Below the pieces are notes generated by a model. It saw nothing but the letters and a program-made list of their open reading frames with translations. It had not been told where the DNA came from and ran no database searches. The translations under genes and the position numbers were made by a program. From a virus: 50,434 nt of DNA. How positions within the stretch are numbered: position 1 is the first letter of the stretch; the number at the start of each line of letters is the position of its first letter. The stretch is taken from the IMG/VR virus record IMGVR_UViG_3300021961_006271, positions 1 to 50,434 of that record. The stretch is one strand, 5' to 3'. Shown here piece by piece: positions 1 to 50,434 of the stretch.

Positions 1-1
1 A

Positions 2-187
2 CTCGCTACTAAAGCTCAAGATTGGTGGAATGTCTGTTGGGATATGGATCAATGGCTAAGAGCTCAGTACAAGTATATGCCTGATGAAGGATTTAGCAAA
101 GATAAGTACGATGCTTATGTTCAAGCTAGAGAAAAGTTATTTGAGTTTATGAATGAGCATGGAGTAAGTTTAGATGATGTATCATGA
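2..187 (+). CDS. Hypothetical protein, C-terminal part only
   Basis: This reading frame is open from the left edge and stops at 185-187, giving 61 residues of the C-terminal end of a longer protein. The visible part is hydrophilic and rich in Trp, Tyr, Asp and Lys, with no motif that I recognise. The stop overlaps the ATG of the next gene (ATGA), the normal junction in this genome. The start lies outside the window. Confidence 0.55.
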   Translation, partial: LATKAQDWWNVCWDMDQWLRAQYKYMPDEGFSKDKYDAYVQAREKLFEFMNEHGVSLDDVS

Positions 188-279
188 AACGAGTAAAACA
201 ATTCTTTAAGTACCTAGCCTGGCTAGAGCAAGAGCGTATCAATGCAATGATTCATTGCGGAAGACCTACAAGCATATGA
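184..279 (+). CDS. Small basic hypothetical protein (31 aa)
   Basis: A short frame starts at ATG 184, inside the stop of the previous gene (ATGA overlap), and its own stop overlaps the ATG at 276. The product is basic at the N terminus (KRVKQFFK). The tight coupling at both ends is the main support; there is no family match that I can see. Confidence 0.4.
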   Translation: MKRVKQFFKYLAWLEQERINAMIHCGRPTSI

Positions 280-524
280 CCGAACAAACATTTATCGATT
301 TAGGCTTTCAGCGTAACGAAGTCACTCCGGGGGAGTCAGGCTACGAATACACCTTTTACTACTACACTGCCGATATCGGTGATATCTGCATAATGTCCAA
401 TTCAGATGATGAAGCGGCAAAGAACGGCTGGGAAGCTATGATCTTCGACTCTAGAACTCTCAGTATTAAAGGAGCAGGAGATTTAGAAGATTTAGTTCGA
501 ATTTTAAGAAATAATACATTATGA
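276..524 (+). CDS. Hypothetical acidic protein (82 aa)
   Basis: I place the start at ATG 276, coupled to the preceding stop, rather than at the upstream TTG 255. The protein is acidic, with a Tyr-rich stretch near residues 23-30 and alternating hydrophobic positions typical of a small alpha/beta fold. A C-terminal helix ends in the residues RILRNNTL. I do not recognise the family. It sits in a run of small overlapping genes whose joint role is unknown. Confidence 0.6.
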   Translation: MTEQTFIDLGFQRNEVTPGESGYEYTFYYYTADIGDICIMSNSDDEAAKNGWEAMIFDSRTLSIKGAGDLEDLVRILRNNTL

Positions 525-682
525 AGAACGGCCACCATATGTCAAGAGACAGAAAAGTAGAGATTGTTAGAGCCGTACTAAATAGAGCTAAAGGATTAAC
601 TATGCTTCATGGAGAGAAGCTAGTACAACACGTAGCAAACTCAATTACGCTATACGAAAAACATATTCCAGAAAATGATTGA
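521..682 (+). CDS. Small hypothetical protein (53 aa)
   Basis: This frame starts at ATG 521 (ATGA overlap with the previous stop) and ends at TGA 680-682, overlapping the next start. It is predicted to be helical and charged, with no recognised motif. An alternative in-frame ATG lies seven codons in. Confidence 0.45.
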   Translation: MKNGHHMSRDRKVEIVRAVLNRAKGLTMLHGEKLVQHVANSITLYEKHIPEND

Positions 683-812
683 GATTATTAAGCACTCGTT
701 AGGATTTTGTGGAGAGCACTGGCATCCAAATATTTTTACAATTCTAGCATCAGGAGTTGGAATCCTGCCTGCTTTTTCATATATTAAGTATAAATTAAAA
801 AAAACAAAGTGA
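675..812 (+). CDS. Small membrane protein (45 aa)
   Basis: This frame starts at ATG 675 inside the upstream gene and ends at TGA 810-812. Residues about 19-38 form one hydrophobic stretch (IFTILASGVGILPAFSYI) followed by a Lys-rich tail, consistent with one membrane helix and a cytoplasmic basic end. Function is unknown. Confidence 0.45.
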   Translation: MIEIIKHSLGFCGEHWHPNIFTILASGVGILPAFSYIKYKLKKTK

Positions 813-922
813 TGGACAGTTTTATGAGTATTATACCTATGGTCGCAATCGGAATTATGGGATTTCTATTCTTACAGTTTATTGTGGATGTAATCCGCGG
901 TAAGTACCGTACCGAGAAGTAA
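812..922 (+). CDS. Small single-span membrane protein (36 aa)
   Basis: The start at ATG 812 overlaps the preceding TGA by one base. Residues about 6-27 are hydrophobic and the C terminus is basic, so one membrane helix is likely. It follows another tiny membrane protein, so the two may act together; this is inference only. Confidence 0.45.
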   Translation: MDSFMSIIPMVAIGIMGFLFLQFIVDVIRGKYRTEK

Positions 923-925
923 GTT

Positions 926-1108
926 ATGGCTAAATTAATTAGAGTAGAAACAGACTACCGCTTCTATGCAGTAGAGCTCACAGACGAACAACTTGAACGT
1001 TATAACTCAGGTGAAGACGGTCAAGACGAAGTAATGGATGAAGTTTATGAAGAGATGGAATTCATTAAAGATAAAGATGGTGGAACTGAATTTTATATTG
1101 AACAGTAA
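926..1108 (+). CDS. Hypothetical acidic protein (60 aa)
   Basis: It starts three bases after the previous stop at the junction TAAGTTATG, which recurs elsewhere in the window (for example at 32000-32008), and its stop overlaps the next ATG (TAATG). The protein is very acidic (long Glu/Asp run at residues 29-46) and has a beta-rich N terminus. No family is recognised. Confidence 0.6.
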   Translation: MAKLIRVETDYRFYAVELTDEQLERYNSGEDGQDEVMDEVYEEMEFIKDKDGGTEFYIEQ

Positions 1109-1560
1109 TGGCTAATACTTGTACAACCCGAATTACATTTCGTGCTGATCAGTCTACTATTGATTGGTTTGAAAAATTGATCAAAGATTTTACTAACGAA
1201 GATTTTATTGGTCAGTTTGGATCTGAAGGAGAACATAATATTGATCGTATCGGTTCAAAATGGATTATCAAAGACGATTGGTATCGTGAAGATGATGAAG
1301 CCTTTATGTTAGGATTTGAATCAGCTTACTACCCACCTGATACAATGATTAAAAATATGGTTGCTCAACTTCAAGAGCATTATGAAGGTGCTTATGCTGA
1401 AGGTCGTTACTGGGATGAAAACTTCGACCCAATCGGTATCTTCCAATGTAACGGTCCTGATTTGTGGTACGATGCTGAAACATCAGTCGAGGTAGACTGG
1501 GATAATGAAACGTTTTGGGACGATGAAGTAGAACCTGCTTTTGAAAGTTTGGAACTTTAA
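1108..1560 (+). CDS. Conserved phage-type protein, possibly YubB/Api92-like fold
   Basis: This 150-residue acidic protein begins MANTCTTRITF, which resembles the opening strand of small phage and plasmid proteins of the YubB/Api92 type (ferredoxin-like fold, function unknown). It is rich in Trp, Tyr and Asp, with aromatic clusters around residues 80-125. The resemblance is weak and made by eye, so treat it as hypothetical. The 3' end of the gene contains the -33 element of the promoter that serves the next gene. Confidence 0.6.
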   Translation: MANTCTTRITFRADQSTIDWFEKLIKDFTNEDFIGQFGSEGEHNIDRIGSKWIIKDDWYREDDEAFMLGFESAYYPPDTMIKNMVAQLQEHYEGAYAEGRYWDENFDPIGIFQCNGPDLWYDAETSVEVDWDNETFWDDEVEPAFESLEL

Positions 1561-1577
1561 AACTATTTCATATATTA
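1549..1577 (+). promoter_or_regulatory. Bacteroidota-type promoter before queC
   Basis: TTG at 1549-1551 and TATATTA at 1571-1577 are separated by 19 bases. This matches the TTG-N19/20-TAnnTTT pattern seen at thirteen other places in the window. The -33 element lies inside the end of the upstream gene. The leader to the queC start is about 50 nt. Confidence 0.6.
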
Positions 1578-1633
1578 TACAAAGCGTAAGCCTATACGCT
1601 TAAAATACCTGGCAGTTTTAAATTATATCAAAA

Positions 1634-2479
1634 ATGGCAAAACACGTTGTCGTAAGTCTTTCGGGAGGGATGGACTCCTCTACTTTGCTTTTGAAAGCAT
1701 TGTCTGAATTCGATACTGTAACTGCAGTATCATTTGACTACGGTCAGAAACACCGAGTAGAGCTTGAACGTGCTCAATCGTTGATTGAGTATATCAACAC
1801 TGAGTATCTAATGTCTCATACAAAATATGAGCCGGTAACATATCGCGTTATTAAACTCGACGGATTAGCTGACCTACTTAACTCAGCTCTAGTAACTGGA
1901 GGTGCTGAAGTACCGGAAGGTCACTACGCAGAAGAGAACATGAAAGCTACCGTAGTACCTAACCGAAACAAAATCTTTAGTTCAATCACTCAAGCAATTG
2001 CTCTATCTATCGCAAATGAAAAAGAAGAAGAATGTTCAATCGCTCTCGGAATCCATGCCGGAGACCACGACATCTATCCGGACTGCCGACAGGAGTTCCG
2101 TGACGCCGACGATCACGCGTTCCGTATGGGTAACTGGGATAGCGATCGGGTATCTTACTGGACTCCTTACCTGGAAGGTAATAAGTTTACTATTCTAGAG
2201 GATGGAGAGAAGTTATGTGAGGAGCTAGGACTTGACTTCGATGAAGTTTATAAGCGTACCAATACCTCTTACAAGCCTATCAAGTACTATCATCGTCCAG
2301 AGACTAATGCTTGGTCTTGGTATTCAGATTACAAATCAGCTTCTTCGGTAGAGCGTATCGAAGCTTTTATTAAGCTAGGACGTCCTGACCCTGTAGCGTA
2401 TGCTGATGAGACCGGCCCGGTTAGCTGGGAGGTAGCACGTGAGCATGTTGAAAAAGTTTTAGCAGATCACGCAAATTAA
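1634..2479 (+). CDS. queC: QueC-like 7-cyano-7-deazaguanine synthase without zinc cysteines
   Basis: QueC converts 7-carboxy-7-deazaguanine to preQ0 using ATP and ammonia. The PP-loop (SGGMDSS, residues 10-16), the YDYGQKH-type region and the IYPDCRQEF block all fit the family. At 281 residues it is longer than usual (about 220-230). The C-terminal VERIEAF block (from residue 239) is aligned with the family, but the four cysteines that bind zinc in characterised QueC are replaced: Ser at about 212 and the residues DYKSASS at 232-238 where the family has a CxxCxxC cluster. It either works without zinc or is a QueC relative with altered chemistry. It has its own promoter and precedes the queD-queE operon. 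Confidence 0.85.
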   Translation: MAKHVVVSLSGGMDSSTLLLKALSEFDTVTAVSFDYGQKHRVELERAQSLIEYINTEYLMSHTKYEPVTYRVIKLDGLADLLNSALVTGGAEVPEGHYAEENMKATVVPNRNKIFSSITQAIALSIANEKEEECSIALGIHAGDHDIYPDCRQEFRDADDHAFRMGNWDSDRVSYWTPYLEGNKFTILEDGEKLCEELGLDFDEVYKRTNTSYKPIKYYHRPETNAWSWYSDYKSASSVERIEAFIKLGRPDPVAYADETGPVSWEVAREHVEKVLADHAN

Positions 2480-2482
2480 TTA

Positions 2483-2504
2483 GGGGGGAGCTTGTCTCCC
2501 TCCC
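2483..2504 (+). terminator. Hairpin after queC, overlapping the next promoter
   Basis: A G-run (2483-2490) and CTCCCTCCC (2496-2504) can form a stem such as GGGAG/CTCCC with loop CTTGT. The sequence after it is CTATTTATT rather than a clean T-tract, so termination strength is uncertain. The loop carries the TTG of the following promoter. Confidence 0.5.
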
Positions 2505-2521
2505 TATTTATTCTTATATTA
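2492..2521 (+). promoter_or_regulatory. Bacteroidota-type promoter before the queD-queE operon
   Basis: TTG at 2492-2494, a 20-base spacer, and TATATTA at 2515-2521. The -33 element is in the loop of the upstream hairpin, so a terminator and a promoter are superimposed. The predicted transcript would begin at or close to the leader element at 2525. Confidence 0.65.
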
Positions 2522-2524
2522 AGA

Positions 2525-2550
2525 GTGTCGGAGCACCACTATAAAAACAC
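2525..2550 (+). promoter_or_regulatory. 26-nt 5' leader element, copy A
   Basis: The sequence GTGTCGGAGCACCAC followed by an A-rich segment ending AAAAACAC occurs here and again at 8252-8277 (24 of 26 positions identical). Both copies lie just after a promoter and just before the first gene of an operon that contains 7-deazaguanine genes. It can form a short GTG/CAC hairpin, or pair GTGT with the distal ACAC. The end is 3 nt before the ATG at 2554, so folding could affect initiation. Confidence 0.5.
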
Positions 2551-2553
2551 CGA

Positions 2554-3147
2554 ATGAAAAAGTTACTACTGTTATTACCCCTACTCTGGTCCTGTGAAAA
2601 AGCAGAACCCTATTCTCCTGAACCTTGTCAGGAATGTACTACTATTCATAGAGTAGATACCGTTCAACATCCTGGAACTTATTATCAAGACGGATACTGG
2701 CACTTACAATATTCAGGTCTAAATTACTTCCAGGTTATCGGTCAGTTAGATTCTCTACATCCTAGATATGTTATAAACGGAGTACCGCTATTAGAAGTGG
2801 TGTACGATAGCGATACCTGGTACGTATTTGATACCATCGCTATGCAAATTCCTCTATACTCTCCATTTACCTCGCAGTACACATCCCCCAACTTTACATA
2901 CCCGCTATCAGTAGGAGATACTACTATTTACATTACAAATCCTAACTTTATTATAAATGCGGTAGGATACTCTTTTGGAAGTACAAACTTTGTGAATGCT
3001 ATGCATACATACCAGCCCCGGTGTGAGGTACTGGTATTCGAAGAAATGGTTGGAGACACAATCTCAGTATTCACCCGAACACGGTATAACTACGACACCG
3101 GCAAGCAAGTAGTAGTAAATGACACAATTAAAGTTATAGTAGAATGA
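2554..3147 (+). CDS. Putative lipoprotein (197 aa)
   Basis: The N terminus MKKLLLLLPLLWSC is a lipoprotein signal peptide with a lipobox Cys at residue 14, so the mature protein is likely anchored to an inner or outer membrane. The mature part is rich in Tyr, Thr, Pro and Asp, beta-type in pattern, with a CxxC at about residues 24-27 (CQEC). No family is recognised. It is the first gene of a coupled set that continues through thioredoxin, queD and queE; its stop overlaps the next ATG. An exported lipoprotein at the head of a cytoplasmic enzyme operon is odd, and its role (superinfection exclusion, lysis) is a guess. Confidence 0.7.
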   Translation: MKKLLLLLPLLWSCEKAEPYSPEPCQECTTIHRVDTVQHPGTYYQDGYWHLQYSGLNYFQVIGQLDSLHPRYVINGVPLLEVVYDSDTWYVFDTIAMQIPLYSPFTSQYTSPNFTYPLSVGDTTIYITNPNFIINAVGYSFGSTNFVNAMHTYQPRCEVLVFEEMVGDTISVFTRTRYNYDTGKQVVVNDTIKVIVE

Positions 3148-3419
3148 GTAAAAAGCAGTTATTAACTGAACCAGTCCTTCCTAAGGATAGTATTATCAAT
3201 CCTGAGCTTTACCATAAAGTAAAAGGAAGTAATCAAAAAATTGATACCAAGTTCAAGCACTTAGACAAGATGCCTAATCAAAAATGGCATCAAATCATTT
3301 CATTTGTTAAATCCGGTGTACGTATCGTAGGCTACGCAATCATTCCTTTTGATTTAGTGGTTGCTGCGACTGTACTTGTATTTAGTGAATTAATCGGAAT
3401 TATAGAAGAATTAGTATGA
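3144..3419 (+). CDS. Hypothetical membrane-associated protein (91 aa)
   Basis: The N-terminal half is charged and the C-terminal half holds one or two hydrophobic segments (about residues 55-90), suggesting membrane insertion by the C terminus. It overlaps the lipoprotein gene by 4 nt and the thioredoxin gene by 4 nt (ATGA both times), so translation is probably coupled. No homology is apparent by eye. Confidence 0.6.
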   Translation: MSKKQLLTEPVLPKDSIINPELYHKVKGSNQKIDTKFKHLDKMPNQKWHQIISFVKSGVRIVGYAIIPFDLVVAATVLVFSELIGIIEELV

Positions 3420-3676
3420 AGTATTTGTATTTCTCAGCACCTTGGTGCGGTCCTTGTAGAATGCTAGGACCAACAATGGAAAAAGTAGCAGCAGAAGGAA
3501 TTGTTGTCGAAAAAATTAACATCGATACGGAAGAAATTCTAACGATGGAATACACAGTCCGCAGTGTACCTACTGTAATACTGATTGATGATTCCGGAAA
3601 AGAATTTGCTCGTACAGTTGGAGCTAAGCCATTAAATCACTATATTGAACAATATAATAATTTTACAAATGTATAA
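3416..3676 (+). CDS. Thioredoxin-like protein
   Basis: This 86-residue protein has the redox-active motif WCGPC (residues 10-14) followed by a helix, and the cis-Pro segment VRSVPTVIL near residues 48-56. It is shorter than typical thioredoxin (about 105) and lacks a signal peptide, so it acts in the cytoplasm, probably as a disulfide reductant. Phages often carry such proteins to serve ribonucleotide reductase or as polymerase factors, but neither partner is shown here. Its 3' end overlaps the queD start by 8 nt. Confidence 0.88.
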   Translation: MKYLYFSAPWCGPCRMLGPTMEKVAAEGIVVEKINIDTEEILTMEYTVRSVPTVILIDDSGKEFARTVGAKPLNHYIEQYNNFTNV

Positions 3677-4127
3677 GTCAAGAAAGAAGTTTGATGGCTT
3701 TAGTACTTGCTTCCGTCAATGGAGAGCGAATACTACTCACTGTCAGTACCTACACGGCTATGATGTAGAGTTTGAAGTAACGTTTGAAGGAGATCTCGAT
3801 CACCGCAATTGGGTATGGGACTTCGGAGGTATGAAACGAGCAAAGAACCTGATCGATGGTATGCAACCTAAAGAATGGATGGAGCATATGTTCGATCATA
3901 CTGTAGTTGTAGCAGAAGACGATCCTGAACTAATCAACTTCAGAGATATGGCCGATAGAGGCGTTATTCAGTTACGAGTAGTAGAGGCAGTAGGTGCAGA
4001 GAAATTTGCTGAATTTCTTTACCACAAGCTAAATGACTTCGTACAGACAGAGACAGACGGCCGAGTAAAGGTTGTTAAAGTTAAATTTATGGAGAACCAC
4101 AAAAACTCAGCAATCTATGGCGCTTAA
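3669..4127 (+). CDS. queD: QueD-like 6-carboxy-tetrahydropterin synthase
   Basis: QueD makes 6-carboxy-5,6,7,8-tetrahydropterin from dihydroneopterin triphosphate, the second step from GTP to preQ0. The product (152 aa from ATG 3669) has the pattern FSTCFRQWRA then THCQYLHGY and WVWDFGGMK, typical of this family. The usual first zinc His (AAH) is replaced by TCF and the second His of HGH by Tyr, so metal binding must differ from the E. coli enzyme. I chose ATG 3669 over 3645 because the frame before it lies inside the thioredoxin gene. It overlaps queE by 11 nt. Confidence 0.85.
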   Translation: MYKSRKKFDGFSTCFRQWRANTTHCQYLHGYDVEFEVTFEGDLDHRNWVWDFGGMKRAKNLIDGMQPKEWMEHMFDHTVVVAEDDPELINFRDMADRGVIQLRVVEAVGAEKFAEFLYHKLNDFVQTETDGRVKVVKVKFMENHKNSAIYGA

Positions 4128-4899
4128 GAGAATTGAAGATTATAGCAAGAAGCTCCCTATTGTAGAGCTTTACACATGCGTACAATCAGAGGGTAGCCGT
4201 GCCGGCCGTCCCACTGTTGCTGTACGTACAACAGGATGTACTCACCGTTGTTACTTTGGAGAAGGAGGCTGGTGTGACAGCTGGTATACCTCTATCCATC
4301 CAGAAAAAGGTAAGTACTCATTTCAGGATATTGTAGATGTCTACGATAAGCATCCTGAGATTACGGAAATGATGCTTACGGGTGGTTCACCTACTATGCA
4401 TCCAGCTTTAGTAAACGAACTAACTCACTTTGCAAATGAAAGAGGGATTATTATTACTATCGAGACTGAAGGCTCTGCGTTTCTCGAAACAGACTACCCT
4501 CTGGGTCTTATTAGCTTCAGTCCTAAGTTCAGTAATTCTGTTCCTGTACTTGGCACAGCTACGCCACTTGGGTCTATTGTAGATCAGAAGATGATCGATA
4601 AGCACAATAGCTTACGCTTGAATAAAGTAGCTATTAAGCAGTCGATGGAATACCATTCTGATTACCATATGAAGGTAGTTGTTAACCCTGTGGAGCAACC
4701 TGAGACATGGGCGGAGATTAAGTCTTTCTTAGATGACCTAGAAGTACCTAAGAATAAGATTTGGATCATGCCTCCAGGGGATAATAGAGAAGAGCTCATC
4801 AGAGTATATCCGATGGTAATTCAATGGTGTACTGATAACTATTATAACTTTACCGGTCGTGAGCACATCATTGCTTTCGATACTAAGAGAGAAGTATAA
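4117..4899 (+). CDS. queE: QueE-like 7-carboxy-7-deazaguanine synthase (radical SAM)
   Basis: QueE rearranges 6-carboxy-tetrahydropterin to 7-carboxy-7-deazaguanine using S-adenosylmethionine and an iron-sulfur cluster. The product (260 aa from ATG 4117) has the substrate-side motif VQSEGSRAGRP, the cluster cysteines at residues 41, 45 and 53 (CX3CX7C, an unusual spacing), then DSWYT, and a TGGSP in place of the usual TGGEP. The upstream ATG at 4072 would lie within queD and is less likely. The start overlaps the queD stop region, so the two are translated together. Cytoplasmic. Confidence 0.88.
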   Translation: MALKRIEDYSKKLPIVELYTCVQSEGSRAGRPTVAVRTTGCTHRCYFGEGGWCDSWYTSIHPEKGKYSFQDIVDVYDKHPEITEMMLTGGSPTMHPALVNELTHFANERGIIITIETEGSAFLETDYPLGLISFSPKFSNSVPVLGTATPLGSIVDQKMIDKHNSLRLNKVAIKQSMEYHSDYHMKVVVNPVEQPETWAEIKSFLDDLEVPKNKIWIMPPGDNREELIRVYPMVIQWCTDNYYNFTGREHIIAFDTKREV

Positions 4900-5087
4900 T
4901 GGGTTACATTATCATCAAACACATTTACGGAGAGCGTACCCGCCTTCCGGTAGTACTCCTAGATACTCTAGCAGAGGTTATGGAGTTTGAAACTGAAATA
5001 GACGCTAAAGAGATGTGTGACCTCTTTCAGATGAATACAGACTCCGGTCACATTTATGAAGTTAAAAAAATTGGAAAAAATGTCTAA
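4899..5087 (+). CDS. Hypothetical protein (62 aa)
   Basis: The start overlaps the queE stop by one base (TAATG). The protein has a beta-strand-rich N terminus and an acidic helix in the middle; no motif is recognised. Its position directly after queE suggests co-expression, not necessarily a shared role. Confidence 0.6.
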   Translation: MGYIIIKHIYGERTRLPVVLLDTLAEVMEFETEIDAKEMCDLFQMNTDSGHIYEVKKIGKNV

Positions 5088-5259
5088 CGCATATTTAAGC
5101 ACATTATGGCAGATGTGGACCGATAAGGTTATTGAGCCATCTCACGTTATTAAAGCTCTTGCTGTACACGGTTACGAGTTAGGTGCATTAACCAACGGAG
5201 GTATTGTAGCTACTACTGCTACCGAACGTTTTGAATATAAGCACGGAGTAAGAGCATGA
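5080..5259 (+). CDS. Hypothetical protein (59 aa)
   Basis: I start it at ATG 5080 (MSNAYLSTLW), which overlaps the previous gene by 8 nt; an earlier ATG at 5056 lies deeper in that gene. A helix (residues 1-30) is followed by a short beta segment. The stop overlaps the next start (ATGA). The function is unknown. Confidence 0.55.
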   Translation: MSNAYLSTLWQMWTDKVIEPSHVIKALAVHGYELGALTNGGIVATTATERFEYKHGVRA

Positions 5260-5603
5260 ATGTAAAAAGTATACTAATTGGAGCTAGCTTATTCTTATTA
5301 GGTCAGCTGATAACTTTCTACCAACTTAACGGACAGTTTATCTGGAGTTGGTTTAGAAAGCATGAATGGGCTGTAGCTTTATTTGGTGTACCTATTTCAT
5401 TTATTTTCATATGGGCTACTAGAACCTCAGTAGAAGGATTTGGTAATCTATTATGGCCTGCCCGGTTTATAGGATTTGGTACAGGAATGATAGTTTATGC
5501 CTTTTGTGTATGGTACTATATGGGAGAACCGATATCTACTAAGACTGCTATCAGCTTACTACTAGCTCTAGTATTAATATGTATCCAGGTCTTCTGGAAA
5601 TGA
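5256..5603 (+). CDS. Multi-span membrane protein (115 aa)
   Basis: Four hydrophobic segments are visible, around residues 5-23, 38-55, 68-88 and 96-113, with short loops, so this is a small integral membrane protein with both ends probably on the same side. It somewhat resembles small multidrug-resistance/EamA-type half-transporters in size, but there is no motif to support that. It is coupled to its neighbours by ATGA overlaps. Confidence 0.65.
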   Translation: MNVKSILIGASLFLLGQLITFYQLNGQFIWSWFRKHEWAVALFGVPISFIFIWATRTSVEGFGNLLWPARFIGFGTGMIVYAFCVWYYMGEPISTKTAISLLLALVLICIQVFWK

Positions 5604-5785
5604 GAAAGAAAGATATAATAACATTAAATGATGACTGGTATGAAGTTCAGAGAGTACTTAGAGAGGATCGTCAATGGGATGTTGAAATTCTTAAACAGTA
5701 CTGGTCTTGTACACATACCTTCCGTAAAGACGGTCTACTCTATTTTTGTAGAGAGATCCCAAAAATTGAATATCAACAAATATGA
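5600..5785 (+). CDS. Hypothetical protein (61 aa)
   Basis: The start at ATG 5600 (MRKKDIITLND) overlaps the stop of the membrane protein gene (ATGA). The product is a small basic/aromatic beta-rich protein with two Cys. No family is recognised. Its stop overlaps the thyX start. Confidence 0.55.
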   Translation: MRKKDIITLNDDWYEVQRVLREDRQWDVEILKQYWSCTHTFRKDGLLYFCREIPKIEYQQI

Positions 5786-6429
5786 AAGTAACCCTAAATC
5801 ATGTAACTCCGGACGCGGAGAATGCAATTGTAAAAATTGCTAGAGTATCCTCTAAACGTACCGACAAGGTAGAGAAGCCTGAAGGGCTACTAAACTACCT
5901 TATCAAGCATAAGCATTGGTCTCCATTCGAGCACGGATATATGTCTGTAGAGATTGAGACTTCTAAAGCTATTGGTATTCAGTTAATTCGTCACCGCTCT
6001 TTTACCTACCAAGAGTTCTCACAACGTTACCAGGATGTAAGCTTAATTGACGGTATGTTTGAGAGTGTAGAGCTAAGAAAGCAAGCTGAAGATAATAGAC
6101 AAAGCTCCACTGAAGTATTTAACCCAGACGTATTCTATGCTGGATACAGTACTGCAGCTTCAGCTCAGATCGGTAAACACTTCAGAGCTTCTGAAGACCT
6201 TTATAAAAAACTCCTTGAAGAAGGAGTAGCAAGAGAAGTAGCACGTATGGTACTTCCTCTAGCAACTAAGACAAAAATTCACATGACCGGTTCTATCCGT
6301 TCGTGGATTCACTTCCTTGATCTCCGTGATGATGCTCATGCTCAAAAAGAGATTCAAGACGTAGCAAAAGAGATCAAAAAGATCTTTATCGAACAATTCC
6401 CAGTAATTTCAAAAGCACTAAATTATTAA
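5782..6429 (+). CDS. thyX: FAD-dependent thymidylate synthase ThyX
   Basis: ThyX makes dTMP from dUMP using methylenetetrahydrofolate and FAD/NADPH. The signature RHRX7S is complete (R70, H71, R72, S80), followed by QRY, and the length of 215 residues is normal for the family. Conserved KHWSPFEH and the region near residue 170 (MTGSIRSWIHFLDLR) with the flavin and nucleotide contact residues are also present. It overlaps the preceding gene by 4 nt. It supplies thymidine nucleotides for phage replication. Confidence is high. Confidence 0.96.
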   Translation: MKVTLNHVTPDAENAIVKIARVSSKRTDKVEKPEGLLNYLIKHKHWSPFEHGYMSVEIETSKAIGIQLIRHRSFTYQEFSQRYQDVSLIDGMFESVELRKQAEDNRQSSTEVFNPDVFYAGYSTAASAQIGKHFRASEDLYKKLLEEGVAREVARMVLPLATKTKIHMTGSIRSWIHFLDLRDDAHAQKEIQDVAKEIKKIFIEQFPVISKALNY

Positions 6430-6431
6430 TC

Positions 6432-7055
6432 ATGAAAAAATGGCAGCACTTTACTTTCTTGTTATGGGTGGCGCTCTTGGCTTCCTCATTCACAGCCTCT
6501 GGACAGAAATCTTTAAGAGACAGCGTTGAATGGAACACCCCTTACTTTAGAATCTGGTATTCAGAACCTCTAGAGAATCCTTTGTCAGTACGTTACGGTG
6601 TAGCTTGTCCTACAGGTACTGCTTCTAGATCAGGAATGGATTTCTATAAAGAAAAAGGAATTCATACTTCTGATAACAACGACTACGTAGGTAACGAATG
6701 GGACAAAGGTCATATGGCTCCTGCCGCAGACTTTAACTGTACCCGTGAAATGCTATTGGAGACATTTACATACGTCAACTCTTCCTTGCAGCACCAGTCT
6801 CTCAATAGAGGTGTATGGAAGAAGCTGGAGACTCGAGAAAGAGAGTTAGCACTAGCAGGCGATGTTCAAGTCTTCATCCGAGTAGAATTCTCTGCTAATC
6901 CTTCTAGAGTACCTGGTGGCGCTGCTATACCAAAAGGATATTATAAGGAACTAAAAGTTGGAAATCGCCGGGAATGTTACTATTTTAAGAATGAGAAACC
7001 ACTGACATCAGAACTCTCAGACTTTAAATGTCCATGTAGAAACGCAATCCGATGA
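6432..7055 (+). CDS. Secreted DNA/RNA non-specific endonuclease (NUC family)
   Basis: The N terminus (MKKWQHFTFLLWVALLASSFTASG) is a signal peptide, so the enzyme should be exported to the periplasm or beyond. The mature part belongs to the Serratia-nuclease family: DKGHMAPAAD (D91-H94, catalytic His 94) followed by a Tyr-Val-Asn-Ser segment and SLNRGVWKKLE, which holds the metal-binding Asn. These enzymes cut single- and double-stranded DNA and RNA with Mg2+. It is 207 residues, close to the catalytic core. A phage nuclease outside the cytoplasm could destroy incoming DNA of competitors or DNA released by lysis; which one is inference. Confidence 0.88.
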   Translation: MKKWQHFTFLLWVALLASSFTASGQKSLRDSVEWNTPYFRIWYSEPLENPLSVRYGVACPTGTASRSGMDFYKEKGIHTSDNNDYVGNEWDKGHMAPAADFNCTREMLLETFTYVNSSLQHQSLNRGVWKKLETRERELALAGDVQVFIRVEFSANPSRVPGGAAIPKGYYKELKVGNRRECYYFKNEKPLTSELSDFKCPCRNAIR

Positions 7056-7357
7056 AAAAGTTTTGGTTAATACCCGTTGTATCGCTAGTTATTCTAGGAT
7101 GGCTATGGTATCCAACCCTAACCCCTAAAGACCCAGTCTTGCAGCGAATACAAGTAGATTCTACTCAAGTTCCTGCCGCTGAAGAGTATTCTTTAGGAGA
7201 TACAATTGTGGTGTACCAAAAAGTAGAAGTACCGGTCTATACATCTCATCCAACTCCTCAAGCTTCAATTTTTGATTGGACCAGAGAGATTATGACCTTT
7301 GTATTAGGTGTAGGTAACATTGTAATATTGCTAAGAAAAAAGAATGCAGCTAATTAG
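7052..7357 (+). CDS. Hypothetical two-span membrane protein (101 aa)
   Basis: An N-terminal hydrophobic segment (residues 4-22) is followed by a charged, Pro-rich middle and a second hydrophobic segment (about 74-95) with a Lys-rich end. It may be a membrane-anchored periplasmic protein with two anchors. The start overlaps the nuclease stop by 4 nt. No family is recognised. Confidence 0.6.
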   Translation: MKKFWLIPVVSLVILGWLWYPTLTPKDPVLQRIQVDSTQVPAAEEYSLGDTIVVYQKVEVPVYTSHPTPQASIFDWTREIMTFVLGVGNIVILLRKKNAAN

Positions 7358-7736
7358 TACACATCCTATTAAGAAATCTGACCTTGGCTTTCATGCTAAC
7401 CTTTTTGGAGGTAAGCTGTTAGCCTGGTTGGATGCTGCTGGAGCAGCTATGGCAATGGAGGTGGCTGACACTCCTAGAATGGTTACAGTTAAGATAGATG
7501 AATGTCTTTTTAAGAGACCGGCTAAAGAAGGACAGTTACTAAAAATTTACGGAAAGGTAGCAGAAGTTGGAAATACATCCTTAACTCTCTATCTTGAGGC
7601 TAGAGCACATAACGTATACTCAGGATCACAGTCAGTTATTTTATCGACTAACATCAAGTTTGTACGTATAGACGAAAACAATGAAGCAATTCCAATTTCA
7701 GATAGAATTAGATTAAAGTATGCAACAGTTAATTGA
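7344..7736 (+). CDS. Hotdog-fold acyl-CoA thioesterase-like protein
   Basis: The motif FHANLFGGKLLAWLDAAGA (residues 17-35) matches the active-site region of YciA/BACH-type acyl-CoA thioesterases, which hydrolyse acyl-CoA thioesters in the cytoplasm. The length of 130 residues fits a single hotdog domain, which usually forms hexamers. The family's catalytic Asp is at the position of His/Ala-Asn in this copy, so activity is not certain. It overlaps both neighbours (14 and 17 nt). A phage copy could alter lipid or CoA pools; I have no direct evidence. Confidence 0.8.
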   Translation: MQLISTHPIKKSDLGFHANLFGGKLLAWLDAAGAAMAMEVADTPRMVTVKIDECLFKRPAKEGQLLKIYGKVAEVGNTSLTLYLEARAHNVYSGSQSVILSTNIKFVRIDENNEAIPISDRIRLKYATVN

Positions 7737-8226
7737 CGCAAAGGATATTGATATCCAGACTAAGATCATCGCTAAGAAGATCTCAGCAGAGCACAATGGA
7801 GATAAAACTCCAATCGTTATGGTAGGGTTATTGAATGGAGCATTTATGTTCTATGCAGATCTAGTCCGTAACATCACAGTAGACGTAGAATGTGATTTTA
7901 TGAGAATAAGATCATACGTTAGTAAAAAGAAACAAGGTGATATTCAGATCACCAAAGACTTAGAGACACCTGTCAAAGGAAAGCACGTCTATATTGTAGA
8001 CGACATTTATGATACAGGTAATACAATGGATGCTGTGATTGAATACCTACAGGTTAAACATCCAGCCTCAATTAACATTGTTACTTTATTGACTAGAGAA
8101 ACTTCTCGTATTCCTCCAGTACCTTCCTATCATGCATTCACTATCAAGGATGAATGGGTAGTAGGCTTTGGAATGGATAACGATAAAGGTTATGCAAGAA
8201 ATTACAGAAGTGTGTTTGCACTCTGA
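7720..8226 (+). CDS. hpt: Hypoxanthine/guanine phosphoribosyltransferase
   Basis: HPRT joins hypoxanthine or guanine to PRPP to give IMP or GMP. The PRPP-binding signature VDDIYDTGNT is at residues 94-103, preceded by a LNGAFMFYADL segment and followed by the C-terminal DEWVVGFGMD with the base-contact Asp/Val pattern. At 168 residues it has normal length. In this window it is the last gene before the folE promoter. It could salvage the guanine that DpdA displaces from DNA and feed it back to GTP, the substrate of FolE; this link is inference. Confidence 0.92.
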   Translation: MQQLIDAKDIDIQTKIIAKKISAEHNGDKTPIVMVGLLNGAFMFYADLVRNITVDVECDFMRIRSYVSKKKQGDIQITKDLETPVKGKHVYIVDDIYDTGNTMDAVIEYLQVKHPASINIVTLLTRETSRIPPVPSYHAFTIKDEWVVGFGMDNDKGYARNYRSVFAL

Positions 8227-8244
8227 AATAGTTTTCGTATATTG
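8216..8244 (+). promoter_or_regulatory. Bacteroidota-type promoter before folE
   Basis: TTG at 8216-8218, a 19-base spacer ending TTTTCG, and TATATTG at 8238-8244. The -33 element lies inside the end of the HPRT gene. Transcription would start close to the leader element at 8252. Confidence 0.65.
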
Positions 8245-8251
8245 TATCATG

Positions 8252-8277
8252 GTGTCGGAGCACCACCTTAAAAACAC
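8252..8277 (+). promoter_or_regulatory. 26-nt 5' leader element, copy B
   Basis: This is the second copy of the leader at 2525-2550, differing at two positions in the middle. Here GGTG/CACC (8251-8254 and 8261-8264) gives a four-pair hairpin with loop TCGGAG. It ends 8 nt before the folE start. Its position upstream of folE, the first enzyme of the pathway, makes feedback control plausible but unproven. Confidence 0.5.
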
Positions 8278-8285
8278 TTTATTAT

Positions 8286-8996
8286 ATGGCAGATAAAAAA
8301 CGTTATGATGTAGAACTCGCTCAAGCCGGGTTCGCTAATGGTGTCTCTTCTCAACTGGCTGAGAAGTTTAAAGTTCATTCTATGAACTCTATGCACTTAA
8401 CAGATCAAGAGAAGCATACTATTATTGAGAATGCTGCAAAGGCATTCGGAGAATTCCTAGATGCCCTAGGATGTGACTGGAGAGAAGATCCTAACTCATC
8501 TGATACTCCTCGTCGAGTAGCTAAGGCTTATGTAAACGATTTATGGGCAGGACGATTCAATCCTATGCCTGAGATCACAGCCTTCCCAGCTGATGGTTAT
8601 GATGGTATTGTATTTGAGGGTAACATTCCTTTGACTTCGATGTGTTCGCATCACCACCAGACTATTCAAGGTCGAGTACATATTGCTTACATTCCAGGTC
8701 CTGGAGGTAAGGTAATCGGCTTATCTAAGCTGAATCGTATTGTAGAGCATTTCGGACGTAGAGGTGCTATTCAAGAGCAGCTTACTGTTGCTATTCACAA
8801 CGCAGTTCATACTGTATGTGAAGGTAATGTAGGAGTAGCAGTTATGGTAGAAGCTACTCACAATTGTGTATCATGCCGTGGTACTAAGCACGCTGGTGCA
8901 TCAATGAAGACTTCTAAGCTATCAGGTAGCTTTATGTATGAAGACTCAGCACGAGCAGAATTTTATGAATTTGTTAAAGGTTACGCATGCAAATGA
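8286..8996 (+). CDS. folE: GTP cyclohydrolase I
   Basis: FolE opens the GTP ring to give dihydroneopterin triphosphate, the entry step for folate and 7-deazaguanine synthesis. The C-terminal half has the full family signature: SMCSHHHQTIQGRVHIAYIP with zinc Cys and catalytic His residues, VIGLSKLNRIVE, a QEQLT segment, and the second zinc Cys in NCVSCRG. The length (236) is normal, with an N-terminal extension of about 30 residues. Together with QueD, QueE, QueC-like and QueF here it completes the route from GTP to preQ1. It heads the operon that contains dpdA. Confidence 0.96.
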   Translation: MADKKRYDVELAQAGFANGVSSQLAEKFKVHSMNSMHLTDQEKHTIIENAAKAFGEFLDALGCDWREDPNSSDTPRRVAKAYVNDLWAGRFNPMPEITAFPADGYDGIVFEGNIPLTSMCSHHHQTIQGRVHIAYIPGPGGKVIGLSKLNRIVEHFGRRGAIQEQLTVAIHNAVHTVCEGNVGVAVMVEATHNCVSCRGTKHAGASMKTSKLSGSFMYEDSARAEFYEFVKGYACK

Positions 8997-9499
8997 AACG
9001 AGCAAAAAGTGTCCCATTTATCGATGAAGTAGAGATCTTCAACGATACGTTCGGTAAGCCGAATAACTATACTCCTATCATTCCTAATGATAAGAAACTT
9101 ACTAACTTCGTAGTAGACTTTATTAAAGAAGAGACTGACGAACTAGCACACGCTATTGAAGAGAAAGATATTGTAGAGGTATTAGATGCTATCTGCGATC
9201 TACTTTACGTAGCTATTGGAAATGCTACTATGGTATTCGGATTGAAGAATAAGATCATACCAGCTTACCGAGAGGTACAGGCATCGAATATGTCTAAGAG
9301 CTGTGCAACTGTAGAAGAAGCAGAAGAGACTATTGCTCTCCGCTCTCAACAGCACGGCGAGTGTTACTTCCGTAAGGTTGGAAATCGTTACGTTGTCTAC
9401 CGTAAGGCAGACGATAAGGTTATGAAGTCTATTAACTACTTTGCTCCTAACCTAGAGCAGTTCTTTACCCCAGAAGAAATCGAAAACGCTAAGCAATGA
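8993..9499 (+). CDS. MazG-like nucleotide pyrophosphohydrolase
   Basis: The segment FIKEETDELAHAIEEKDIVE followed by DAICDLLYVAIG (residues about 40-75) has the ExxE...D spacing of all-alpha NTP pyrophosphohydrolases (MazG/PRA-PH family), which bind Mg2+ and cut (d)NTPs to monophosphates. A C-terminal part of about 70 residues (from residue 100) is extra, with a YFRKVGNRYVVYRKAD beta pattern. I take ATG 8993 (ATGA overlap with folE); ATG 8987 is two codons upstream in the same frame. A possible role is removing unwanted nucleotides or (p)ppGpp-like signals; not shown. Confidence 0.8.
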   Translation: MKRAKSVPFIDEVEIFNDTFGKPNNYTPIIPNDKKLTNFVVDFIKEETDELAHAIEEKDIVEVLDAICDLLYVAIGNATMVFGLKNKIIPAYREVQASNMSKSCATVEEAEETIALRSQQHGECYFRKVGNRYVVYRKADDKVMKSINYFAPNLEQFFTPEEIENAKQ

Positions 9500-9693
9500 A
9501 CGCAAAAGAACTTATAGAGAAGCATAAGATCTATCTAGAAGATCTAGAGCGCTGGGTAGTACCCTTAGAGGTAGTAGACGAAGCTCTTCAGATGAAAACT
9601 GCTAAAGAGTTAGAAGAAAACTTAGGTAAGTTAGAAACTAATATGGCAGAGCTAAATAAATTATTTAACGACTTAGGAAATAATAATGGTTAA
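9496..9693 (+). CDS. Small helical protein (65 aa)
   Basis: The product is almost all helix, charged, with heptad-like Leu spacing in residues 35-60, so a coiled coil is likely. It overlaps the MazG-like gene (ATGA) and the dpdA start (8 nt). No function is assigned; it may be an accessory of either neighbour. Confidence 0.6.
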   Translation: MNAKELIEKHKIYLEDLERWVVPLEVVDEALQMKTAKELEENLGKLETNMAELNKLFNDLGNNNG

Positions 9694-10513
9694 GATTGCG
9701 CACGAAAGCCCTATTGCTAGCTTTGACACTATTCAGCAATATACGGACTATGATTATGCTTTAGTACATCTCTTTGAAGAGAACGAAGCTTATTTAGATA
9801 AGTTTATAGAGGCACGAGATAAAGGACGAGAGATTATTCTCGATAACTCTATCTTTGAATTAGGAGAAGCTTTTGATTCAGAACGCTTTGCTTTCTGGAT
9901 TGACTATCTAAAGCCTACCTGGTACATCGTACCTGACTCTTTAGAGAATGCCAAACGTACTATGCATAATATGGCCGAGTGGAACTTCAAGTATGCAAAT
10001 GCTCTATCGGCACCTAGTAAAAAAATAGGTGTAGTACAGGGAAAGACTTACTCTGAGATAGTTACTTGCTATGAATGGATGACTAGTATAGCTGAAGTAG
10101 ATATGGTGGCTATCTCTTTCGATTACAGTTACTATGAGCAGCTTATTCCTCATCCTAACAAGTATGTTAGCTGGATGCTAGGTCGAGTTGCATTACTAGG
10201 TAAGATGTTACGTGATGGAGTTATTCGTACTGATATTCCTCACCACTTACTAGGTTGCGGTTTACCTCAAGAGTTTAGCTTCTACAAAGATTACGATTGG
10301 ATCTACTCACTAGATACTTCTAACCCAGTAGTTCATGGTTTGTTAGGAATCGAGTACAAAGATCAAGGTTTGTGGGATAAGGCATCAATCAAATTATTTG
10401 AGATGATTAATATGTCTCCTACCTCTGAGCAAGTTACTTCTGCAGTTTATAATGTTCAACGTTTTAGATGGTTCGCACATGGTACCAACTCGCCCGTGGG
10501 TAGCATTCTTTAG
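9686..10513 (+). CDS. dpdA: DpdA-like DNA guanine transglycosylase
   Basis: DpdA proteins are relatives of tRNA-guanine transglycosylase that swap guanine in DNA for a 7-deazaguanine base. This 275-residue protein keeps the order of family motifs: LDNSIFELGE with Asp 53 (equivalent to the DSGGFQ proton-acceptor region), VPDS at 82-85, GVVQGK at 115-120, HLLGCGLP at 187-194 (TGT MGVGTP) and SLDTSNP with Asp 210 where TGT has its nucleophile. The tRNA-specific zinc site is absent, as in phage DpdA. It lies between MazG-like/coiled-coil genes and a formyltransferase. Which DpdA subfamily it is needs alignment. Confidence 0.82.
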   Translation: MVKIAHESPIASFDTIQQYTDYDYALVHLFEENEAYLDKFIEARDKGREIILDNSIFELGEAFDSERFAFWIDYLKPTWYIVPDSLENAKRTMHNMAEWNFKYANALSAPSKKIGVVQGKTYSEIVTCYEWMTSIAEVDMVAISFDYSYYEQLIPHPNKYVSWMLGRVALLGKMLRDGVIRTDIPHHLLGCGLPQEFSFYKDYDWIYSLDTSNPVVHGLLGIEYKDQGLWDKASIKLFEMINMSPTSEQVTSAVYNVQRFRWFAHGTNSPVGSIL

Positions 10514-11039
10514 TCAGACTGGATCTGAGATTGTTCAGGTTAGTAAGATATTAGGTCGCTGGCCTGACCTTATTATTACTAATACCAGGCCTTCTCATTT
10601 ACGTACTATACATCCTGAGATTCCTACAGACCTATTAAAGTATACTCAGAATAGACCTGAGGAGCATGAGCTTGTGTGGCTAATGAGCGCAATAAGCGGA
10701 GACCCTGTTGTAACTCTACACGGATGGTTGAGAGTAATGCCTGCTTCTATCTGTAATCGTTATGAGATCTATAACGGACATCCGGGATTGATTACTAAAT
10801 ATCCAGACCTAAAAGGAAAAGATCCTCAGTTTAGAGCCTGGGAAGGTAATTATCGAACTGCTGGCTGTGTTATTCACAAAGTAACTGCCGGAGTAGATGA
10901 AGGAGAAGTTCTTATGGAGCGAGAAAGTATACATCAGATGTTGCCTAAGAATGATATTTTTCGTATCTTACATGACACATCAGTAGAGATGTGGGTAGAA
11001 TTTTTACACGATAAACTATGGTTAGACGAATTGCATTAG
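10479..11039 (+). CDS. Formyltransferase-like protein, possible dPreQ1 formyltransferase (DpdN)
   Basis: The C-terminal half has the catalytic triad region of 10-formyl-tetrahydrofolate-dependent formyltransferases such as PurN: LHGWLRVMP, then YNGHPGLITKYPDLKG (Asn and His), and KVTAGVDEGEVL with the catalytic Asp. The N terminus lacks the usual full Rossmann start of PurN. The gene overlaps dpdA by 35 nt in another frame, which points to a linked role. In other 7-deazaguanine phages a formyltransferase (DpdN) was proposed to make 7-(formylamino)methyl-7-deazaguanine from preQ1 in DNA. I infer the same here. ATG 10452 is an alternative start. Confidence 0.75.
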   Translation: MVPTRPWVAFFSQTGSEIVQVSKILGRWPDLIITNTRPSHLRTIHPEIPTDLLKYTQNRPEEHELVWLMSAISGDPVVTLHGWLRVMPASICNRYEIYNGHPGLITKYPDLKGKDPQFRAWEGNYRTAGCVIHKVTAGVDEGEVLMERESIHQMLPKNDIFRILHDTSVEMWVEFLHDKLWLDELH

Positions 11040-11536
11040 TAGGAGCTAGTAGTACTGGTAAGACTACTGTGTATGAGTTATTGAAAGCTAAACTACCTAA
11101 GTACGAATTTATTAACGAAAGTACTCGTACGGTAGCTAAGTTTGGCTTTCCTATTAACGAAGCAGGTACTACTGAGACTCAGTTAGCTATCTCTTCATTC
11201 CACTTAGAGGCTTTGCTTAAGCCTCATAGTTTAATTCTAGATCGTTGTTATCTAGATCTAATTGTATACTCTAAGCATATGCCTGCTTTATCTCAACAAG
11301 GTCTAGACTTTATTGAAGATACTTGGACTAGAGTACAGGATGAGTATACGCACTATATTTATTTCCCTATTGAATTCGATGCTGTGGATGATGGTCAGCG
11401 TAGTGTCGATGAAGCTTGGAGAAAGATTATTGATGAAGAGTTTAAGTATCAACTCGATTTAACTGACCGTCATTATTTAACTGTTACTGGCTCACCATTG
11501 CAGCGAGTAGATCAAATTTTAAAATACATAAAGTAA
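11018..11536 (+). CDS. P-loop nucleoside/nucleotide kinase-like ATPase
   Basis: The Walker A motif GASSTGKTT is at residues 9-17, and LILDRCYLDL (about residues 75-85) matches the DR-x-D region of small AAA_28/NadR-type kinases. The length is 172 residues. Such phage proteins phosphorylate nucleosides, nucleotides or related small molecules. It overlaps the formyltransferase by 22 nt and ends just before queF, so it belongs to the same transcription unit. A role in handling modified nucleotides is possible but not shown. Confidence 0.75.
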   Translation: MVRRIALVGASSTGKTTVYELLKAKLPKYEFINESTRTVAKFGFPINEAGTTETQLAISSFHLEALLKPHSLILDRCYLDLIVYSKHMPALSQQGLDFIEDTWTRVQDEYTHYIYFPIEFDAVDDGQRSVDEAWRKIIDEEFKYQLDLTDRHYLTVTGSPLQRVDQILKYIK

Positions 11537-12451
11537 ATGGAAGAAGTAAAGAACTACAATGCAGTCGTTGAGATTGCTGGTAAACACCTTGGCAAGGTAG
11601 GTGGAGAAGGTTACTCAGATCAGTACAATGCTGAACTACTAGTAGCAGTACCTCGTTATCTAAACCGAGAAGCTTACGGAATTGAGGAGAGTAATCTTCC
11701 ATTCGTAGGAGTAGATGCCTGGAACGCTTATGAAGTTTCAGCTATTACTAAGAAGGGTCAGCCTGTAGCAGGTATGTTAAAGATTGTGTGTCCAGCTAAT
11801 ACAGAGTTTCACGTTGAGTCTAAGTCTATCAAATTATACTTGAACTCTTTGAATATGACTCCTATGGGACAATCTGCTAAAGAGTGTATCAAGGAGATTG
11901 AAACAACAGTAGCGAACGACCTAACTACCCTACTAGGAGGAAATGTAACCTGTACCTTCTTCGGTAATACATACACTCCAGAGTTTGAGTTCGATGGCTT
12001 TACAGACTTAGGTGCAACAGTAAATCTAGATGACATCGAGTTTACAGCCTTTAAGTCTGATGCAGGTCAGCTTGAGATTGGCGGAGATCTTCCAATGTCT
12101 GTTACGACTAAAGTAAGCTCTAACTTGCTACGTAGTAACTGCCGAGTAACTAACCAGCCTGACTGGGGTGATATCTATATTCATATGCAAGGCCATAACT
12201 CAATCAAGCTTGAGTCACTAGCCAAGTATATCGTTAGTCACCGTACAGTATCTCACTTCCATGAAGAGATCTGTGAGATGGTATTTACTCACCTTATGGA
12301 AGCTTACAAGCCTGAAAAATTGATGGTAGCATGTCTGTATACACGTAGAGGAGGCTTGGATATTAATCCTATCCGTGCCACACACAAGGATATGGTCCCA
12401 GGATGGTTTACTGATTCAGGTAAGCGAATGAAAAAAACTCTACGTCAATAA
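11537..12451 (+). CDS. queF: NADPH-dependent 7-cyano-7-deazaguanine reductase QueF
   Basis: QueF reduces the nitrile of preQ0 to the aminomethyl of preQ1 with two NADPH. The product (304 aa) is the long, two-T-fold form. DAWNAYEVSAITKKGQP and VESKSIKLYLNS (NADPH and substrate part, with the family's ESKS motif) are in the N-terminal half; SNCRVTNQPDWGD has the catalytic Cys 202 and Asp 209 at the same spacing as E. coli C190/D197; FHE and YTRRGGLDINP follow. It ends the operon that starts at folE. Its presence means the pathway goes beyond preQ0 to preQ1. Confidence 0.95.
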   Translation: MEEVKNYNAVVEIAGKHLGKVGGEGYSDQYNAELLVAVPRYLNREAYGIEESNLPFVGVDAWNAYEVSAITKKGQPVAGMLKIVCPANTEFHVESKSIKLYLNSLNMTPMGQSAKECIKEIETTVANDLTTLLGGNVTCTFFGNTYTPEFEFDGFTDLGATVNLDDIEFTAFKSDAGQLEIGGDLPMSVTTKVSSNLLRSNCRVTNQPDWGDIYIHMQGHNSIKLESLAKYIVSHRTVSHFHEEICEMVFTHLMEAYKPEKLMVACLYTRRGGLDINPIRATHKDMVPGWFTDSGKRMKKTLRQ

Positions 12452-12452
12452 G

Positions 12453-12482
12453 TTGGAGCCTACGGGCTCCTTTCTTATCTTT
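12453..12482 (+). promoter_or_regulatory. Bacteroidota-type promoter before the GIY-YIG/polymerase unit
   Basis: TTG at 12453-12455, a 20-base spacer, and TATCTTT at 12476-12482. The spacer contains the hairpin GGAGCC-TACG-GGCTCC, so the promoter and the queF terminator occupy the same bases. Confidence 0.6.
12455..12473 (+). terminator. Hairpin terminator after queF
   Basis: GGAGCC (12455-12460) pairs perfectly with GGCTCC (12465-12470) around the loop TACG, followed by TTTCTT. It begins 4 nt after the queF stop. The T-tract is short, so it may be leaky. Confidence 0.65.
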
Positions 12483-12506
12483 ATAGAGTATTAAAAAGTA
12501 ACGGTT

Positions 12507-12959
12507 ATGAAAGATCTTAATTACTGGGTGCACGAAAAAGGATTTACTTACTACGCAAATATGTTTGTAAGTGATCGACTAATTCAAGGAGTAGACGTAG
12601 AAGTACATGATAAAGAACTAGATAAAGAATTACGCAAAAATGCAAAAGCAGGCGTATACTTTATATACGACCCGGCATCAAATACAGTTTTAAAATTTGG
12701 ACAATCAGCAAACGTTCGTCACCGTATCTTAACACAGTATAAATGTATTAGTAATTCTACTAATAATTTTATTCGGGAAAGTATTAAAGAACGTTTCAAT
12801 CGCGTACTTTTTTTCGTATATTTAATTCCTAATACGGAGGTAGAACTTATAGGGTATAAGTTTAAAACTAATCTACAGAAAGGTTTAGAAGAAGCTATAC
12901 TTCAAGATTACTATAAGCAATATGGAGAGGTTCCTGAACTAAACAGACAACGCAACTAA
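12507..12959 (+). CDS. GIY-YIG-like endonuclease domain protein
   Basis: Residues about 48-75 (AGVYFIYDP then LKFGQSANVRHRI) match the GIY...YIG core with the downstream Arg, and a C-terminal helix with Glu (LEEAILQDYYKQYG, then PELNRQ) fits the metal-binding Glu and Asn of the fold. The length of 150 residues leaves about 45 N-terminal residues with no recognised DNA-binding domain. It could be a homing endonuclease, a repair-type nuclease or a host-DNA cutting enzyme; the sequence does not decide. It has its own promoter and lies one base from the polymerase start. Confidence 0.72.
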   Translation: MKDLNYWVHEKGFTYYANMFVSDRLIQGVDVEVHDKELDKELRKNAKAGVYFIYDPASNTVLKFGQSANVRHRILTQYKCISNSTNNFIRESIKERFNRVLFFVYLIPNTEVELIGYKFKTNLQKGLEEAILQDYYKQYGEVPELNRQRN

Positions 12960-12960
12960 T

Positions 12961-15303
12961 ATGTCAATCGAAAAAAAGTACTACACGGTTACGGATAAAG
13001 AAACTGTAAACCTACTCATCCAACATATTAACGAATCAAACGTTATTGCGTACGATACCGAGACCGACTCTCTTAACATGCGTAAGGGTAAAGTAGTTGG
13101 TTTCTCCGTCTCAGGCGATATTGGTATCGGTTTCTATATGCCGACTATGGCTTGGAATCATGCTACTGAGACTCTAGATGAACTTCAGATCGAAGGTATT
13201 GGTTGTCATACTTTAGCTAAGAAGATCTTAAGTATGTTAGTTGGTAAGAAGCTTGTGATGCACAACGCATCATTTGACTGCCGATTTACTAAAAACTTCT
13301 ACGGCATTAACTTACTAGATAGTCTCTGGGTTGATACTGCACTCCTAGTACATACCGTCCAGGAAGAAGGAGCAGGTATGGGAGTATTCGGTCTTAAGCC
13401 TCTAGCAATCTCTATTCAGGAGCATATCGGTCTGGATGTAGAGAAGGCTGCTAACGAAGAGCAGATCGAACTAAAAGAATCTATTAAACGTAACGGAGGC
13501 TCAGTAACTAAAGAAAGCTTTGAGATTTACAAAGCAGACATGGATATACTATCTAAGTATGCTGCCGCCGATACTGACTTAACTCTCCGAGTATGTACTT
13601 ACTTTATTCAGAAGCTTAAAGAGGAAGGTCTTGAAGAGTTCTTCTTCGAGGAAGAGGTTATGCCTCTTTACCGCGAAGTAACTATTCCTATGGAAGAAAT
13701 GGGAGTAGATTTAGACCTAGAGTTATTAGAAGAGACTAAGAAAGAGATTATTGAAGACCTGGCAAAGAATAAAAAGATCGTACTCGACTCTATCTTAGCT
13801 CTACCAGCCGGTAAAGAATGGGTCGTAGACACTGCTCTAAAAGAGTTCCCACCTTCTCATAAAGGAACCTGGGCACAGTACCTGGCTATGCGTTATTCTT
13901 TACCTTTGCCTAAGTCTGACAAGACCGGTAAGTACTCTATTACTCAGAAGACTGTAGCAGAGTTAGAAGACTCTCCTGCTAAAGAGTACCTCTTAACTGG
14001 AAACTTAGACGTGCTTAATGAAATGGAGGTACTTAAAATCTCTATGGCATTATGGAAAGAGAAGAATGACGGTGACTATGTTAACATTCAATCTAAGAAG
14101 CACTTAGGAGAGATTGCTTTTGACTATATGGGTATTAAACCTCTCGTATCAGGAGCTAATACTAAGTCCGGTCGTGATAAGTTCGACATGGATATGATTG
14201 AAGAGCTCTCTAAAGACTACGAATGGGCTGAGAACTTACGTATATACAACAAGCTACTTAAGATCAAGTCTACCTATATCGATCGCTTTGTAGATAATCA
14301 CGAAGACGGACGCTACTATTTCTACTTTAAGCAGAACGGTACTGTATCAGGCCGCTACGGTTCAGATGCCCAGCAGCTACCTAAACCTAAAGAGGATGGT
14401 GAAGATGCTCCTATTATCGTTAAGTATACTAATATTGTTCGTGCATTCCTAATTGCAGGAGAAGGACGAAAGATTATTGACGCTGACTATGAATCACTAG
14501 AACCTCACTGCTTTGCCTCAGTATCAGGTGACGTCGGCTTGCAGGAGATCTTTAACAACGGATGGGACTTTTACTCTACGGTTGCTATTAAGACTGAAAG
14601 ACTTAACGAACAGAGAGATAGATTCCCTGACGGAGTCTCTCCAGATAAGAAAGCTCCTAACTACCTTAAAAAGTTAGATGCACCTGCTCGTAATAAAGCT
14701 AAAGCTTACTCACTAGGAATTGCTTACGGTATGGAGGCTTATGCTCTAGGTATGACCCTAGGAGTAGATCAAAAGGTAGCACAGGAACTTGTAGAGGGCT
14801 ACTTAGATGGATTCCCTCAACTTAAGCAGTGGCGTATCAACTCTCGTAAGCAGGTTAAAGAGCATGGCTTTATTAAGAATAAGGTAGGCCGTATCCGTCA
14901 CCTACCTAAAGTTAAAAAAATGTACGATACTTTCGGAGACCAGATCATGGACTGGAAGTTCCGAAAAGACCTTTCAGAACGTTATGGCAAGGATCAAGTA
15001 CTACAATGGTACCGTGACTACCGAAACGGACTGAATAACTGTTTGAACTACCAACTGCAGAGCCTTGCAGCGGCTGTCGTAAACCGAGCGGCAGTACAGA
15101 TCAATCGCAAGCTGAAAGAGCTTGGGATCGACGGCCGTGTTCAAGCACAAGTACATGACCAGTTAATTATTAACATACCAGAAGATCAGGCAGAGTTTGT
15201 AGCTCCTATCATTAAAGAGATTATGGAGAATACAACCAAGTTAGAAGGAGTAACTCTTAAAGCACCTCCTGAGATTTCTTATAACTGGAGAGACGGACAC
15301 TAA
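12961..15303 (+). CDS. Family A DNA polymerase with 3'-5' exonuclease
   Basis: The N-terminal 3'-5' exonuclease has Exo I (YDTETDS, about residues 31-37), Exo II (HNASFD, from about 101) and Exo III (AAADTDLT, about 198). The polymerase domain has motif A (DYESLEP, with D509 and E514), motif B (R577 and K581, then YSLGIAYG) and motif C (VHDQ, 731-734, D733). The 5'-3' nuclease of bacterial Pol I is absent, as in many phages. Two residues differ from E. coli: Leu 585 at the Phe762 position, and Gln 734 at the Glu883 position. This is the phage replicative polymerase; a helicase or primase was not found here. Confidence 0.95.
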   Translation: MSIEKKYYTVTDKETVNLLIQHINESNVIAYDTETDSLNMRKGKVVGFSVSGDIGIGFYMPTMAWNHATETLDELQIEGIGCHTLAKKILSMLVGKKLVMHNASFDCRFTKNFYGINLLDSLWVDTALLVHTVQEEGAGMGVFGLKPLAISIQEHIGLDVEKAANEEQIELKESIKRNGGSVTKESFEIYKADMDILSKYAAADTDLTLRVCTYFIQKLKEEGLEEFFFEEEVMPLYREVTIPMEEMGVDLDLELLEETKKEIIEDLAKNKKIVLDSILALPAGKEWVVDTALKEFPPSHKGTWAQYLAMRYSLPLPKSDKTGKYSITQKTVAELEDSPAKEYLLTGNLDVLNEMEVLKISMALWKEKNDGDYVNIQSKKHLGEIAFDYMGIKPLVSGANTKSGRDKFDMDMIEELSKDYEWAENLRIYNKLLKIKSTYIDRFVDNHEDGRYYFYFKQNGTVSGRYGSDAQQLPKPKEDGEDAPIIVKYTNIVRAFLIAGEGRKIIDADYESLEPHCFASVSGDVGLQEIFNNGWDFYSTVAIKTERLNEQRDRFPDGVSPDKKAPNYLKKLDAPARNKAKAYSLGIAYGMEAYALGMTLGVDQKVAQELVEGYLDGFPQLKQWRINSRKQVKEHGFIKNKVGRIRHLPKVKKMYDTFGDQIMDWKFRKDLSERYGKDQVLQWYRDYRNGLNNCLNYQLQSLAAAVVNRAAVQINRKLKELGIDGRVQAQVHDQLIINIPEDQAEFVAPIIKEIMENTTKLEGVTLKAPPEISYNWRDGH

Positions 15304-15410
15304 TTTAAATTAGCTGCTATATATAATAAAGAGCAGGGAGCCGCTCATAAGATGACTCACCAAATGGGAGTCGGGTTGTATAAATTACTAACTAAATAGA
15401 TCTAAGGACT
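15304..15410 (+). other. Intergenic region before the chaperone genes
   Basis: This 107-nt gap holds no ORF and no match to the TTG-N20-TATATTT promoter. An imperfect hairpin GACTC (15354-15358) / GAGTC (15368-15372), with an inner CC/GG pair and loop AAAT, is present, and an AT-rich TATATATAATA run lies at 15319-15329. It may hold a regulatory leader for hsp20, but I cannot assign it. Confidence 0.35.
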
Positions 15411-15851
15411 ATGACACAAATCAACTACAAGTTGTGGGATAATAACGTATCCTCAACATTCGATATCCTTTTCAAGGATTTCTTCAATCAGAACTCTACC
15501 TTTAATTCTCCGGTAGACAACAAGATCGGACACCCGGTCGACATTTACGAAACACAACACGGACTATTCTTCGAAATTGCCTGCACAGGTCTTAGCAAAT
15601 CAGATGTTGAGATTAATGTGGAAGGTGATGTACTCCGTATCGTACATAACTCAGAGGACAGACTTAAAAAAGATCCTGAGAACCTCAGAGTGTATCACAA
15701 AGGAATTGCCAAACGTTCCTTCAATTTAGGTTATAAGATTGCTCGTAGATTTGACATGGAAGCTATCGATGCTAAGATGCAGGATGGTCTCTTGACAATT
15801 AATATCCCTCACACTGAGGAAAATAAACCTACGAAAGTTAAAATTAAATAA
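15411..15851 (+). CDS. Small heat shock protein (Hsp20/alpha-crystallin)
   Basis: The central alpha-crystallin domain is clear: GHPVDIYETQHGLFFEI, then GLSKSDVEI and a C-terminal MQDGLLTINIP, the family's A-x-x-x-x-GLLTI-x-IP signature. At 146 residues it has a normal length, and the short tail has a VKIK sequence in place of the usual IxI motif. It acts as an ATP-independent holdase that keeps unfolding proteins soluble in the cytoplasm. It heads a chaperone block with GroES and GroEL 340 bp further on, so the phage brings its own folding set. Confidence 0.93.
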   Translation: MTQINYKLWDNNVSSTFDILFKDFFNQNSTFNSPVDNKIGHPVDIYETQHGLFFEIACTGLSKSDVEINVEGDVLRIVHNSEDRLKKDPENLRVYHKGIAKRSFNLGYKIARRFDMEAIDAKMQDGLLTINIPHTEENKPTKVKIK

Positions 15852-15860
15852 GTTATAGAG

Positions 15861-15890
15861 TTGGCTCCCTGTACTCTTTTTCGTATATTA
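15861..15890 (+). promoter_or_regulatory. Bacteroidota-type promoter before the GroES/GroEL unit
   Basis: TTG at 15861-15863, a 20-base spacer ending TTTTTCG, and TATATTA at 15884-15890. The first gene starts at 15910, so the leader is about 13 nt. Confidence 0.65.
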
Positions 15891-15909
15891 AGAGTATAAT
15901 CAAAACATT

Positions 15910-16191
15910 ATGGCAAGAGGAAAAAAAGCAGGGCACGTAAAGCCCCAAGTTACGATTAAGGATGAGATGCTCTCTCCTTATTTCATCTCTATGGACGAGA
16001 CTCAATACACATTAATGATTGAAGGTTCAACACTTCCTTTAGGCTACTTCGCAAGTTTAGAAGGAGCAATCAAAAGAGCAGCTCGATACCTTACAGTTGA
16101 GAGTCTTAATCAACAGACAGTAGATCTTACAGACTTTCTGAAGGCCTATGATAATGTAATCACACAATTAAACAATCGCATCCCAGTATGA
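15910..16191 (+). CDS. Hypothetical protein upstream of groES (93 aa)
   Basis: The basic N terminus (MARGKKAGHVKPQ) is followed by a beta-type segment and a helix (residues 55-92). The style (IKDEMLSPYFISMDETQYTLM) is common in small phage proteins of unknown role. Its stop overlaps the groES start by 4 nt, so it is translated with the chaperonin genes. I cannot name it. Confidence 0.65.
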   Translation: MARGKKAGHVKPQVTIKDEMLSPYFISMDETQYTLMIEGSTLPLGYFASLEGAIKRAARYLTVESLNQQTVDLTDFLKAYDNVITQLNNRIPV

Positions 16192-16514
16192 AAAGATTAG
16201 TACCTATGAATGACCGCTTGGTCGTCAAACCTATGGAAGAGACTGAGCAGATGTACGGTAACATCATCATCGCTGATATGGGTAAAGAACGTCCTGAGAT
16301 GGGCGAAGTTATTGCTGTAGGACCTGGACGTATGTCCGAATACGGTAAATTTATCCCAGTTAACTTTAATGTAGGTGATATTGTATTGCTACCTAAGATT
16401 GGAACCCTCCGAGTAGAGTTTGAAGGCGAAGAGTTCTACATTGCTCAATCTCGAGAAGTTCTCTGTAAAGTACAAGAAACATATAATCCAGAATCAGATC
16501 ACGAATTACTATGA
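16188..16514 (+). CDS. groES: GroES co-chaperonin
   Basis: This 108-residue protein has the GroES opening (LVPMNDRLVVKPMEE), a mobile loop in shortened, divergent form (EQMYGNIIIADMG) and the GEVIAVGPG and VGDIVLLPK beta segments that form the dome. GroES heptamers cap the GroEL ring. The C-terminal 15 residues are extra. It overlaps groEL by 4 nt. The changed mobile loop may be matched to the phage GroEL rather than the host one; this is inference. Confidence 0.92.
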   Translation: MKRLVPMNDRLVVKPMEETEQMYGNIIIADMGKERPEMGEVIAVGPGRMSEYGKFIPVNFNVGDIVLLPKIGTLRVEFEGEEFYIAQSREVLCKVQETYNPESDHELL

Positions 16515-18133
16515 GTAAACGTATAGAATTTTCAGCCGAAGCACGAAGAGGTTTACGCGCTGGTGTAGAAAAACTTTCAAACGCAGTAACAGCTACATTA
16601 GGTCCTAACGGACGTAACGTTATTATCGAACAGCAGCAAGGTAACCCTATCTCTACTAAAGACGGTGTGACAGTAGCTAAGGCTGTTGAATTAGAAGATA
16701 CAGTTGAGAATATGGGTGCACAGCTTGTTAAGCAGGCATCTATTAAAACAGCAGACGGTGCCGGTGACGGTACTACTACATCAACTCTGCTAGCAGCTGA
16801 GATTTACAAACACGGTTTAGGTTCTTTAGACTTCCATAATGCTACTGATGTCAGTCGCGGTATTGCTAAAGCTACTACAGCCGTTGTAGATTACTTAGAG
16901 AAGAATGCTAGAGAGATTACAGATGAGAATCAGTTGCGTCAAGTAGCAACTATCTCAGCTAACAACGACCCAGAAGTGGGAGAGCTTATCGCTTCATCGA
17001 TGGACAAGGTGGGACGTGAAGGCGTAGTGACGATTGAGGAGTCTCGCACAGGAGAGACTTACCTCGAGGTTGTTGAGGGTATGCAATTTAATCGAGGATA
17101 TAAGTCTATATACTTTGTCACGGATAACAATTCCATGACTGCCGTTTTGAGCAACCCTCTCGTTTTGATTACAGATAAGAAAGTCACTGCCGCAAAAGAG
17201 CTACTGCCAATCCTTGAGGCTTGCTCTTCACAGAACAAACCATTGCTCATCATCGCTGATGACATTGATGGCGAGGCTCTCTCCACTTTGGTCGTTAATA
17301 AGATGCGAGGCATCCTTCAAGTAGTAGCAGTTAAAGCTCCAGACTTTGGAGATCGTAAGAAAGCTATGCTAGAAGACATTGCTGTGTTAACAGGAGGTCA
17401 AGTAGTAAGTACTGAGAAAGGTATGCGACTTGATAAATTCAACCCAGACTGGTTAGGTTCTTCTCGTAAGATCACTATCGGTAAAGACGATACTACGATT
17501 GTAGACGGTAAAGGAGACACGGAAGCTATCAGTGCTCGCATTGAGGAGATTAAAGCTCTTATCGATAATAGTAAATCACCTTTTGAAAAGGAGACCCTAC
17601 AGGACCGCTTAGGACGATTGATCGGAGGCGTGGCTATCGTACACGTAGGAGGTCAATCTGAACTTGAGATGAAAGAGAAGAAAGACCGAGTAGAGGATGC
17701 CCTTCACGCTACTAAAGCAGCTCTAGAAGAAGGTATTCTACCCGGAGGAGGTATTGCACTCCTTAATGCAGCACAGGTACTAACGATACCAGAAGGCTTA
17801 AACTCCTCAGAAGTAGAAGGTTATAGAATTCTAATGAGCGCTATTGGAATGCCTTTTGATACTATTTTAAGCAATGCAGGCTTTACAAAAGATAGAATCG
17901 AGAGTATTCTAGAAAAGATTGTTGAATCGGATAACTTCTGGCAAGGATTTAATCTCCGTACTGAAGACTATGTAAATATGTTCGACGAAGGGATTATCGA
18001 TCCTGCTAAGGTAACACGCCTAGCATTAGAGAATGCTTCTTCTATCGCACGTACTATGTTGACTACCGAATGTATTATCAGCAACGTTAAAGAAGAGAAC
18101 AAACAAGAGATGGACTTTAATCAATTTATGTAA
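16511..18133 (+). CDS. groEL: GroEL chaperonin
   Basis: The protein (540 aa) has near normal length. ATP-binding motifs are present: LGPNGRNVII, KDGVTVAK, GDGTTTSTLLA (about residues 83-93, with the catalytic Asp) and the C-terminal VEDALHATKAALEEG and LPGGGIALL. The apical domain (about 190-375) keeps KAPDFGDRKKAML. The C-terminal GGM-repeat tail of host GroEL is missing; it ends EMDFNQFM. GroEL forms double rings and refolds proteins in the cytoplasm with GroES. A phage-borne pair probably serves folding of capsid or other phage proteins. Base usage in 16978-17320 differs from the rest (see findings). Confidence 0.95.
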   Translation: MSKRIEFSAEARRGLRAGVEKLSNAVTATLGPNGRNVIIEQQQGNPISTKDGVTVAKAVELEDTVENMGAQLVKQASIKTADGAGDGTTTSTLLAAEIYKHGLGSLDFHNATDVSRGIAKATTAVVDYLEKNAREITDENQLRQVATISANNDPEVGELIASSMDKVGREGVVTIEESRTGETYLEVVEGMQFNRGYKSIYFVTDNNSMTAVLSNPLVLITDKKVTAAKELLPILEACSSQNKPLLIIADDIDGEALSTLVVNKMRGILQVVAVKAPDFGDRKKAMLEDIAVLTGGQVVSTEKGMRLDKFNPDWLGSSRKITIGKDDTTIVDGKGDTEAISARIEEIKALIDNSKSPFEKETLQDRLGRLIGGVAIVHVGGQSELEMKEKKDRVEDALHATKAALEEGILPGGGIALLNAAQVLTIPEGLNSSEVEGYRILMSAIGMPFDTILSNAGFTKDRIESILEKIVESDNFWQGFNLRTEDYVNMFDEGIIDPAKVTRLALENASSIARTMLTTECIISNVKEENKQEMDFNQFM

Positions 18134-18264
18134 TGAGTAAGATCACAGGACGTCAACGCTACTTAGCTTTTACCGAATGGTATAACTGGGCACAGACTAA
18201 GTACCCTATCCTAAAGAAGAAAAAGAAACCACAACCTCAAAACTCTAACAATAATGAGCTTTAA
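18133..18264 (+). CDS. Small basic hypothetical protein (43 aa)
   Basis: The ATG overlaps the groEL stop by one base (TAATG). The protein ends in a long Lys/Pro/Asn tail (about residues 28-43), and the N-terminal part is aromatic and helical. It overlaps the next gene by 11 nt. Function is unknown. Confidence 0.5.
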   Translation: MSKITGRQRYLAFTEWYNWAQTKYPILKKKKKPQPQNSNNNEL

Positions 18265-18421
18265 ATCAGGAGATGTTGTTCGTAGTATCGATCCTCGATG
18301 TGTGGGTAAGAACTTGAAGGTCTTAGAAGACAGAGGAGAGTTTCTAATCCTAGAAGATACTCAAGGAGAGATGTACAACGTATTTAAGAAGGACTGCCAC
18401 AAGCAGATGTTGTTTGGTTAA
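18254..18421 (+). CDS. Small beta-rich hypothetical protein (55 aa)
   Basis: The start lies inside the previous gene. The pattern KSGDVVRSID...LEDRGEFLILED...YNVFKKDC suggests a small SH3-like beta barrel, a type seen in many phage accessory proteins. It ends the chaperone transcription unit, followed at once by the GC-rich terminator region. Confidence 0.55.
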   Translation: MSFKSGDVVRSIDPRCVGKNLKVLEDRGEFLILEDTQGEMYNVFKKDCHKQMLFG

Positions 18422-18535
18422 GCCGAAGGGGCGGGCGAGGGGGCGTGTCTCTCTCCCCGCACCGAAGGTGCCCCGCGCATTTTTTACAAAAGTCCCTACC
18501 GGGCCTTGCTCCCGGGCTATTTATTAGAGTATTAC
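18421..18535 (+). terminator. GC-rich region with two hairpins after the chaperone operon
   Basis: This gap is strikingly GC-rich in an AT-rich genome. GCACC-GAA-GGTGC (18459-18471) is a perfect short hairpin in a C-rich context, followed by a T6 run at 18480-18485. A second stem CCGGG (18499-18503) / CCCGG (18511-18515) follows, then CTATTTATT. The arrangement suggests tandem termination at the end of the groEL unit, though the best fold was not computed. Confidence 0.55.
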
Positions 18536-18566
18536 TTGTTGTTTAATTGTCTATTACTTCCCTAGT

Positions 18567-18737
18567 ATGAGTGAGAAGAGAATTGAGGAGTTGGGTCACC
18601 TCGCTTTCAATGAAGGTTTTTTTACACAATGGCACGATACTGCCTCCCTTTACATGAAGGACAACCCCAAGATAGAGAGGGTCGAAGCGTATGAACAAGC
18701 ATACAAAAAGTATTCCCGAACAGTTGTAAATGAGTAA
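18567..18737 (+). CDS. Small hypothetical protein (56 aa)
   Basis: A frame of 57 codons starts at ATG 18567 after the terminator region and ends at 18737. It is helical and charged, with no recognised motif. Its 3' end contains the -33 element of the next promoter. Confidence 0.5.
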   Translation: MSEKRIEELGHLAFNEGFFTQWHDTASLYMKDNPKIERVEAYEQAYKKYSRTVVNE

Positions 18738-18753
18738 TAAAGTTCTTATCTTT
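18724..18753 (+). promoter_or_regulatory. Bacteroidota-type promoter, near-leaderless
   Basis: TTG at 18724-18726, a 20-base spacer, and TATCTTT at 18747-18753. The next ATG is at 18759, five bases on, so any transcript from here would have almost no leader before that gene. Confidence 0.6.
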
Positions 18754-18758
18754 AAGTT

Positions 18759-18884
18759 ATGAGTGAATTTAGATTTTTGTATTGGGATGATTATGGAACG
18801 CCAGAGGGAGACAAAGCAGGAGAGACATCTAGCACAGCTAATACGCCGGAAGATGATTCAAAAGGATCACGGGGACCAAAATAA
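18759..18884 (+). CDS. Small acidic hypothetical protein (41 aa)
   Basis: The start follows a promoter almost directly, with the TAAGTTATG-type context seen elsewhere. The protein is Gly/Asp/Thr-rich and probably unstructured in its second half. The overlapping frame 18793-18927 competes for the same DNA. Confidence 0.4.
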   Translation: MSEFRFLYWDDYGTPEGDKAGETSSTANTPEDDSKGSRGPK

Positions 18885-18927
18885 ATTCGACAAGAAGAAA
18901 GAAAGAGGTTGGAAGTACGAAGAGTAG
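18793..18927 (+). CDS. Small basic protein in an overlapping frame (44 aa)
   Basis: This frame begins inside 18759-18884 in a different frame and runs past its stop. The product is rich in Arg, Lys and Gln, predicted as a single charged helix. It could be a real coupled gene, or a by-product of the composition; it lacks clear initiation signals. Confidence 0.3.
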   Translation: MERQRETKQERHLAQLIRRKMIQKDHGDQNKFDKKKERGWKYEE

Positions 18928-18938
18928 TTCGTATCTTT
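18909..18938 (+). promoter_or_regulatory. Bacteroidota-type promoter before the tRNA region
   Basis: TTG at 18909-18911, a 20-base spacer ending TTCG, and TATCTTT at 18932-18938. It could drive the small gene at 18958 and the first tRNA. Confidence 0.6.
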
Positions 18939-18957
18939 ACAGAGTTAATAAGAGGTT

Positions 18958-19149
18958 ATGAATAGAGAAGAAGAGTTGAGTTACGTAAGCGAAATCTTAG
19001 CACAGGCGATGTATCACGGATTAGAAGCCGAGATAGTCTTAGACGCCTTAGAATTAATCAAAGAAAATCCGAATACCGATCCAATCCTTGCGCTGCAGCT
19101 TGCAGCTGCGGACTGGGATGTGTATGTCGAAACAAAGCAGCACGACTAG
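18958..19149 (+). CDS. Small acidic helical protein (63 aa)
   Basis: Residues 1-50 read as two or three helices (EEELSYVSEILAQAMYHG, then EIVLDALELIKENP), a pattern like small phage proteins of the 'acidic helical' class. There is no catalytic motif. It ends 10 nt before tRNA-Leu, so it may be co-transcribed with the tRNA cluster. Confidence 0.55.
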   Translation: MNREEELSYVSEILAQAMYHGLEAEIVLDALELIKENPNTDPILALQLAAADWDVYVETKQHD

Positions 19150-19159
19150 TGCTAAACTT

Positions 19160-19245
19160 GCTACTGTGGTGAAATTGGTAGACACGAGGGACTTAAAATC
19201 CCTTGGCCAGTGATGGCCGTGCCGGTTCGATTCCGGCCAGTAGTA
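19160..19245 (+). tRNA. tRNA-Leu (anticodon TAA)
   Basis: The acceptor stem GCTACTG/CAGTAGT includes one G-T pair at the first position, with discriminator A at 19245. The anticodon TAA is at 19194-19196 in the loop CTTAAAA. A variable arm of class II type (GGCCAGTGATGGCC) and a T-arm with TTCGATT are present. No CCA is encoded. It reads UUA/UUG codons. Confidence 0.93.
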
Positions 19246-19263
19246 CACGGAAACCCATATACG

Positions 19264-19275
19264 GTTCTTTGACAT
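19264..19275 (+). promoter_or_regulatory. boxA-like antitermination motif
   Basis: GTTCTTTGACAT lies in the gap between tRNA-Leu and the HNH gene. It resembles the boxA sequence that precedes or lies between rRNA genes in many bacteria (TGTTCTTTGA type). It may keep transcription through the structured tRNA region, or be a chance match in 97 nt of non-coding DNA. Confidence 0.35.
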
Positions 19276-19342
19276 GTTGGATAGTAAAACATTAGACACG
19301 TTCTCGTGGTTTACACATCTCTACCTATTTATATAAAAAGGT

Positions 19343-19771
19343 ATGAGACAAGAAACACGAGAAGACTTTCAAAAAGCTATAGAAGCTACAGAATCTATGC
19401 AAGCTGCTGCTAAGTTGTTAGGAATGAGTTACGATACTTTTAGGAGTTATGCTCTGAGGTACGGAGTTTTCAATCCTAATCAAGCAGGTAAAGGACGTAT
19501 GAAAGCTAAAATTTATAAGGAAGCTGACGACGTATTACAGAAGACTGATAAGCAGATTGGTAGAGCTATTGTGAAAAAATGGCTTTTGCAAGAACGAAAG
19601 TATGAGTGTCAAAAATGCGGAAATAAAGGAGAGTGGCAAGGAGAGCCTCTAGCTCTAGAGTTAGAACATGTGAACGGAGATTCTTTTGATAATACAAGAG
19701 AAAACCTGCTTATACTATGTCCTAATTGCCACTCTCAGACTTCTACCTTTAGAGGTAGAAAAATTAGGTAA
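19343..19771 (+). CDS. HNH homing endonuclease
   Basis: The N terminus (residues 8-40) is a helix-turn-helix-like region ending in NPNQAGKG. Residues 90-136 hold a zinc ribbon (CQKCG and CPNC) around the HNH core: LELEHVNGD (catalytic His), DNTRENL (Asn) and LCPNCHS (metal His). The length of 142 residues is usual for phage homing nucleases. It sits inside the tRNA cluster, with tRNA-Leu(TAG) starting one base after its stop, and looks like an insertion between tRNAs. A degenerate relative is at 47322-47975. Confidence 0.88.
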   Translation: MRQETREDFQKAIEATESMQAAAKLLGMSYDTFRSYALRYGVFNPNQAGKGRMKAKIYKEADDVLQKTDKQIGRAIVKKWLLQERKYECQKCGNKGEWQGEPLALELEHVNGDSFDNTRENLLILCPNCHSQTSTFRGRKIR

Positions 19772-19845
19772 GCCCTCGTGACGGAACTGGCATACGTACT
19801 AGACTTAGGATCTAGGTTTTGGGAGTTCGACTCTCCCCGAGGGCA
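19772..19845 (+). tRNA. tRNA-Leu (anticodon TAG), short variable arm
   Basis: The acceptor stem GCCCTCG/CGAGGGC is perfect, with discriminator A at 19845. The anticodon TAG (19806-19808) is in loop CTTAGGA between CTAGA and TCTAG. The T-arm is GGGAG-TTCGACT-CTCCC. Unlike a normal bacterial Leu tRNA, the variable region is only about five bases (GTTTT), so the molecule is class I in form. No CCA is encoded. It starts directly after the HNH stop. Confidence 0.85.
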
Positions 19846-19962
19846 CATAATGAGAGGAGGAAAAGGTAAACTCCAAAGGTACGATCGACGGATCGTTTAA
19901 AACCTGCGGTTCGGACTCTGATGCTGTAAGCGCGCTAAAGGAGTGAAGCCTCTCTATAATAT
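19846..19962 (+). other. tRNA spacer with hairpin
   Basis: Between two tRNAs, a perfect hairpin ACGATC-GACG-GATCGT is present in the middle. GAGAGG (19852-19857) could pair with CCTCTC (19949-19954) to close the whole spacer. It has no T-loop and no convincing cloverleaf, so I do not call a tRNA. It may be a processing spacer or a small RNA. Confidence 0.35.
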
Positions 19963-20036
19963 GGACCAGTAGCTCAGCTGGATAGAGCATCAGCCTTCTA
20001 AGCTGACGGCCGAAGGTTCGAATCCTTCCTGGTTCA
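19963..20036 (+). tRNA. tRNA-Arg (anticodon TCT)
   Basis: The acceptor stem GGACCAG/CTGGTTC has one G-T pair. D-arm AGCTCAGCTGGATAGAGC, anticodon TCT at 19997-19999 in loop CTTCTAA, and T-arm GAAGG-TTCGAAT-CCTTC. The discriminator is A at 20036 and no CCA is encoded. It reads AGA/AGG, the Arg codons often used in AT-rich phage genes. Confidence 0.94.
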
Positions 20037-20128
20037 CTACGCAGTCAGATGCATCTGGTTTCTCTATTCCATTTAAAAATAGAGTGGAGCTACAGTGGCA
20101 GGTTATGGTTGTCCTCTAACAACCAGCT
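20037..20128 (+). other. tRNA spacer with hairpins
   Basis: CAGATGCATCTG is a palindrome, CTCTATT...AATAGAG gives a stem, and GGTTGT...ACAACC another, all between tRNA-Arg and tRNA-Pro. There is no cloverleaf. It has no ORF of note. Confidence 0.35.
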
Positions 20129-20201
20129 CGGGATGTGGCGCAAGTGGTAGCGCACCTGGTTTGGGACCAGGGGGTTGGAGGTTCGAGTCCTGTCATCCCG
20201 A
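20129..20201 (+). tRNA. tRNA-Pro (anticodon TGG)
   Basis: The acceptor stem CGGGATG/CATCCCG is perfect. The anticodon TGG (20162-20164) is in loop TTTGGGA closed by CCTGG/CCAGG. The T-arm contains GGTTCGAGTCC. The discriminator is A at 20201, with no encoded CCA. Confidence 0.94.
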
Positions 20202-20223
20202 CTAATTATTAAATGTTATAAAA

Positions 20224-20388
20224 ATGAAGACAATCATTAAGTATTTCTTTCCGGTAATGTACGTGCTTTACATTGTAGGAGTTGGGCTAAACGTGAGTAC
20301 AGGCAACTACTCAGATGCGGCATGGGTGTTAAGCGCACTGCTCTGGATGTTTAACTACCATATGCTATACCTAAAGATTACCAAATAA
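20224..20388 (+). CDS. Small two-span membrane protein (54 aa)
   Basis: A frame starts at ATG 20224, directly after tRNA-Pro, and stops at 20388. Two hydrophobic segments, about residues 8-23 and 33-49, are joined by a short loop (VSTGNYSDA). A gene inside the tRNA cluster with membrane segments might be a toxin or a small accessory protein; nothing else supports either. Confidence 0.45.
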   Translation: MKTIIKYFFPVMYVLYIVGVGLNVSTGNYSDAAWVLSALLWMFNYHMLYLKITK

Positions 20389-20391
20389 AGA

Positions 20392-20478
20392 TCCCAGACG
20401 TGTACAAAGAGACTGAGTCTAGCCTCTAAATCCTAGCAACCGGTACTGATCCCGGTGATGGTCTAGGTTGACTTGGGA
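20392..20478 (+). ncRNA. Candidate structured RNA in the tRNA cluster (not a tRNA)
   Basis: An outer stem TCCCAG (20392-20397) / TTGGGA (20473-20478) encloses a stem AGAC-TGA-GTCT (20410-20420) and a nested stem CCTAG (20432-20436) / CTAGG (20463-20467) with inner ACCGG (20439-20443) / CCGGT (20452-20456) and loop TACTGATC. At 87 nt it is tRNA-sized, but it has no T-loop TTCGA and no standard anticodon arm. Phage T4 carries stable non-tRNA RNAs within its tRNA cluster, so a similar case is possible. Confidence 0.45.
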
Positions 20479-20608
20479 AAAGATATAGAGGGGGATACGT
20501 GAACCAATAAGCGTCCTACAAGCAACTCCCCATGACTCAATTAGGTTGTTATGCAATTAGCTCTGCAACCTCATGCACCTGTAGACAGTGAGGTGATTGG
20601 GTCTAAAA
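20479..20608 (+). other. tRNA spacer with stem AGGTTG/CAACCT
   Basis: AGGTTG (20543-20548) and CAACCT (20566-20571) form a six-pair stem with inner GCA/TGC pairing. A second stem CCTCA/TGAGG could compete with it. A GGGG (20491-20495) and CCCC pair flanks an upstream part. No ORF or tRNA is seen. Confidence 0.3.
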
Positions 20609-20681
20609 GCCTCCTTAGCTCAGTTGGTAGAGCCACTGATTTGTAATCAGTAGGTCGTTGGTTCGAGTCCGACAGGAGGCT
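20609..20681 (+). tRNA. tRNA-Thr (anticodon TGT)
   Basis: The acceptor stem GCCTCCT/AGGAGGC is perfect with discriminator T. The anticodon TGT (20642-20644) is in loop TTTGTAA closed by ACTGA/TCAGT. The T-arm contains GGTTCGAGTCC. No CCA is encoded. Confidence 0.95.
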
Positions 20682-20689
20682 CTTTTTAC

Positions 20690-20775
20690 TGGAAGGTGGG
20701 TGAGTGGTTAAAACCGGCAGACTGTAAATCTGCTCCCTTACGGGTACGGCAGTTCGAATCTGTCCCTTCCAACCA
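20690..20775 (+). tRNA. tRNA-Tyr (anticodon GTA), CCA encoded
   Basis: With the acceptor stem taken as TGGAAGG/CCTTCCA the discriminator is A at 20772 and CCA follows at 20773-20775, the only encoded CCA in the cluster. The anticodon GTA (20724-20726) sits in loop CTGTAAA. A long class II variable arm (CTCCCTTACGGGTACG) and a T-arm GGCAG-TTCGAAT-CTGTC fit tRNA-Tyr. Confidence 0.93.
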
Positions 20776-20787
20776 CCGAACGTAGGA

Positions 20788-20823
20788 TGCTGAGGAGCTT
20801 TAACCAGCGACCCCACCTCAGCA
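20788..20823 (+). other. 8-bp hairpin between tRNA-Tyr and tRNA-Met
   Basis: TGCTGAGG (20788-20795) pairs with CCTCAGCA (20816-20823) around a 20-nt loop. It lies between two tRNAs and could be a processing signal. Confidence 0.5.
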
Positions 20824-20826
20824 CAT

Positions 20827-20900
20827 GGGCCTGTAGCTCAGCCGGTTAGAGCGAGGGACTCATAATCCCCAGGTCCCAGGTTCGAACCCTGGCAGGCCCA
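20827..20900 (+). tRNA. tRNA-Met or tRNA-Ile2 (anticodon CAT)
   Basis: The acceptor stem GGGCCTG/CAGGCCC is perfect with discriminator A. The anticodon CAT is at 20861-20863 in loop CTCATAA. The D-arm AGCTCAGCCGGTTAGAGC and T-arm CCAGG-TTCGAAC-CCTGG are standard. It is not an initiator type by its acceptor end. Elongator Met and Ile2 (lysidine-modified CAT) cannot be told apart by anticodon alone. Confidence 0.93.
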
Positions 20901-20913
20901 CTAATTATTATAA

Positions 20914-21609
20914 ATGAAGTTATTTGTACCTTTAATCTGTTATAATCATACTGCTAACACAGAGTGGATGATGTCCACTATGAAGCTATTAAACTTTGTC
21001 AAGGATCAAAATATACCTTGTACCTTCTATCCAATATTCTTTGAGAGTTTAGTTTCACGAGCACGCAATGCAGCAGTAGCACACTTCCTTCAAGATGAGG
21101 AAGCAACTCATTTATTGTTTATAGATTCCGATATCATCTTCGAACCTGAGGATGTTGTTAAGCTTATTCAAGCTAAGAAAGAAGTAGTAGGGGGTATGTA
21201 CCCTAAGAAGTATATTAAGTGGGATCATATCAAAAAGTATCCTGAAGCTCAAAGAGTAGACTTTCCAGTCGGTACCTCTACTATTAACGCAGAAGGTTTT
21301 ATTGAGACTAAATACGCTCCTACAGGCTTCTTAATGATAGCTAAGACAGCAATCAATAAGCTAATTAAAAGCAATCCCCACCTCAAATATAGAAACGATA
21401 TCGATGGATATGGAACAGGAGATACCTTCTATGATCTATTCCATGTAGGTATTAAAGACGGTATCTATGAGAGTGAGGACTGGGGCTTTAGTTCTCTATG
21501 GAGAGAAGAAGGTGAGGTAGTTTATATCCATCCTGAAGTAAACTTAAAGCATGTCGGATGGCATGAGTACGAAGGTAATTTGAAGAAATACATTTTAGAA
21601 AATCGATGA
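20914..21609 (+). CDS. GT-A fold glycosyltransferase-like protein
   Basis: This 231-residue protein has the DXD-type motif LLFIDSDIIFE (about residues 68-78) typical of metal-binding glycosyltransferases of the GT-A fold, followed by a segment VVGGMYPKKY and a C-terminal region with H residues. The start lies 13 nt after tRNA-Met. It overlaps the next, similar gene by 4 nt, so the two probably work as a pair. The acceptor is unknown. Confidence 0.8.
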   Translation: MKLFVPLICYNHTANTEWMMSTMKLLNFVKDQNIPCTFYPIFFESLVSRARNAAVAHFLQDEEATHLLFIDSDIIFEPEDVVKLIQAKKEVVGGMYPKKYIKWDHIKKYPEAQRVDFPVGTSTINAEGFIETKYAPTGFLMIAKTAINKLIKSNPHLKYRNDIDGYGTGDTFYDLFHVGIKDGIYESEDWGFSSLWREEGEVVYIHPEVNLKHVGWHEYEGNLKKYILENR

Positions 21610-22271
21610 AGAAAGTTATATTTGCTCTCCCAGGTAGAGAGTTTTCCGGAAAGTTCTTACAGTCTTGGACTGAGTTAGTGTATGCCTGCTTACAAAATGG
21701 CATCCAACCTATTATGTCTCAGCACTATTCACCTCTATTGTACTACGTACGCAATATGTGCCTAGGAGGAGATAACTTAAGAGGAGTAGACCAAAAGCCT
21801 TTTGGCGGTCAATTTGACTACGATTACATTATGTGGATTGATTCCGATATCGTCTTTACTCCTGAACACTTCTTTAAACTTTTGGACCACGATAAAGATA
21901 TCGTATCAGGTCTTTACATGATGAATGATAACATTCACTATGCAACAGTTGAGGATTGGAATGATGAGTTCTTTTTAAAGAATGGACACTTTCAGTTTTT
22001 AAACAGAGAGATGGTTCAAGCTAAAGAAGGAAAGCTCTTTGGAGCCGACTACACAGGCTTTGGATGGGTGCTTACTAAGAAGGGAGTATTTGAATCTCTA
22101 GAGTATCCTTGGTTCCAGCCTATGTGGACTGAATACAATATTGACGGTAAGCTTGTTAGAGACTTTACAATGGAAGATGTTGCCTTCTGTAAAATGATTA
22201 AGAAAAAAGGATTTGATGTATGGATTGATCCTACTATCATTGTAGGACATGAGAAGATGATGGTACTCTAA
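21606..22271 (+). CDS. GT-A fold glycosyltransferase-like protein
   Basis: This 221-residue protein has MWIDSDIVFTPEHFF (about residues 76-90) with the DSD metal motif and a second conserved end, IIVGHEKM. It resembles its upstream neighbour in order of elements (a nucleotide-sugar half and then VSGLYMM), and may be a distant paralog. It may add a sugar to a phage protein, DNA or a surface glycan; the sequence does not say which. Confidence 0.8.
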   Translation: MKKVIFALPGREFSGKFLQSWTELVYACLQNGIQPIMSQHYSPLLYYVRNMCLGGDNLRGVDQKPFGGQFDYDYIMWIDSDIVFTPEHFFKLLDHDKDIVSGLYMMNDNIHYATVEDWNDEFFLKNGHFQFLNREMVQAKEGKLFGADYTGFGWVLTKKGVFESLEYPWFQPMWTEYNIDGKLVRDFTMEDVAFCKMIKKKGFDVWIDPTIIVGHEKMMVL

Positions 22272-22292
22272 TATTAAATTTGTATTAAGAGC

Positions 22293-22321
22293 TTGTATGT
22301 TTGAATTAATTTCGTATCTTT
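22293..22321 (+). promoter_or_regulatory. Bacteroidota-type promoter before the TonB-dependent receptor
   Basis: TTG at 22293-22295, a 19-base spacer ending TTTCG, and TATCTTT at 22315-22321. The gene starts at 22368, leaving a leader of about 40 nt that is AT-rich. Confidence 0.65.
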
Positions 22322-22367
22322 ATTACCAACGGTTGTATTGTAATTTTGTTTAATTAAATTTTATCTT

Positions 22368-24905
22368 ATGAAAAAAGGTAAGTTTTGGATGTTACTCGGA
22401 GCAATTGTGTTGTCTTCCGGCGTAGCGTTCGCACAAGCAACCCCTGACTACACAGCTCTCGACTCGCTCTATCAGCTAGACGAAGTGACTGTTACCTCAG
22501 GGGTTATTGATATCGCTAAGGTTCGAGAGACACCTGTAGCAGTATCGACTCTGTCTTTAGCAGAGATTCAACTAAAGGTGGGTAACTTAGAGTTCCCAGA
22601 AGTAATGAACCGCACTCCAGGTGTATACGCTACCAAGCAAGGTGGTGGTTACGGCGACTCACGAATCAACCTTCGTGGCTTTGACCAGCGTAATACATCT
22701 ATTCTTATCAACGGCCAGCCGGTCAACGATATGGAGAGTGGATGGGTTTATTGGTCCAACTGGCAAGGCCTTACTGATGTTGCATCTGGTATTCAGATCC
22801 AACGCGGCTTAGGTGCTTCCCGCTTAGCTGTTCCTTCTGTAGGTGGTACTATCTCCATCTTCACTAAGGCTGCAGAGAAGCAAGAAGGTGGATCTATCTC
22901 CCAGACTTCTGGTAACAATGGTTACTCAAAGACATCTGTTGTCTATAACACAGGTAAGGATGCTAACGGATGGGCTACATCTGTACTTCTTTCCAAGTGG
23001 TCGGGCGATGGATATGCTTACGGTACAGCCGGTGAAGGTTGGACCTACTTCACAGCATTAGGTTATGCTCCTGAAGGTTCCGATCACGCCCTTAACTTCT
23101 CCTTCTTAGGAGCTGGTCAATGGCACCACCAAAGAAGTGCATGGGTATCTATCCGTGACTATCAGAACTTTGGTGAAGAGGGGATTGACCGTCGTTGGAA
23201 TACCGATGCTGGTTTCTTGAATGGTGAAGAGTATAACATGCGTAGAAACTTCTACAATAAGCCTCTTGCTACTATTAACTGGGACTGGAATATTAACTCC
23301 AACTGGAAACTAAACACTTCATTGTACGGTTCAGCCGGCCGTGGTGGTGGTACAGGACCACGCGGCGGTAACTTCCGTAATGGAGATATCGACTTCTATC
23401 CTTACAACAAGGACCTTACTGAGCATTACTTAGATAATGGTAGAGGTACTCGTGACTCAAATGGCTTTATTGATTTCAATGCTGCTATTGCTGTTAACCA
23501 AGGTACTACTAATGGTTACGGTACAACTGACTCACTTACTTCATCTCCGTTCTACGGCTTGTTAGTTGGTTCTAACGGCTACAGAAGCGATGATGTTAAC
23601 AGAGCTGTATTGGTGCGTCGTGCTTCTATGAACTCTCACGACTGGTATGGAGCCATCTCTAACTTAGAAGGCCAGTTCGGTAAGTTAAGAACTTCTATCG
23701 GTGTTGACCTTCGTACATACAAGGGTTACCACTACCGTGTTATGAATGACTTGATGGGTCTTGATGCTTACTACTCAACTGGTAACAAGAACTCAGAAGG
23801 CCAGTTCATCACTACAACTGTTGCTGCTACTCCGTTCACTGGTACTGGCTTGAACGGTCCTAAGATTGACTACTATAACAATGGTATCGTAGGATGGCAA
23901 GGCGTTAATGGTTTACTGGAGTGGGCTGATACTAAGCTTACTGCTGTGGTACAGGGCGGACTGTCTAATCAATCTTTCCAGAGAGAAGACTTCTTCGACC
24001 AACCAACACTTCCTATCTCAGAAGTTGCTAACTTAGGAGGCGGATACTTAAAGGGCGGTGCTAACTATAACATTAACGAGTACTCTAACGTATTCTTTAA
24101 CACTGGTTACATCTCTCGTCAGCCTCAGTTTGATGCTGTATTCCCTAACTATGCTAACCTTATTAACGAAGACCTACAGAACGAAGAAATTAAATCTGTA
24201 GAGTTAGGGTACGGTTATAATAGCAGCAAACTTACCTTGAATGTAAATGCTTACTCTACAACTTGGGGTAATCGTTTTATCACTCGTGCATTGTTTAATG
24301 CTCAAGGTGATCAGGGTTACGGTCAGTTCCGTAATATCGACGTACGTCACAACGGTATTGAAGTTGAAGGTGTATACAACGCAACTCCTAAGTTGAAGTT
24401 GACTGCTATGACTTCTATCGGTGATTGGAGATACACTAAAGACTTTGATGCAGAGTTGTTTGACGATCAACAGCAATCAATCGGTACAGGTACTCTTTAC
24501 TTGAAGGGTGCTAAGGTTGGTGACGCTGCTCAGTTCACTACTTACTTAGCTGCTGACTACCGCGCTAATAAGTGGGTTGCTTTTGATCTAGGTTACCGCT
24601 TTGTAGATGGTCTTTACGCTGACTACTCTATTGTAGATGCTGTCTTCACTCAACCAGACAATGCTGGAGCTCTTAAGCTTCCTTCATACGGTTTAGTAGA
24701 TGCCGGTCTTACTACTCGCTTAGGTGAGAAGTGGTCTTTGAGAGTAAACATCAACAACTTGCTTGATGCTACTTACATCTCTGAGTCTGAGACAAACATC
24801 CACGCTGATGAGAACTCTGTTACCTGGAACGGTATCGACGTTCGTAACTCAGTATGGTTTGGCTTTGGCCGTACTTGGAACGCTAGCTTGAAGTATAACT
24901 TCTAA
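22368..24905 (+). CDS. TonB-dependent outer-membrane receptor
   Basis: TonB-dependent receptors import bulky nutrients through the outer membrane. The 845-residue product starts with a clear signal peptide (to about residue 23, GVAFAQ), then a TonB-box-like LDEVTVTS (37-44), a plug domain of about 130 residues (VMNRTPGVYATKQG, INLRGFDQRN, VGGTISIFTK) and a long barrel rich in Tyr/Asn/Gly strands ending SLKYNF, with the C-terminal Phe required for barrel assembly. The SusC-type N-terminal extension is absent. A phage copy is rare; it could remodel host uptake, or block the receptor used by rival phages. It is followed by a strong terminator. Confidence 0.95.
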   Translation: MKKGKFWMLLGAIVLSSGVAFAQATPDYTALDSLYQLDEVTVTSGVIDIAKVRETPVAVSTLSLAEIQLKVGNLEFPEVMNRTPGVYATKQGGGYGDSRINLRGFDQRNTSILINGQPVNDMESGWVYWSNWQGLTDVASGIQIQRGLGASRLAVPSVGGTISIFTKAAEKQEGGSISQTSGNNGYSKTSVVYNTGKDANGWATSVLLSKWSGDGYAYGTAGEGWTYFTALGYAPEGSDHALNFSFLGAGQWHHQRSAWVSIRDYQNFGEEGIDRRWNTDAGFLNGEEYNMRRNFYNKPLATINWDWNINSNWKLNTSLYGSAGRGGGTGPRGGNFRNGDIDFYPYNKDLTEHYLDNGRGTRDSNGFIDFNAAIAVNQGTTNGYGTTDSLTSSPFYGLLVGSNGYRSDDVNRAVLVRRASMNSHDWYGAISNLEGQFGKLRTSIGVDLRTYKGYHYRVMNDLMGLDAYYSTGNKNSEGQFITTTVAATPFTGTGLNGPKIDYYNNGIVGWQGVNGLLEWADTKLTAVVQGGLSNQSFQREDFFDQPTLPISEVANLGGGYLKGGANYNINEYSNVFFNTGYISRQPQFDAVFPNYANLINEDLQNEEIKSVELGYGYNSSKLTLNVNAYSTTWGNRFITRALFNAQGDQGYGQFRNIDVRHNGIEVEGVYNATPKLKLTAMTSIGDWRYTKDFDAELFDDQQQSIGTGTLYLKGAKVGDAAQFTTYLAADYRANKWVAFDLGYRFVDGLYADYSIVDAVFTQPDNAGALKLPSYGLVDAGLTTRLGEKWSLRVNINNLLDATYISESETNIHADENSVTWNGIDVRNSVWFGFGRTWNASLKYNF

Positions 24906-24931
24906 GTTACGTAAAAGTTTATTTAAAGAGA

Positions 24932-24958
24932 GGGTGGCTTTTTAGTCACCCTTTTTTT
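24932..24958 (+). terminator. Rho-independent terminator after the TonB-dependent receptor
   Basis: GGGTGGCT (24932-24939) pairs with AGTCACCC (24944-24951), one G-U pair, around loop TTTT, followed by T7 (24952-24958). It is 26 nt after the stop and the best terminator in the window. Confidence 0.9.
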
Positions 24959-24970
24959 ATATTTATATCT

Positions 24971-26536
24971 ATGAAGAAGTTATTTACCCTACTAGCATTT
25001 ATTGCATCGACAATCTTATACGGGTCACACCTTTCCGGAGGTGATATTCAATATCGTTATATTGGCGACTCGACAGGTACAGCAAGACACTACAAAGTGA
25101 TCTTGCGTATCTATAGAGACGTTACCGGTATTGGAATGCCAACCACTGAAAACGTAACAGTAAGCTCAGGCTGTTACTCAAACATCAACGTACCGGTTAC
25201 GCTAGTGCCTGGATCAGGAATAGTATCTCCTACGTTATTTGATTGTGTAACTCCTAGCTCTGCAACTAAGACTCTAGAAGTTTATATGTACGTAGGGTAT
25301 GTTATACTGCCCGGTAACTGTAACTCATTTAGATTCTGGTATCAGAACTGCTGCAGACCTGGAGGTATTACAAACATAGCAGGATCATCTGGAGCAGGAT
25401 TTTATTTTGATGCTGAGTTAGATAATGCTTCTCAAGGTCAAAACTCCTCACCGGTCTTTGTTAGTGAGCCTGTAAGAGCTTTCTGTGTTGGTAATTCTTT
25501 TAACTGGAAACAAACAGCCATCGAAGAGGATGGAGACTCAGTAGTTTATTCTCTTATCAACTGCAGACAGAATGCCTACCCTAACCAGACTGACATTCCT
25601 TTTCTAGCAGGCTGGACTTCACAACAGCCAGTTACTTCTACGTATTTTAATATCGACCCTGTTAGTGGTCTGATTTCTTTTCTACCCACCGCTACTGAGA
25701 TTGATATACTATCAGTGCTAGTAGAAGAATATAGATTTGATACGTTATGGGGATACTGGTATAAGGTAGGAACAGCTTCTAGAGATATGATGATTAGTAT
25801 CTCTCCTAACTGTAATACTATTGCCATGCAGGGTGTACAATATGATGATACAACCTACCCTCTTGATACTCTAACAGGTCTACCTTTCCTTAAAGCTAGC
25901 TGCTCTGATACAGTCATAACTCTAAAGTTCCATATCGCTTTAGACTGCTACTCAGTCAATGAACAAGACTTTAGAATGACCGGACCTGATGGACAGCCTA
26001 GAGCTATTACAGCTATCGAAGCCAATTGCGATGTCAATGCTGAGACAGATTCACTAACACTACACGTACCTTTTAGTTTTGGTATGGACGGCAGATACTA
26101 CCTCTATTCTAAGAAAGGTAACGATGGTAATACATTAATCAATAAGTGCGGTCTGCCTATGGCTGAATTTGATACGATAGTTCTTATTGTAGATGATTGC
26201 CCGCCACCTCCACCTCCCGACCCTATTGGTCCGATTGATCAAGAATTAGAACCAGACCCTGTAAGTCCTGATCCTAAGCCTGTAGTTATTCCGAATGTGA
26301 TGACTCCAAATGGTGATAATAAAAACGATTTGTTTATTATTGAAAACTTAATGGATTGGCAGTATAGAGAGCTAGTTGTTATGAATAGATGGGGTACTGT
26401 CGTATATGAGAACGGAGACTACAAGAACGATTGGAATGGAGGAGATCTTTCAGACGGAGTATACTTTGGAGTGCTTTTTATCTCATACAAAGACATTATA
26501 GAACAGTATAGTTTTAACGTAACTCTCCTAAGATAA
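24971..26536 (+). CDS. Secreted protein with T9SS type B sorting domain
   Basis: An N-terminal signal peptide (MKKLFTLLAFIASTILYG, cut near residue 18) leads into the SHLSGGDIQYRYIG domain, which is common in Bacteroidota cell-surface proteins (residues about 20-280, Cys-rich). A Pro-rich linker (about 410-438) precedes a C-terminal domain of about 80 residues with PNVMTPNGDNKND, VVMNRWGTVVYE and LSDGVYFG, the gliding-motility-associated (type B) sorting domain recognised by the type 9 secretion system. The product should be exported across both membranes and attached to the surface or released. No other T9SS component is in the window, so it must use the host machinery. Confidence 0.9.
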   Translation: MKKLFTLLAFIASTILYGSHLSGGDIQYRYIGDSTGTARHYKVILRIYRDVTGIGMPTTENVTVSSGCYSNINVPVTLVPGSGIVSPTLFDCVTPSSATKTLEVYMYVGYVILPGNCNSFRFWYQNCCRPGGITNIAGSSGAGFYFDAELDNASQGQNSSPVFVSEPVRAFCVGNSFNWKQTAIEEDGDSVVYSLINCRQNAYPNQTDIPFLAGWTSQQPVTSTYFNIDPVSGLISFLPTATEIDILSVLVEEYRFDTLWGYWYKVGTASRDMMISISPNCNTIAMQGVQYDDTTYPLDTLTGLPFLKASCSDTVITLKFHIALDCYSVNEQDFRMTGPDGQPRAITAIEANCDVNAETDSLTLHVPFSFGMDGRYYLYSKKGNDGNTLINKCGLPMAEFDTIVLIVDDCPPPPPPDPIGPIDQELEPDPVSPDPKPVVIPNVMTPNGDNKNDLFIIENLMDWQYRELVVMNRWGTVVYENGDYKNDWNGGDLSDGVYFGVLFISYKDIIEQYSFNVTLLR

Positions 26537-26537
26537 G

Positions 26538-26567
26538 TTGCATACTTGCTAATATTTTCATATATTT
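26538..26567 (+). promoter_or_regulatory. Bacteroidota-type promoter, leaderless or near
   Basis: TTG at 26538-26540, a 20-base spacer, and TATATTT at 26561-26567. The ATG at 26572 is four bases on, so this transcript would start at the start codon or inside it. Confidence 0.55.
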
Positions 26568-26571
26568 AGAT

Positions 26572-27084
26572 ATGGGAAATGTTATGCAGTACGCCGAGAA
26601 TGATCCTTGTCCATACAAGCCGATCCATACCGAAGAGTGGTTAGAGTCATTCTTTAAGAAGAACTACTTCAAGATGCCTTATAATAGGTTCATGTGGTGG
26701 AAGAGTTATACTCCTAAGACTCGTCCATTGACCGGTAAGGCTTCTCCTCTAGAGCGAGTTGAGAACGGAGACTTTGATCCTGCTCCTTATAAGTTTGAAG
26801 CTCAGTTAGTAGAGCATCGTCTACGCCGTAAGTGGTTTGAACTTCAGGGTGACTGGCAGAAGTTTTTAGAGACGTGTGCTATAGATCTAGCTCGCCGTAA
26901 ACGTCTCTTAGAAGATCATGAGAAGGAAGAGAACCGCCGCTTAGAAGGCTTCTACAAGTACGTAGGACGTATCTTTGATATGAACCGAGATGAGATTATG
27001 CTACACTTAGAGAGCTTTGACGGTGAGACTGTTTTAGAGTTCTATCACTTCCTTCATGAGAAATATGATGATAAACCTTATTAA
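26572..27084 (+). CDS. Hypothetical protein (170 aa)
   Basis: A Trp/Tyr/Phe-rich N-terminal half (NYFKMPYNRFMWWKSY) is followed by a charged helical half (RLRRKWFELQGDWQK, then a Glu/Arg-rich helix). No domain is recognised; the size and composition would fit a phage structural or replication accessory protein. It starts right at its promoter, which is of the strong type. Confidence 0.7.
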   Translation: MGNVMQYAENDPCPYKPIHTEEWLESFFKKNYFKMPYNRFMWWKSYTPKTRPLTGKASPLERVENGDFDPAPYKFEAQLVEHRLRRKWFELQGDWQKFLETCAIDLARRKRLLEDHEKEENRRLEGFYKYVGRIFDMNRDEIMLHLESFDGETVLEFYHFLHEKYDDKPY

Positions 27085-27134
27085 AAGGTAATCAGTATAT
27101 ATTTATATAAAAGAACATTAAATTAAATTAAGTC

Positions 27135-27515
27135 ATGTTAAAACGTTTTTGGAATTGGTTATCCTCATCAGTTAAAAGAGGTTGGTCTTGGTTAATGGAT
27201 CAAACAACCGTTGATGAAAAAGTAGTCGAAGTTGTAGAAGAAGTAAAAGAAGACATCGAAGTTATCAGAGCTCGTGCTAAAAGAGTTGCTGAGGAGACTA
27301 GAGATGTACTTGAAGCTGCTAAAGAGGTTGCTAAGCAATCTAAGGATGTAGTTGCTGCTGCAAAAGGTGCTCCTAGAAAAGGACGTAAGCCTGCTAACAG
27401 AAAGCCAGCTAACAAACCAGCTGCTGCTCCTGCTCCTAAAGCTGAAGTAGTAGAAGCTCCTAAGAAGCCTACTCGTCGCCGTAACAACAATCGTAAGCCA
27501 GCAGCTAAGAAATGA
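27135..27515 (+). CDS. Basic Ala/Lys/Pro-rich protein, histone-H1-like tail
   Basis: The N terminus (residues 1-25, FWNWLSSSVKRGWSWLM) is an amphipathic Trp-rich helix. The middle (about 30-75) is an acidic-basic coiled coil with heptad repeats (VVEEVKEDIEVI). The C-terminal half (about 80-126) is a Lys/Arg/Pro/Ala-rich tail with RKPANRKPANKPAA repeats, like the H1/HC1 class of DNA-binding tails in bacteria. It may bind or condense DNA, or attach to the membrane by the N terminus. A similar tail is encoded by some large phages. Confidence 0.75.
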   Translation: MLKRFWNWLSSSVKRGWSWLMDQTTVDEKVVEVVEEVKEDIEVIRARAKRVAEETRDVLEAAKEVAKQSKDVVAAAKGAPRKGRKPANRKPANKPAAAPAPKAEVVEAPKKPTRRRNNNRKPAAKK

Positions 27516-27751
27516 ATCAGAACTTAAACGTAAGTTTAGATCAAACATCACCAGTATCGTGTGATGAATGCGGACACTTGTATTTTGAGCAAGCTCTACA
27601 TATCCGTAAAGTATCTGGCCTTCTAACAGGAACAGGTCAGACTTCTTATCTTCCTATCCCAGTCTTTGCATGTACCGCTTGCGGACATATCAATACAGAA
27701 TTTTTACCAAAAGAAGTTAAAGACCTGGGAAATGAATCAGCCACTGATTAG
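27512..27751 (+). CDS. Zinc-ribbon protein (79 aa)
   Basis: CDECG (residues 17-21) and CTACGH (about 54-59) give a four-cysteine zinc ribbon with 30-odd residues between. The pattern is shared by conserved phage proteins of marine myoviruses of unknown role. Its start overlaps the basic protein gene (ATGA). It is probably a small DNA- or protein-binding component. Confidence 0.75.
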   Translation: MNQNLNVSLDQTSPVSCDECGHLYFEQALHIRKVSGLLTGTGQTSYLPIPVFACTACGHINTEFLPKEVKDLGNESATD

Positions 27752-27833
27752 TATTCACTTCAACGAGCCTGTTTGGCTGTATGACGGTATTCAAGAATCC
27801 ATCTACAACGACCACTCAGAAGAAGAGGAGTAA
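27732..27833 (+). CDS. Small acidic protein (33 aa)
   Basis: The start at ATG 27732 overlaps the zinc-ribbon gene by 20 nt and the stop is just before a terminator hairpin. The product is short with an acidic Glu tail. Translation is plausible but unproven. Confidence 0.4.
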   Translation: MNQPLISIHFNEPVWLYDGIQESIYNDHSEEEE

Positions 27834-27859
27834 GTTTAAAGAAAGAATAAATTAGAATA

Positions 27860-27878
27860 GGGACCACGTGTCCCTTTT
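27860..27878 (+). terminator. Hairpin terminator
   Basis: GGGAC (27860-27864) pairs with GTCCC (27870-27874) around loop CACGT, then TTTT. It closes the group of genes from 26572 to 27833. Confidence 0.75.
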
Positions 27879-27908
27879 CCTGTTTCTATTTATTATAAAA
27901 GCACATAC

Positions 27909-28988
27909 ATGAAAAAAATAATCTTCTTATTAGCTCTCAGTATAAGCTTAAATACTTCAGCCCAAGTAAAAGAATTTTTTAAGTATTCAACTGTATATGG
28001 AACAGCATTTGTCTCACAGCCTGTACAAGATGCTTATGGGGACTGGTTTATTCCAAGAGAATGGTGGTTACAGCCACAGCCGGTAGAGAATCAGAATCCT
28101 TTCAATTATACTTACTCCTTAGGTATTCGTAAGATCGCCAGGTTTAAGTATGAAAATAGACCTACTATATTTTATGACGGGAGTGAAAAGAACATTTCAA
28201 CATCAACTAATATTGGAGCAGTTAACGGATGGGAATACTTACTCCATAGTGAACTTAACAGACAAATTGGACAAGTATATACAAATAATAATTATTTTTT
28301 AAGGTATTTAGGAAAACACTACATCGCTAAAGTAGAGCACTTTGATAATGGATTTGTTAACTTAAACTATACTTCAACTGATTTAAGATATAGACAGCCT
28401 GTCGGGAGTAAATTAAACCTCTCTTTAGGAGTTAACTTAAGAGATCATATGTACTACGGCATTGCTCCTATTAAAGCTTTCCTAGAAGACGGAGGCTCTT
28501 GGCTTTCTCTAGCATACGACGCCGGTTATTCAGACTACTCTGTTAATGTTGAATACGGAGACGGAACTACATATACTGAGTACCACTGGAGAAATAATGC
28601 AACAGGTGATACAATAGCGCTGTCCGACTGGGAGTTTAGAAGATTAATGTGGGACGATATTGCTGGCGATTACAATGATATGATGTTAGATTCTATAGGA
28701 GTTATGGGAACAATCTCACCAGTTGTAGGCTTAGACTTCTACCATACATCAGATAAATTCTGGTTACATGCTTGGGGAAGCATACTACCTTTTAATCAGC
28801 AAGCATACGGCGACACTGCTTATTTTTATGGAATAGCAAACCCAGGCTGGATTGACTACCAAGCCGGTTTTGTATCAGGCTGGTGGTTAACCAAACAGCT
28901 TGGCATTTATATTGAAGGTAGTAAGCAGCAATATTGGAATAGAAATTTGTACATGATAAAAGGAGGTATTAACTACCAATTTAGATAA
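27909..28988 (+). CDS. Exported outer-membrane beta-barrel-like protein (359 aa)
   Basis: A signal peptide (MKKIIFLLALSISLNTSAQ, cut near residue 19) is followed by alternating polar/aromatic strands throughout (YTYSLGIRKIARF, LNLSLGVNLRD, VSGWWLTKQLGIYIEGS) and an ending NYQFR close to the C-terminal aromatic motif of barrels, though Phe is second to last. No TonB plug is present. It is likely an integral outer-membrane or secreted protein, host-directed. Its position before lysis genes could point to exclusion or to release from the cell; both are inference. Confidence 0.7.
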   Translation: MKKIIFLLALSISLNTSAQVKEFFKYSTVYGTAFVSQPVQDAYGDWFIPREWWLQPQPVENQNPFNYTYSLGIRKIARFKYENRPTIFYDGSEKNISTSTNIGAVNGWEYLLHSELNRQIGQVYTNNNYFLRYLGKHYIAKVEHFDNGFVNLNYTSTDLRYRQPVGSKLNLSLGVNLRDHMYYGIAPIKAFLEDGGSWLSLAYDAGYSDYSVNVEYGDGTTYTEYHWRNNATGDTIALSDWEFRRLMWDDIAGDYNDMMLDSIGVMGTISPVVGLDFYHTSDKFWLHAWGSILPFNQQAYGDTAYFYGIANPGWIDYQAGFVSGWWLTKQLGIYIEGSKQQYWNRNLYMIKGGINYQFR

Positions 28989-28989
28989 G

Positions 28990-29265
28990 ATGGCTAGAGA
29001 GTTAAACGAAGAAACAGGCTTCACAGTATCTATTAAAACACTAGCCGGCATCGGTGTAGGTATTGCTACTGTAGTAGGTATGTGGTATGCACTTCAAGCT
29101 GATATTCAAGAAGCAAAAGAATTACCAGCTCCTAACATCACACGTACTGAGTATGATCTAAAAGATCAAATGATCAGAGAAACAATCATGAACACTCAAG
29201 ATGACGTTGAGGAGATTAAAAAGCAGTTAGATAAAATTGAAGATAGATTATTTGAAGGACGATGA
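28990..29265 (+). CDS. Membrane-anchored coiled-coil protein (91 aa)
   Basis: One hydrophobic helix (residues 15-33, TLAGIGVGIATVVGMWYAL) is followed by a charged coiled coil (about 60-90) with heptad spacing. The arrangement resembles phage inner-membrane lysis or spanin-like partners. The stop overlaps the next start (ATGA). The lysis role is inferred from position only. Confidence 0.65.
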   Translation: MARELNEETGFTVSIKTLAGIGVGIATVVGMWYALQADIQEAKELPAPNITRTEYDLKDQMIRETIMNTQDDVEEIKKQLDKIEDRLFEGR

Positions 29266-29645
29266 AAAAGTTATTATTAATAATGTTAGTTGTACTCTCC
29301 ACAGCTGTTTTTGGACAATCTAAAACAACTGCCCCAAAGTATTTAACTACAAGCAATTTTGAATCTTCAATCAATACAGGAGTAGTGGTAGTAGAATTTA
29401 CAGCACCTTTTGCGAACTCCTACAAGGATTGGAATAAAATTAAAGACTGTAAATATTACAGAGTTGATATTGAAAAGTACCCAGCTTTAAAAGATAAATA
29501 CAAAATCAGAGCACTTCCTACAGTTATCTTATTTAACAACGGTACTAAGGAAGATATGTGGAGAGGTAACATTATGCTTGAACTAGAACTAGACCCAGAA
29601 GAAATACAAGAGGCTATAGAGGACCTACTAAGTAACAAGTTCTAA
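29262..29645 (+). CDS. Exported thioredoxin-fold protein without the active-site cysteines
   Basis: The first 18 residues (MKKLLLIMLVVLSTAVFG) are a signal peptide. The rest follows the thioredoxin fold: VVVVEFTAPFANSYKDW where thioredoxin has the WCGPC segment, and a conserved cis-Pro RALPTVILFN. Both redox cysteines are replaced, so it is a structural rather than catalytic relative. It should act in the periplasm. It overlaps the coiled-coil protein by 4 nt. Confidence 0.8.
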   Translation: MKKLLLIMLVVLSTAVFGQSKTTAPKYLTTSNFESSINTGVVVVEFTAPFANSYKDWNKIKDCKYYRVDIEKYPALKDKYKIRALPTVILFNNGTKEDMWRGNIMLELELDPEEIQEAIEDLLSNKF

Positions 29646-29689
29646 GACATATTTATATCAAAGATTGTTCTACTAAAACTTGTTGCGGT

Positions 29690-29950
29690 ATGTTAAATTA
29701 CTTTAAAAGAAACTTTATGGCGTTCTCAGACATCTTTAAAGACGATAACACCTACAACGAAAAGAATATTGTAGGATTTGCATCTTTCGCGATCATGGCG
29801 ATCTTCGCTGCAGCTGACATTGTGACAGGTATTATGGGTATTGATTTAGTAATCTCTGATACAATCTTTAATTCTTTTGTAATTATTGTTCTTGGCTCAT
29901 TTGGCATCGACGGTGTTACTAAAATTTTTACTAAAAAAGACGAAGAGTAA
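29690..29950 (+). CDS. Small membrane protein, holin-like (86 aa)
   Basis: Two hydrophobic helices (about residues 31-50 and 58-75) are flanked by short charged ends. The N-terminal acidic segment (FKDDNTYNEKN) and C-terminal KKDEE tail are typical of small phage membrane proteins. It directly precedes the amidase gene, so a holin or antiholin role is likely. An alternative start is ATG 29717. Confidence 0.65.
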   Translation: MLNYFKRNFMAFSDIFKDDNTYNEKNIVGFASFAIMAIFAAADIVTGIMGIDLVISDTIFNSFVIIVLGSFGIDGVTKIFTKKDEE

Positions 29951-29952
29951 AT

Positions 29953-30873
29953 ATGGTACTAAAGGTTGGTTCAAAAGGTGAGCTTGTAAAAGACGTACAA
30001 GAAGTTATTGGCGTCCCCGCAGATGGTATCTTCGGCCCTGCTACAGCTGAGGCTGTTAAGAAGTGGCAAGCAGCCAACGGACTAACTGCCGACGGTATAG
30101 TTGGCAACGGAACACTAGGTAAGATGGGACTACTAGATACTGATAACAGCACCTCCTCTGCCATCCCAGAAAACGCTTCAGGTCTATATACAAAAAAACC
30201 TTACAAGGTAGATGATCTACAGATAGTAGAATATTTTATGCCTGCTGACGAATATAAGAAAGGTCCTATCAAAGCTGAATGGTTATTCCTACACCACACA
30301 GCAGGCTGGCACAACCCTTACAACACTATTAAAGCTTGGGATGCTGATAAGAACGGTCCAATCTCTACAGAATTTGTACTAGGAGGACCTTCTTGTAAAG
30401 GAAATGATGATCAATATGATGGTGAACTAGTACAAGCCTTCCCGGCAGGTAACTGGGGATATCATTTAGGTAAGAACGGTTCTCAAAAAATGCATATCAA
30501 CTCTGTTGGTATCGAGGTATGTAACTTTGGGTACGTTAAAGACGGAAAAACATACGCAGGAGCGACTGTAGACCCGTCACAAATTGTAACCCTGCCACAA
30601 GCATTTAAAGGCCATAAAACTTGGCACCGCTACTCTGATAAGCAAATTGAAGTTCTTAAAAAATGGATTCTTTTTATAGCTAAAAGAGACGGTATCGATG
30701 TTAGAGCCGGCTTACCTGCACTTATTAAACAGAAAGGTGCCGCAGCATTTGAGTTTAACGAAGATGCTTATTACGGTAAAGTAAAAGGCTTATGGACACA
30801 TACCAATACCAGAACAGATAAGTTTGATATGTTCCCTCAACCAGAACTATTAGACATGTTAATAAGCCTTTAA
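29953..30873 (+). CDS. Endolysin: N-acetylmuramoyl-L-alanine amidase with peptidoglycan-binding domain
   Basis: An N-terminal peptidoglycan-binding domain (residues 1-60; VGSKGELVKDVQEV...DGIFGPATAEAV...TADGIVGNGTLG) precedes an Amidase_2 catalytic domain from about 85. FLHHTAG (H113-114) contains the first zinc His, and GLWTHTNTRTDKFD has the second His with the C-terminal Asp-Lys catalytic region. The enzyme cuts between MurNAc and L-Ala of the host wall. There is no signal peptide, so it depends on a holin. The lysis genes surround it. Confidence 0.93.
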   Translation: MVLKVGSKGELVKDVQEVIGVPADGIFGPATAEAVKKWQAANGLTADGIVGNGTLGKMGLLDTDNSTSSAIPENASGLYTKKPYKVDDLQIVEYFMPADEYKKGPIKAEWLFLHHTAGWHNPYNTIKAWDADKNGPISTEFVLGGPSCKGNDDQYDGELVQAFPAGNWGYHLGKNGSQKMHINSVGIEVCNFGYVKDGKTYAGATVDPSQIVTLPQAFKGHKTWHRYSDKQIEVLKKWILFIAKRDGIDVRAGLPALIKQKGAAAFEFNEDAYYGKVKGLWTHTNTRTDKFDMFPQPELLDMLISL

Positions 30874-30874
30874 A

Positions 30875-31288
30875 ATGAAAACAAGTACCGTATTCCTATC
30901 AATACTTACAGCTTTAACCTTTATGTGCACCTACTTTATGGAGCTCACAATGAGCAATGCCGAACAATATTTAGCTCTAATAGCAGTTGTATTTATCGAT
31001 GGGTTCTTCGGCATCGCCGCAGGTATTAAAAGAGAAGGTTTTCAAACAAGAAAGGCTGTAAGAGTATTACAGAGAGCAGTAACGTGGGTAGCTTTCTTAA
31101 CAGTTGTGTTAATGGTAGAAAAAGGCTTTGCTGGAACAAACTGGCTATCAGAAACAATCATCGTACCTTTCATTATACTTCAATTACTTAGCGCATTAAA
31201 GAATGCCTCAATGGTAGGTATCATCAAAAGCGCTGACCTTAATAAGATCCTAGATAAGATCGATCTACACAAAGGAGATAGAAGCTAA
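30875..31288 (+). CDS. Holin family protein (137 aa)
   Basis: Three to four hydrophobic segments (about residues 5-22, 32-52, 68-88 and 94-112) and the pattern AVVFIDGFFGIAAGIKR...FQTRKAVRVLQ match the phage holin_4 type (about 130 residues). It lies one base after the amidase stop. The C-terminal 20 residues are charged. It would form the inner-membrane lesion that lets the amidase out. Confidence 0.82.
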   Translation: MKTSTVFLSILTALTFMCTYFMELTMSNAEQYLALIAVVFIDGFFGIAAGIKREGFQTRKAVRVLQRAVTWVAFLTVVLMVEKGFAGTNWLSETIIVPFIILQLLSALKNASMVGIIKSADLNKILDKIDLHKGDRS

Positions 31289-31289
31289 G

Positions 31290-31319
31290 TTGCTCGTTTA
31301 AATTATATTTCGTATCTTA
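31290..31319 (+). promoter_or_regulatory. Bacteroidota-type promoter after the lysis genes
   Basis: TTG at 31290-31292, a 20-base spacer ending ATTTCG, and TATCTTA at 31313-31319. The gene at 31344 follows with a leader of about 18 nt. Confidence 0.65.
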
Positions 31320-31343
31320 TAGTAAATATAATAGATACGGTAT

Positions 31344-31637
31344 ATGATACACATCCTACAGACCCTTACTGCTTTATTTGTTTTTACTATTCTAGTAGCA
31401 CCTATCGTGATGCTAACTATCTTGCTATTGCGAGGTACAAAGACTAAGACAGATACTCCTAAAGTATCAATCGATCAGATTGCTCAACTAGAACAGAACG
31501 ATAGCATTATTGTAGAAGATATCAATGAAGCTTTATCTGCCATTGCCGGACGTTTAGAAGCTATTGAAGAGCGACTAGATCGAGAAGAGCAGACAGTAAA
31601 AGGTTTTGCTAATAAAAAGAATCAAACAAACGATTAA
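31344..31637 (+). CDS. Membrane-anchored coiled-coil protein (97 aa)
   Basis: One N-terminal membrane helix (residues 4-28) is followed by a charged segment with a coiled coil (AIAGRLEAIEERLDREEQ). It resembles the protein at 28990 in design. A role in lysis or membrane attachment of phage factors is possible, but not supported by any motif. Confidence 0.65.
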   Translation: MIHILQTLTALFVFTILVAPIVMLTILLLRGTKTKTDTPKVSIDQIAQLEQNDSIIVEDINEALSAIAGRLEAIEERLDREEQTVKGFANKKNQTND

Positions 31638-31642
31638 GTTAT

Positions 31643-32002
31643 ATGTCAGAAGAAATAGTTAAGTACGGCCCAAGTGCTACCGAAATCCTCAAGAAAGAAT
31701 ATCCTACCATTCATGCTGGCTACATGGCTGTCATGGAAGAGCAAATGGAGTTATTTGCTAAGAAGCATCTTGACTACGGTATGCATAACATTACTGCTGG
31801 TACTAGTCTTAGCAGTAAAGAAGAAAGGTCTTTTGCTCTTACAGGGCTTTGGTATCGAATGAGCGATAAGATCAATCGCTGGAAGAACCTAATCATCAAC
31901 AATCGAGAAGTACAGAACGAAACTCTATCAGATACCTTTCAGGACATCTGCAACTACGCAATCATCTGCCAGTTGGTGGATAGAGGATTGTGGAAAAAAT
32001 AA
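31643..32002 (+). CDS. DUF1599 (nucleotide modification associated domain 1) protein
   Basis: The sequence KKHLDYGMHN, SFALTGLWYRMSDKINRWKNLI and DTFQDICNYAIICQL match the DUF1599/Nmad1 family, small helical proteins often found near nucleotide-modification genes. The length (119) fits. The exact reaction is unknown; a link to DNA base modification is suggested by the family name and by the deazaguanine genes elsewhere in the window. It starts five bases after the previous stop. Confidence 0.8.
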   Translation: MSEEIVKYGPSATEILKKEYPTIHAGYMAVMEEQMELFAKKHLDYGMHNITAGTSLSSKEERSFALTGLWYRMSDKINRWKNLIINNREVQNETLSDTFQDICNYAIICQLVDRGLWKK

Positions 32003-32005
32003 GTT

Positions 32006-32938
32006 ATGGCTAAAAAACTCCCTAAGGAGGTTACAGTAGTACAGGAGTATAAAGCAAGAAAGATTGACTACGGTACAGAGAAGAATATCTCTTTTAGTCA
32101 GATTCTACTTTACGATAGCTGTCAATACAAATGGTACCTAACTTACCCTAAGAAGTTAGCTCCATATAAGCCTTCTATTCATACAGTCTTTGGTACTGCT
32201 CTTCATGAGACGGTACAGGAGTGGTTAGATGTACTCTATAATCAAACAGTTAAAGCAGCTAATGAGATGGACCTATCTGAGCTACTCTTAGATAGAATGA
32301 GGAAGACTTATAAGAAGGAGCGTTACAATAACAGCAACGAAGACTTCACTACTCCTCAAACACTTCAAGAGTTCCATCAGGATGGAGTAGAGATCTTAAA
32401 CTACCTCAAGAAGAAACGAGCTATCTACTTCAGTACAAAGAATACTTACTTAGCAGGTATTGAAGTACCTATCCTTCAAGAGGTAAAGCCTGGAGTTATA
32501 TTCAAAGGTTTCATCGACTTAGTATTATATAATAGCTTTACAGGTAAGTATTTAATCTTAGACATCAAGACATCTACTAAAGGATGGAGCGATTATGAGA
32601 AGAAAGACGAGACTAAAGTATCTCAGATACTTCTCTACAAAGAGTACTTTGCTCAGCAATTCAATACTGACGTAGAGAATATAGACGTTGAGTACTTTAT
32701 TGTACGTCGAAAGCTTTACGGAGGCGACTTTATGCCTAAACGAGTTCAGGAGTTCAAGCCTGCTTCCGGAAAGATTAAACGAAAGAAGGCAATGGAGAAG
32801 GTTAACAGCTTTGTAGCACAAGCCTTTGACGACAACGGAAACTATCTTGAGAGAGAGTATCCTAAACAGCCTTCAAAGAGTAATTGTATGTTCTGTCCCT
32901 TTAAAGAAAATCCTCTGTGTAATGTAGCAGTAAAGTAG
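32006..32938 (+). CDS. PD-(D/E)XK nuclease, RecB/Cas4-like with Fe-S cysteines
   Basis: An N-terminal YDSCQYKWYL (Cys about residue 39) and a C-terminal SNCMFCPFKENPLC (three Cys) are the four cysteines of an iron-sulfur cluster, as in AddB- and Cas4-type nucleases. The catalytic core GFIDLVLYNSFTGKYLILDIKTS (about residues 170-195) holds the D...DxK motif, with Glu in GIEVP (about 155) and QILLY (about 214). It probably resects DNA ends in recombination or replication. There are no cas genes nearby, so it is not a CRISPR component. It starts at a TAAGTTATG junction. Confidence 0.9.
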   Translation: MAKKLPKEVTVVQEYKARKIDYGTEKNISFSQILLYDSCQYKWYLTYPKKLAPYKPSIHTVFGTALHETVQEWLDVLYNQTVKAANEMDLSELLLDRMRKTYKKERYNNSNEDFTTPQTLQEFHQDGVEILNYLKKKRAIYFSTKNTYLAGIEVPILQEVKPGVIFKGFIDLVLYNSFTGKYLILDIKTSTKGWSDYEKKDETKVSQILLYKEYFAQQFNTDVENIDVEYFIVRRKLYGGDFMPKRVQEFKPASGKIKRKKAMEKVNSFVAQAFDDNGNYLEREYPKQPSKSNCMFCPFKENPLCNVAVK

Positions 32939-32979
32939 ATTTTTAGATATTTATATATACATATATAATACTAAAGGCT

Positions 32980-33162
32980 ATGAACGAAAAGAAGCTAACC
33001 AGTGTAAGGGTTGAGCAAGAGTTATTTGAGCAGTTTAAGATTCAGTGCGTACGTCACAAATTTTCTTTTCAAAAGCTTGCCGATCGAGCAATTTTTCTCT
33101 ATCTTACAGATGATAGATTCCGAGAGAAGGTACACAATCAAAATGATATAAGTATCAAATAA
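32980..33162 (+). CDS. Ribbon-helix-helix DNA-binding protein (60 aa)
   Basis: The sequence TSVRVEQELFEQFKIQCVRH, then FSFQKLADRAIFLYL (residues 7-43) fits the Arc/MetJ-type beta strand and two helices. It is the right size for a small dimeric repressor. A short AT palindrome (TATATATACATATATA, about 32952-32967) in the upstream gap could be its operator; this is a guess. It heads the glycan island. Confidence 0.75.
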   Translation: MNEKKLTSVRVEQELFEQFKIQCVRHKFSFQKLADRAIFLYLTDDRFREKVHNQNDISIK

Positions 33163-34608
33163 ATGAACAGCAAATTAAGTTACGTTAAAAAAGAAGATCG
33201 AAAGAAGATCCTTCTGTTATCAGATGATATGAGACTACACTCCGGCATCGCTACGATGTCCAGAGAGATAGTAATACAAACCTCACATCACTTCAACTGG
33301 GTTAACCTAGGAGGAGCAATGAACCACCCAGATGATAAGAAAGCATTCGACCTATCGGCAGATGTTAACAAGCAAGTAGGTATCGAAGACTCGTACGTTA
33401 AGCTATATGCTACGTCAGGTTACGGTACTGCTGATATTGTTAGGGAACTTATTAGAGTAGAGAAACCAGATGCTATTCTACACTTTACTGATCCTAGATA
33501 CTGGACTTGGTTGTATGATATTGAAAGAGAGATTAGACAGACTATTCCTCTTCTATATCTAAACATTTGGGATGATTACCCTACTCCTCTTTACAATAAG
33601 AGCTTCTACGAGTGTTGTGATCTATTGATGGGTATCTCTAAACAGACTGTTAACATTAATAGAATGGTATTAGATGAAAAAGCTAAAGGTAAACTTATTA
33701 AGTATGTACCTCACGGCATCAATACAGACTTCTTCTCACCAGTCACAAAAGACTCTGACCAGTATGCTAAGTACTTAGAGTTTAGAAATAGTATCTTTGA
33801 AGGAAGAGATATTGAATTCGTTGTCTTCTGGAACTCTAGAAACATCCGTCGTAAGTCCCCGGGGGATGTTATTCTTTCTTACAGACAGTTCTGTGATCAG
33901 ATCGGACCAGAGAAGGCTAAGAAGTGTGCACTAGTAATGCATACACAAGCAGTAGATCAGAATGGTACAGACCTATATGCTGTTAGGGAAGCTATCTGCG
34001 ACCCAAGCTACGTAAATGTATTCTTCTCTCAGAACAAACTAGGAGCAGAGCAGATGAACTGGCTCTACAATATGGCTGATGTTACGATGTTGATCTCTTC
34101 TAATGAAGGATGGGGCCTATCTCTAACTGAGTCAATGACTGCTGGTACTATGATCATCGGTAACGTTACCGGAGGTATGCAAGACCAGATGAGGTTTATA
34201 GACGATGATGGAGAGTGGTATACACCTAATCCAGAGGTACCTTCTAATCATATGGCTACTTACTTAGAGCATGGTGAGTGGGCAGTACCTGTCTTCCCTT
34301 CTAATATCTCGCTAGTAGGTTCAGTACCTACTCCATACATCCACGATGACAGATGTGACTTTAGAGATGTAGCTCAAGCTATTCAAGAAATATATGAGCT
34401 ACCTAAAGAAGAAAGAGATCGTAGAGGTATGCTAGGTCATGACTGGGTACGTTCAGATGAAGCTAAGATGACAGCTGATGCAATGGGAGCAAATATCGCT
34501 CAATGTATCGAAGAGACGTTTGAAAGCTTTGTGCCACGTTCTAAGTACGACCTTATCAAGGTAGAAACTCTACCAGCAAGATATGTTAAACACGCAATGG
34601 TATACTAA
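33163..34608 (+). CDS. GT4-type glycosyltransferase (481 aa)
   Basis: GT-B fold glycosyltransferase: N-terminal KKILLLSDDMRLHSGIA and a C-terminal half with VPHGINTDFFSP and SSNEGWGLSLTESMTAGTM (family 4 EX7E-like motif, nucleotide-sugar contacts) and a GGMQDQ segment. The length is usual for the family. The acceptor is unknown. It begins a run of about twelve glycan-related genes on one strand with 1-4 nt overlaps, so a single operon is likely. Confidence 0.88.
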   Translation: MNSKLSYVKKEDRKKILLLSDDMRLHSGIATMSREIVIQTSHHFNWVNLGGAMNHPDDKKAFDLSADVNKQVGIEDSYVKLYATSGYGTADIVRELIRVEKPDAILHFTDPRYWTWLYDIEREIRQTIPLLYLNIWDDYPTPLYNKSFYECCDLLMGISKQTVNINRMVLDEKAKGKLIKYVPHGINTDFFSPVTKDSDQYAKYLEFRNSIFEGRDIEFVVFWNSRNIRRKSPGDVILSYRQFCDQIGPEKAKKCALVMHTQAVDQNGTDLYAVREAICDPSYVNVFFSQNKLGAEQMNWLYNMADVTMLISSNEGWGLSLTESMTAGTMIIGNVTGGMQDQMRFIDDDGEWYTPNPEVPSNHMATYLEHGEWAVPVFPSNISLVGSVPTPYIHDDRCDFRDVAQAIQEIYELPKEERDRRGMLGHDWVRSDEAKMTADAMGANIAQCIEETFESFVPRSKYDLIKVETLPARYVKHAMVY

Positions 34609-35870
34609 TGAGTAAGATAAATGTTACAATAAGCTGTCCGGTTGATACGTACAGCGGTTATGGAGCAAGAAGCAGAGACTTGGTTAAAGCTCTTTTAAAG
34701 ACAGGTAAGTACGATGTAAAGATTCTAAGCCAGCGCTGGGGTAATACTCGCTTTGGTTACTTAAAGGACCATAACGAAGTAGAGTTACTGTCACTTGTTA
34801 TACCTAACCTTACATCAAAGCCTCAAGTATGGATACAGGTAACTGTACCTAATGAATTCCAGCCTGTAGGTGAATATAACATCGGAGTTACTGCTGGTAT
34901 TGAGACTACGATCTGTGACCCTAGTTGGATTGAAGGACTGAATAGAATGAATCTTAATCTAGTCTCTTCTAATCATGCTAAGGAGACCTTTCAGCGCTCT
35001 AAGTTTAATGTCGAAGAAGGTGGACAGGTAAAAGGTACAGTAGAATTACAGAAGCCTATCGAGGTACTGCTTGAAGGAGCAGACTTAGAAAAGTACTTTA
35101 TCACTCCTTCTAACTTTAACCTATCTGGTGTTGAAGAAGACTTTGCTTTCTTATTTGTAGGACATTGGTTGCAAGGAGACTTTGCACAAGACAGAAAGAA
35201 TGTTGGCTATATGATCAAAGCCTTCTTAGAAGTATTTAAAAATAAAAAGAAACAACCAGCTCTTATTGTAAAGACTCAATCAGCTAACGCTTCCATCTTA
35301 GACAGAGATCAGATCTTAAAAAAGATAGATGAGATTAGAAGTACTGTTAGCGGCACTCTACCAAACATCTACGTACTTCACGGAGAGATGTCTGATCAAG
35401 AAGTTAACGAACTATACAACCACAAGAAGGTAAAAGCTATGGTTAGCTTTACTAAGGGTGAAGGCTTTGGACGTCCTCTATTAGAGTTCAGTCTGGTTAA
35501 CAAACCTATCATAGCCACAGGATGGTCAGGACATATTGACTTCTTAGATAGAGAATTTACTACTCTAGTAGGAGGTTCATTAACGAATGTACACCCAAGT
35601 GCAGTAGTTAAGAATATGATCTTGGCAGAGGCACAATGGTTTACTCCTGCAGATAGTGAAGCAGGATTAGCTCTACGTAACGTATTCGAAGACTATAAGA
35701 AGTACTCAGAGCTAGCTAAACGTCAAGGATATAAGTCACGTAATAACTTTAGCTTTGATAATATGGTAGAGCAATTAGATTCAATTCTATCAAAGAGTCT
35801 CCCGGCATTTGCTCAACAGGTAGAGTTAAAACTACCAACACTTTCACTTCCTAAACTACAAAAGATTTAA
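34608..35870 (+). CDS. GT4-type glycosyltransferase (420 aa)
   Basis: The product has an N-terminal SCPVDTYSGYGARSRDLVK donor-binding start and a C-terminal half with VLLEGADLEKYF, FLFVGHWLQGD and TKGEGFGRPLLEFSLVNKP, the GT4 acid/base and UDP/GDP-sugar binding region, then IATGWSGHIDFL. The start codon overlaps the stop of the previous gene by one base. It probably extends the same glycan as its neighbour. Confidence 0.88.
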   Translation: MSKINVTISCPVDTYSGYGARSRDLVKALLKTGKYDVKILSQRWGNTRFGYLKDHNEVELLSLVIPNLTSKPQVWIQVTVPNEFQPVGEYNIGVTAGIETTICDPSWIEGLNRMNLNLVSSNHAKETFQRSKFNVEEGGQVKGTVELQKPIEVLLEGADLEKYFITPSNFNLSGVEEDFAFLFVGHWLQGDFAQDRKNVGYMIKAFLEVFKNKKKQPALIVKTQSANASILDRDQILKKIDEIRSTVSGTLPNIYVLHGEMSDQEVNELYNHKKVKAMVSFTKGEGFGRPLLEFSLVNKPIIATGWSGHIDFLDREFTTLVGGSLTNVHPSAVVKNMILAEAQWFTPADSEAGLALRNVFEDYKKYSELAKRQGYKSRNNFSFDNMVEQLDSILSKSLPAFAQQVELKLPTLSLPKLQKI

Positions 35871-35871
35871 A

Positions 35872-36309
35872 ATGGAACAGTTAACTATTTGTAAGCGCTG
35901 TGGATCGAATGCCTGCTACGAACAGCAGGTAAGTGAAGAGGTTAAGACTTGGCTCTGTATGGGCTGTGGCTTTACTACCTCAACAGTAATGATTGAAAAC
36001 TCAGAGCCTATTAAAGCTATCTTAGAATCATCACCTGAATTGTATAAAGACCTTATGTATACAGATGCCGATGGATGTATCTGGGTACCTTCTACAATTA
36101 CTTTACCTAACAGAGGTATGGTATTTCTAGATGGAACATCAGCAACAGATTGGAAATGGGCTGCTGTTAGAGCAGTACCACTTCAAGAAGGCGATAAGAA
36201 GTTAAGTGAGAACCAAACTCATAGAATGGATATGCAGAACGTACAGCATTTTGCTGAACGAGACTTTATGGACGCTTTAGAAGTGATTGGATTTTTTGAA
36301 TTGTTATGA
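35872..36309 (+). CDS. Zinc-ribbon hypothetical protein (145 aa)
   Basis: Residues 7-33 contain two CxxC pairs (CKRCG and CMGCG) that form a zinc ribbon, followed by a mixed alpha/beta region. Such proteins occur between glycan genes in large phages and have no known role. It overlaps the next gene by 4 nt. Confidence 0.65.
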   Translation: MEQLTICKRCGSNACYEQQVSEEVKTWLCMGCGFTTSTVMIENSEPIKAILESSPELYKDLMYTDADGCIWVPSTITLPNRGMVFLDGTSATDWKWAAVRAVPLQEGDKKLSENQTHRMDMQNVQHFAERDFMDALEVIGFFELL

Positions 36310-36932
36310 AAATAAGTTATGCAATTACGGTATGTAATGAGCTTATAGAGCTACATCGCCTGTTGGACTTTCTACTTGAGAACAAGAGAGAGCAGGATGA
36401 GATAATTATTTTCTATGATACAAATAATGGCTCTAAATCAGTTGAAGATTTTCTAAGAGCCAGAAGTGTTAACAAAGTTTCTTTTAGATGGATTGGATAC
36501 CACTTCGATGGGCACTTTGCTAATATGAAAAATGCTCTTACAGAAGCTTGTTTAGGTCAATATATCTTTCAGATCGATGCAGATGAGATGCCTCATGCTT
36601 CTTTGATTAAAAACTTACCCACAGTACTAGAACACAACTCAGCTGTAGAACTATATGCTGTACCTAGAGTTAACACAGTACAAGGATTGACTCAAGAGCA
36701 TATTCAGAAATGGGGCTGGAGAGTTGATGAGAACAATTGGGTCAATTGGCCTGACTTCCAGACTAGAGTCTATAAGAGGAGTCCTGAGATTAGATGGAAG
36801 AATAAAGTACATGAAGTGATTGAAGGACATAAGCAGTTTGCTTACCTGCCTATGGAAGAAGAATGGGCTTTGTATCATCCTAAAGATATTGAGAGACAAG
36901 AAAGACAAAATAACTATTACGATACTTTATAA
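36306..36932 (+). CDS. GT2-like glycosyltransferase (208 aa)
   Basis: The opening ISYAITVCNELIEL, the central IDADEMPH (DXD motif, about residues 95-99) and the RVYKRSPEIRWKNKVHE segment match GT2-type transferases that use nucleotide-diphospho-sugars. It is a small member, close to the catalytic core only. It is translationally coupled to both neighbours. Confidence 0.82.
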   Translation: MKISYAITVCNELIELHRLLDFLLENKREQDEIIIFYDTNNGSKSVEDFLRARSVNKVSFRWIGYHFDGHFANMKNALTEACLGQYIFQIDADEMPHASLIKNLPTVLEHNSAVELYAVPRVNTVQGLTQEHIQKWGWRVDENNWVNWPDFQTRVYKRSPEIRWKNKVHEVIEGHKQFAYLPMEEEWALYHPKDIERQERQNNYYDTL

Positions 36933-37351
36933 TGGAAAAGATTTATTCAAAAGTAGATACTAATAAGCTTTTACACATCATTGTACGTAAAGAAGATCTA
37001 ACCCCAGGACGTGTAGAGGTTGTACCAGAAGATCATTTTATCCAATGTGCACTTCTTAATATGGAAGAAGGTAAGACCTTTAGGCCACATAAGCATATCT
37101 GGAAAGAGCGTACCCGTAATGTGATTGCTCAAGAAAGCTGGATAGTAGTACAGGGGAGTGTACGTTGTACCTTCTTTGATATAGATGATGAAGTAATTGC
37201 TGAACCTACCTTATACCCAGGTGATGCTTCATTTACTTTAGAAGGAGGACATACCTATACAATCCTAGAAGATAATACTTTAGTGTACGAATACAAGACA
37301 GGTCCTTACGAAGGTCAGGCATTAGATAAAACATTCTTAGATGGACAATAG
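36932..37351 (+). CDS. Cupin-fold protein (139 aa), possibly sugar related
   Basis: A cupin beta-barrel pattern with PHKH (about residue 52), SWIVVQGSVRCTFFD, YPGDASFTLEGGHTYTIL is visible. Cupins of this size in glycan clusters often act on nucleotide sugars (for example sugar ketoisomerases or WbuC-like proteins). The metal-binding residues are only partly those of the type members, so the reaction is uncertain. It overlaps the next gene by 11 nt. Confidence 0.7.
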   Translation: MEKIYSKVDTNKLLHIIVRKEDLTPGRVEVVPEDHFIQCALLNMEEGKTFRPHKHIWKERTRNVIAQESWIVVQGSVRCTFFDIDDEVIAEPTLYPGDASFTLEGGHTYTILEDNTLVYEYKTGPYEGQALDKTFLDGQ

Positions 37352-38102
37352 GTTTGTTATTATCACTACATGTTACAATGTAGAGCCGTACATTAGGATG
37401 AATATTCATATGAATAGATTCCAATCGTATAAAAATGCTCTCTTTGTTTACGTTGATGATAATTCAAAAGATACTACTTACAGTACCCTAACTCATTTAG
37501 GCTTTGCTGATGATCGCTTCCTGGCTATTAAAAATAAAGATAACGGAAGTCAAGGTAAGGCATTTATGTATGCATTGAACTACTTAGAGAGTAATAACCT
37601 GATACAGGATGAAGACATTATTGTCGAAGTAGATGGAGATGATTGGCTCTCAAGTAGCTTTGTACTTCAATACCTAAATGAAGTATACCAGAACGAACAC
37701 ATTTGGATGACCTTTGGACAATACCAGATGTGGCCTACAGCTCAGTTAGGAGGTCACTTCCAGGCAGATATACATCCAGAAGTAGATAAGCAGAACCTAC
37801 ATCGTCAATATGATTTTCCTTACTCACACCTAAAGACTTATAAGTACTGGCTACTTAATAAGATAGAGAGGGAAGACCTAATTGATCCTGCTACAGGAGA
37901 GATCTTTGCAGCAGCATGGGATCATGCTCTATGCTTACCGATGGTAGAGATGGCTGGCAAAGACCGTATCTTTAGATGTCCAGAAGTACTCTATGTACTT
38001 AATCGAGACCAAGAGCTACAGAACGAAGGAAGACTAAGAACAGAAGAGCAAAAGCAAACCGAACAAAGAATTAGAGAGGGTAGAGTTTATCAGAAGTTAT
38101 GA
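37341..38102 (+). CDS. GT2-type glycosyltransferase (253 aa)
   Basis: The N terminus FVIITTCYNVEPYI and VYVDDNSKD, then IIVEVDGDDWLSS (DXD motif, about residue 97), are standard for GT2 enzymes. The C-terminal FAAAWDHAL is close to the acceptor-binding region. It starts within the cupin gene and its stop overlaps the next gene (ATGA). Acts on the cytoplasmic side. Confidence 0.88.
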   Translation: MDNRFVIITTCYNVEPYIRMNIHMNRFQSYKNALFVYVDDNSKDTTYSTLTHLGFADDRFLAIKNKDNGSQGKAFMYALNYLESNNLIQDEDIIVEVDGDDWLSSSFVLQYLNEVYQNEHIWMTFGQYQMWPTAQLGGHFQADIHPEVDKQNLHRQYDFPYSHLKTYKYWLLNKIEREDLIDPATGEIFAAAWDHALCLPMVEMAGKDRIFRCPEVLYVLNRDQELQNEGRLRTEEQKQTEQRIREGRVYQKL

Positions 38103-39538
38103 TAGTATTCGTTGTTGGATTATATAAATCAGGAACATCTTTAATAGCTTCTATGCTAGAGGAGATAGGCTGTGAGAGTATTGTTGATAGGGTAGCTACA
38201 ACTAAAGGGCTTACTAGGGAGTATGACATCAAAGAGTCTTACTTTGTTAACATGCTTAACAATCAAATACTTTCACATTACTCTAATGCAGAGATATACT
38301 TCAATCATAAAGACCTCCCAGAAGTTCTTGATGACAACCTTAATACTCTCATCAAAGACTTTTTAGCACCTCTCAAAGGTAAGACAGTCTTTATTAAAGA
38401 TCCTCGATTCATTGGCACGTTAAAGTATTGGATTGCTAATATGCCTGAAGGTGAAGAGTATAAGATCGTATACGTAGACAGAGAGGAAGGCTTAGAAGAT
38501 TCTTTTAGAATTGATAAATGGTTTAGCGATAAGATCACAGACGGTGATTACAGAAGAGCGATAGACTCTCTAAAAAGAAACTACCATCATACCAGAGCAC
38601 AGTTTAAAGGAATAGAGATCGACTTTGACTCTCAGAGAAGAGATCAGGTTAAACTAGGACACATCCTATATAACTTTCTAACTCAGAACTTCGACACTCT
38701 CTACAAAGTTTACTTTCATAACTACTTCCTACCTTCCAAAGAACTAACTGAACTGTTTAGTAAACAGACACCAGGCAGTAGTGGAGTATGGAAGAACCTT
38801 ATTGCTGTAGACGATATTGATCAAGCCACTTATGAAGTAGCTCAAGACAAGACAGATGGAAAATACCACGCAAGTAAATTAATCTTCTTTGGAAGAGAGC
38901 CAAGACATATCTACTTCCATGATATACCTCAGGCAGCATATAACTTTCATCACGAGAAAGGAAACAGCCATATGCCTCAGACCTGGTGGGTGAATCGAAC
39001 CTATGATGAGATACTCTCTAATACGTCTACAGATAAGCCTCACCTACTAAGCATTATTGACTCCGGTAAGTTAGGAGTAAGCGGACATAATAAGAGAGTT
39101 GAAGTAGTTGATAAGCTTCATGCTTCCAGTATTGATTTACATATCTACGGAAAGACTACTCGCTATACAGATGAGAAGTATTTAGGAGAGCTTCCAGCTA
39201 GAGATAAGACAGATGGATTAATTCCTTATCGATTTAATTTAGCTATTGAGAACGGACAAACAGACTTATACTTCTCAGAGAAGTTCTGCGACCCTGTACT
39301 ATGTAATACGTTTCCTATCTATGTAGGATGTAAACAGATCGATAGATTCTTTCCTAAAGGAAGTTACTTCACAATTGATCTAGACAAAGATGTAATCGCT
39401 CAAGTAAGAGACATCACAAGCATTCCAGTAGAGCAGCTAGACTACTCCGCTCTATTTGAAGCAAAGGATTTGATACTAAACAAATATAACATCTGGGATA
39501 CTATTCACAGAGTCATTCATACAGGTAAGACATTATGA
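38099..39538 (+). CDS. Fusion: sulfotransferase-like domain plus GT10 fucosyltransferase-like domain
   Basis: Residues 1 to about 200 have a P-loop-like VVGLYKSGTSLIASMLEE (5' phosphosulfate loop of PAPS-dependent sulfotransferases), a KDPR segment (about 99-102) and YKIVYVDRE. Residues about 290-475 have IPYRFNLAIENGQTDLYF, SEKFCDPVLCNTFPIYVG and FPKGSYFTID, the conserved region of alpha-1,3-fucosyltransferases (GT10). The order and the gap between them argue for a real fusion, as the frame is unbroken. It could add a fucose and sulfate it, but the sulfotransferase half has no proven catalytic His. Confidence 0.8.
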   Translation: MIVFVVGLYKSGTSLIASMLEEIGCESIVDRVATTKGLTREYDIKESYFVNMLNNQILSHYSNAEIYFNHKDLPEVLDDNLNTLIKDFLAPLKGKTVFIKDPRFIGTLKYWIANMPEGEEYKIVYVDREEGLEDSFRIDKWFSDKITDGDYRRAIDSLKRNYHHTRAQFKGIEIDFDSQRRDQVKLGHILYNFLTQNFDTLYKVYFHNYFLPSKELTELFSKQTPGSSGVWKNLIAVDDIDQATYEVAQDKTDGKYHASKLIFFGREPRHIYFHDIPQAAYNFHHEKGNSHMPQTWWVNRTYDEILSNTSTDKPHLLSIIDSGKLGVSGHNKRVEVVDKLHASSIDLHIYGKTTRYTDEKYLGELPARDKTDGLIPYRFNLAIENGQTDLYFSEKFCDPVLCNTFPIYVGCKQIDRFFPKGSYFTIDLDKDVIAQVRDITSIPVEQLDYSALFEAKDLILNKYNIWDTIHRVIHTGKTL

Positions 39539-40419
39539 AGTATATTCAGTCAGCACCTATACACTTCACAGACCCAGACGCAGGTCGAAGTAGCTCAGGA
39601 CATAAGTTCCATAATTGGATTACAGGACTATACCTCAGTAAGTTATTTGACTTAGAGTACGTGTACAGTCCTTTTACAGAAGATGCAGAGAGGTATGAAG
39701 CATTCTTAAACCTACATACTGCTTATCGTTCAACTGATCAGATTAGTAACACATCAGTTGTTGAGTTAGGTACTCCTGAGCTATGTCACAACGATGAACT
39801 AGATCACATACACTACTATCAAAGTATAGAGCGTATAAGAGAAGTAATAGAGAGTAGTCCAGATGAAACATTATTTAAGTTAGGGCATAATCCATTTCCT
39901 GGACTACTTACTCAGTACTACTCTAAGGTAGTAGAAGAGCTTCAGCAAGCATACTGGAGCTTGGATAGAGGTATTGACTTGAAGTACGATGGCAGTAAAG
40001 TATCTATCGCTATTCATATCCGTAGAGGAGATATTAATGCAAGTAAGAACCCAGACCGATGGTTGGATCTAGATTACTACGCCGGCATTATCGATAAGTT
40101 TAACTCAGAGCTAGGATTAGAACTATTAGACATTCATATCTTCTCTGAAGGACAGCCTGAAGATTTTAAAGTACTTGTAAGAGAGAATGTAACACTACAG
40201 CTTGGAGGCTCTGATCTAGAAGCATTTCACCATATGTGTGCTGCAGATATACTCATCACAGGTCAGAGTAGCTTCTCTATAATGGCAAGCTATTTTAACA
40301 GAGGTACAATCATCTGTACGCCTTTGAAGAACCTCATGTACAAGTGGGAAGATGCTCAACGGATGCATATTGATAGAATAGATTTTAATTCTTTAAGAAG
40401 AAGTTTCAATGTTAGATAA
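39535..40419 (+). CDS. GT11-like alpha-1,2-fucosyltransferase
   Basis: The motif IHIRRGD (about residues 160-166) is the GDP-fucose binding signature of the GT11/GT23/O-FucT superfamily, and HMCAADILITGQSSFSIMASYF is the conserved C-terminal segment. The length (294) is that of bacterial FutC/WbiQ-type enzymes. It follows the GT10-like fusion, so the glycan may be multiply fucosylated, or use a fucose-like sugar from the Gmd product. No GDP-fucose synthase gene is in the window. Confidence 0.82.
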   Translation: MKYIQSAPIHFTDPDAGRSSSGHKFHNWITGLYLSKLFDLEYVYSPFTEDAERYEAFLNLHTAYRSTDQISNTSVVELGTPELCHNDELDHIHYYQSIERIREVIESSPDETLFKLGHNPFPGLLTQYYSKVVEELQQAYWSLDRGIDLKYDGSKVSIAIHIRRGDINASKNPDRWLDLDYYAGIIDKFNSELGLELLDIHIFSEGQPEDFKVLVRENVTLQLGGSDLEAFHHMCAADILITGQSSFSIMASYFNRGTIICTPLKNLMYKWEDAQRMHIDRIDFNSLRRSFNVR

Positions 40420-40942
40420 GAGTTTTGTATTAGATTACTTCCCTCCACAAAGCAGAGGAGTAGAGATTGGAGTATGGAAAGGAGAGTTCTCTAAAACCAT
40501 TAACAGTAAAATCTCTCCAGCAGTACTATACTTATGTGACCCTTGGCTGTTTACACCTCAGCATCCAGATAGATGGTACGGAGGAACTCAAGCTACCTCT
40601 CAGGAAGATATGGATGGCATCTACAACGATGTAGTAGGAATGTTTAGGAGCAGTCCAAATGTACAGGTGATAAGAGACCTTAGCACAAACTTACTAAGTC
40701 ATATTGAACCTAATAGCTTAGATTGGACATACATAGATGGTGACCATAGTTACGAAGCTGTGCTAGAAGATCTTAATATAAGCTACCAGTTAGTTAAATC
40801 AGGAGGGTACATAACCGGAGATGATTTTGATAACGGTAACGATATTCATCGAGCGTTAGATCAGTTCGTGAATGAACATAAAGACCAAATTAAATCAGGT
40901 TTAGTACAAAATAGACAATTCATTTTAAAAATAGAGAAATAA
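40409..40942 (+). CDS. Class I SAM methyltransferase (Methyltransf_24 type)
   Basis: The SAM-binding motif GVEIGVWKGEFS (about residues 17-28) and WTYIDGDHSYEAVLEDL (about residues 110-126), then GGYITGDDF, match the type-24 methyltransferases found in sugar and phage gene clusters. Size 177 is usual. It probably O-methylates a sugar hydroxyl. Overlaps both neighbours (11 and 1 nt). Confidence 0.82.
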   Translation: MLDKSFVLDYFPPQSRGVEIGVWKGEFSKTINSKISPAVLYLCDPWLFTPQHPDRWYGGTQATSQEDMDGIYNDVVGMFRSSPNVQVIRDLSTNLLSHIEPNSLDWTYIDGDHSYEAVLEDLNISYQLVKSGGYITGDDFDNGNDIHRALDQFVNEHKDQIKSGLVQNRQFILKIEK

Positions 40943-41481
40943 TGTTAAAGTTAAATTTAGGTTGCGGCTGGAGAGACTTTGGACCTGATTGGGTTCATAT
41001 TGATGGAGGAGATTATCCTCATCTTAATTCTAAAGACATTGTTAACCTCCCGTATGAAGACAACTCCGTAGACCTTATCTACGCTAGTCACGTTCTTGAG
41101 TACTTTGATAGAGAAGAAGCTAAAGAGCTTCTAACCAAATGGCATAGTAAACTAAAACCAGGAGGTGTAATTAGATTAGCTGTACCTAACTTTGAGGCAA
41201 TGGTTAAGCTATACCTTGAGAAAGGATACCCACTATCCAAGTTCTTAGGGCCTCTGTACGGAAAGATGCCTATGGGTGAACAAACAATCTACCATAAGAC
41301 AACTTATGACCTCCAGGAGTTGGAATCCTTATTAAAAGTTCTTACATTTAGTAATATAGAAACGTACGACTGGGAAGATACAGAGCATGCTCTATTCGAT
41401 GATCACTCTCAGGCATACATTCCTCATATGGATAAAGTAAACGGAACACTAATTAGTTTAAACGTACAAGCTACAAAATGA
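40942..41481 (+). CDS. Class I SAM methyltransferase (Methyltransf_11 type)
   Basis: LNLGCGWRDF (residues 4-13) is the SAM-binding motif I, with IDGGDYP next and LIYASHVLEYFDREEA (post-II) and LKPGGVIRLAVP. The length (179) is short. The two adjacent methyltransferase genes and a third further on suggest multiple methylations of one glycan. Confidence 0.85.
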   Translation: MLKLNLGCGWRDFGPDWVHIDGGDYPHLNSKDIVNLPYEDNSVDLIYASHVLEYFDREEAKELLTKWHSKLKPGGVIRLAVPNFEAMVKLYLEKGYPLSKFLGPLYGKMPMGEQTIYHKTTYDLQELESLLKVLTFSNIETYDWEDTEHALFDDHSQAYIPHMDKVNGTLISLNVQATK

Positions 41482-42068
41482 GCTTTGAAGTAGTAACACA
41501 GTTTGAGAATAAGGTAGCAGAGTTCTTCGGTGCACCTTATGCTATCGCTGTTGATAGCTGTACCCATGGTATTGAATTAGCTCTCCGTTATACAGAGGCT
41601 GATCATATTAGAGTACCTCAGCGTACTTACCTCTCTATTCCATTCTTAGCCAACAAACTCAACATAGACCTTTTCTGGAAAGATGAGCAATGGCAGGACT
41701 ATTACTACGTTACCGATAGGGTAATCGATGCCGCAGTACTATGGAAGCTAGGAAGTTATATACCAGGAACGTTTATGGGAGTAAGCTTCCAATACCAGAA
41801 GCATTTGTCTTTAGGTAGAGGAGGTATACTTTTAACAGACGACAAAGAAGCTGCTACAACGATTAAGAAGATGTCCTATGATGGACGTATACCAAACACT
41901 CCTTGGAGAGATCAGAACATTGATACAGTTGGTTACCATTACTACATGACACCTGAAGTAGCTCAGAAAGGATTAGATAAATTACCGGAAGCAACTACTA
42001 CCGCTCCTCGTCAATGGGTGGTAACAGATTGGCCGGACTTAACACAAATGGATATATTTAAAAAGTAA
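41478..42068 (+). CDS. Truncated DegT/DnrJ/EryC1-type sugar aminotransferase
   Basis: The family converts a 4- (or 3-) keto-sugar nucleotide to an amino sugar with PLP. VAEFFGAPYAIAVDSCTHGIELALR (trimmed from the family's large domain) and SFQYQKHLSLGRGGILLTDD, with the PLP Lys in QKHLS, are present. At 196 residues it is about half the usual length (370-400): the C-terminal domain is missing and the middle shortened. It may be a mini-enzyme, a subunit, or decayed. With Gmd next to it, it fits perosamine synthesis from GDP-4-keto-6-deoxymannose. Confidence 0.75.
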   Translation: MSFEVVTQFENKVAEFFGAPYAIAVDSCTHGIELALRYTEADHIRVPQRTYLSIPFLANKLNIDLFWKDEQWQDYYYVTDRVIDAAVLWKLGSYIPGTFMGVSFQYQKHLSLGRGGILLTDDKEAATTIKKMSYDGRIPNTPWRDQNIDTVGYHYYMTPEVAQKGLDKLPEATTTAPRQWVVTDWPDLTQMDIFKK

Positions 42069-42070
42069 TT

Positions 42071-43039
42071 ATGAAGAAAGCTTTCATTACAGGTATTGCC
42101 GGACAAGATGGCTCATACCTTGCAGAGTATTTAGTAAGCTTAGGTTATGAAGTTCATGGGATTATTCGTCGTAACTCTACTCCTGAACATCAAGAGTCTA
42201 GAATTAATCACTTAGAAGGAAAGGTTACTACCTACTACGGAGACCTTTTAGATCAAAGTAGCCTGGAGAAGCTCTTAAGAGATATTCAACCTGATGAAGT
42301 ATATAACATTGCAGCACAATCGCATGTACGTATTTCATATGAGATTCCTCAGTTCACAGTAATGACAAATGCTCTAGGTGTAGTTAATATCCTTGAAGCA
42401 GTTCGTAACAATTGCCCTAATGCTAAGTTCTATCAAGCATCCTCCTCAGAGATGTTCGGTAGCTCAGTCGATGAAGATGGATACCAGAGGGAGACTACTA
42501 AGATGACTCCTGTATCACCTTACGGCTGTACTAAAGTGTTTGGTTATAATATCGTACGTAACTATCGCAATGCATACAACATGCATGCCTCAAATGGTAT
42601 CCTATTCAATCACGAATCACCTCGTAGAGGTTCTAACTTCGTAACTAACAAAGTAGTTAAGGCAGCCGTTCGTATTAAGTTAGGCTTGCAGGATAAGCTT
42701 GAGCTAGGTAATATGGACGCATATCGTGATTGGGGACACTCTAAGGATTATGTCCGTGCAATGCATCTAATCGTTCAGCAAGAAGAGCCAGGTGACTGGG
42801 TAGTTGCTACAGGAGTTACTCATTCAGTAAGAGAGATGTGCGAGTATGTATTTGGTAAGCTAGGACTAGACTACAACCAGTATGTAGTACAGAATCAAAA
42901 GTTCTTACGTCCGGAAGAGCTAAAGTACCTGAAAGGAGACTCTAGTCAGATCCGTTCACTAGGATGGGAGCCTGAGTATACATTTGAAACGTTGATGGAC
43001 GAAATGATTGAGCATTGGTTCGATATCTATAGCAAATGA
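42071..43039 (+). CDS. gmd: GDP-mannose 4,6-dehydratase
   Basis: Gmd converts GDP-mannose to GDP-4-keto-6-deoxy-mannose, the start of GDP-fucose, perosamine and rhamnose routes. The NADP-binding GIAGQDGSYLAEYL (residues 8-21), EVHGIIRRNSTPE, the catalytic SSSEMFG with Glu, and the YGCTKVFGYN Tyr-x-x-x-Lys motif are all conserved. The length (322) is slightly short of the 340-370 typical. It starts three bases after the aminotransferase gene stop, so the two make the same sugar. Host GDP-mannose is needed. Confidence 0.95.
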   Translation: MKKAFITGIAGQDGSYLAEYLVSLGYEVHGIIRRNSTPEHQESRINHLEGKVTTYYGDLLDQSSLEKLLRDIQPDEVYNIAAQSHVRISYEIPQFTVMTNALGVVNILEAVRNNCPNAKFYQASSSEMFGSSVDEDGYQRETTKMTPVSPYGCTKVFGYNIVRNYRNAYNMHASNGILFNHESPRRGSNFVTNKVVKAAVRIKLGLQDKLELGNMDAYRDWGHSKDYVRAMHLIVQQEEPGDWVVATGVTHSVREMCEYVFGKLGLDYNQYVVQNQKFLRPEELKYLKGDSSQIRSLGWEPEYTFETLMDEMIEHWFDIYSK

Positions 43040-43947
43040 GAATAGCGTTCTTTACTGAGATGAACTTTAACGGGAAGATTCCTCGTACGCATACAAACAT
43101 GCGTACAGAGTTTGCCTGGATGGTAGCAATGAATGCAGACCATTATAACTTCACTCAAGTACCTGAACAGGAATATGATCTAGGAATTGTTATTAATTCT
43201 AAGAACCATCCAGATAAAGTAAACGTACCTGCCTTAAAGTCTAAATGTAAGAAGGTAGGCATCATGCAGGAGGGTCCCTTCTGGTACTTTCAAGACTATC
43301 CTCTAGCCAATCAAGTGCACTACTTTAATAACTTAATGGCTGCCGATATCATTTACGTACACAATCAACAGGATAGTAAATATTATCAAGGGCTAACTAA
43401 CCATCCTGACGTAAGAGTTTTACAATCGTTAATGATTGAAGACCCAATCGGAGCTATTACTCCTCCGGAAGAAAGAACAGGAGTGATGATAGGAGGCAAC
43501 TTCAAGAGCTGGTACGGAGGCTTTGATTCCTTTATGTTAGCTAAAAGTGTTACTGATGAGATATACTCCCCACAGATGGGCAGACGTCAAGAAGGAGAAG
43601 AGCAGTTAGGAATTACTCAACTGCCTTATCTAGAATGGAACCAATGGATATCAGAATTGAGTAAGAGAAAGATAGGTATTCATATGATGAGGACTCATGC
43701 TGCAGGAACCTTTGCTCTTAACTGTGCCTACTTGGGCATTCCTTGTATAGGATATGGAGGACTAGACACTCAATACATTCTGCATCCTGAGCTAACTGTT
43801 GAGGATGGAGATCTAGCTACAGCCCGAAAGCTAGTAGGACTACTTCATAACGATGAGAGCTTTTATAATCAATGTAGTCAACGCGCCAGAACTCTCTATG
43901 AAACATACTATACAGAACAATCATTTAAACATACGTACCTGTCATGA
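43036..43947 (+). CDS. GT-B-like glycosyltransferase (303 aa)
   Basis: The sequence ends in IGIHMMRTHAAGTFALNCAYLGIPCIGY (the C-terminal donor-binding half of GT-B enzymes) and has an N-terminal half with FTEMNFNGKIPRTHTNMR. I classify it as a glycosyltransferase on pattern and context; the family number is not clear. It overlaps gmd and the next gene by 4 nt each. Confidence 0.72.
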   Translation: MRIAFFTEMNFNGKIPRTHTNMRTEFAWMVAMNADHYNFTQVPEQEYDLGIVINSKNHPDKVNVPALKSKCKKVGIMQEGPFWYFQDYPLANQVHYFNNLMAADIIYVHNQQDSKYYQGLTNHPDVRVLQSLMIEDPIGAITPPEERTGVMIGGNFKSWYGGFDSFMLAKSVTDEIYSPQMGRRQEGEEQLGITQLPYLEWNQWISELSKRKIGIHMMRTHAAGTFALNCAYLGIPCIGYGGLDTQYILHPELTVEDGDLATARKLVGLLHNDESFYNQCSQRARTLYETYYTEQSFKHTYLS

Positions 43948-44513
43948 ACGGAGCATGGATGCACGATAGAGAAAGAGAGCTGATAGAGAAGCACCTAACA
44001 ATCGACTCAGTAATGTTTGAGTGGGGATCAGGAGGAAGCACTCAATACTTCTCTCAACTCGTTAAAAGAATTTATTCAGTAGAGAATAATCAGCAATGGT
44101 ACAATAAGGTATCTGAGATGCTATCACAGCAGAAGGTAGACAATGCTACACTCTACTTCATTGCCGGAGAGCCAAGCAGTAACTTCTACCATCAATCTAC
44201 ATACGAAGACTATGCAGAGTATATTAATGCAATTGAGTTGCCAAAGGAACAGTTTGATTTAATACTGGTCGATGGTAGAGCAAGAAGACTGTGTGCATAC
44301 AAAGCTCTGAGCTTCTTAAAAGAAGACGGAGTGTTAGTCATTCACGATTGGTGTGAGCGTTCTCCTTACTGGTGTGTATTAGATTACTACGATGTAATTG
44401 AGAAGATTGATGATACTCCTCAGACGATTGCAATATTTAAACCTAAACCAAACTGGAAAGAGATCAAAGGTTATGATCTGAATCTAGGAACATTTGAAAG
44501 AATAGAAGGATGA
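43944..44513 (+). CDS. SAM methyltransferase-like protein (189 aa)
   Basis: FEWGSGGSTQYFSQLVKRIYSVENN (about residues 23-45, abridged here) holds motif I and the acidic residue of motif II, and DLILVDGRARRLCAYKALSFL with VLVIHDW is the later part of the fold. It is a likely third methyltransferase of the cluster. Its substrate is unknown. Confidence 0.75.
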   Translation: MNGAWMHDRERELIEKHLTIDSVMFEWGSGGSTQYFSQLVKRIYSVENNQQWYNKVSEMLSQQKVDNATLYFIAGEPSSNFYHQSTYEDYAEYINAIELPKEQFDLILVDGRARRLCAYKALSFLKEDGVLVIHDWCERSPYWCVLDYYDVIEKIDDTPQTIAIFKPKPNWKEIKGYDLNLGTFERIEG

Positions 44514-45682
44514 AAATAAGTTTCATACAACCCTCAAGAAATAATCTCAAGTACCTAAAATGGTCCTATGAAGCTATTAGAAAGAATCAAGGTAACCATG
44601 AAGTAGAGGTCTGTGTAGCAGATGACTTTAGTAGCGATGGTACCTGGGAGTGGTGTCAGGAGAGAATGGAGAATGATCCTCACTTCAAAGCCATCCGTAA
44701 TGAAGGTCCTACTCGTCTAGGTCATACAATACTTTACGACCGATTGGTTAATGAAGTAGCTACAGCAGACGTTGCTATGATCTATCATGCCGATATGTAT
44801 CTTTGTCCTCAAGCCATCGATGCTATCGAAAAGTATATTGAGCCTAGAAAGATTGTATCACTGACTCGTATCGAACCTCCTCTACATCCGGACGGACCTG
44901 AGAAGGTCTTACGTAACTTTGGAACAGAGCCAGAAGACTTTCCTGAGGATGAATTCCTAGTCTGGGTTAGTAAACATATTGATTCAGTTAGGGACCAAAC
45001 AACGGAAGGTATCTTTGCACCTTGGGCATTCTATAGAGAGGACTTCCAGAAGATTGGAGGACATGATCCTCTGTACGCTCCTCAGTCAAAAGAAGACTCA
45101 GACATCTTCAACCGATTTCTCTTAGACGGAATAGAATTTATTCAAACCTGGGAGGGATGTGTCTACCATATGACCTGTAGAGGTTCTAGATACAATCCTA
45201 CCATCACAACAGTAGGTAAAGAGTCTGATGAGTGGTTGAAGCAGAATGAGAGAAGCACTCGTAACTTTATTCGTAAGTGGGGACACTTTGTAAAGCATGA
45301 TACTTTAATGAAGCCAATTGTTTCGCCAAAGTACGATATCAATCTTAGAATAAGTAACTGTACTGAAGCATTGCTAAGAGTATTAGAGCCTTGGTGTAAT
45401 ACAATCTACACTGACCTGTTACAGGAAAAGGTTGATAGTTATATTCAACAAGAGCAACCAAACACTGCTTACGATTTGACAAAGAGAATTGTAAATAGCC
45501 ATACATCCGACATCGTTGTACGTTTAGACGGTAAGACGTTTAACTCTGAAGACTTTCAGTATATTCAGATGCTTCCAGACATTTTAAAAGAAAACCAGGC
45601 TGTTGGTAAGTTCCAGTTAGGTAATATGGAACTTACTGTTGAACGTCTGGTTGAGTATCAAGATCAATTAATTAATTTATAG
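44510..45682 (+). CDS. GT2-type glycosyltransferase (390 aa)
   Basis: The N-terminal GT2 domain has ISFIQPSRNNLKYL, CVADDFSSDGTWEW and the metal motif MIYHADMYL (about residue 85-93), followed by a long C-terminal half with GGHDPLYAP. It is the last gene of the glycan operon, followed 3 nt later by a small ORF. The C-terminal 120 residues have no clear match and may bind the acceptor. Confidence 0.85.
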   Translation: MKISFIQPSRNNLKYLKWSYEAIRKNQGNHEVEVCVADDFSSDGTWEWCQERMENDPHFKAIRNEGPTRLGHTILYDRLVNEVATADVAMIYHADMYLCPQAIDAIEKYIEPRKIVSLTRIEPPLHPDGPEKVLRNFGTEPEDFPEDEFLVWVSKHIDSVRDQTTEGIFAPWAFYREDFQKIGGHDPLYAPQSKEDSDIFNRFLLDGIEFIQTWEGCVYHMTCRGSRYNPTITTVGKESDEWLKQNERSTRNFIRKWGHFVKHDTLMKPIVSPKYDINLRISNCTEALLRVLEPWCNTIYTDLLQEKVDSYIQQEQPNTAYDLTKRIVNSHTSDIVVRLDGKTFNSEDFQYIQMLPDILKENQAVGKFQLGNMELTVERLVEYQDQLINL

Positions 45683-45684
45683 AC

Positions 45685-45819
45685 ATGGGTAAAGTTCATC
45701 TCCAGGATTTGGACAAGTACGCAGAGGAAGCTGAGACATATCAGCCAATCAAGACTAACAAAAAGAAAAAACCAACTCCTATTTATAATAAAGATTTTCC
45801 GGAGCAGTTGGAGAATTAG
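45685..45819 (+). CDS. Small lysine-rich hypothetical protein (44 aa)
   Basis: A frame from ATG 45685 to TAG 45817-45819 encodes a charged protein with a KTNKKKKPTP segment. It is three bases from the previous stop, and its own end contains the -33 element of the next promoter. Confidence 0.5.
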   Translation: MGKVHLQDLDKYAEEAETYQPIKTNKKKKPTPIYNKDFPEQLEN

Positions 45820-45837
45820 GATTACGTTCGTATATTT
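45808..45837 (+). promoter_or_regulatory. Bacteroidota-type promoter, near-leaderless
   Basis: TTG at 45808-45810, a 20-base spacer ending CGTTCG, and TATATTT at 45831-45837. The ATG at 45846 is eight bases on. Confidence 0.65.
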
Positions 45838-45845
45838 AGATCAAT

Positions 45846-46184
45846 ATGAAAAGAGAAGAACTACTTAATGAGATCACTAACGTCATCTCTGAAGCTACCA
45901 AAGTAAACTATCAAGGACATAAGTTCGTCCTTCGAGTAGATGTGAATGAAGATCCTAACAAGAAAGGTATCAAGGTTCAGTTCTTACCTACTACCTTTGG
46001 AGCTCTATCACCAACCGAGCAGAATGATATCGCTATGGCTCTGGGAGATAAATTAGATGCTGGACTAGGACAGTATGGTATGCGAGTAGAGAGAGATCGT
46101 AACTTAAAAGATAAGAGCATCATTGGCTTCTTTATCTATATTGAGTACCTCGATAAGATTATCAGACAAGCATTGCAATCCTAA
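45846..46184 (+). CDS. Hypothetical protein (112 aa)
   Basis: The protein has a KREELLNEITNVISEATKV start, a helix, then a beta-rich domain, with a repeated alternation of Lys/Arg and hydrophobic residues. I know no family for it. It is the first gene after its promoter and may be abundant. Confidence 0.65.
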   Translation: MKREELLNEITNVISEATKVNYQGHKFVLRVDVNEDPNKKGIKVQFLPTTFGALSPTEQNDIAMALGDKLDAGLGQYGMRVERDRNLKDKSIIGFFIYIEYLDKIIRQALQS

Positions 46185-46197
46185 AAATCAATTACAT

Positions 46198-46353
46198 ATG
46201 AAAAGGTTCTCGTTTTACAGCCGGGTTGATAAGAGCCAGGAGGCTATTTCTACGGTCATTGCTAGCAGCCGCCTTAGTGCTGCTAAGAAGTTTGCACAAA
46301 CAAAACAGTTGCCTCTGAAAGCTTTTCTTCGTATATTTGGCATCAGTAAATGA
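46198..46353 (+). CDS. Small basic protein (51 aa)
   Basis: The start at ATG 46198 gives MKRFSFYSRVDKSQEAISTV and a C-terminal LPLKAFLRIFGISK. This shape (short beta, then a helix with a hydrophobic end) is recurrent in small T4-type phage proteins. Its last part holds the promoter that serves the next gene. Confidence 0.5.
   Translation: MKRFSFYSRVDKSQEAISTVIASSRLSAAKKFAQTKQLPLKAFLRIFGISK
46309..46338 (+). promoter_or_regulatory. Bacteroidota-type promoter inside a small gene
   Basis: TTG at 46309-46311, a 20-base spacer ending TCTTCG, and TATATTT at 46332-46338, followed by GG. It lies within the 3' part of the small gene 46198-46353. Confidence 0.6.
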
Positions 46354-46751
46354 ATGAGAAAGATTTAATACGAGCACAGATCAAGAAGTTCCTACGCCTT
46401 CGGTATAGGATCAGAGAACGTCCTGTGTCAAAAGAGCAGATGGATAAACAGCTATTCATAGAGTCTATCGGTATACTCAAAGAGATAAATGACCGTAATG
46501 ACTTCCTAGCAACTGAGATAGGAATTGATACTACTTCCTTTGAGGATAAGTTCTTCAGGGTGATTGAAAACCTAATGAGGATTGCTTTTAATAAACAGCA
46601 GATCTTCTTAGTGCAGATGTATCTAAACGATATTCCAGAAGTGGACGATGACTGGGACGGAACGATAACTGTCCAGGTAGGAAAGAAAGAAGAGAAAGTC
46701 AATTTTAAAACTCCAGAAGATGTCTGGAACGCTATTCAAAAATTCAATTAA
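46350..46751 (+). CDS. Hypothetical helical protein (133 aa)
   Basis: A basic N-terminal helix (KFLRLRYRIRERP) is followed by long helices and an acidic C-terminal part. It could be a DNA- or RNA-binding accessory protein, but no motif supports this. The ATG overlaps the previous stop (ATGA). Confidence 0.65.
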   Translation: MNEKDLIRAQIKKFLRLRYRIRERPVSKEQMDKQLFIESIGILKEINDRNDFLATEIGIDTTSFEDKFFRVIENLMRIAFNKQQIFLVQMYLNDIPEVDDDWDGTITVQVGKKEEKVNFKTPEDVWNAIQKFN

Positions 46752-46777
46752 ATTTTATTATAAAACAACATATAAAA

Positions 46778-46879
46778 ATGAGTGAATTAGGAATTACAAT
46801 TTGGGTAACAAGCCTTTTAATATTTAGTACTTTAGGTGGTTGTGTTGCGGTATATTTCGATAGAAAAAGAAAAAAATAA
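46778..46879 (+). CDS. Small single-span membrane protein (33 aa)
   Basis: One hydrophobic helix (about residues 4-26) and a KRKKK tail make this a typical tiny phage membrane protein. It lies two bases before the next start. Confidence 0.5.
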   Translation: MSELGITIWVTSLLIFSTLGGCVAVYFDRKRKK

Positions 46880-46881
46880 AT

Positions 46882-47253
46882 ATGGAAAAAAGGTTTTGTA
46901 AAGTATGTGGTGAGGAGATTAATCCGCTACGAGTTAAGGCATTGCCTACTGCAGTGACTTGTGTTGAGCATTCTAATGCTGCTCCTAAGCGTGGACGTAT
47001 TCTAACTCTAGGAGAAGGAGATCATACCTACAACGAGATTGAAATCTTAGAAGAGGATGTCTACAAGTATGTTACTGCTATCGAATTTGGTGAGCGTTCT
47101 CCTCTAGATGAGATGCCTGAACTTCAGGACTATAGTGCAACATCTTTAGCCGACTATACAGGCAGCTTAAAAGAACGAGCAGTGCGCTACGTTGACCATG
47201 ATGAAGAAGAAGGCTTTGTACTCCCAGATGACTACGATGAGCGAGAAGGCTAA
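46882..47253 (+). CDS. DksA/TraR-type zinc-finger protein (123 aa)
   Basis: The N terminus CKVCGEEINPLRVKALPT (residues 6-23) with a downstream CVEH matches the C4-type DksA/TraR zinc finger, here with a Cys-His at the end. In DksA this finger is near the RNA polymerase secondary channel. The rest (acidic, about residues 60-123) does not have the DksA coiled coil. It may act on host RNA polymerase, but that is inference from one domain. Confidence 0.72.
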   Translation: MEKRFCKVCGEEINPLRVKALPTAVTCVEHSNAAPKRGRILTLGEGDHTYNEIEILEEDVYKYVTAIEFGERSPLDEMPELQDYSATSLADYTGSLKERAVRYVDHDEEEGFVLPDDYDEREG

Positions 47254-47350
47254 CCTGATTGAAGACGAGCATTGGGATTACTATTCCGGCTTACCTAATC
47301 CTAAATGGTACGAAAAAGATAATGAGCAAGAAACAGAGAGGACGTCCTAG
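47237..47350 (+). CDS. Small hypothetical protein (37 aa)
   Basis: A frame at ATG 47237 overlaps the zinc-finger gene at its start and the HNH-like gene at its end. The product is acidic with Trp/Tyr. Evidence is limited to the tight overlap. Confidence 0.35.
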   Translation: MSEKANLIEDEHWDYYSGLPNPKWYEKDNEQETERTS

Positions 47351-47975
47351 AAAGATTCTCACCAGAGAGGATATCGAACGAGCAATCCGGATGACTAAGT
47401 CAAATAAGGCTGCCGCTAGATACCTTCATGTTTCTTTTCCACATTACAAGACTTATGCTAAACTGTTTACAACCGAAGACGGAGTAACTCTTTATGATAC
47501 TCATCTCAATCAGGCAGGTAAAGGCATTCCTAAGTTTCTTTCCAGCACAGGAAAAGAACCGCCCCTAGAAGGACTCATCAACGGAACTGTCCCAGTAGAG
47601 CATTTCAAGCCTGAGAAGATCAAACAGAAACTCTTTGCGGAGGGTTACTTGAAGGAAGAATGTAAGCAATGTGGCTTTAATGAAGCTAGGCTCTTTGACA
47701 ACAAAGTCCCTTTGATATTAAATTTCAAAGATAAGAATAGGCATAACTACAATCTAGACAACATTGAGATGTTATGTTATAATTGTTCCTTCTTATACGG
47801 AGCTGCTCCAATGACTGATGAGCAGGTAGCACAGATGGAAAGCTATATCGAGAAGAATGGAGTACAGGAGCATGATTGGGAATTAGATCAGGCACACATC
47901 GACCATTTGAAAGAACTAGGATTGTGGGAAGATACTAATCAACGTCCAGGAGACGAATTCATTGCCAGGATATGA
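47322..47975 (+). CDS. Degenerate HNH-type protein (217 aa)
   Basis: The N terminus (KILTREDIERAIRMTKSNKAAAR, trimmed here, then HVSFPHYKTYA) and an NQAGKG linker repeat the plan of the HNH nuclease at 19343. The zinc ribbon CKQCG and CYNC is kept, but the core is LILNFKDKNRHNYNLDNIEMLCYNCS, where the two His of the metal/catalytic site are replaced by Asn-Phe and Ser. It is thus likely nuclease-dead, perhaps a DNA-binding regulator. I start at ATG 47322; ATG 47259 is an alternative. Confidence 0.7.
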   Translation: MSKKQRGRPRKILTREDIERAIRMTKSNKAAARYLHVSFPHYKTYAKLFTTEDGVTLYDTHLNQAGKGIPKFLSSTGKEPPLEGLINGTVPVEHFKPEKIKQKLFAEGYLKEECKQCGFNEARLFDNKVPLILNFKDKNRHNYNLDNIEMLCYNCSFLYGAAPMTDEQVAQMESYIEKNGVQEHDWELDQAHIDHLKELGLWEDTNQRPGDEFIARI

Positions 47976-48343
47976 AAAAACCAGACAATGTAGCAGACAA
48001 TCCAGGCTTACTTCCTTACGCAAGTAATGTAGGTGCTCCGGCAATCCGTACAGAAGATATAGACGGCTGGAAGCAAAGAGGAGTTAACAAAGTCAATAAA
48101 CAACTCAGTACAAAGTTTGAAGAACTGAAAGAAGAGTATAGAAGACTTGTTCAGGAGTTTCAATGGAATGAATTAGTTTATACTGCAAAGTTTGCTTATG
48201 AGCCTGTGATAGGAGATACCTATCATCTTTACGTCGGCAATAATGGAGCACCGTTTTTATCTTTGATAGGACCTGATGAATGGAATAGAGAACATATTGG
48301 TTCATTTAGGTTAGATAGTAATCAGAAATGGATTAAGATATGA
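47972..48343 (+). CDS. DUF2452-like hypothetical protein (123 aa)
   Basis: The pattern VGAPAIRTEDIDGWKQRGV, then a helix, and then a YHLYV...PFLSLIGPDEWN...IGSFRL end resembles DUF2452, a small family in phages and bacteria of unknown function. The stop overlaps the next start. Confidence in the family is moderate. Confidence 0.6.
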   Translation: MKKPDNVADNPGLLPYASNVGAPAIRTEDIDGWKQRGVNKVNKQLSTKFEELKEEYRRLVQEFQWNELVYTAKFAYEPVIGDTYHLYVGNNGAPFLSLIGPDEWNREHIGSFRLDSNQKWIKI

Positions 48344-48516
48344 AAAAGGTACCACGCAAACGTCAACGTCCTCAATTAGATCAGGAAAAGAACAAGCAAT
48401 ACATTCTAAAGAAGCATGCTGATAAGCTTCTTGAGCAAGATAAACATAATAATAAACTTCGGGAAAAGTTGCTTGACAAAGATATTTTCACTATCTTTAA
48501 CGACGAAGAAGAATAA
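48340..48516 (+). CDS. Small charged helical protein (58 aa)
   Basis: The frame starts at ATG 48340 (ATGA overlap) and encodes a Lys/Gln/Arg-rich helix with an acidic end (NDEEE). No motif is seen. Its 3' end carries the next promoter. Confidence 0.5.
   Translation: MKKVPRKRQRPQLDQEKNKQYILKKHADKLLEQDKHNNKLREKLLDKDIFTIFNDEEE
48469..48498 (+). promoter_or_regulatory. Bacteroidota-type promoter inside a small gene
   Basis: TTG at 48469-48471, a 20-base spacer, and TATCTTT at 48492-48498, followed by AACG. The next gene starts at 48533, with a leader of about 28 nt. Confidence 0.55.
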
Positions 48517-48532
48517 GAAAAGAATAAAGGTT

Positions 48533-48679
48533 ATGGTGGATTGTAGTTTATGTGGAGCGCCTCTTGATGACTTTGGTCACAATCCTTGGCCTCTATCTCA
48601 GAATGAGAAAGATCGTTGCTGTGATAAATGTAATATGAGTAAGGTGATACCTGCTCGACTTGAAATGCTTTACAAATAA
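48533..48679 (+). CDS. Small zinc-ribbon protein (48 aa)
   Basis: The start at ATG 48533 gives MVDCSLCGAPL, then CCDKCN, a four-cysteine zinc ribbon. Small proteins with this design (ending SKVIPARLEMLYK) are common in phages. An upstream in-frame ATG at 48416 lies inside the previous gene and is less likely. Confidence 0.65.
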   Translation: MVDCSLCGAPLDDFGHNPWPLSQNEKDRCCDKCNMSKVIPARLEMLYK

Positions 48680-48954
48680 TGGCTGAGAAGACAGGACATT
48701 TAGAGAAGATTCTATTCCCTTTTAATACAGCAGGAGTGTTAGAGATTAGCTCTGATGGAGAGAAATGGTACCGAGTTACGTCTGGACGTTTCCGGAGTTG
48801 GGATGGACCTAGACGCATCACCGAACCTACTCGTACGGAGAAGGGCAACCCTTGGGTACCTATGCGAACCTATTTATATGAAGGACCTCTCTATATCTAC
48901 GGAACTAATAAGAGAGCTAAGAAGACTAACTCATTAGCATTTATTGAAGTATGA
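48679..48954 (+). CDS. Hypothetical beta-rich protein (91 aa)
   Basis: The product has short strands with Trp/Tyr/Gly (KWYRVTSGRFRSWDG, YLYEGPLYIYG) and an Arg/Lys-rich end. It may be a small structural or host-interaction protein. The start overlaps the zinc-ribbon stop by one base. Confidence 0.6.
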   Translation: MAEKTGHLEKILFPFNTAGVLEISSDGEKWYRVTSGRFRSWDGPRRITEPTRTEKGNPWVPMRTYLYEGPLYIYGTNKRAKKTNSLAFIEV

Positions 48955-49250
48955 AACAGTTTAACTTTGAAACTCCAGACCAATTTGAAAGCTTCTTCAC
49001 AGGACGTAATCTGGAAGTAGCTGATGCAATTACAGCCGGCATCCGAGTAGCAGTAAAGTCTAAGAAGCGTAATGCAGACCTCTTTGAGGTAGCCTTTGAT
49101 GGAGATGATAACTACTTTGAGATTGGATTACCACTTTCAGAATGGCCAGTAGCGCTTAACAATTGCCTTAATCATTACGAAGAAGCAGAGCGTTATGATG
49201 ATGTAATTGATACCTTCCAGCTACTAAAGGAAGTAACCGACCTACTCTAA
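48951..49250 (+). CDS. Hypothetical protein (99 aa)
   Basis: An N-terminal helix (TPDQFESFF) is followed by a beta region and a C-terminal helix. The start overlaps the previous stop by 4 nt. No family is recognised. Confidence 0.6.
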   Translation: MKQFNFETPDQFESFFTGRNLEVADAITAGIRVAVKSKKRNADLFEVAFDGDDNYFEIGLPLSEWPVALNNCLNHYEEAERYDDVIDTFQLLKEVTDLL

Positions 49251-49251
49251 T

Positions 49252-49509
49252 ATGGCTTATGTACCCAAAGACGTCGTTCAACCAGAACGTACTTATGTTA
49301 TAGAAGATGATGATTGTATCATTACCTACTACTACGAATACAATCGAATGGTCCGGACAGACATTAAGTATAAAGGTAACTTCAAAAGTTTACATGAGGA
49401 GTTAGAGGAGCAGAATGAAAAGCTTCCCAAGCATAAGAGAAAATACTTAGATGATTCCGGAAAAGTAATTAGTTATTTAACTGCTAAAAAGCGAGGTTTA
49501 GTTGCGTAA
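49252..49509 (+). CDS. Hypothetical acidic protein (85 aa)
   Basis: The product has Tyr-rich strands (CIITYYYEYNRMV) and a Lys/Glu-rich C-terminal half. It begins two bases after the previous stop. Its own end overlaps the next promoter. Confidence 0.6.
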   Translation: MAYVPKDVVQPERTYVIEDDDCIITYYYEYNRMVRTDIKYKGNFKSLHEELEEQNEKLPKHKRKYLDDSGKVISYLTAKKRGLVA

Positions 49510-49531
49510 CTGAAATTTAGTTCCTATATTT
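49502..49531 (+). promoter_or_regulatory. Bacteroidota-type promoter before the DUF932-like gene
   Basis: TTG at 49502-49504, a 20-base spacer ending TTCC, and TATATTT at 49525-49531. The gene starts at 49557, with a leader of about 19 nt. Confidence 0.6.
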
Positions 49532-49556
49532 AAGGTATAATAAAAAGGTAAATGTT

Positions 49557-50396
49557 ATGGATATGATGATCTCAAACAACAGCGCTGACCAGGTAATGAC
49601 TATCGATCAGCTGAAGAAGGAAGTTCCTTTCGCTTTCTTAGATGCTCCTACTCGTAAAGTATCGAGCAAGTACGTACACGTTCCTACGAGCCGTGTTATC
49701 GAAGATTTAATGTCGATGGGATGGCAGCCCGTTCAAGCTGCTCAACGTCGTGGTCGTGCCGGAAAGACTTCTGTCTTCTCTAAGCACATGATTAAGTTTC
49801 AGAACCCTAACCTGATTATCAAAGGTAATGAAGGTGATGATGTCTTCCCGCAAATCATCTTAACTAACTCTCACGATGGTACTCAGTCGTTTAAGTTCAT
49901 GATGGGCTTGTATCGATTGGTATGTAGCAATGGATTGGTTATCGCTGACGAAGAGTTTGCTAGCTTTAAGATTCGTCACATGGGCTACTCGTTTGAAGAT
50001 CTTCAGGGACTGATTACTAATGCTGTTGAGGAGTTGCCTAAGAAGGTTGAAGTTATCAACACTATGAAAAATATCGAGCTGACTGAGAAGCAGCAGAAGG
50101 ATCTCGCTTTCAAAGCTTTCTTGCTTCGTCAAGGTATTGCTCTAGAATCTGAGCAGGCTAAGGAGGTTAAGATCTCTGACGAGGTACTTGAGAACATTCT
50201 AGAGACTCAACGAGCAGAAGATGCCGGAAGTGATCTCTGGGTAACCTTCAATCGAGTTCAAGAAGCTATCACTCAAGGAGGCTTCCAGGGTGCACTTCAA
50301 GGCGCTAAGATTCGTAAGGTGCGCAAGATTAAATCCTTCGAGAAAGATCTCAAGCTTAACCAACAGCTCTTCGATCTTGCTCTCCAATATGTCTAA
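49557..50396 (+). CDS. DUF932-like phage protein (279 aa)
   Basis: The segment FPQIILTNSHDGTQSFKFM (about residues 100-118) and GLYRLVCSNGLVIADEEF match the DUF932 family, found in phages, plasmids and genomic islands and of unknown function. The C-terminal half is helical and Lys-rich. It has a good promoter upstream. Its stop overlaps a further ORF at 50389. Confidence 0.75.
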   Translation: MDMMISNNSADQVMTIDQLKKEVPFAFLDAPTRKVSSKYVHVPTSRVIEDLMSMGWQPVQAAQRRGRAGKTSVFSKHMIKFQNPNLIIKGNEGDDVFPQIILTNSHDGTQSFKFMMGLYRLVCSNGLVIADEEFASFKIRHMGYSFEDLQGLITNAVEELPKKVEVINTMKNIELTEKQQKDLAFKAFLLRQGIALESEQAKEVKISDEVLENILETQRAEDAGSDLWVTFNRVQEAITQGGFQGALQGAKIRKVRKIKSFEKDLKLNQQLFDLALQYV

Positions 50397-50434
50397 AGAG
50401 GAATTGGATGTGTGGGCTGCCATTCAATTGATGG
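50389..50434 (+). CDS. Start of a gene cut by the window edge
   Basis: ATG 50389 overlaps the stop of the DUF932-like gene by 8 nt, and the frame is open to the edge (15 residues, MSKEELDVWAAIQLM). Too short to name. Confidence 0.45.
   Translation, partial: MSKEELDVWAAIQLM

Follow-up and report, generated by a model that had tools for sequence, protein, structure and literature searches.

The receptor gene

The DNA analysed here, called the window throughout, is a 50,434-nucleotide stretch of an IMG/VR virus contig (record IMGVR_UViG_3300021961_006271). It encodes a TonB-dependent receptor in an ORF of 845 open codons whose final residues before the stop are NASLKYNF (Table 1). The N-terminus reads as a signal peptide, MKKGKFWMLLGAIVLSSGVAFA, with cleavage predicted before QA; the signal peptide and the TonB box are present in all viral relatives checked. 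Pfam placed the Plug domain (PF07715, 9e-13) at residues 52-160 and the TonB barrel (PF00593, 1e-16) at residues 317-798, both over the curated cut-offs, and an AlphaFold2 model built from 60 relatives is a complete plug-plus-barrel (mean pLDDT 85, pTM 0.85). The protein thus combines the two Pfam domains with a signal peptide, a TonB box, a C-terminal aromatic residue and a plug-in-barrel fold, as TonB-dependent receptors do. The preliminary description of this DNA, which had recognised an intact, full 845-residue receptor with signal peptide, plug, barrel and C-terminal Phe, is borne out by ORF, Pfam and AlphaFold2 alike.

Table 1. Coordinates of the features of the window considered in the text
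Feature	Position	Strand	Basis
Thymidylate synthase ThyX, directly upstream of the endonuclease	5782..6429	+	as given
Secreted DNA/RNA non-specific endonuclease (PF01223), signal peptide, DKGH intact	6432..7055	+	profile, motif check
P-loop kinase	11018..11536	+	position only; immuto gene at same place annotated thymidylate kinase
GroEL, left border of insertion relative to immuto	16511..18133	+	profile, gene order
Three TAnnTTTG boxes (22275, 22296, 22341), Bacteroidota -7 promoter consensus	22275..22348	+	motif scan against shuffles
TonB-dependent receptor, 845 aa, short form without N-terminal CarboxypepD_reg domain	22368..24905	+	ORF, Pfam, AlphaFold2, fold matches
Signal peptide, residues 1-22, predicted cleavage between AFA and QA	22368..22433	+	read from sequence
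TonB box LDEVTVTS, residues 37-44	22476..22499	+	read from sequence
Plug domain, residues 52-160, best-conserved part	22521..22847	+	Pfam, conservation
Beta-barrel, residues 174-845, C-terminal Phe	22887..24902	+	Pfam, AlphaFold2
Intrinsic terminator, stem-loop with T-run	24924..24959	+	folding energy against shuffles
Secreted surface protein, type IX secretion tail (CHU_C), possible receptor partner	24971..26536	+	profile; SHLSGG start
Endolysin-like gene, right border of insertion relative to immuto	29953..30873	+	profile, gene order

In PHROGs the protein matches an unnamed family, phrog_5687. Membership of the SusC/RagA group was rejected, given the lack of a TIGR04056 match and of an N-terminal extension and the absence of SusD among the neighbours scanned. 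Such an extension does occur in some viral relatives, and the phage receptor comes in two forms, with an N-terminal CarboxypepD_reg-like domain (L005, L008, L011, L029) or without it (the window, L180-L183, L027), the TonB box being kept in both.

The solved structures that best match the model are PqqU, FhuA and FecA, and FecA also gave the top matches in a PDB sequence-profile search; a direct sequence search of the PDB, with this protein as the only query, returned no match. The protein shares with receptors of this fold the signal peptide, TonB box, plug, barrel and C-terminal aromatic residue, but it is phage-borne and scores far under the cut-off of every curated subfamily tested (83 against 224 bits for the siderophore model). 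These folds would suit a receptor that imports a micronutrient (ferric siderophore, haem or cobalamin), in which case the linkage to nucleases described below would be a mere clustering of phage nucleotide genes; a second phage receptor class, also described below, scores with BtuB and haemin models. We consider this explanation unlikely, since the protein stayed under the curated NCBIfam cut-offs for the receptor subfamilies of siderophores, haem and B12, no gene for any of these three ligands was recognised next to it, and the viral linkage to S1/P1 nuclease is nearly absolute.

Conservation within the phage clade was 0.92 for the plug, 0.80 for the predicted extracellular loops, 0.79 for the strands and 0.59 for the periplasmic turns. 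Loops no less conserved than strands fit a fixed ligand and argue against a decoy or an arms-race surface. In another reading the receptor would change the cell surface, replacing, masking or acting as decoy for the receptor of competitor phages and so leading to superinfection exclusion. TonB receptors are indeed common phage receptors, crAss-like tail spikes have been docked to them (PMC10569736), and the phage genome has many glycosyltransferase genes. Nevertheless we find a surface role quite improbable, because a decoy would need neither the TonB box nor the plug, both of which are retained, and because the linkage to nucleases and a kinase would be left unexplained.

The 96-bp intergenic gap 5' of the receptor contains three TAnnTTTG boxes, against about 0.04 expected from window-wide shuffles. 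A promoter of its own is likely from these boxes, although no complete -33/-7 Bacteroidota promoter pair was found upstream of the receptor; a sigma-70 promoter was rejected, its signal being no better than chance against shuffles. The stem-loop that follows the gene has a folding energy of -21.7 kcal/mol (z -5.7), and none of 200 shuffles was equally stable. The gene had previously been credited with both a promoter and a terminator, and of these the terminator is strong, while the promoter has to be restated as likely.

The carrier phage

PolA of the window shares 73% identity, along the entire protein, with that of Flavobacterium phage vB_FspM_immuto (Immutovirus), and the two genomes share the gene order QueE, phosphoribosyltransferase, FolE, (DpdA), PurN, kinase, QueF, PolA, GroES, GroEL. 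After an insertion the shared order resumes with endolysin, a holin-like gene, PD-(D/E)XK and glycosyltransferases. Related PolA and common gene order place the window phage among the Immutovirus-like phages. In the interval between GroEL and endolysin the window holds tRNA genes, two glycosyltransferase-like genes, the receptor and a CHU_C gene, whereas immuto has small genes only, and a search of the GenBank phage collection gave no match to the receptor in immuto. Three further contigs (L002-L004; 92, 125 and 37 kb) carry a 99% identical receptor at the same place with the same upstream neighbours, and the 125-kb one of these (124.7 kb, syntenic with the window and from the same phage) encodes tail sheath, tail tube and baseplate hub. 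An assembly join is therefore very unlikely. We conclude that the contig is confirmed as that of a tailed phage related to immuto, with marine Flavobacterium-like bacteria as hosts. That the receptor is phage-encoded, as first proposed, is upheld by PolA, gene order and the tail genes of the syntenic contig; the two objections raised at the outset, a join at the gene borders or a host chromosome, are ruled out by L002-L004 and those tail genes.

Directly before the receptor-bearing insertion, at 19160-20901, seven tRNA genes stand around an HNH-like ORF (19343-19771); the cluster is a possible integration hot spot. The gene that follows the receptor encodes a CHU_C protein and is absent at the same place in the near-identical phages L002-L004, which excludes it as an obligate receptor partner. 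We keep it as a possible partner because shorter CHU_C relatives stand after Endonuclease_NS in L114 and L125-L127, and after the second phage receptor in L254. Relatives of the CHU_C protein were found by scan at five viral loci only, and none among GenBank phages.

Two other gene groups characterise this phage. QueC, QueE, FolE and QueF lie at 1634-12451 together with a DpdA-like gene (9686-10513, assigned by position relative to immuto), and from this set the phage probably replaces the guanine in its own DNA by a 7-deazaguanine. A run of about 15 genes at 33163-45682 includes glycosyltransferases, a sugar epimerase, methyltransferases and a fucosyltransferase-like protein, with a comparable block in immuto, and possibly serves glycan decoration of the virion or of the host surface.

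Distribution, exchange and selection

A pattern scan with the receptor protein retrieved 35 viral loci, and a profile scan found relatives encoded in 154 viral stretches, the best 80 of which were fetched (69-99% identity). Long matches in two GenBank records labelled "phage" were left out as phage evidence, the records being unverified faecal scaffolds. Relatives with 57-73% identity also occur in bacterial MAGs; phage contigs were suspected here, but several of them (L038, L040, L068) are cellular, as their pgi neighbourhood shows. The homolog search in phage and host genomes suggested by the preliminary description thus found relatives in both. The carriers are of several kinds, among them immuto-like phages and T4-like phages with clamp and clamp-loader genes.

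In a tree of 91 rows the viral copies formed one starred group that also takes in ten copies from cells, namely marine Flavobacteriaceae and relatives, and the supported branches force at least five exchanges between viral and cellular labels. This mixing, and the position of the receptor within an insertion relative to immuto, would be expected if it were passive cargo, a host gene in transit without function for the phage. That is the most improbable of the explanations we weighed: dN/dS was 0.05 for the closest viral pair and 0.05-0.24 over viral pairs, and the gene is spread over the 154 stretches with a linked cassette in several phage lineages. By these ratios the receptor gene is under purifying selection in phages. 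As a host-type gene, intact and selected within a phage genome, it is a candidate auxiliary metabolic gene, one that would alter host metabolism during infection.

Nucleases beside the receptor in phages

The window encodes a secreted Endonuclease_NS, 55% identical to that of immuto and about 15 kb from the receptor; in related phages a nuclease of this type is directly upstream of the receptor. A lipoprotein Endonuclease_NS (PF01223) lies 5' of the receptor in L016, L024 and L035, and Endonuclease_NS directly precedes it in L180-L182. No S1/P1 nuclease was found in the window, nor in the GenBank phage collection. S1/P1 nuclease (PF02265) lies 3' of the receptor in seven other loci (L011, L015, L017, L022, L027, L028, L031), and in L107 and L183 Endonuclease_NS, receptor and S1/P1 stand in one row. 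In the viral copies S1/P1 retains its zinc-ligand motifs and Endonuclease_NS its DKGH motif, apart from one S1/P1 motif that was not found in L109.

The linkage also held in a reverse test, in which the viral collection was scanned with S1/P1 nuclease alone. This gave 13 loci, one of them cut at a contig edge, and all 12 uncut loci follow a TonB receptor, ten of the family studied here and two of the second class (L101, L103). As a control we took 44 loci from phages with Endonuclease_NS and without a nearby receptor. S1/P1 was present in 13 of 57 dereplicated viral receptor loci and in none of these 44 (p=5e-4), although p values for linkage, here and below, are only indicative because the control loci share ancestry to differing degrees. 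Endonuclease_NS is common in phages that have no receptor close by, which counts against reading the cargo from this gene.

The second, unrelated class of phage TonB receptor was found on three contigs only, near S1/P1 in L101 and L103. On the 252-kb contig G006 it is encoded at L254 13073-15046 (658 aa, BtuB-like, phrog_5687), where it follows Endonuclease_NS; the same contig also encodes the receptor family studied here.

Kinase and other nucleotide genes

A third entry point was an AAA_28 kinase that often follows the receptor; after dereplication it gave 34 loci with 4 kb or more of upstream sequence. A TonB receptor lies upstream in 29 of them, and 19 of these 29 also have S1/P1, against none of the five receptor-less loci (p=0.011). 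The kinase matches PF13521, and its fold matches NadR (top), with deoxyadenosine kinase and thymidylate kinase matching equally well; the sole NCBIfam match, a weak one, is the NadR model. Relatives are annotated as thymidylate kinase in several cultured phages.

If the kinase were a NadR-type ribosylnicotinamide kinase, as its top structural match and its NCBIfam and PF13521 matches would allow, the receptor could take part in salvage of an NAD precursor (nicotinamide riboside or nucleotide). This we judge very unlikely: deoxyadenosine and thymidylate kinases fit the fold just as well, the substrates of S1/P1 and Endonuclease_NS are nucleic acids, and neither NadV nor PnuC was recognised beside the receptor.

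In 16 of 79 viral loci the gene immediately 5' of the receptor encodes IMPDH/GMP reductase. Linkage to NrdA was discarded as not specific (9 of 57 receptor loci, 9 of 44 controls); ribonucleotide reductase-like genes were read from ORF starts on a sister contig of the window phage. The clustering of IMPDH, kinase and NrdA may simply reflect the many nucleotide genes of these phages. A glutamine synthetase gene, another gene of nitrogen metabolism, was seen near the receptor in a few phages (L268 10216-11346).

Cellular relatives and a sister locus

Nucleases also adjoin some cellular members of the family. On an Arcticimaribacter MAG contig (L039/L247) a receptor with 69% identity is accompanied by S1/P1, Endonuclease_NS and a NupC-type nucleoside transporter, the latter scoring 387 bits, under the 442-bit cut-off. 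Among Bacteroidales relatives the receptor adjoins S1/P1 in L079 and L081; in L089 and L096 its neighbour is a secreted endonuclease I that bears a type IX tail, and in L076 a lipoprotein that matches NF052645 and choice-of-anchor J. Most Flavobacteriaceae orthologs, on the other hand, adjoin pgi and no nuclease, at loci that are clearly chromosomal for several, and this counts against a nucleic-acid cargo. Other neighbours at host loci are GH16 laminarinase-like, asparaginase-type and tryptophan-dioxygenase-like genes, which together with pgi indicated no consistent substrate. Across genomes, S1/P1 was present in 17 of 21 with the receptor and in 75 of 128 without it, a difference that is only suggestive.

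In nine cellular genomes the next-best full-length paralog is a receptor whose neighbouring DUF5689 lipoprotein shares its NCBIfam family with the L076 lipoprotein. This sister receptor is the nearest full-length paralog of the phage-type receptor, at 23-26% identity. Its locus comprises the DUF5689/choice-of-anchor-J lipoprotein and, beside the sister receptor in most genomes examined (L237, L238-L246), a divergently transcribed gene for a secreted endonuclease/exonuclease/phosphatase, ExeM/NucH-like where tested; this DNase could be part of DNA uptake.

In Riemerella anatipestifer, RA0C_RS04915 and RA0C_RS04920 are both essential for natural transformation, and a proposal has been made that their products bind DNA and carry it across the outer membrane (PMC8459023). 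The Flavobacteriaceae sister locus has the architecture of this transformation locus and is its likely counterpart, the match being one of architecture and not to the Riemerella sequence. Bacteroidales orthologs of the phage gene resemble it in that their partner lipoprotein belongs to the same families (NF052645, choice_anch_J). The phage receptor differs in that it has no DUF5689 partner and is flanked by S1/P1, Endonuclease_NS and the kinase. Orthology of the phage receptor to the RS04915 type was ruled out, the two being separate paralogs, and we retain paralogy.

Could the phage receptor, like its sister in the proposed Riemerella role, take up longer DNA for recombination or for a competence-like use? 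The DUF5689-linked receptor is its closest full-length paralog, and the distance between the two paralogs is 2.7 kb in one genome of the Flavobacteriaceae (L237) and about 12 kb in Ancylomarina. Yet the nucleases at viral loci would destroy long DNA, neither a DUF5689 partner nor ComEC was recognised at viral loci, and the orthologous groups are distinct, so that we hold uptake of longer DNA to be highly improbable.

A proposed role in nucleic-acid foraging

The linkage to S1/P1, Endonuclease_NS and kinase in the relatives, and the nucleases that neighbour cellular receptors and the sister receptor, point to a nucleic-acid cargo. We propose, at what we would call an even chance, that the receptor belongs to a phage module importing nucleic-acid breakdown products for viral DNA synthesis, the cargo being suggested by linkage. 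Expression of the receptor, its dependence on TonB, its cargo and its benefit to the phage are what we infer. Of the three options first offered for this gene, a route of nutrient uptake therefore fits best, with nucleic-acid products as candidate cargo, while masking and decoy are not supported, given the conserved loops.

Under this proposal, phages infecting Flavobacterium would have taken the importer gene from their hosts and would pass it among themselves. The infected host would make the receptor, export it and power it with the host TonB system, as is usual for the family. The secreted phage Endonuclease_NS would cut DNA or RNA outside the cell, and the TonB-powered receptor would bring the resulting oligonucleotides or nucleotides into the periplasm, where in many relatives a periplasmic S1/P1 nuclease would trim them to mononucleotides. 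Host nucleotidase and nucleoside transporters would then carry nucleosides inward, and the phage kinase and purine enzyme (IMPDH/GMP reductase) would return them to the dNTP pool for viral DNA. Several points speak against this cargo. In the window S1/P1 is absent and Endonuclease_NS lies 15 kb from the receptor; nucleosides may be small enough to do without a TonB receptor, and any gain from uptake would have to come within a single infection cycle.

With more reserve, and at somewhat below an even chance, marine Flavobacteriia phages may possess a complete foraging route by which the infected cell consumes extracellular DNA, perhaps from lysed kin or rival phages, for viral DNA; this would define a TonB receptor family for nucleic-acid products. 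A cellular parallel is known from Vibrio cholerae, where extracellular nucleic acid is cut and the products are imported by means of Dns/Xds and NupC. The proposed module is alike in its working, but in V. cholerae porins provide the passage across the outer membrane and the genes belong to the bacterium, not to a virus.

Relation to known systems

Phages boost host metabolism and use TonB receptors as doors. If the proposal is true, it adds a new phage resource strategy in which virions are partly built from extracellular nucleic acid, and it gives phage infection a part in the marine cycling of dissolved DNA and phosphorus. It also supplies a ligand hypothesis for a TonB receptor family with cellular members across Bacteroidota, and through the sister-group link to the Riemerella-type locus the crossing of the outer membrane by DNA in pilus-less Bacteroidota becomes directly testable.

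Among open-licence papers we found none that connects nucleases with a TonB receptor carried by a phage. Hundreds of viral bins from the gut, from phages of Bacteroides and Alistipes, were reported to contain TonB plug and receptor domains, which were read as entry receptors or immunogens (PMC8857322). Those proteins carry the same Pfam domains, also in Bacteroidota phages, but come from another habitat, and the accessible text of that report proposes neither a nuclease-kinase linkage nor a cargo. The suggestion that such a gene was previously undescribed holds only in part, since the gut bins already contain TonB domains and the window protein matches phrog_5687; the receptor-nuclease-kinase module does appear new, and the claim to novelty would possibly be stronger with its cargo shown. 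Another phage-borne part of the TonB system is ExbB, reported as an auxiliary metabolic gene (PMC11361711), which unlike the receptor is an inner-membrane energiser and was found in a polysaccharide context. Finally, a library of viral protein structures contained one entry similar to the receptor, a "SusC" from an uncultured marine phage.
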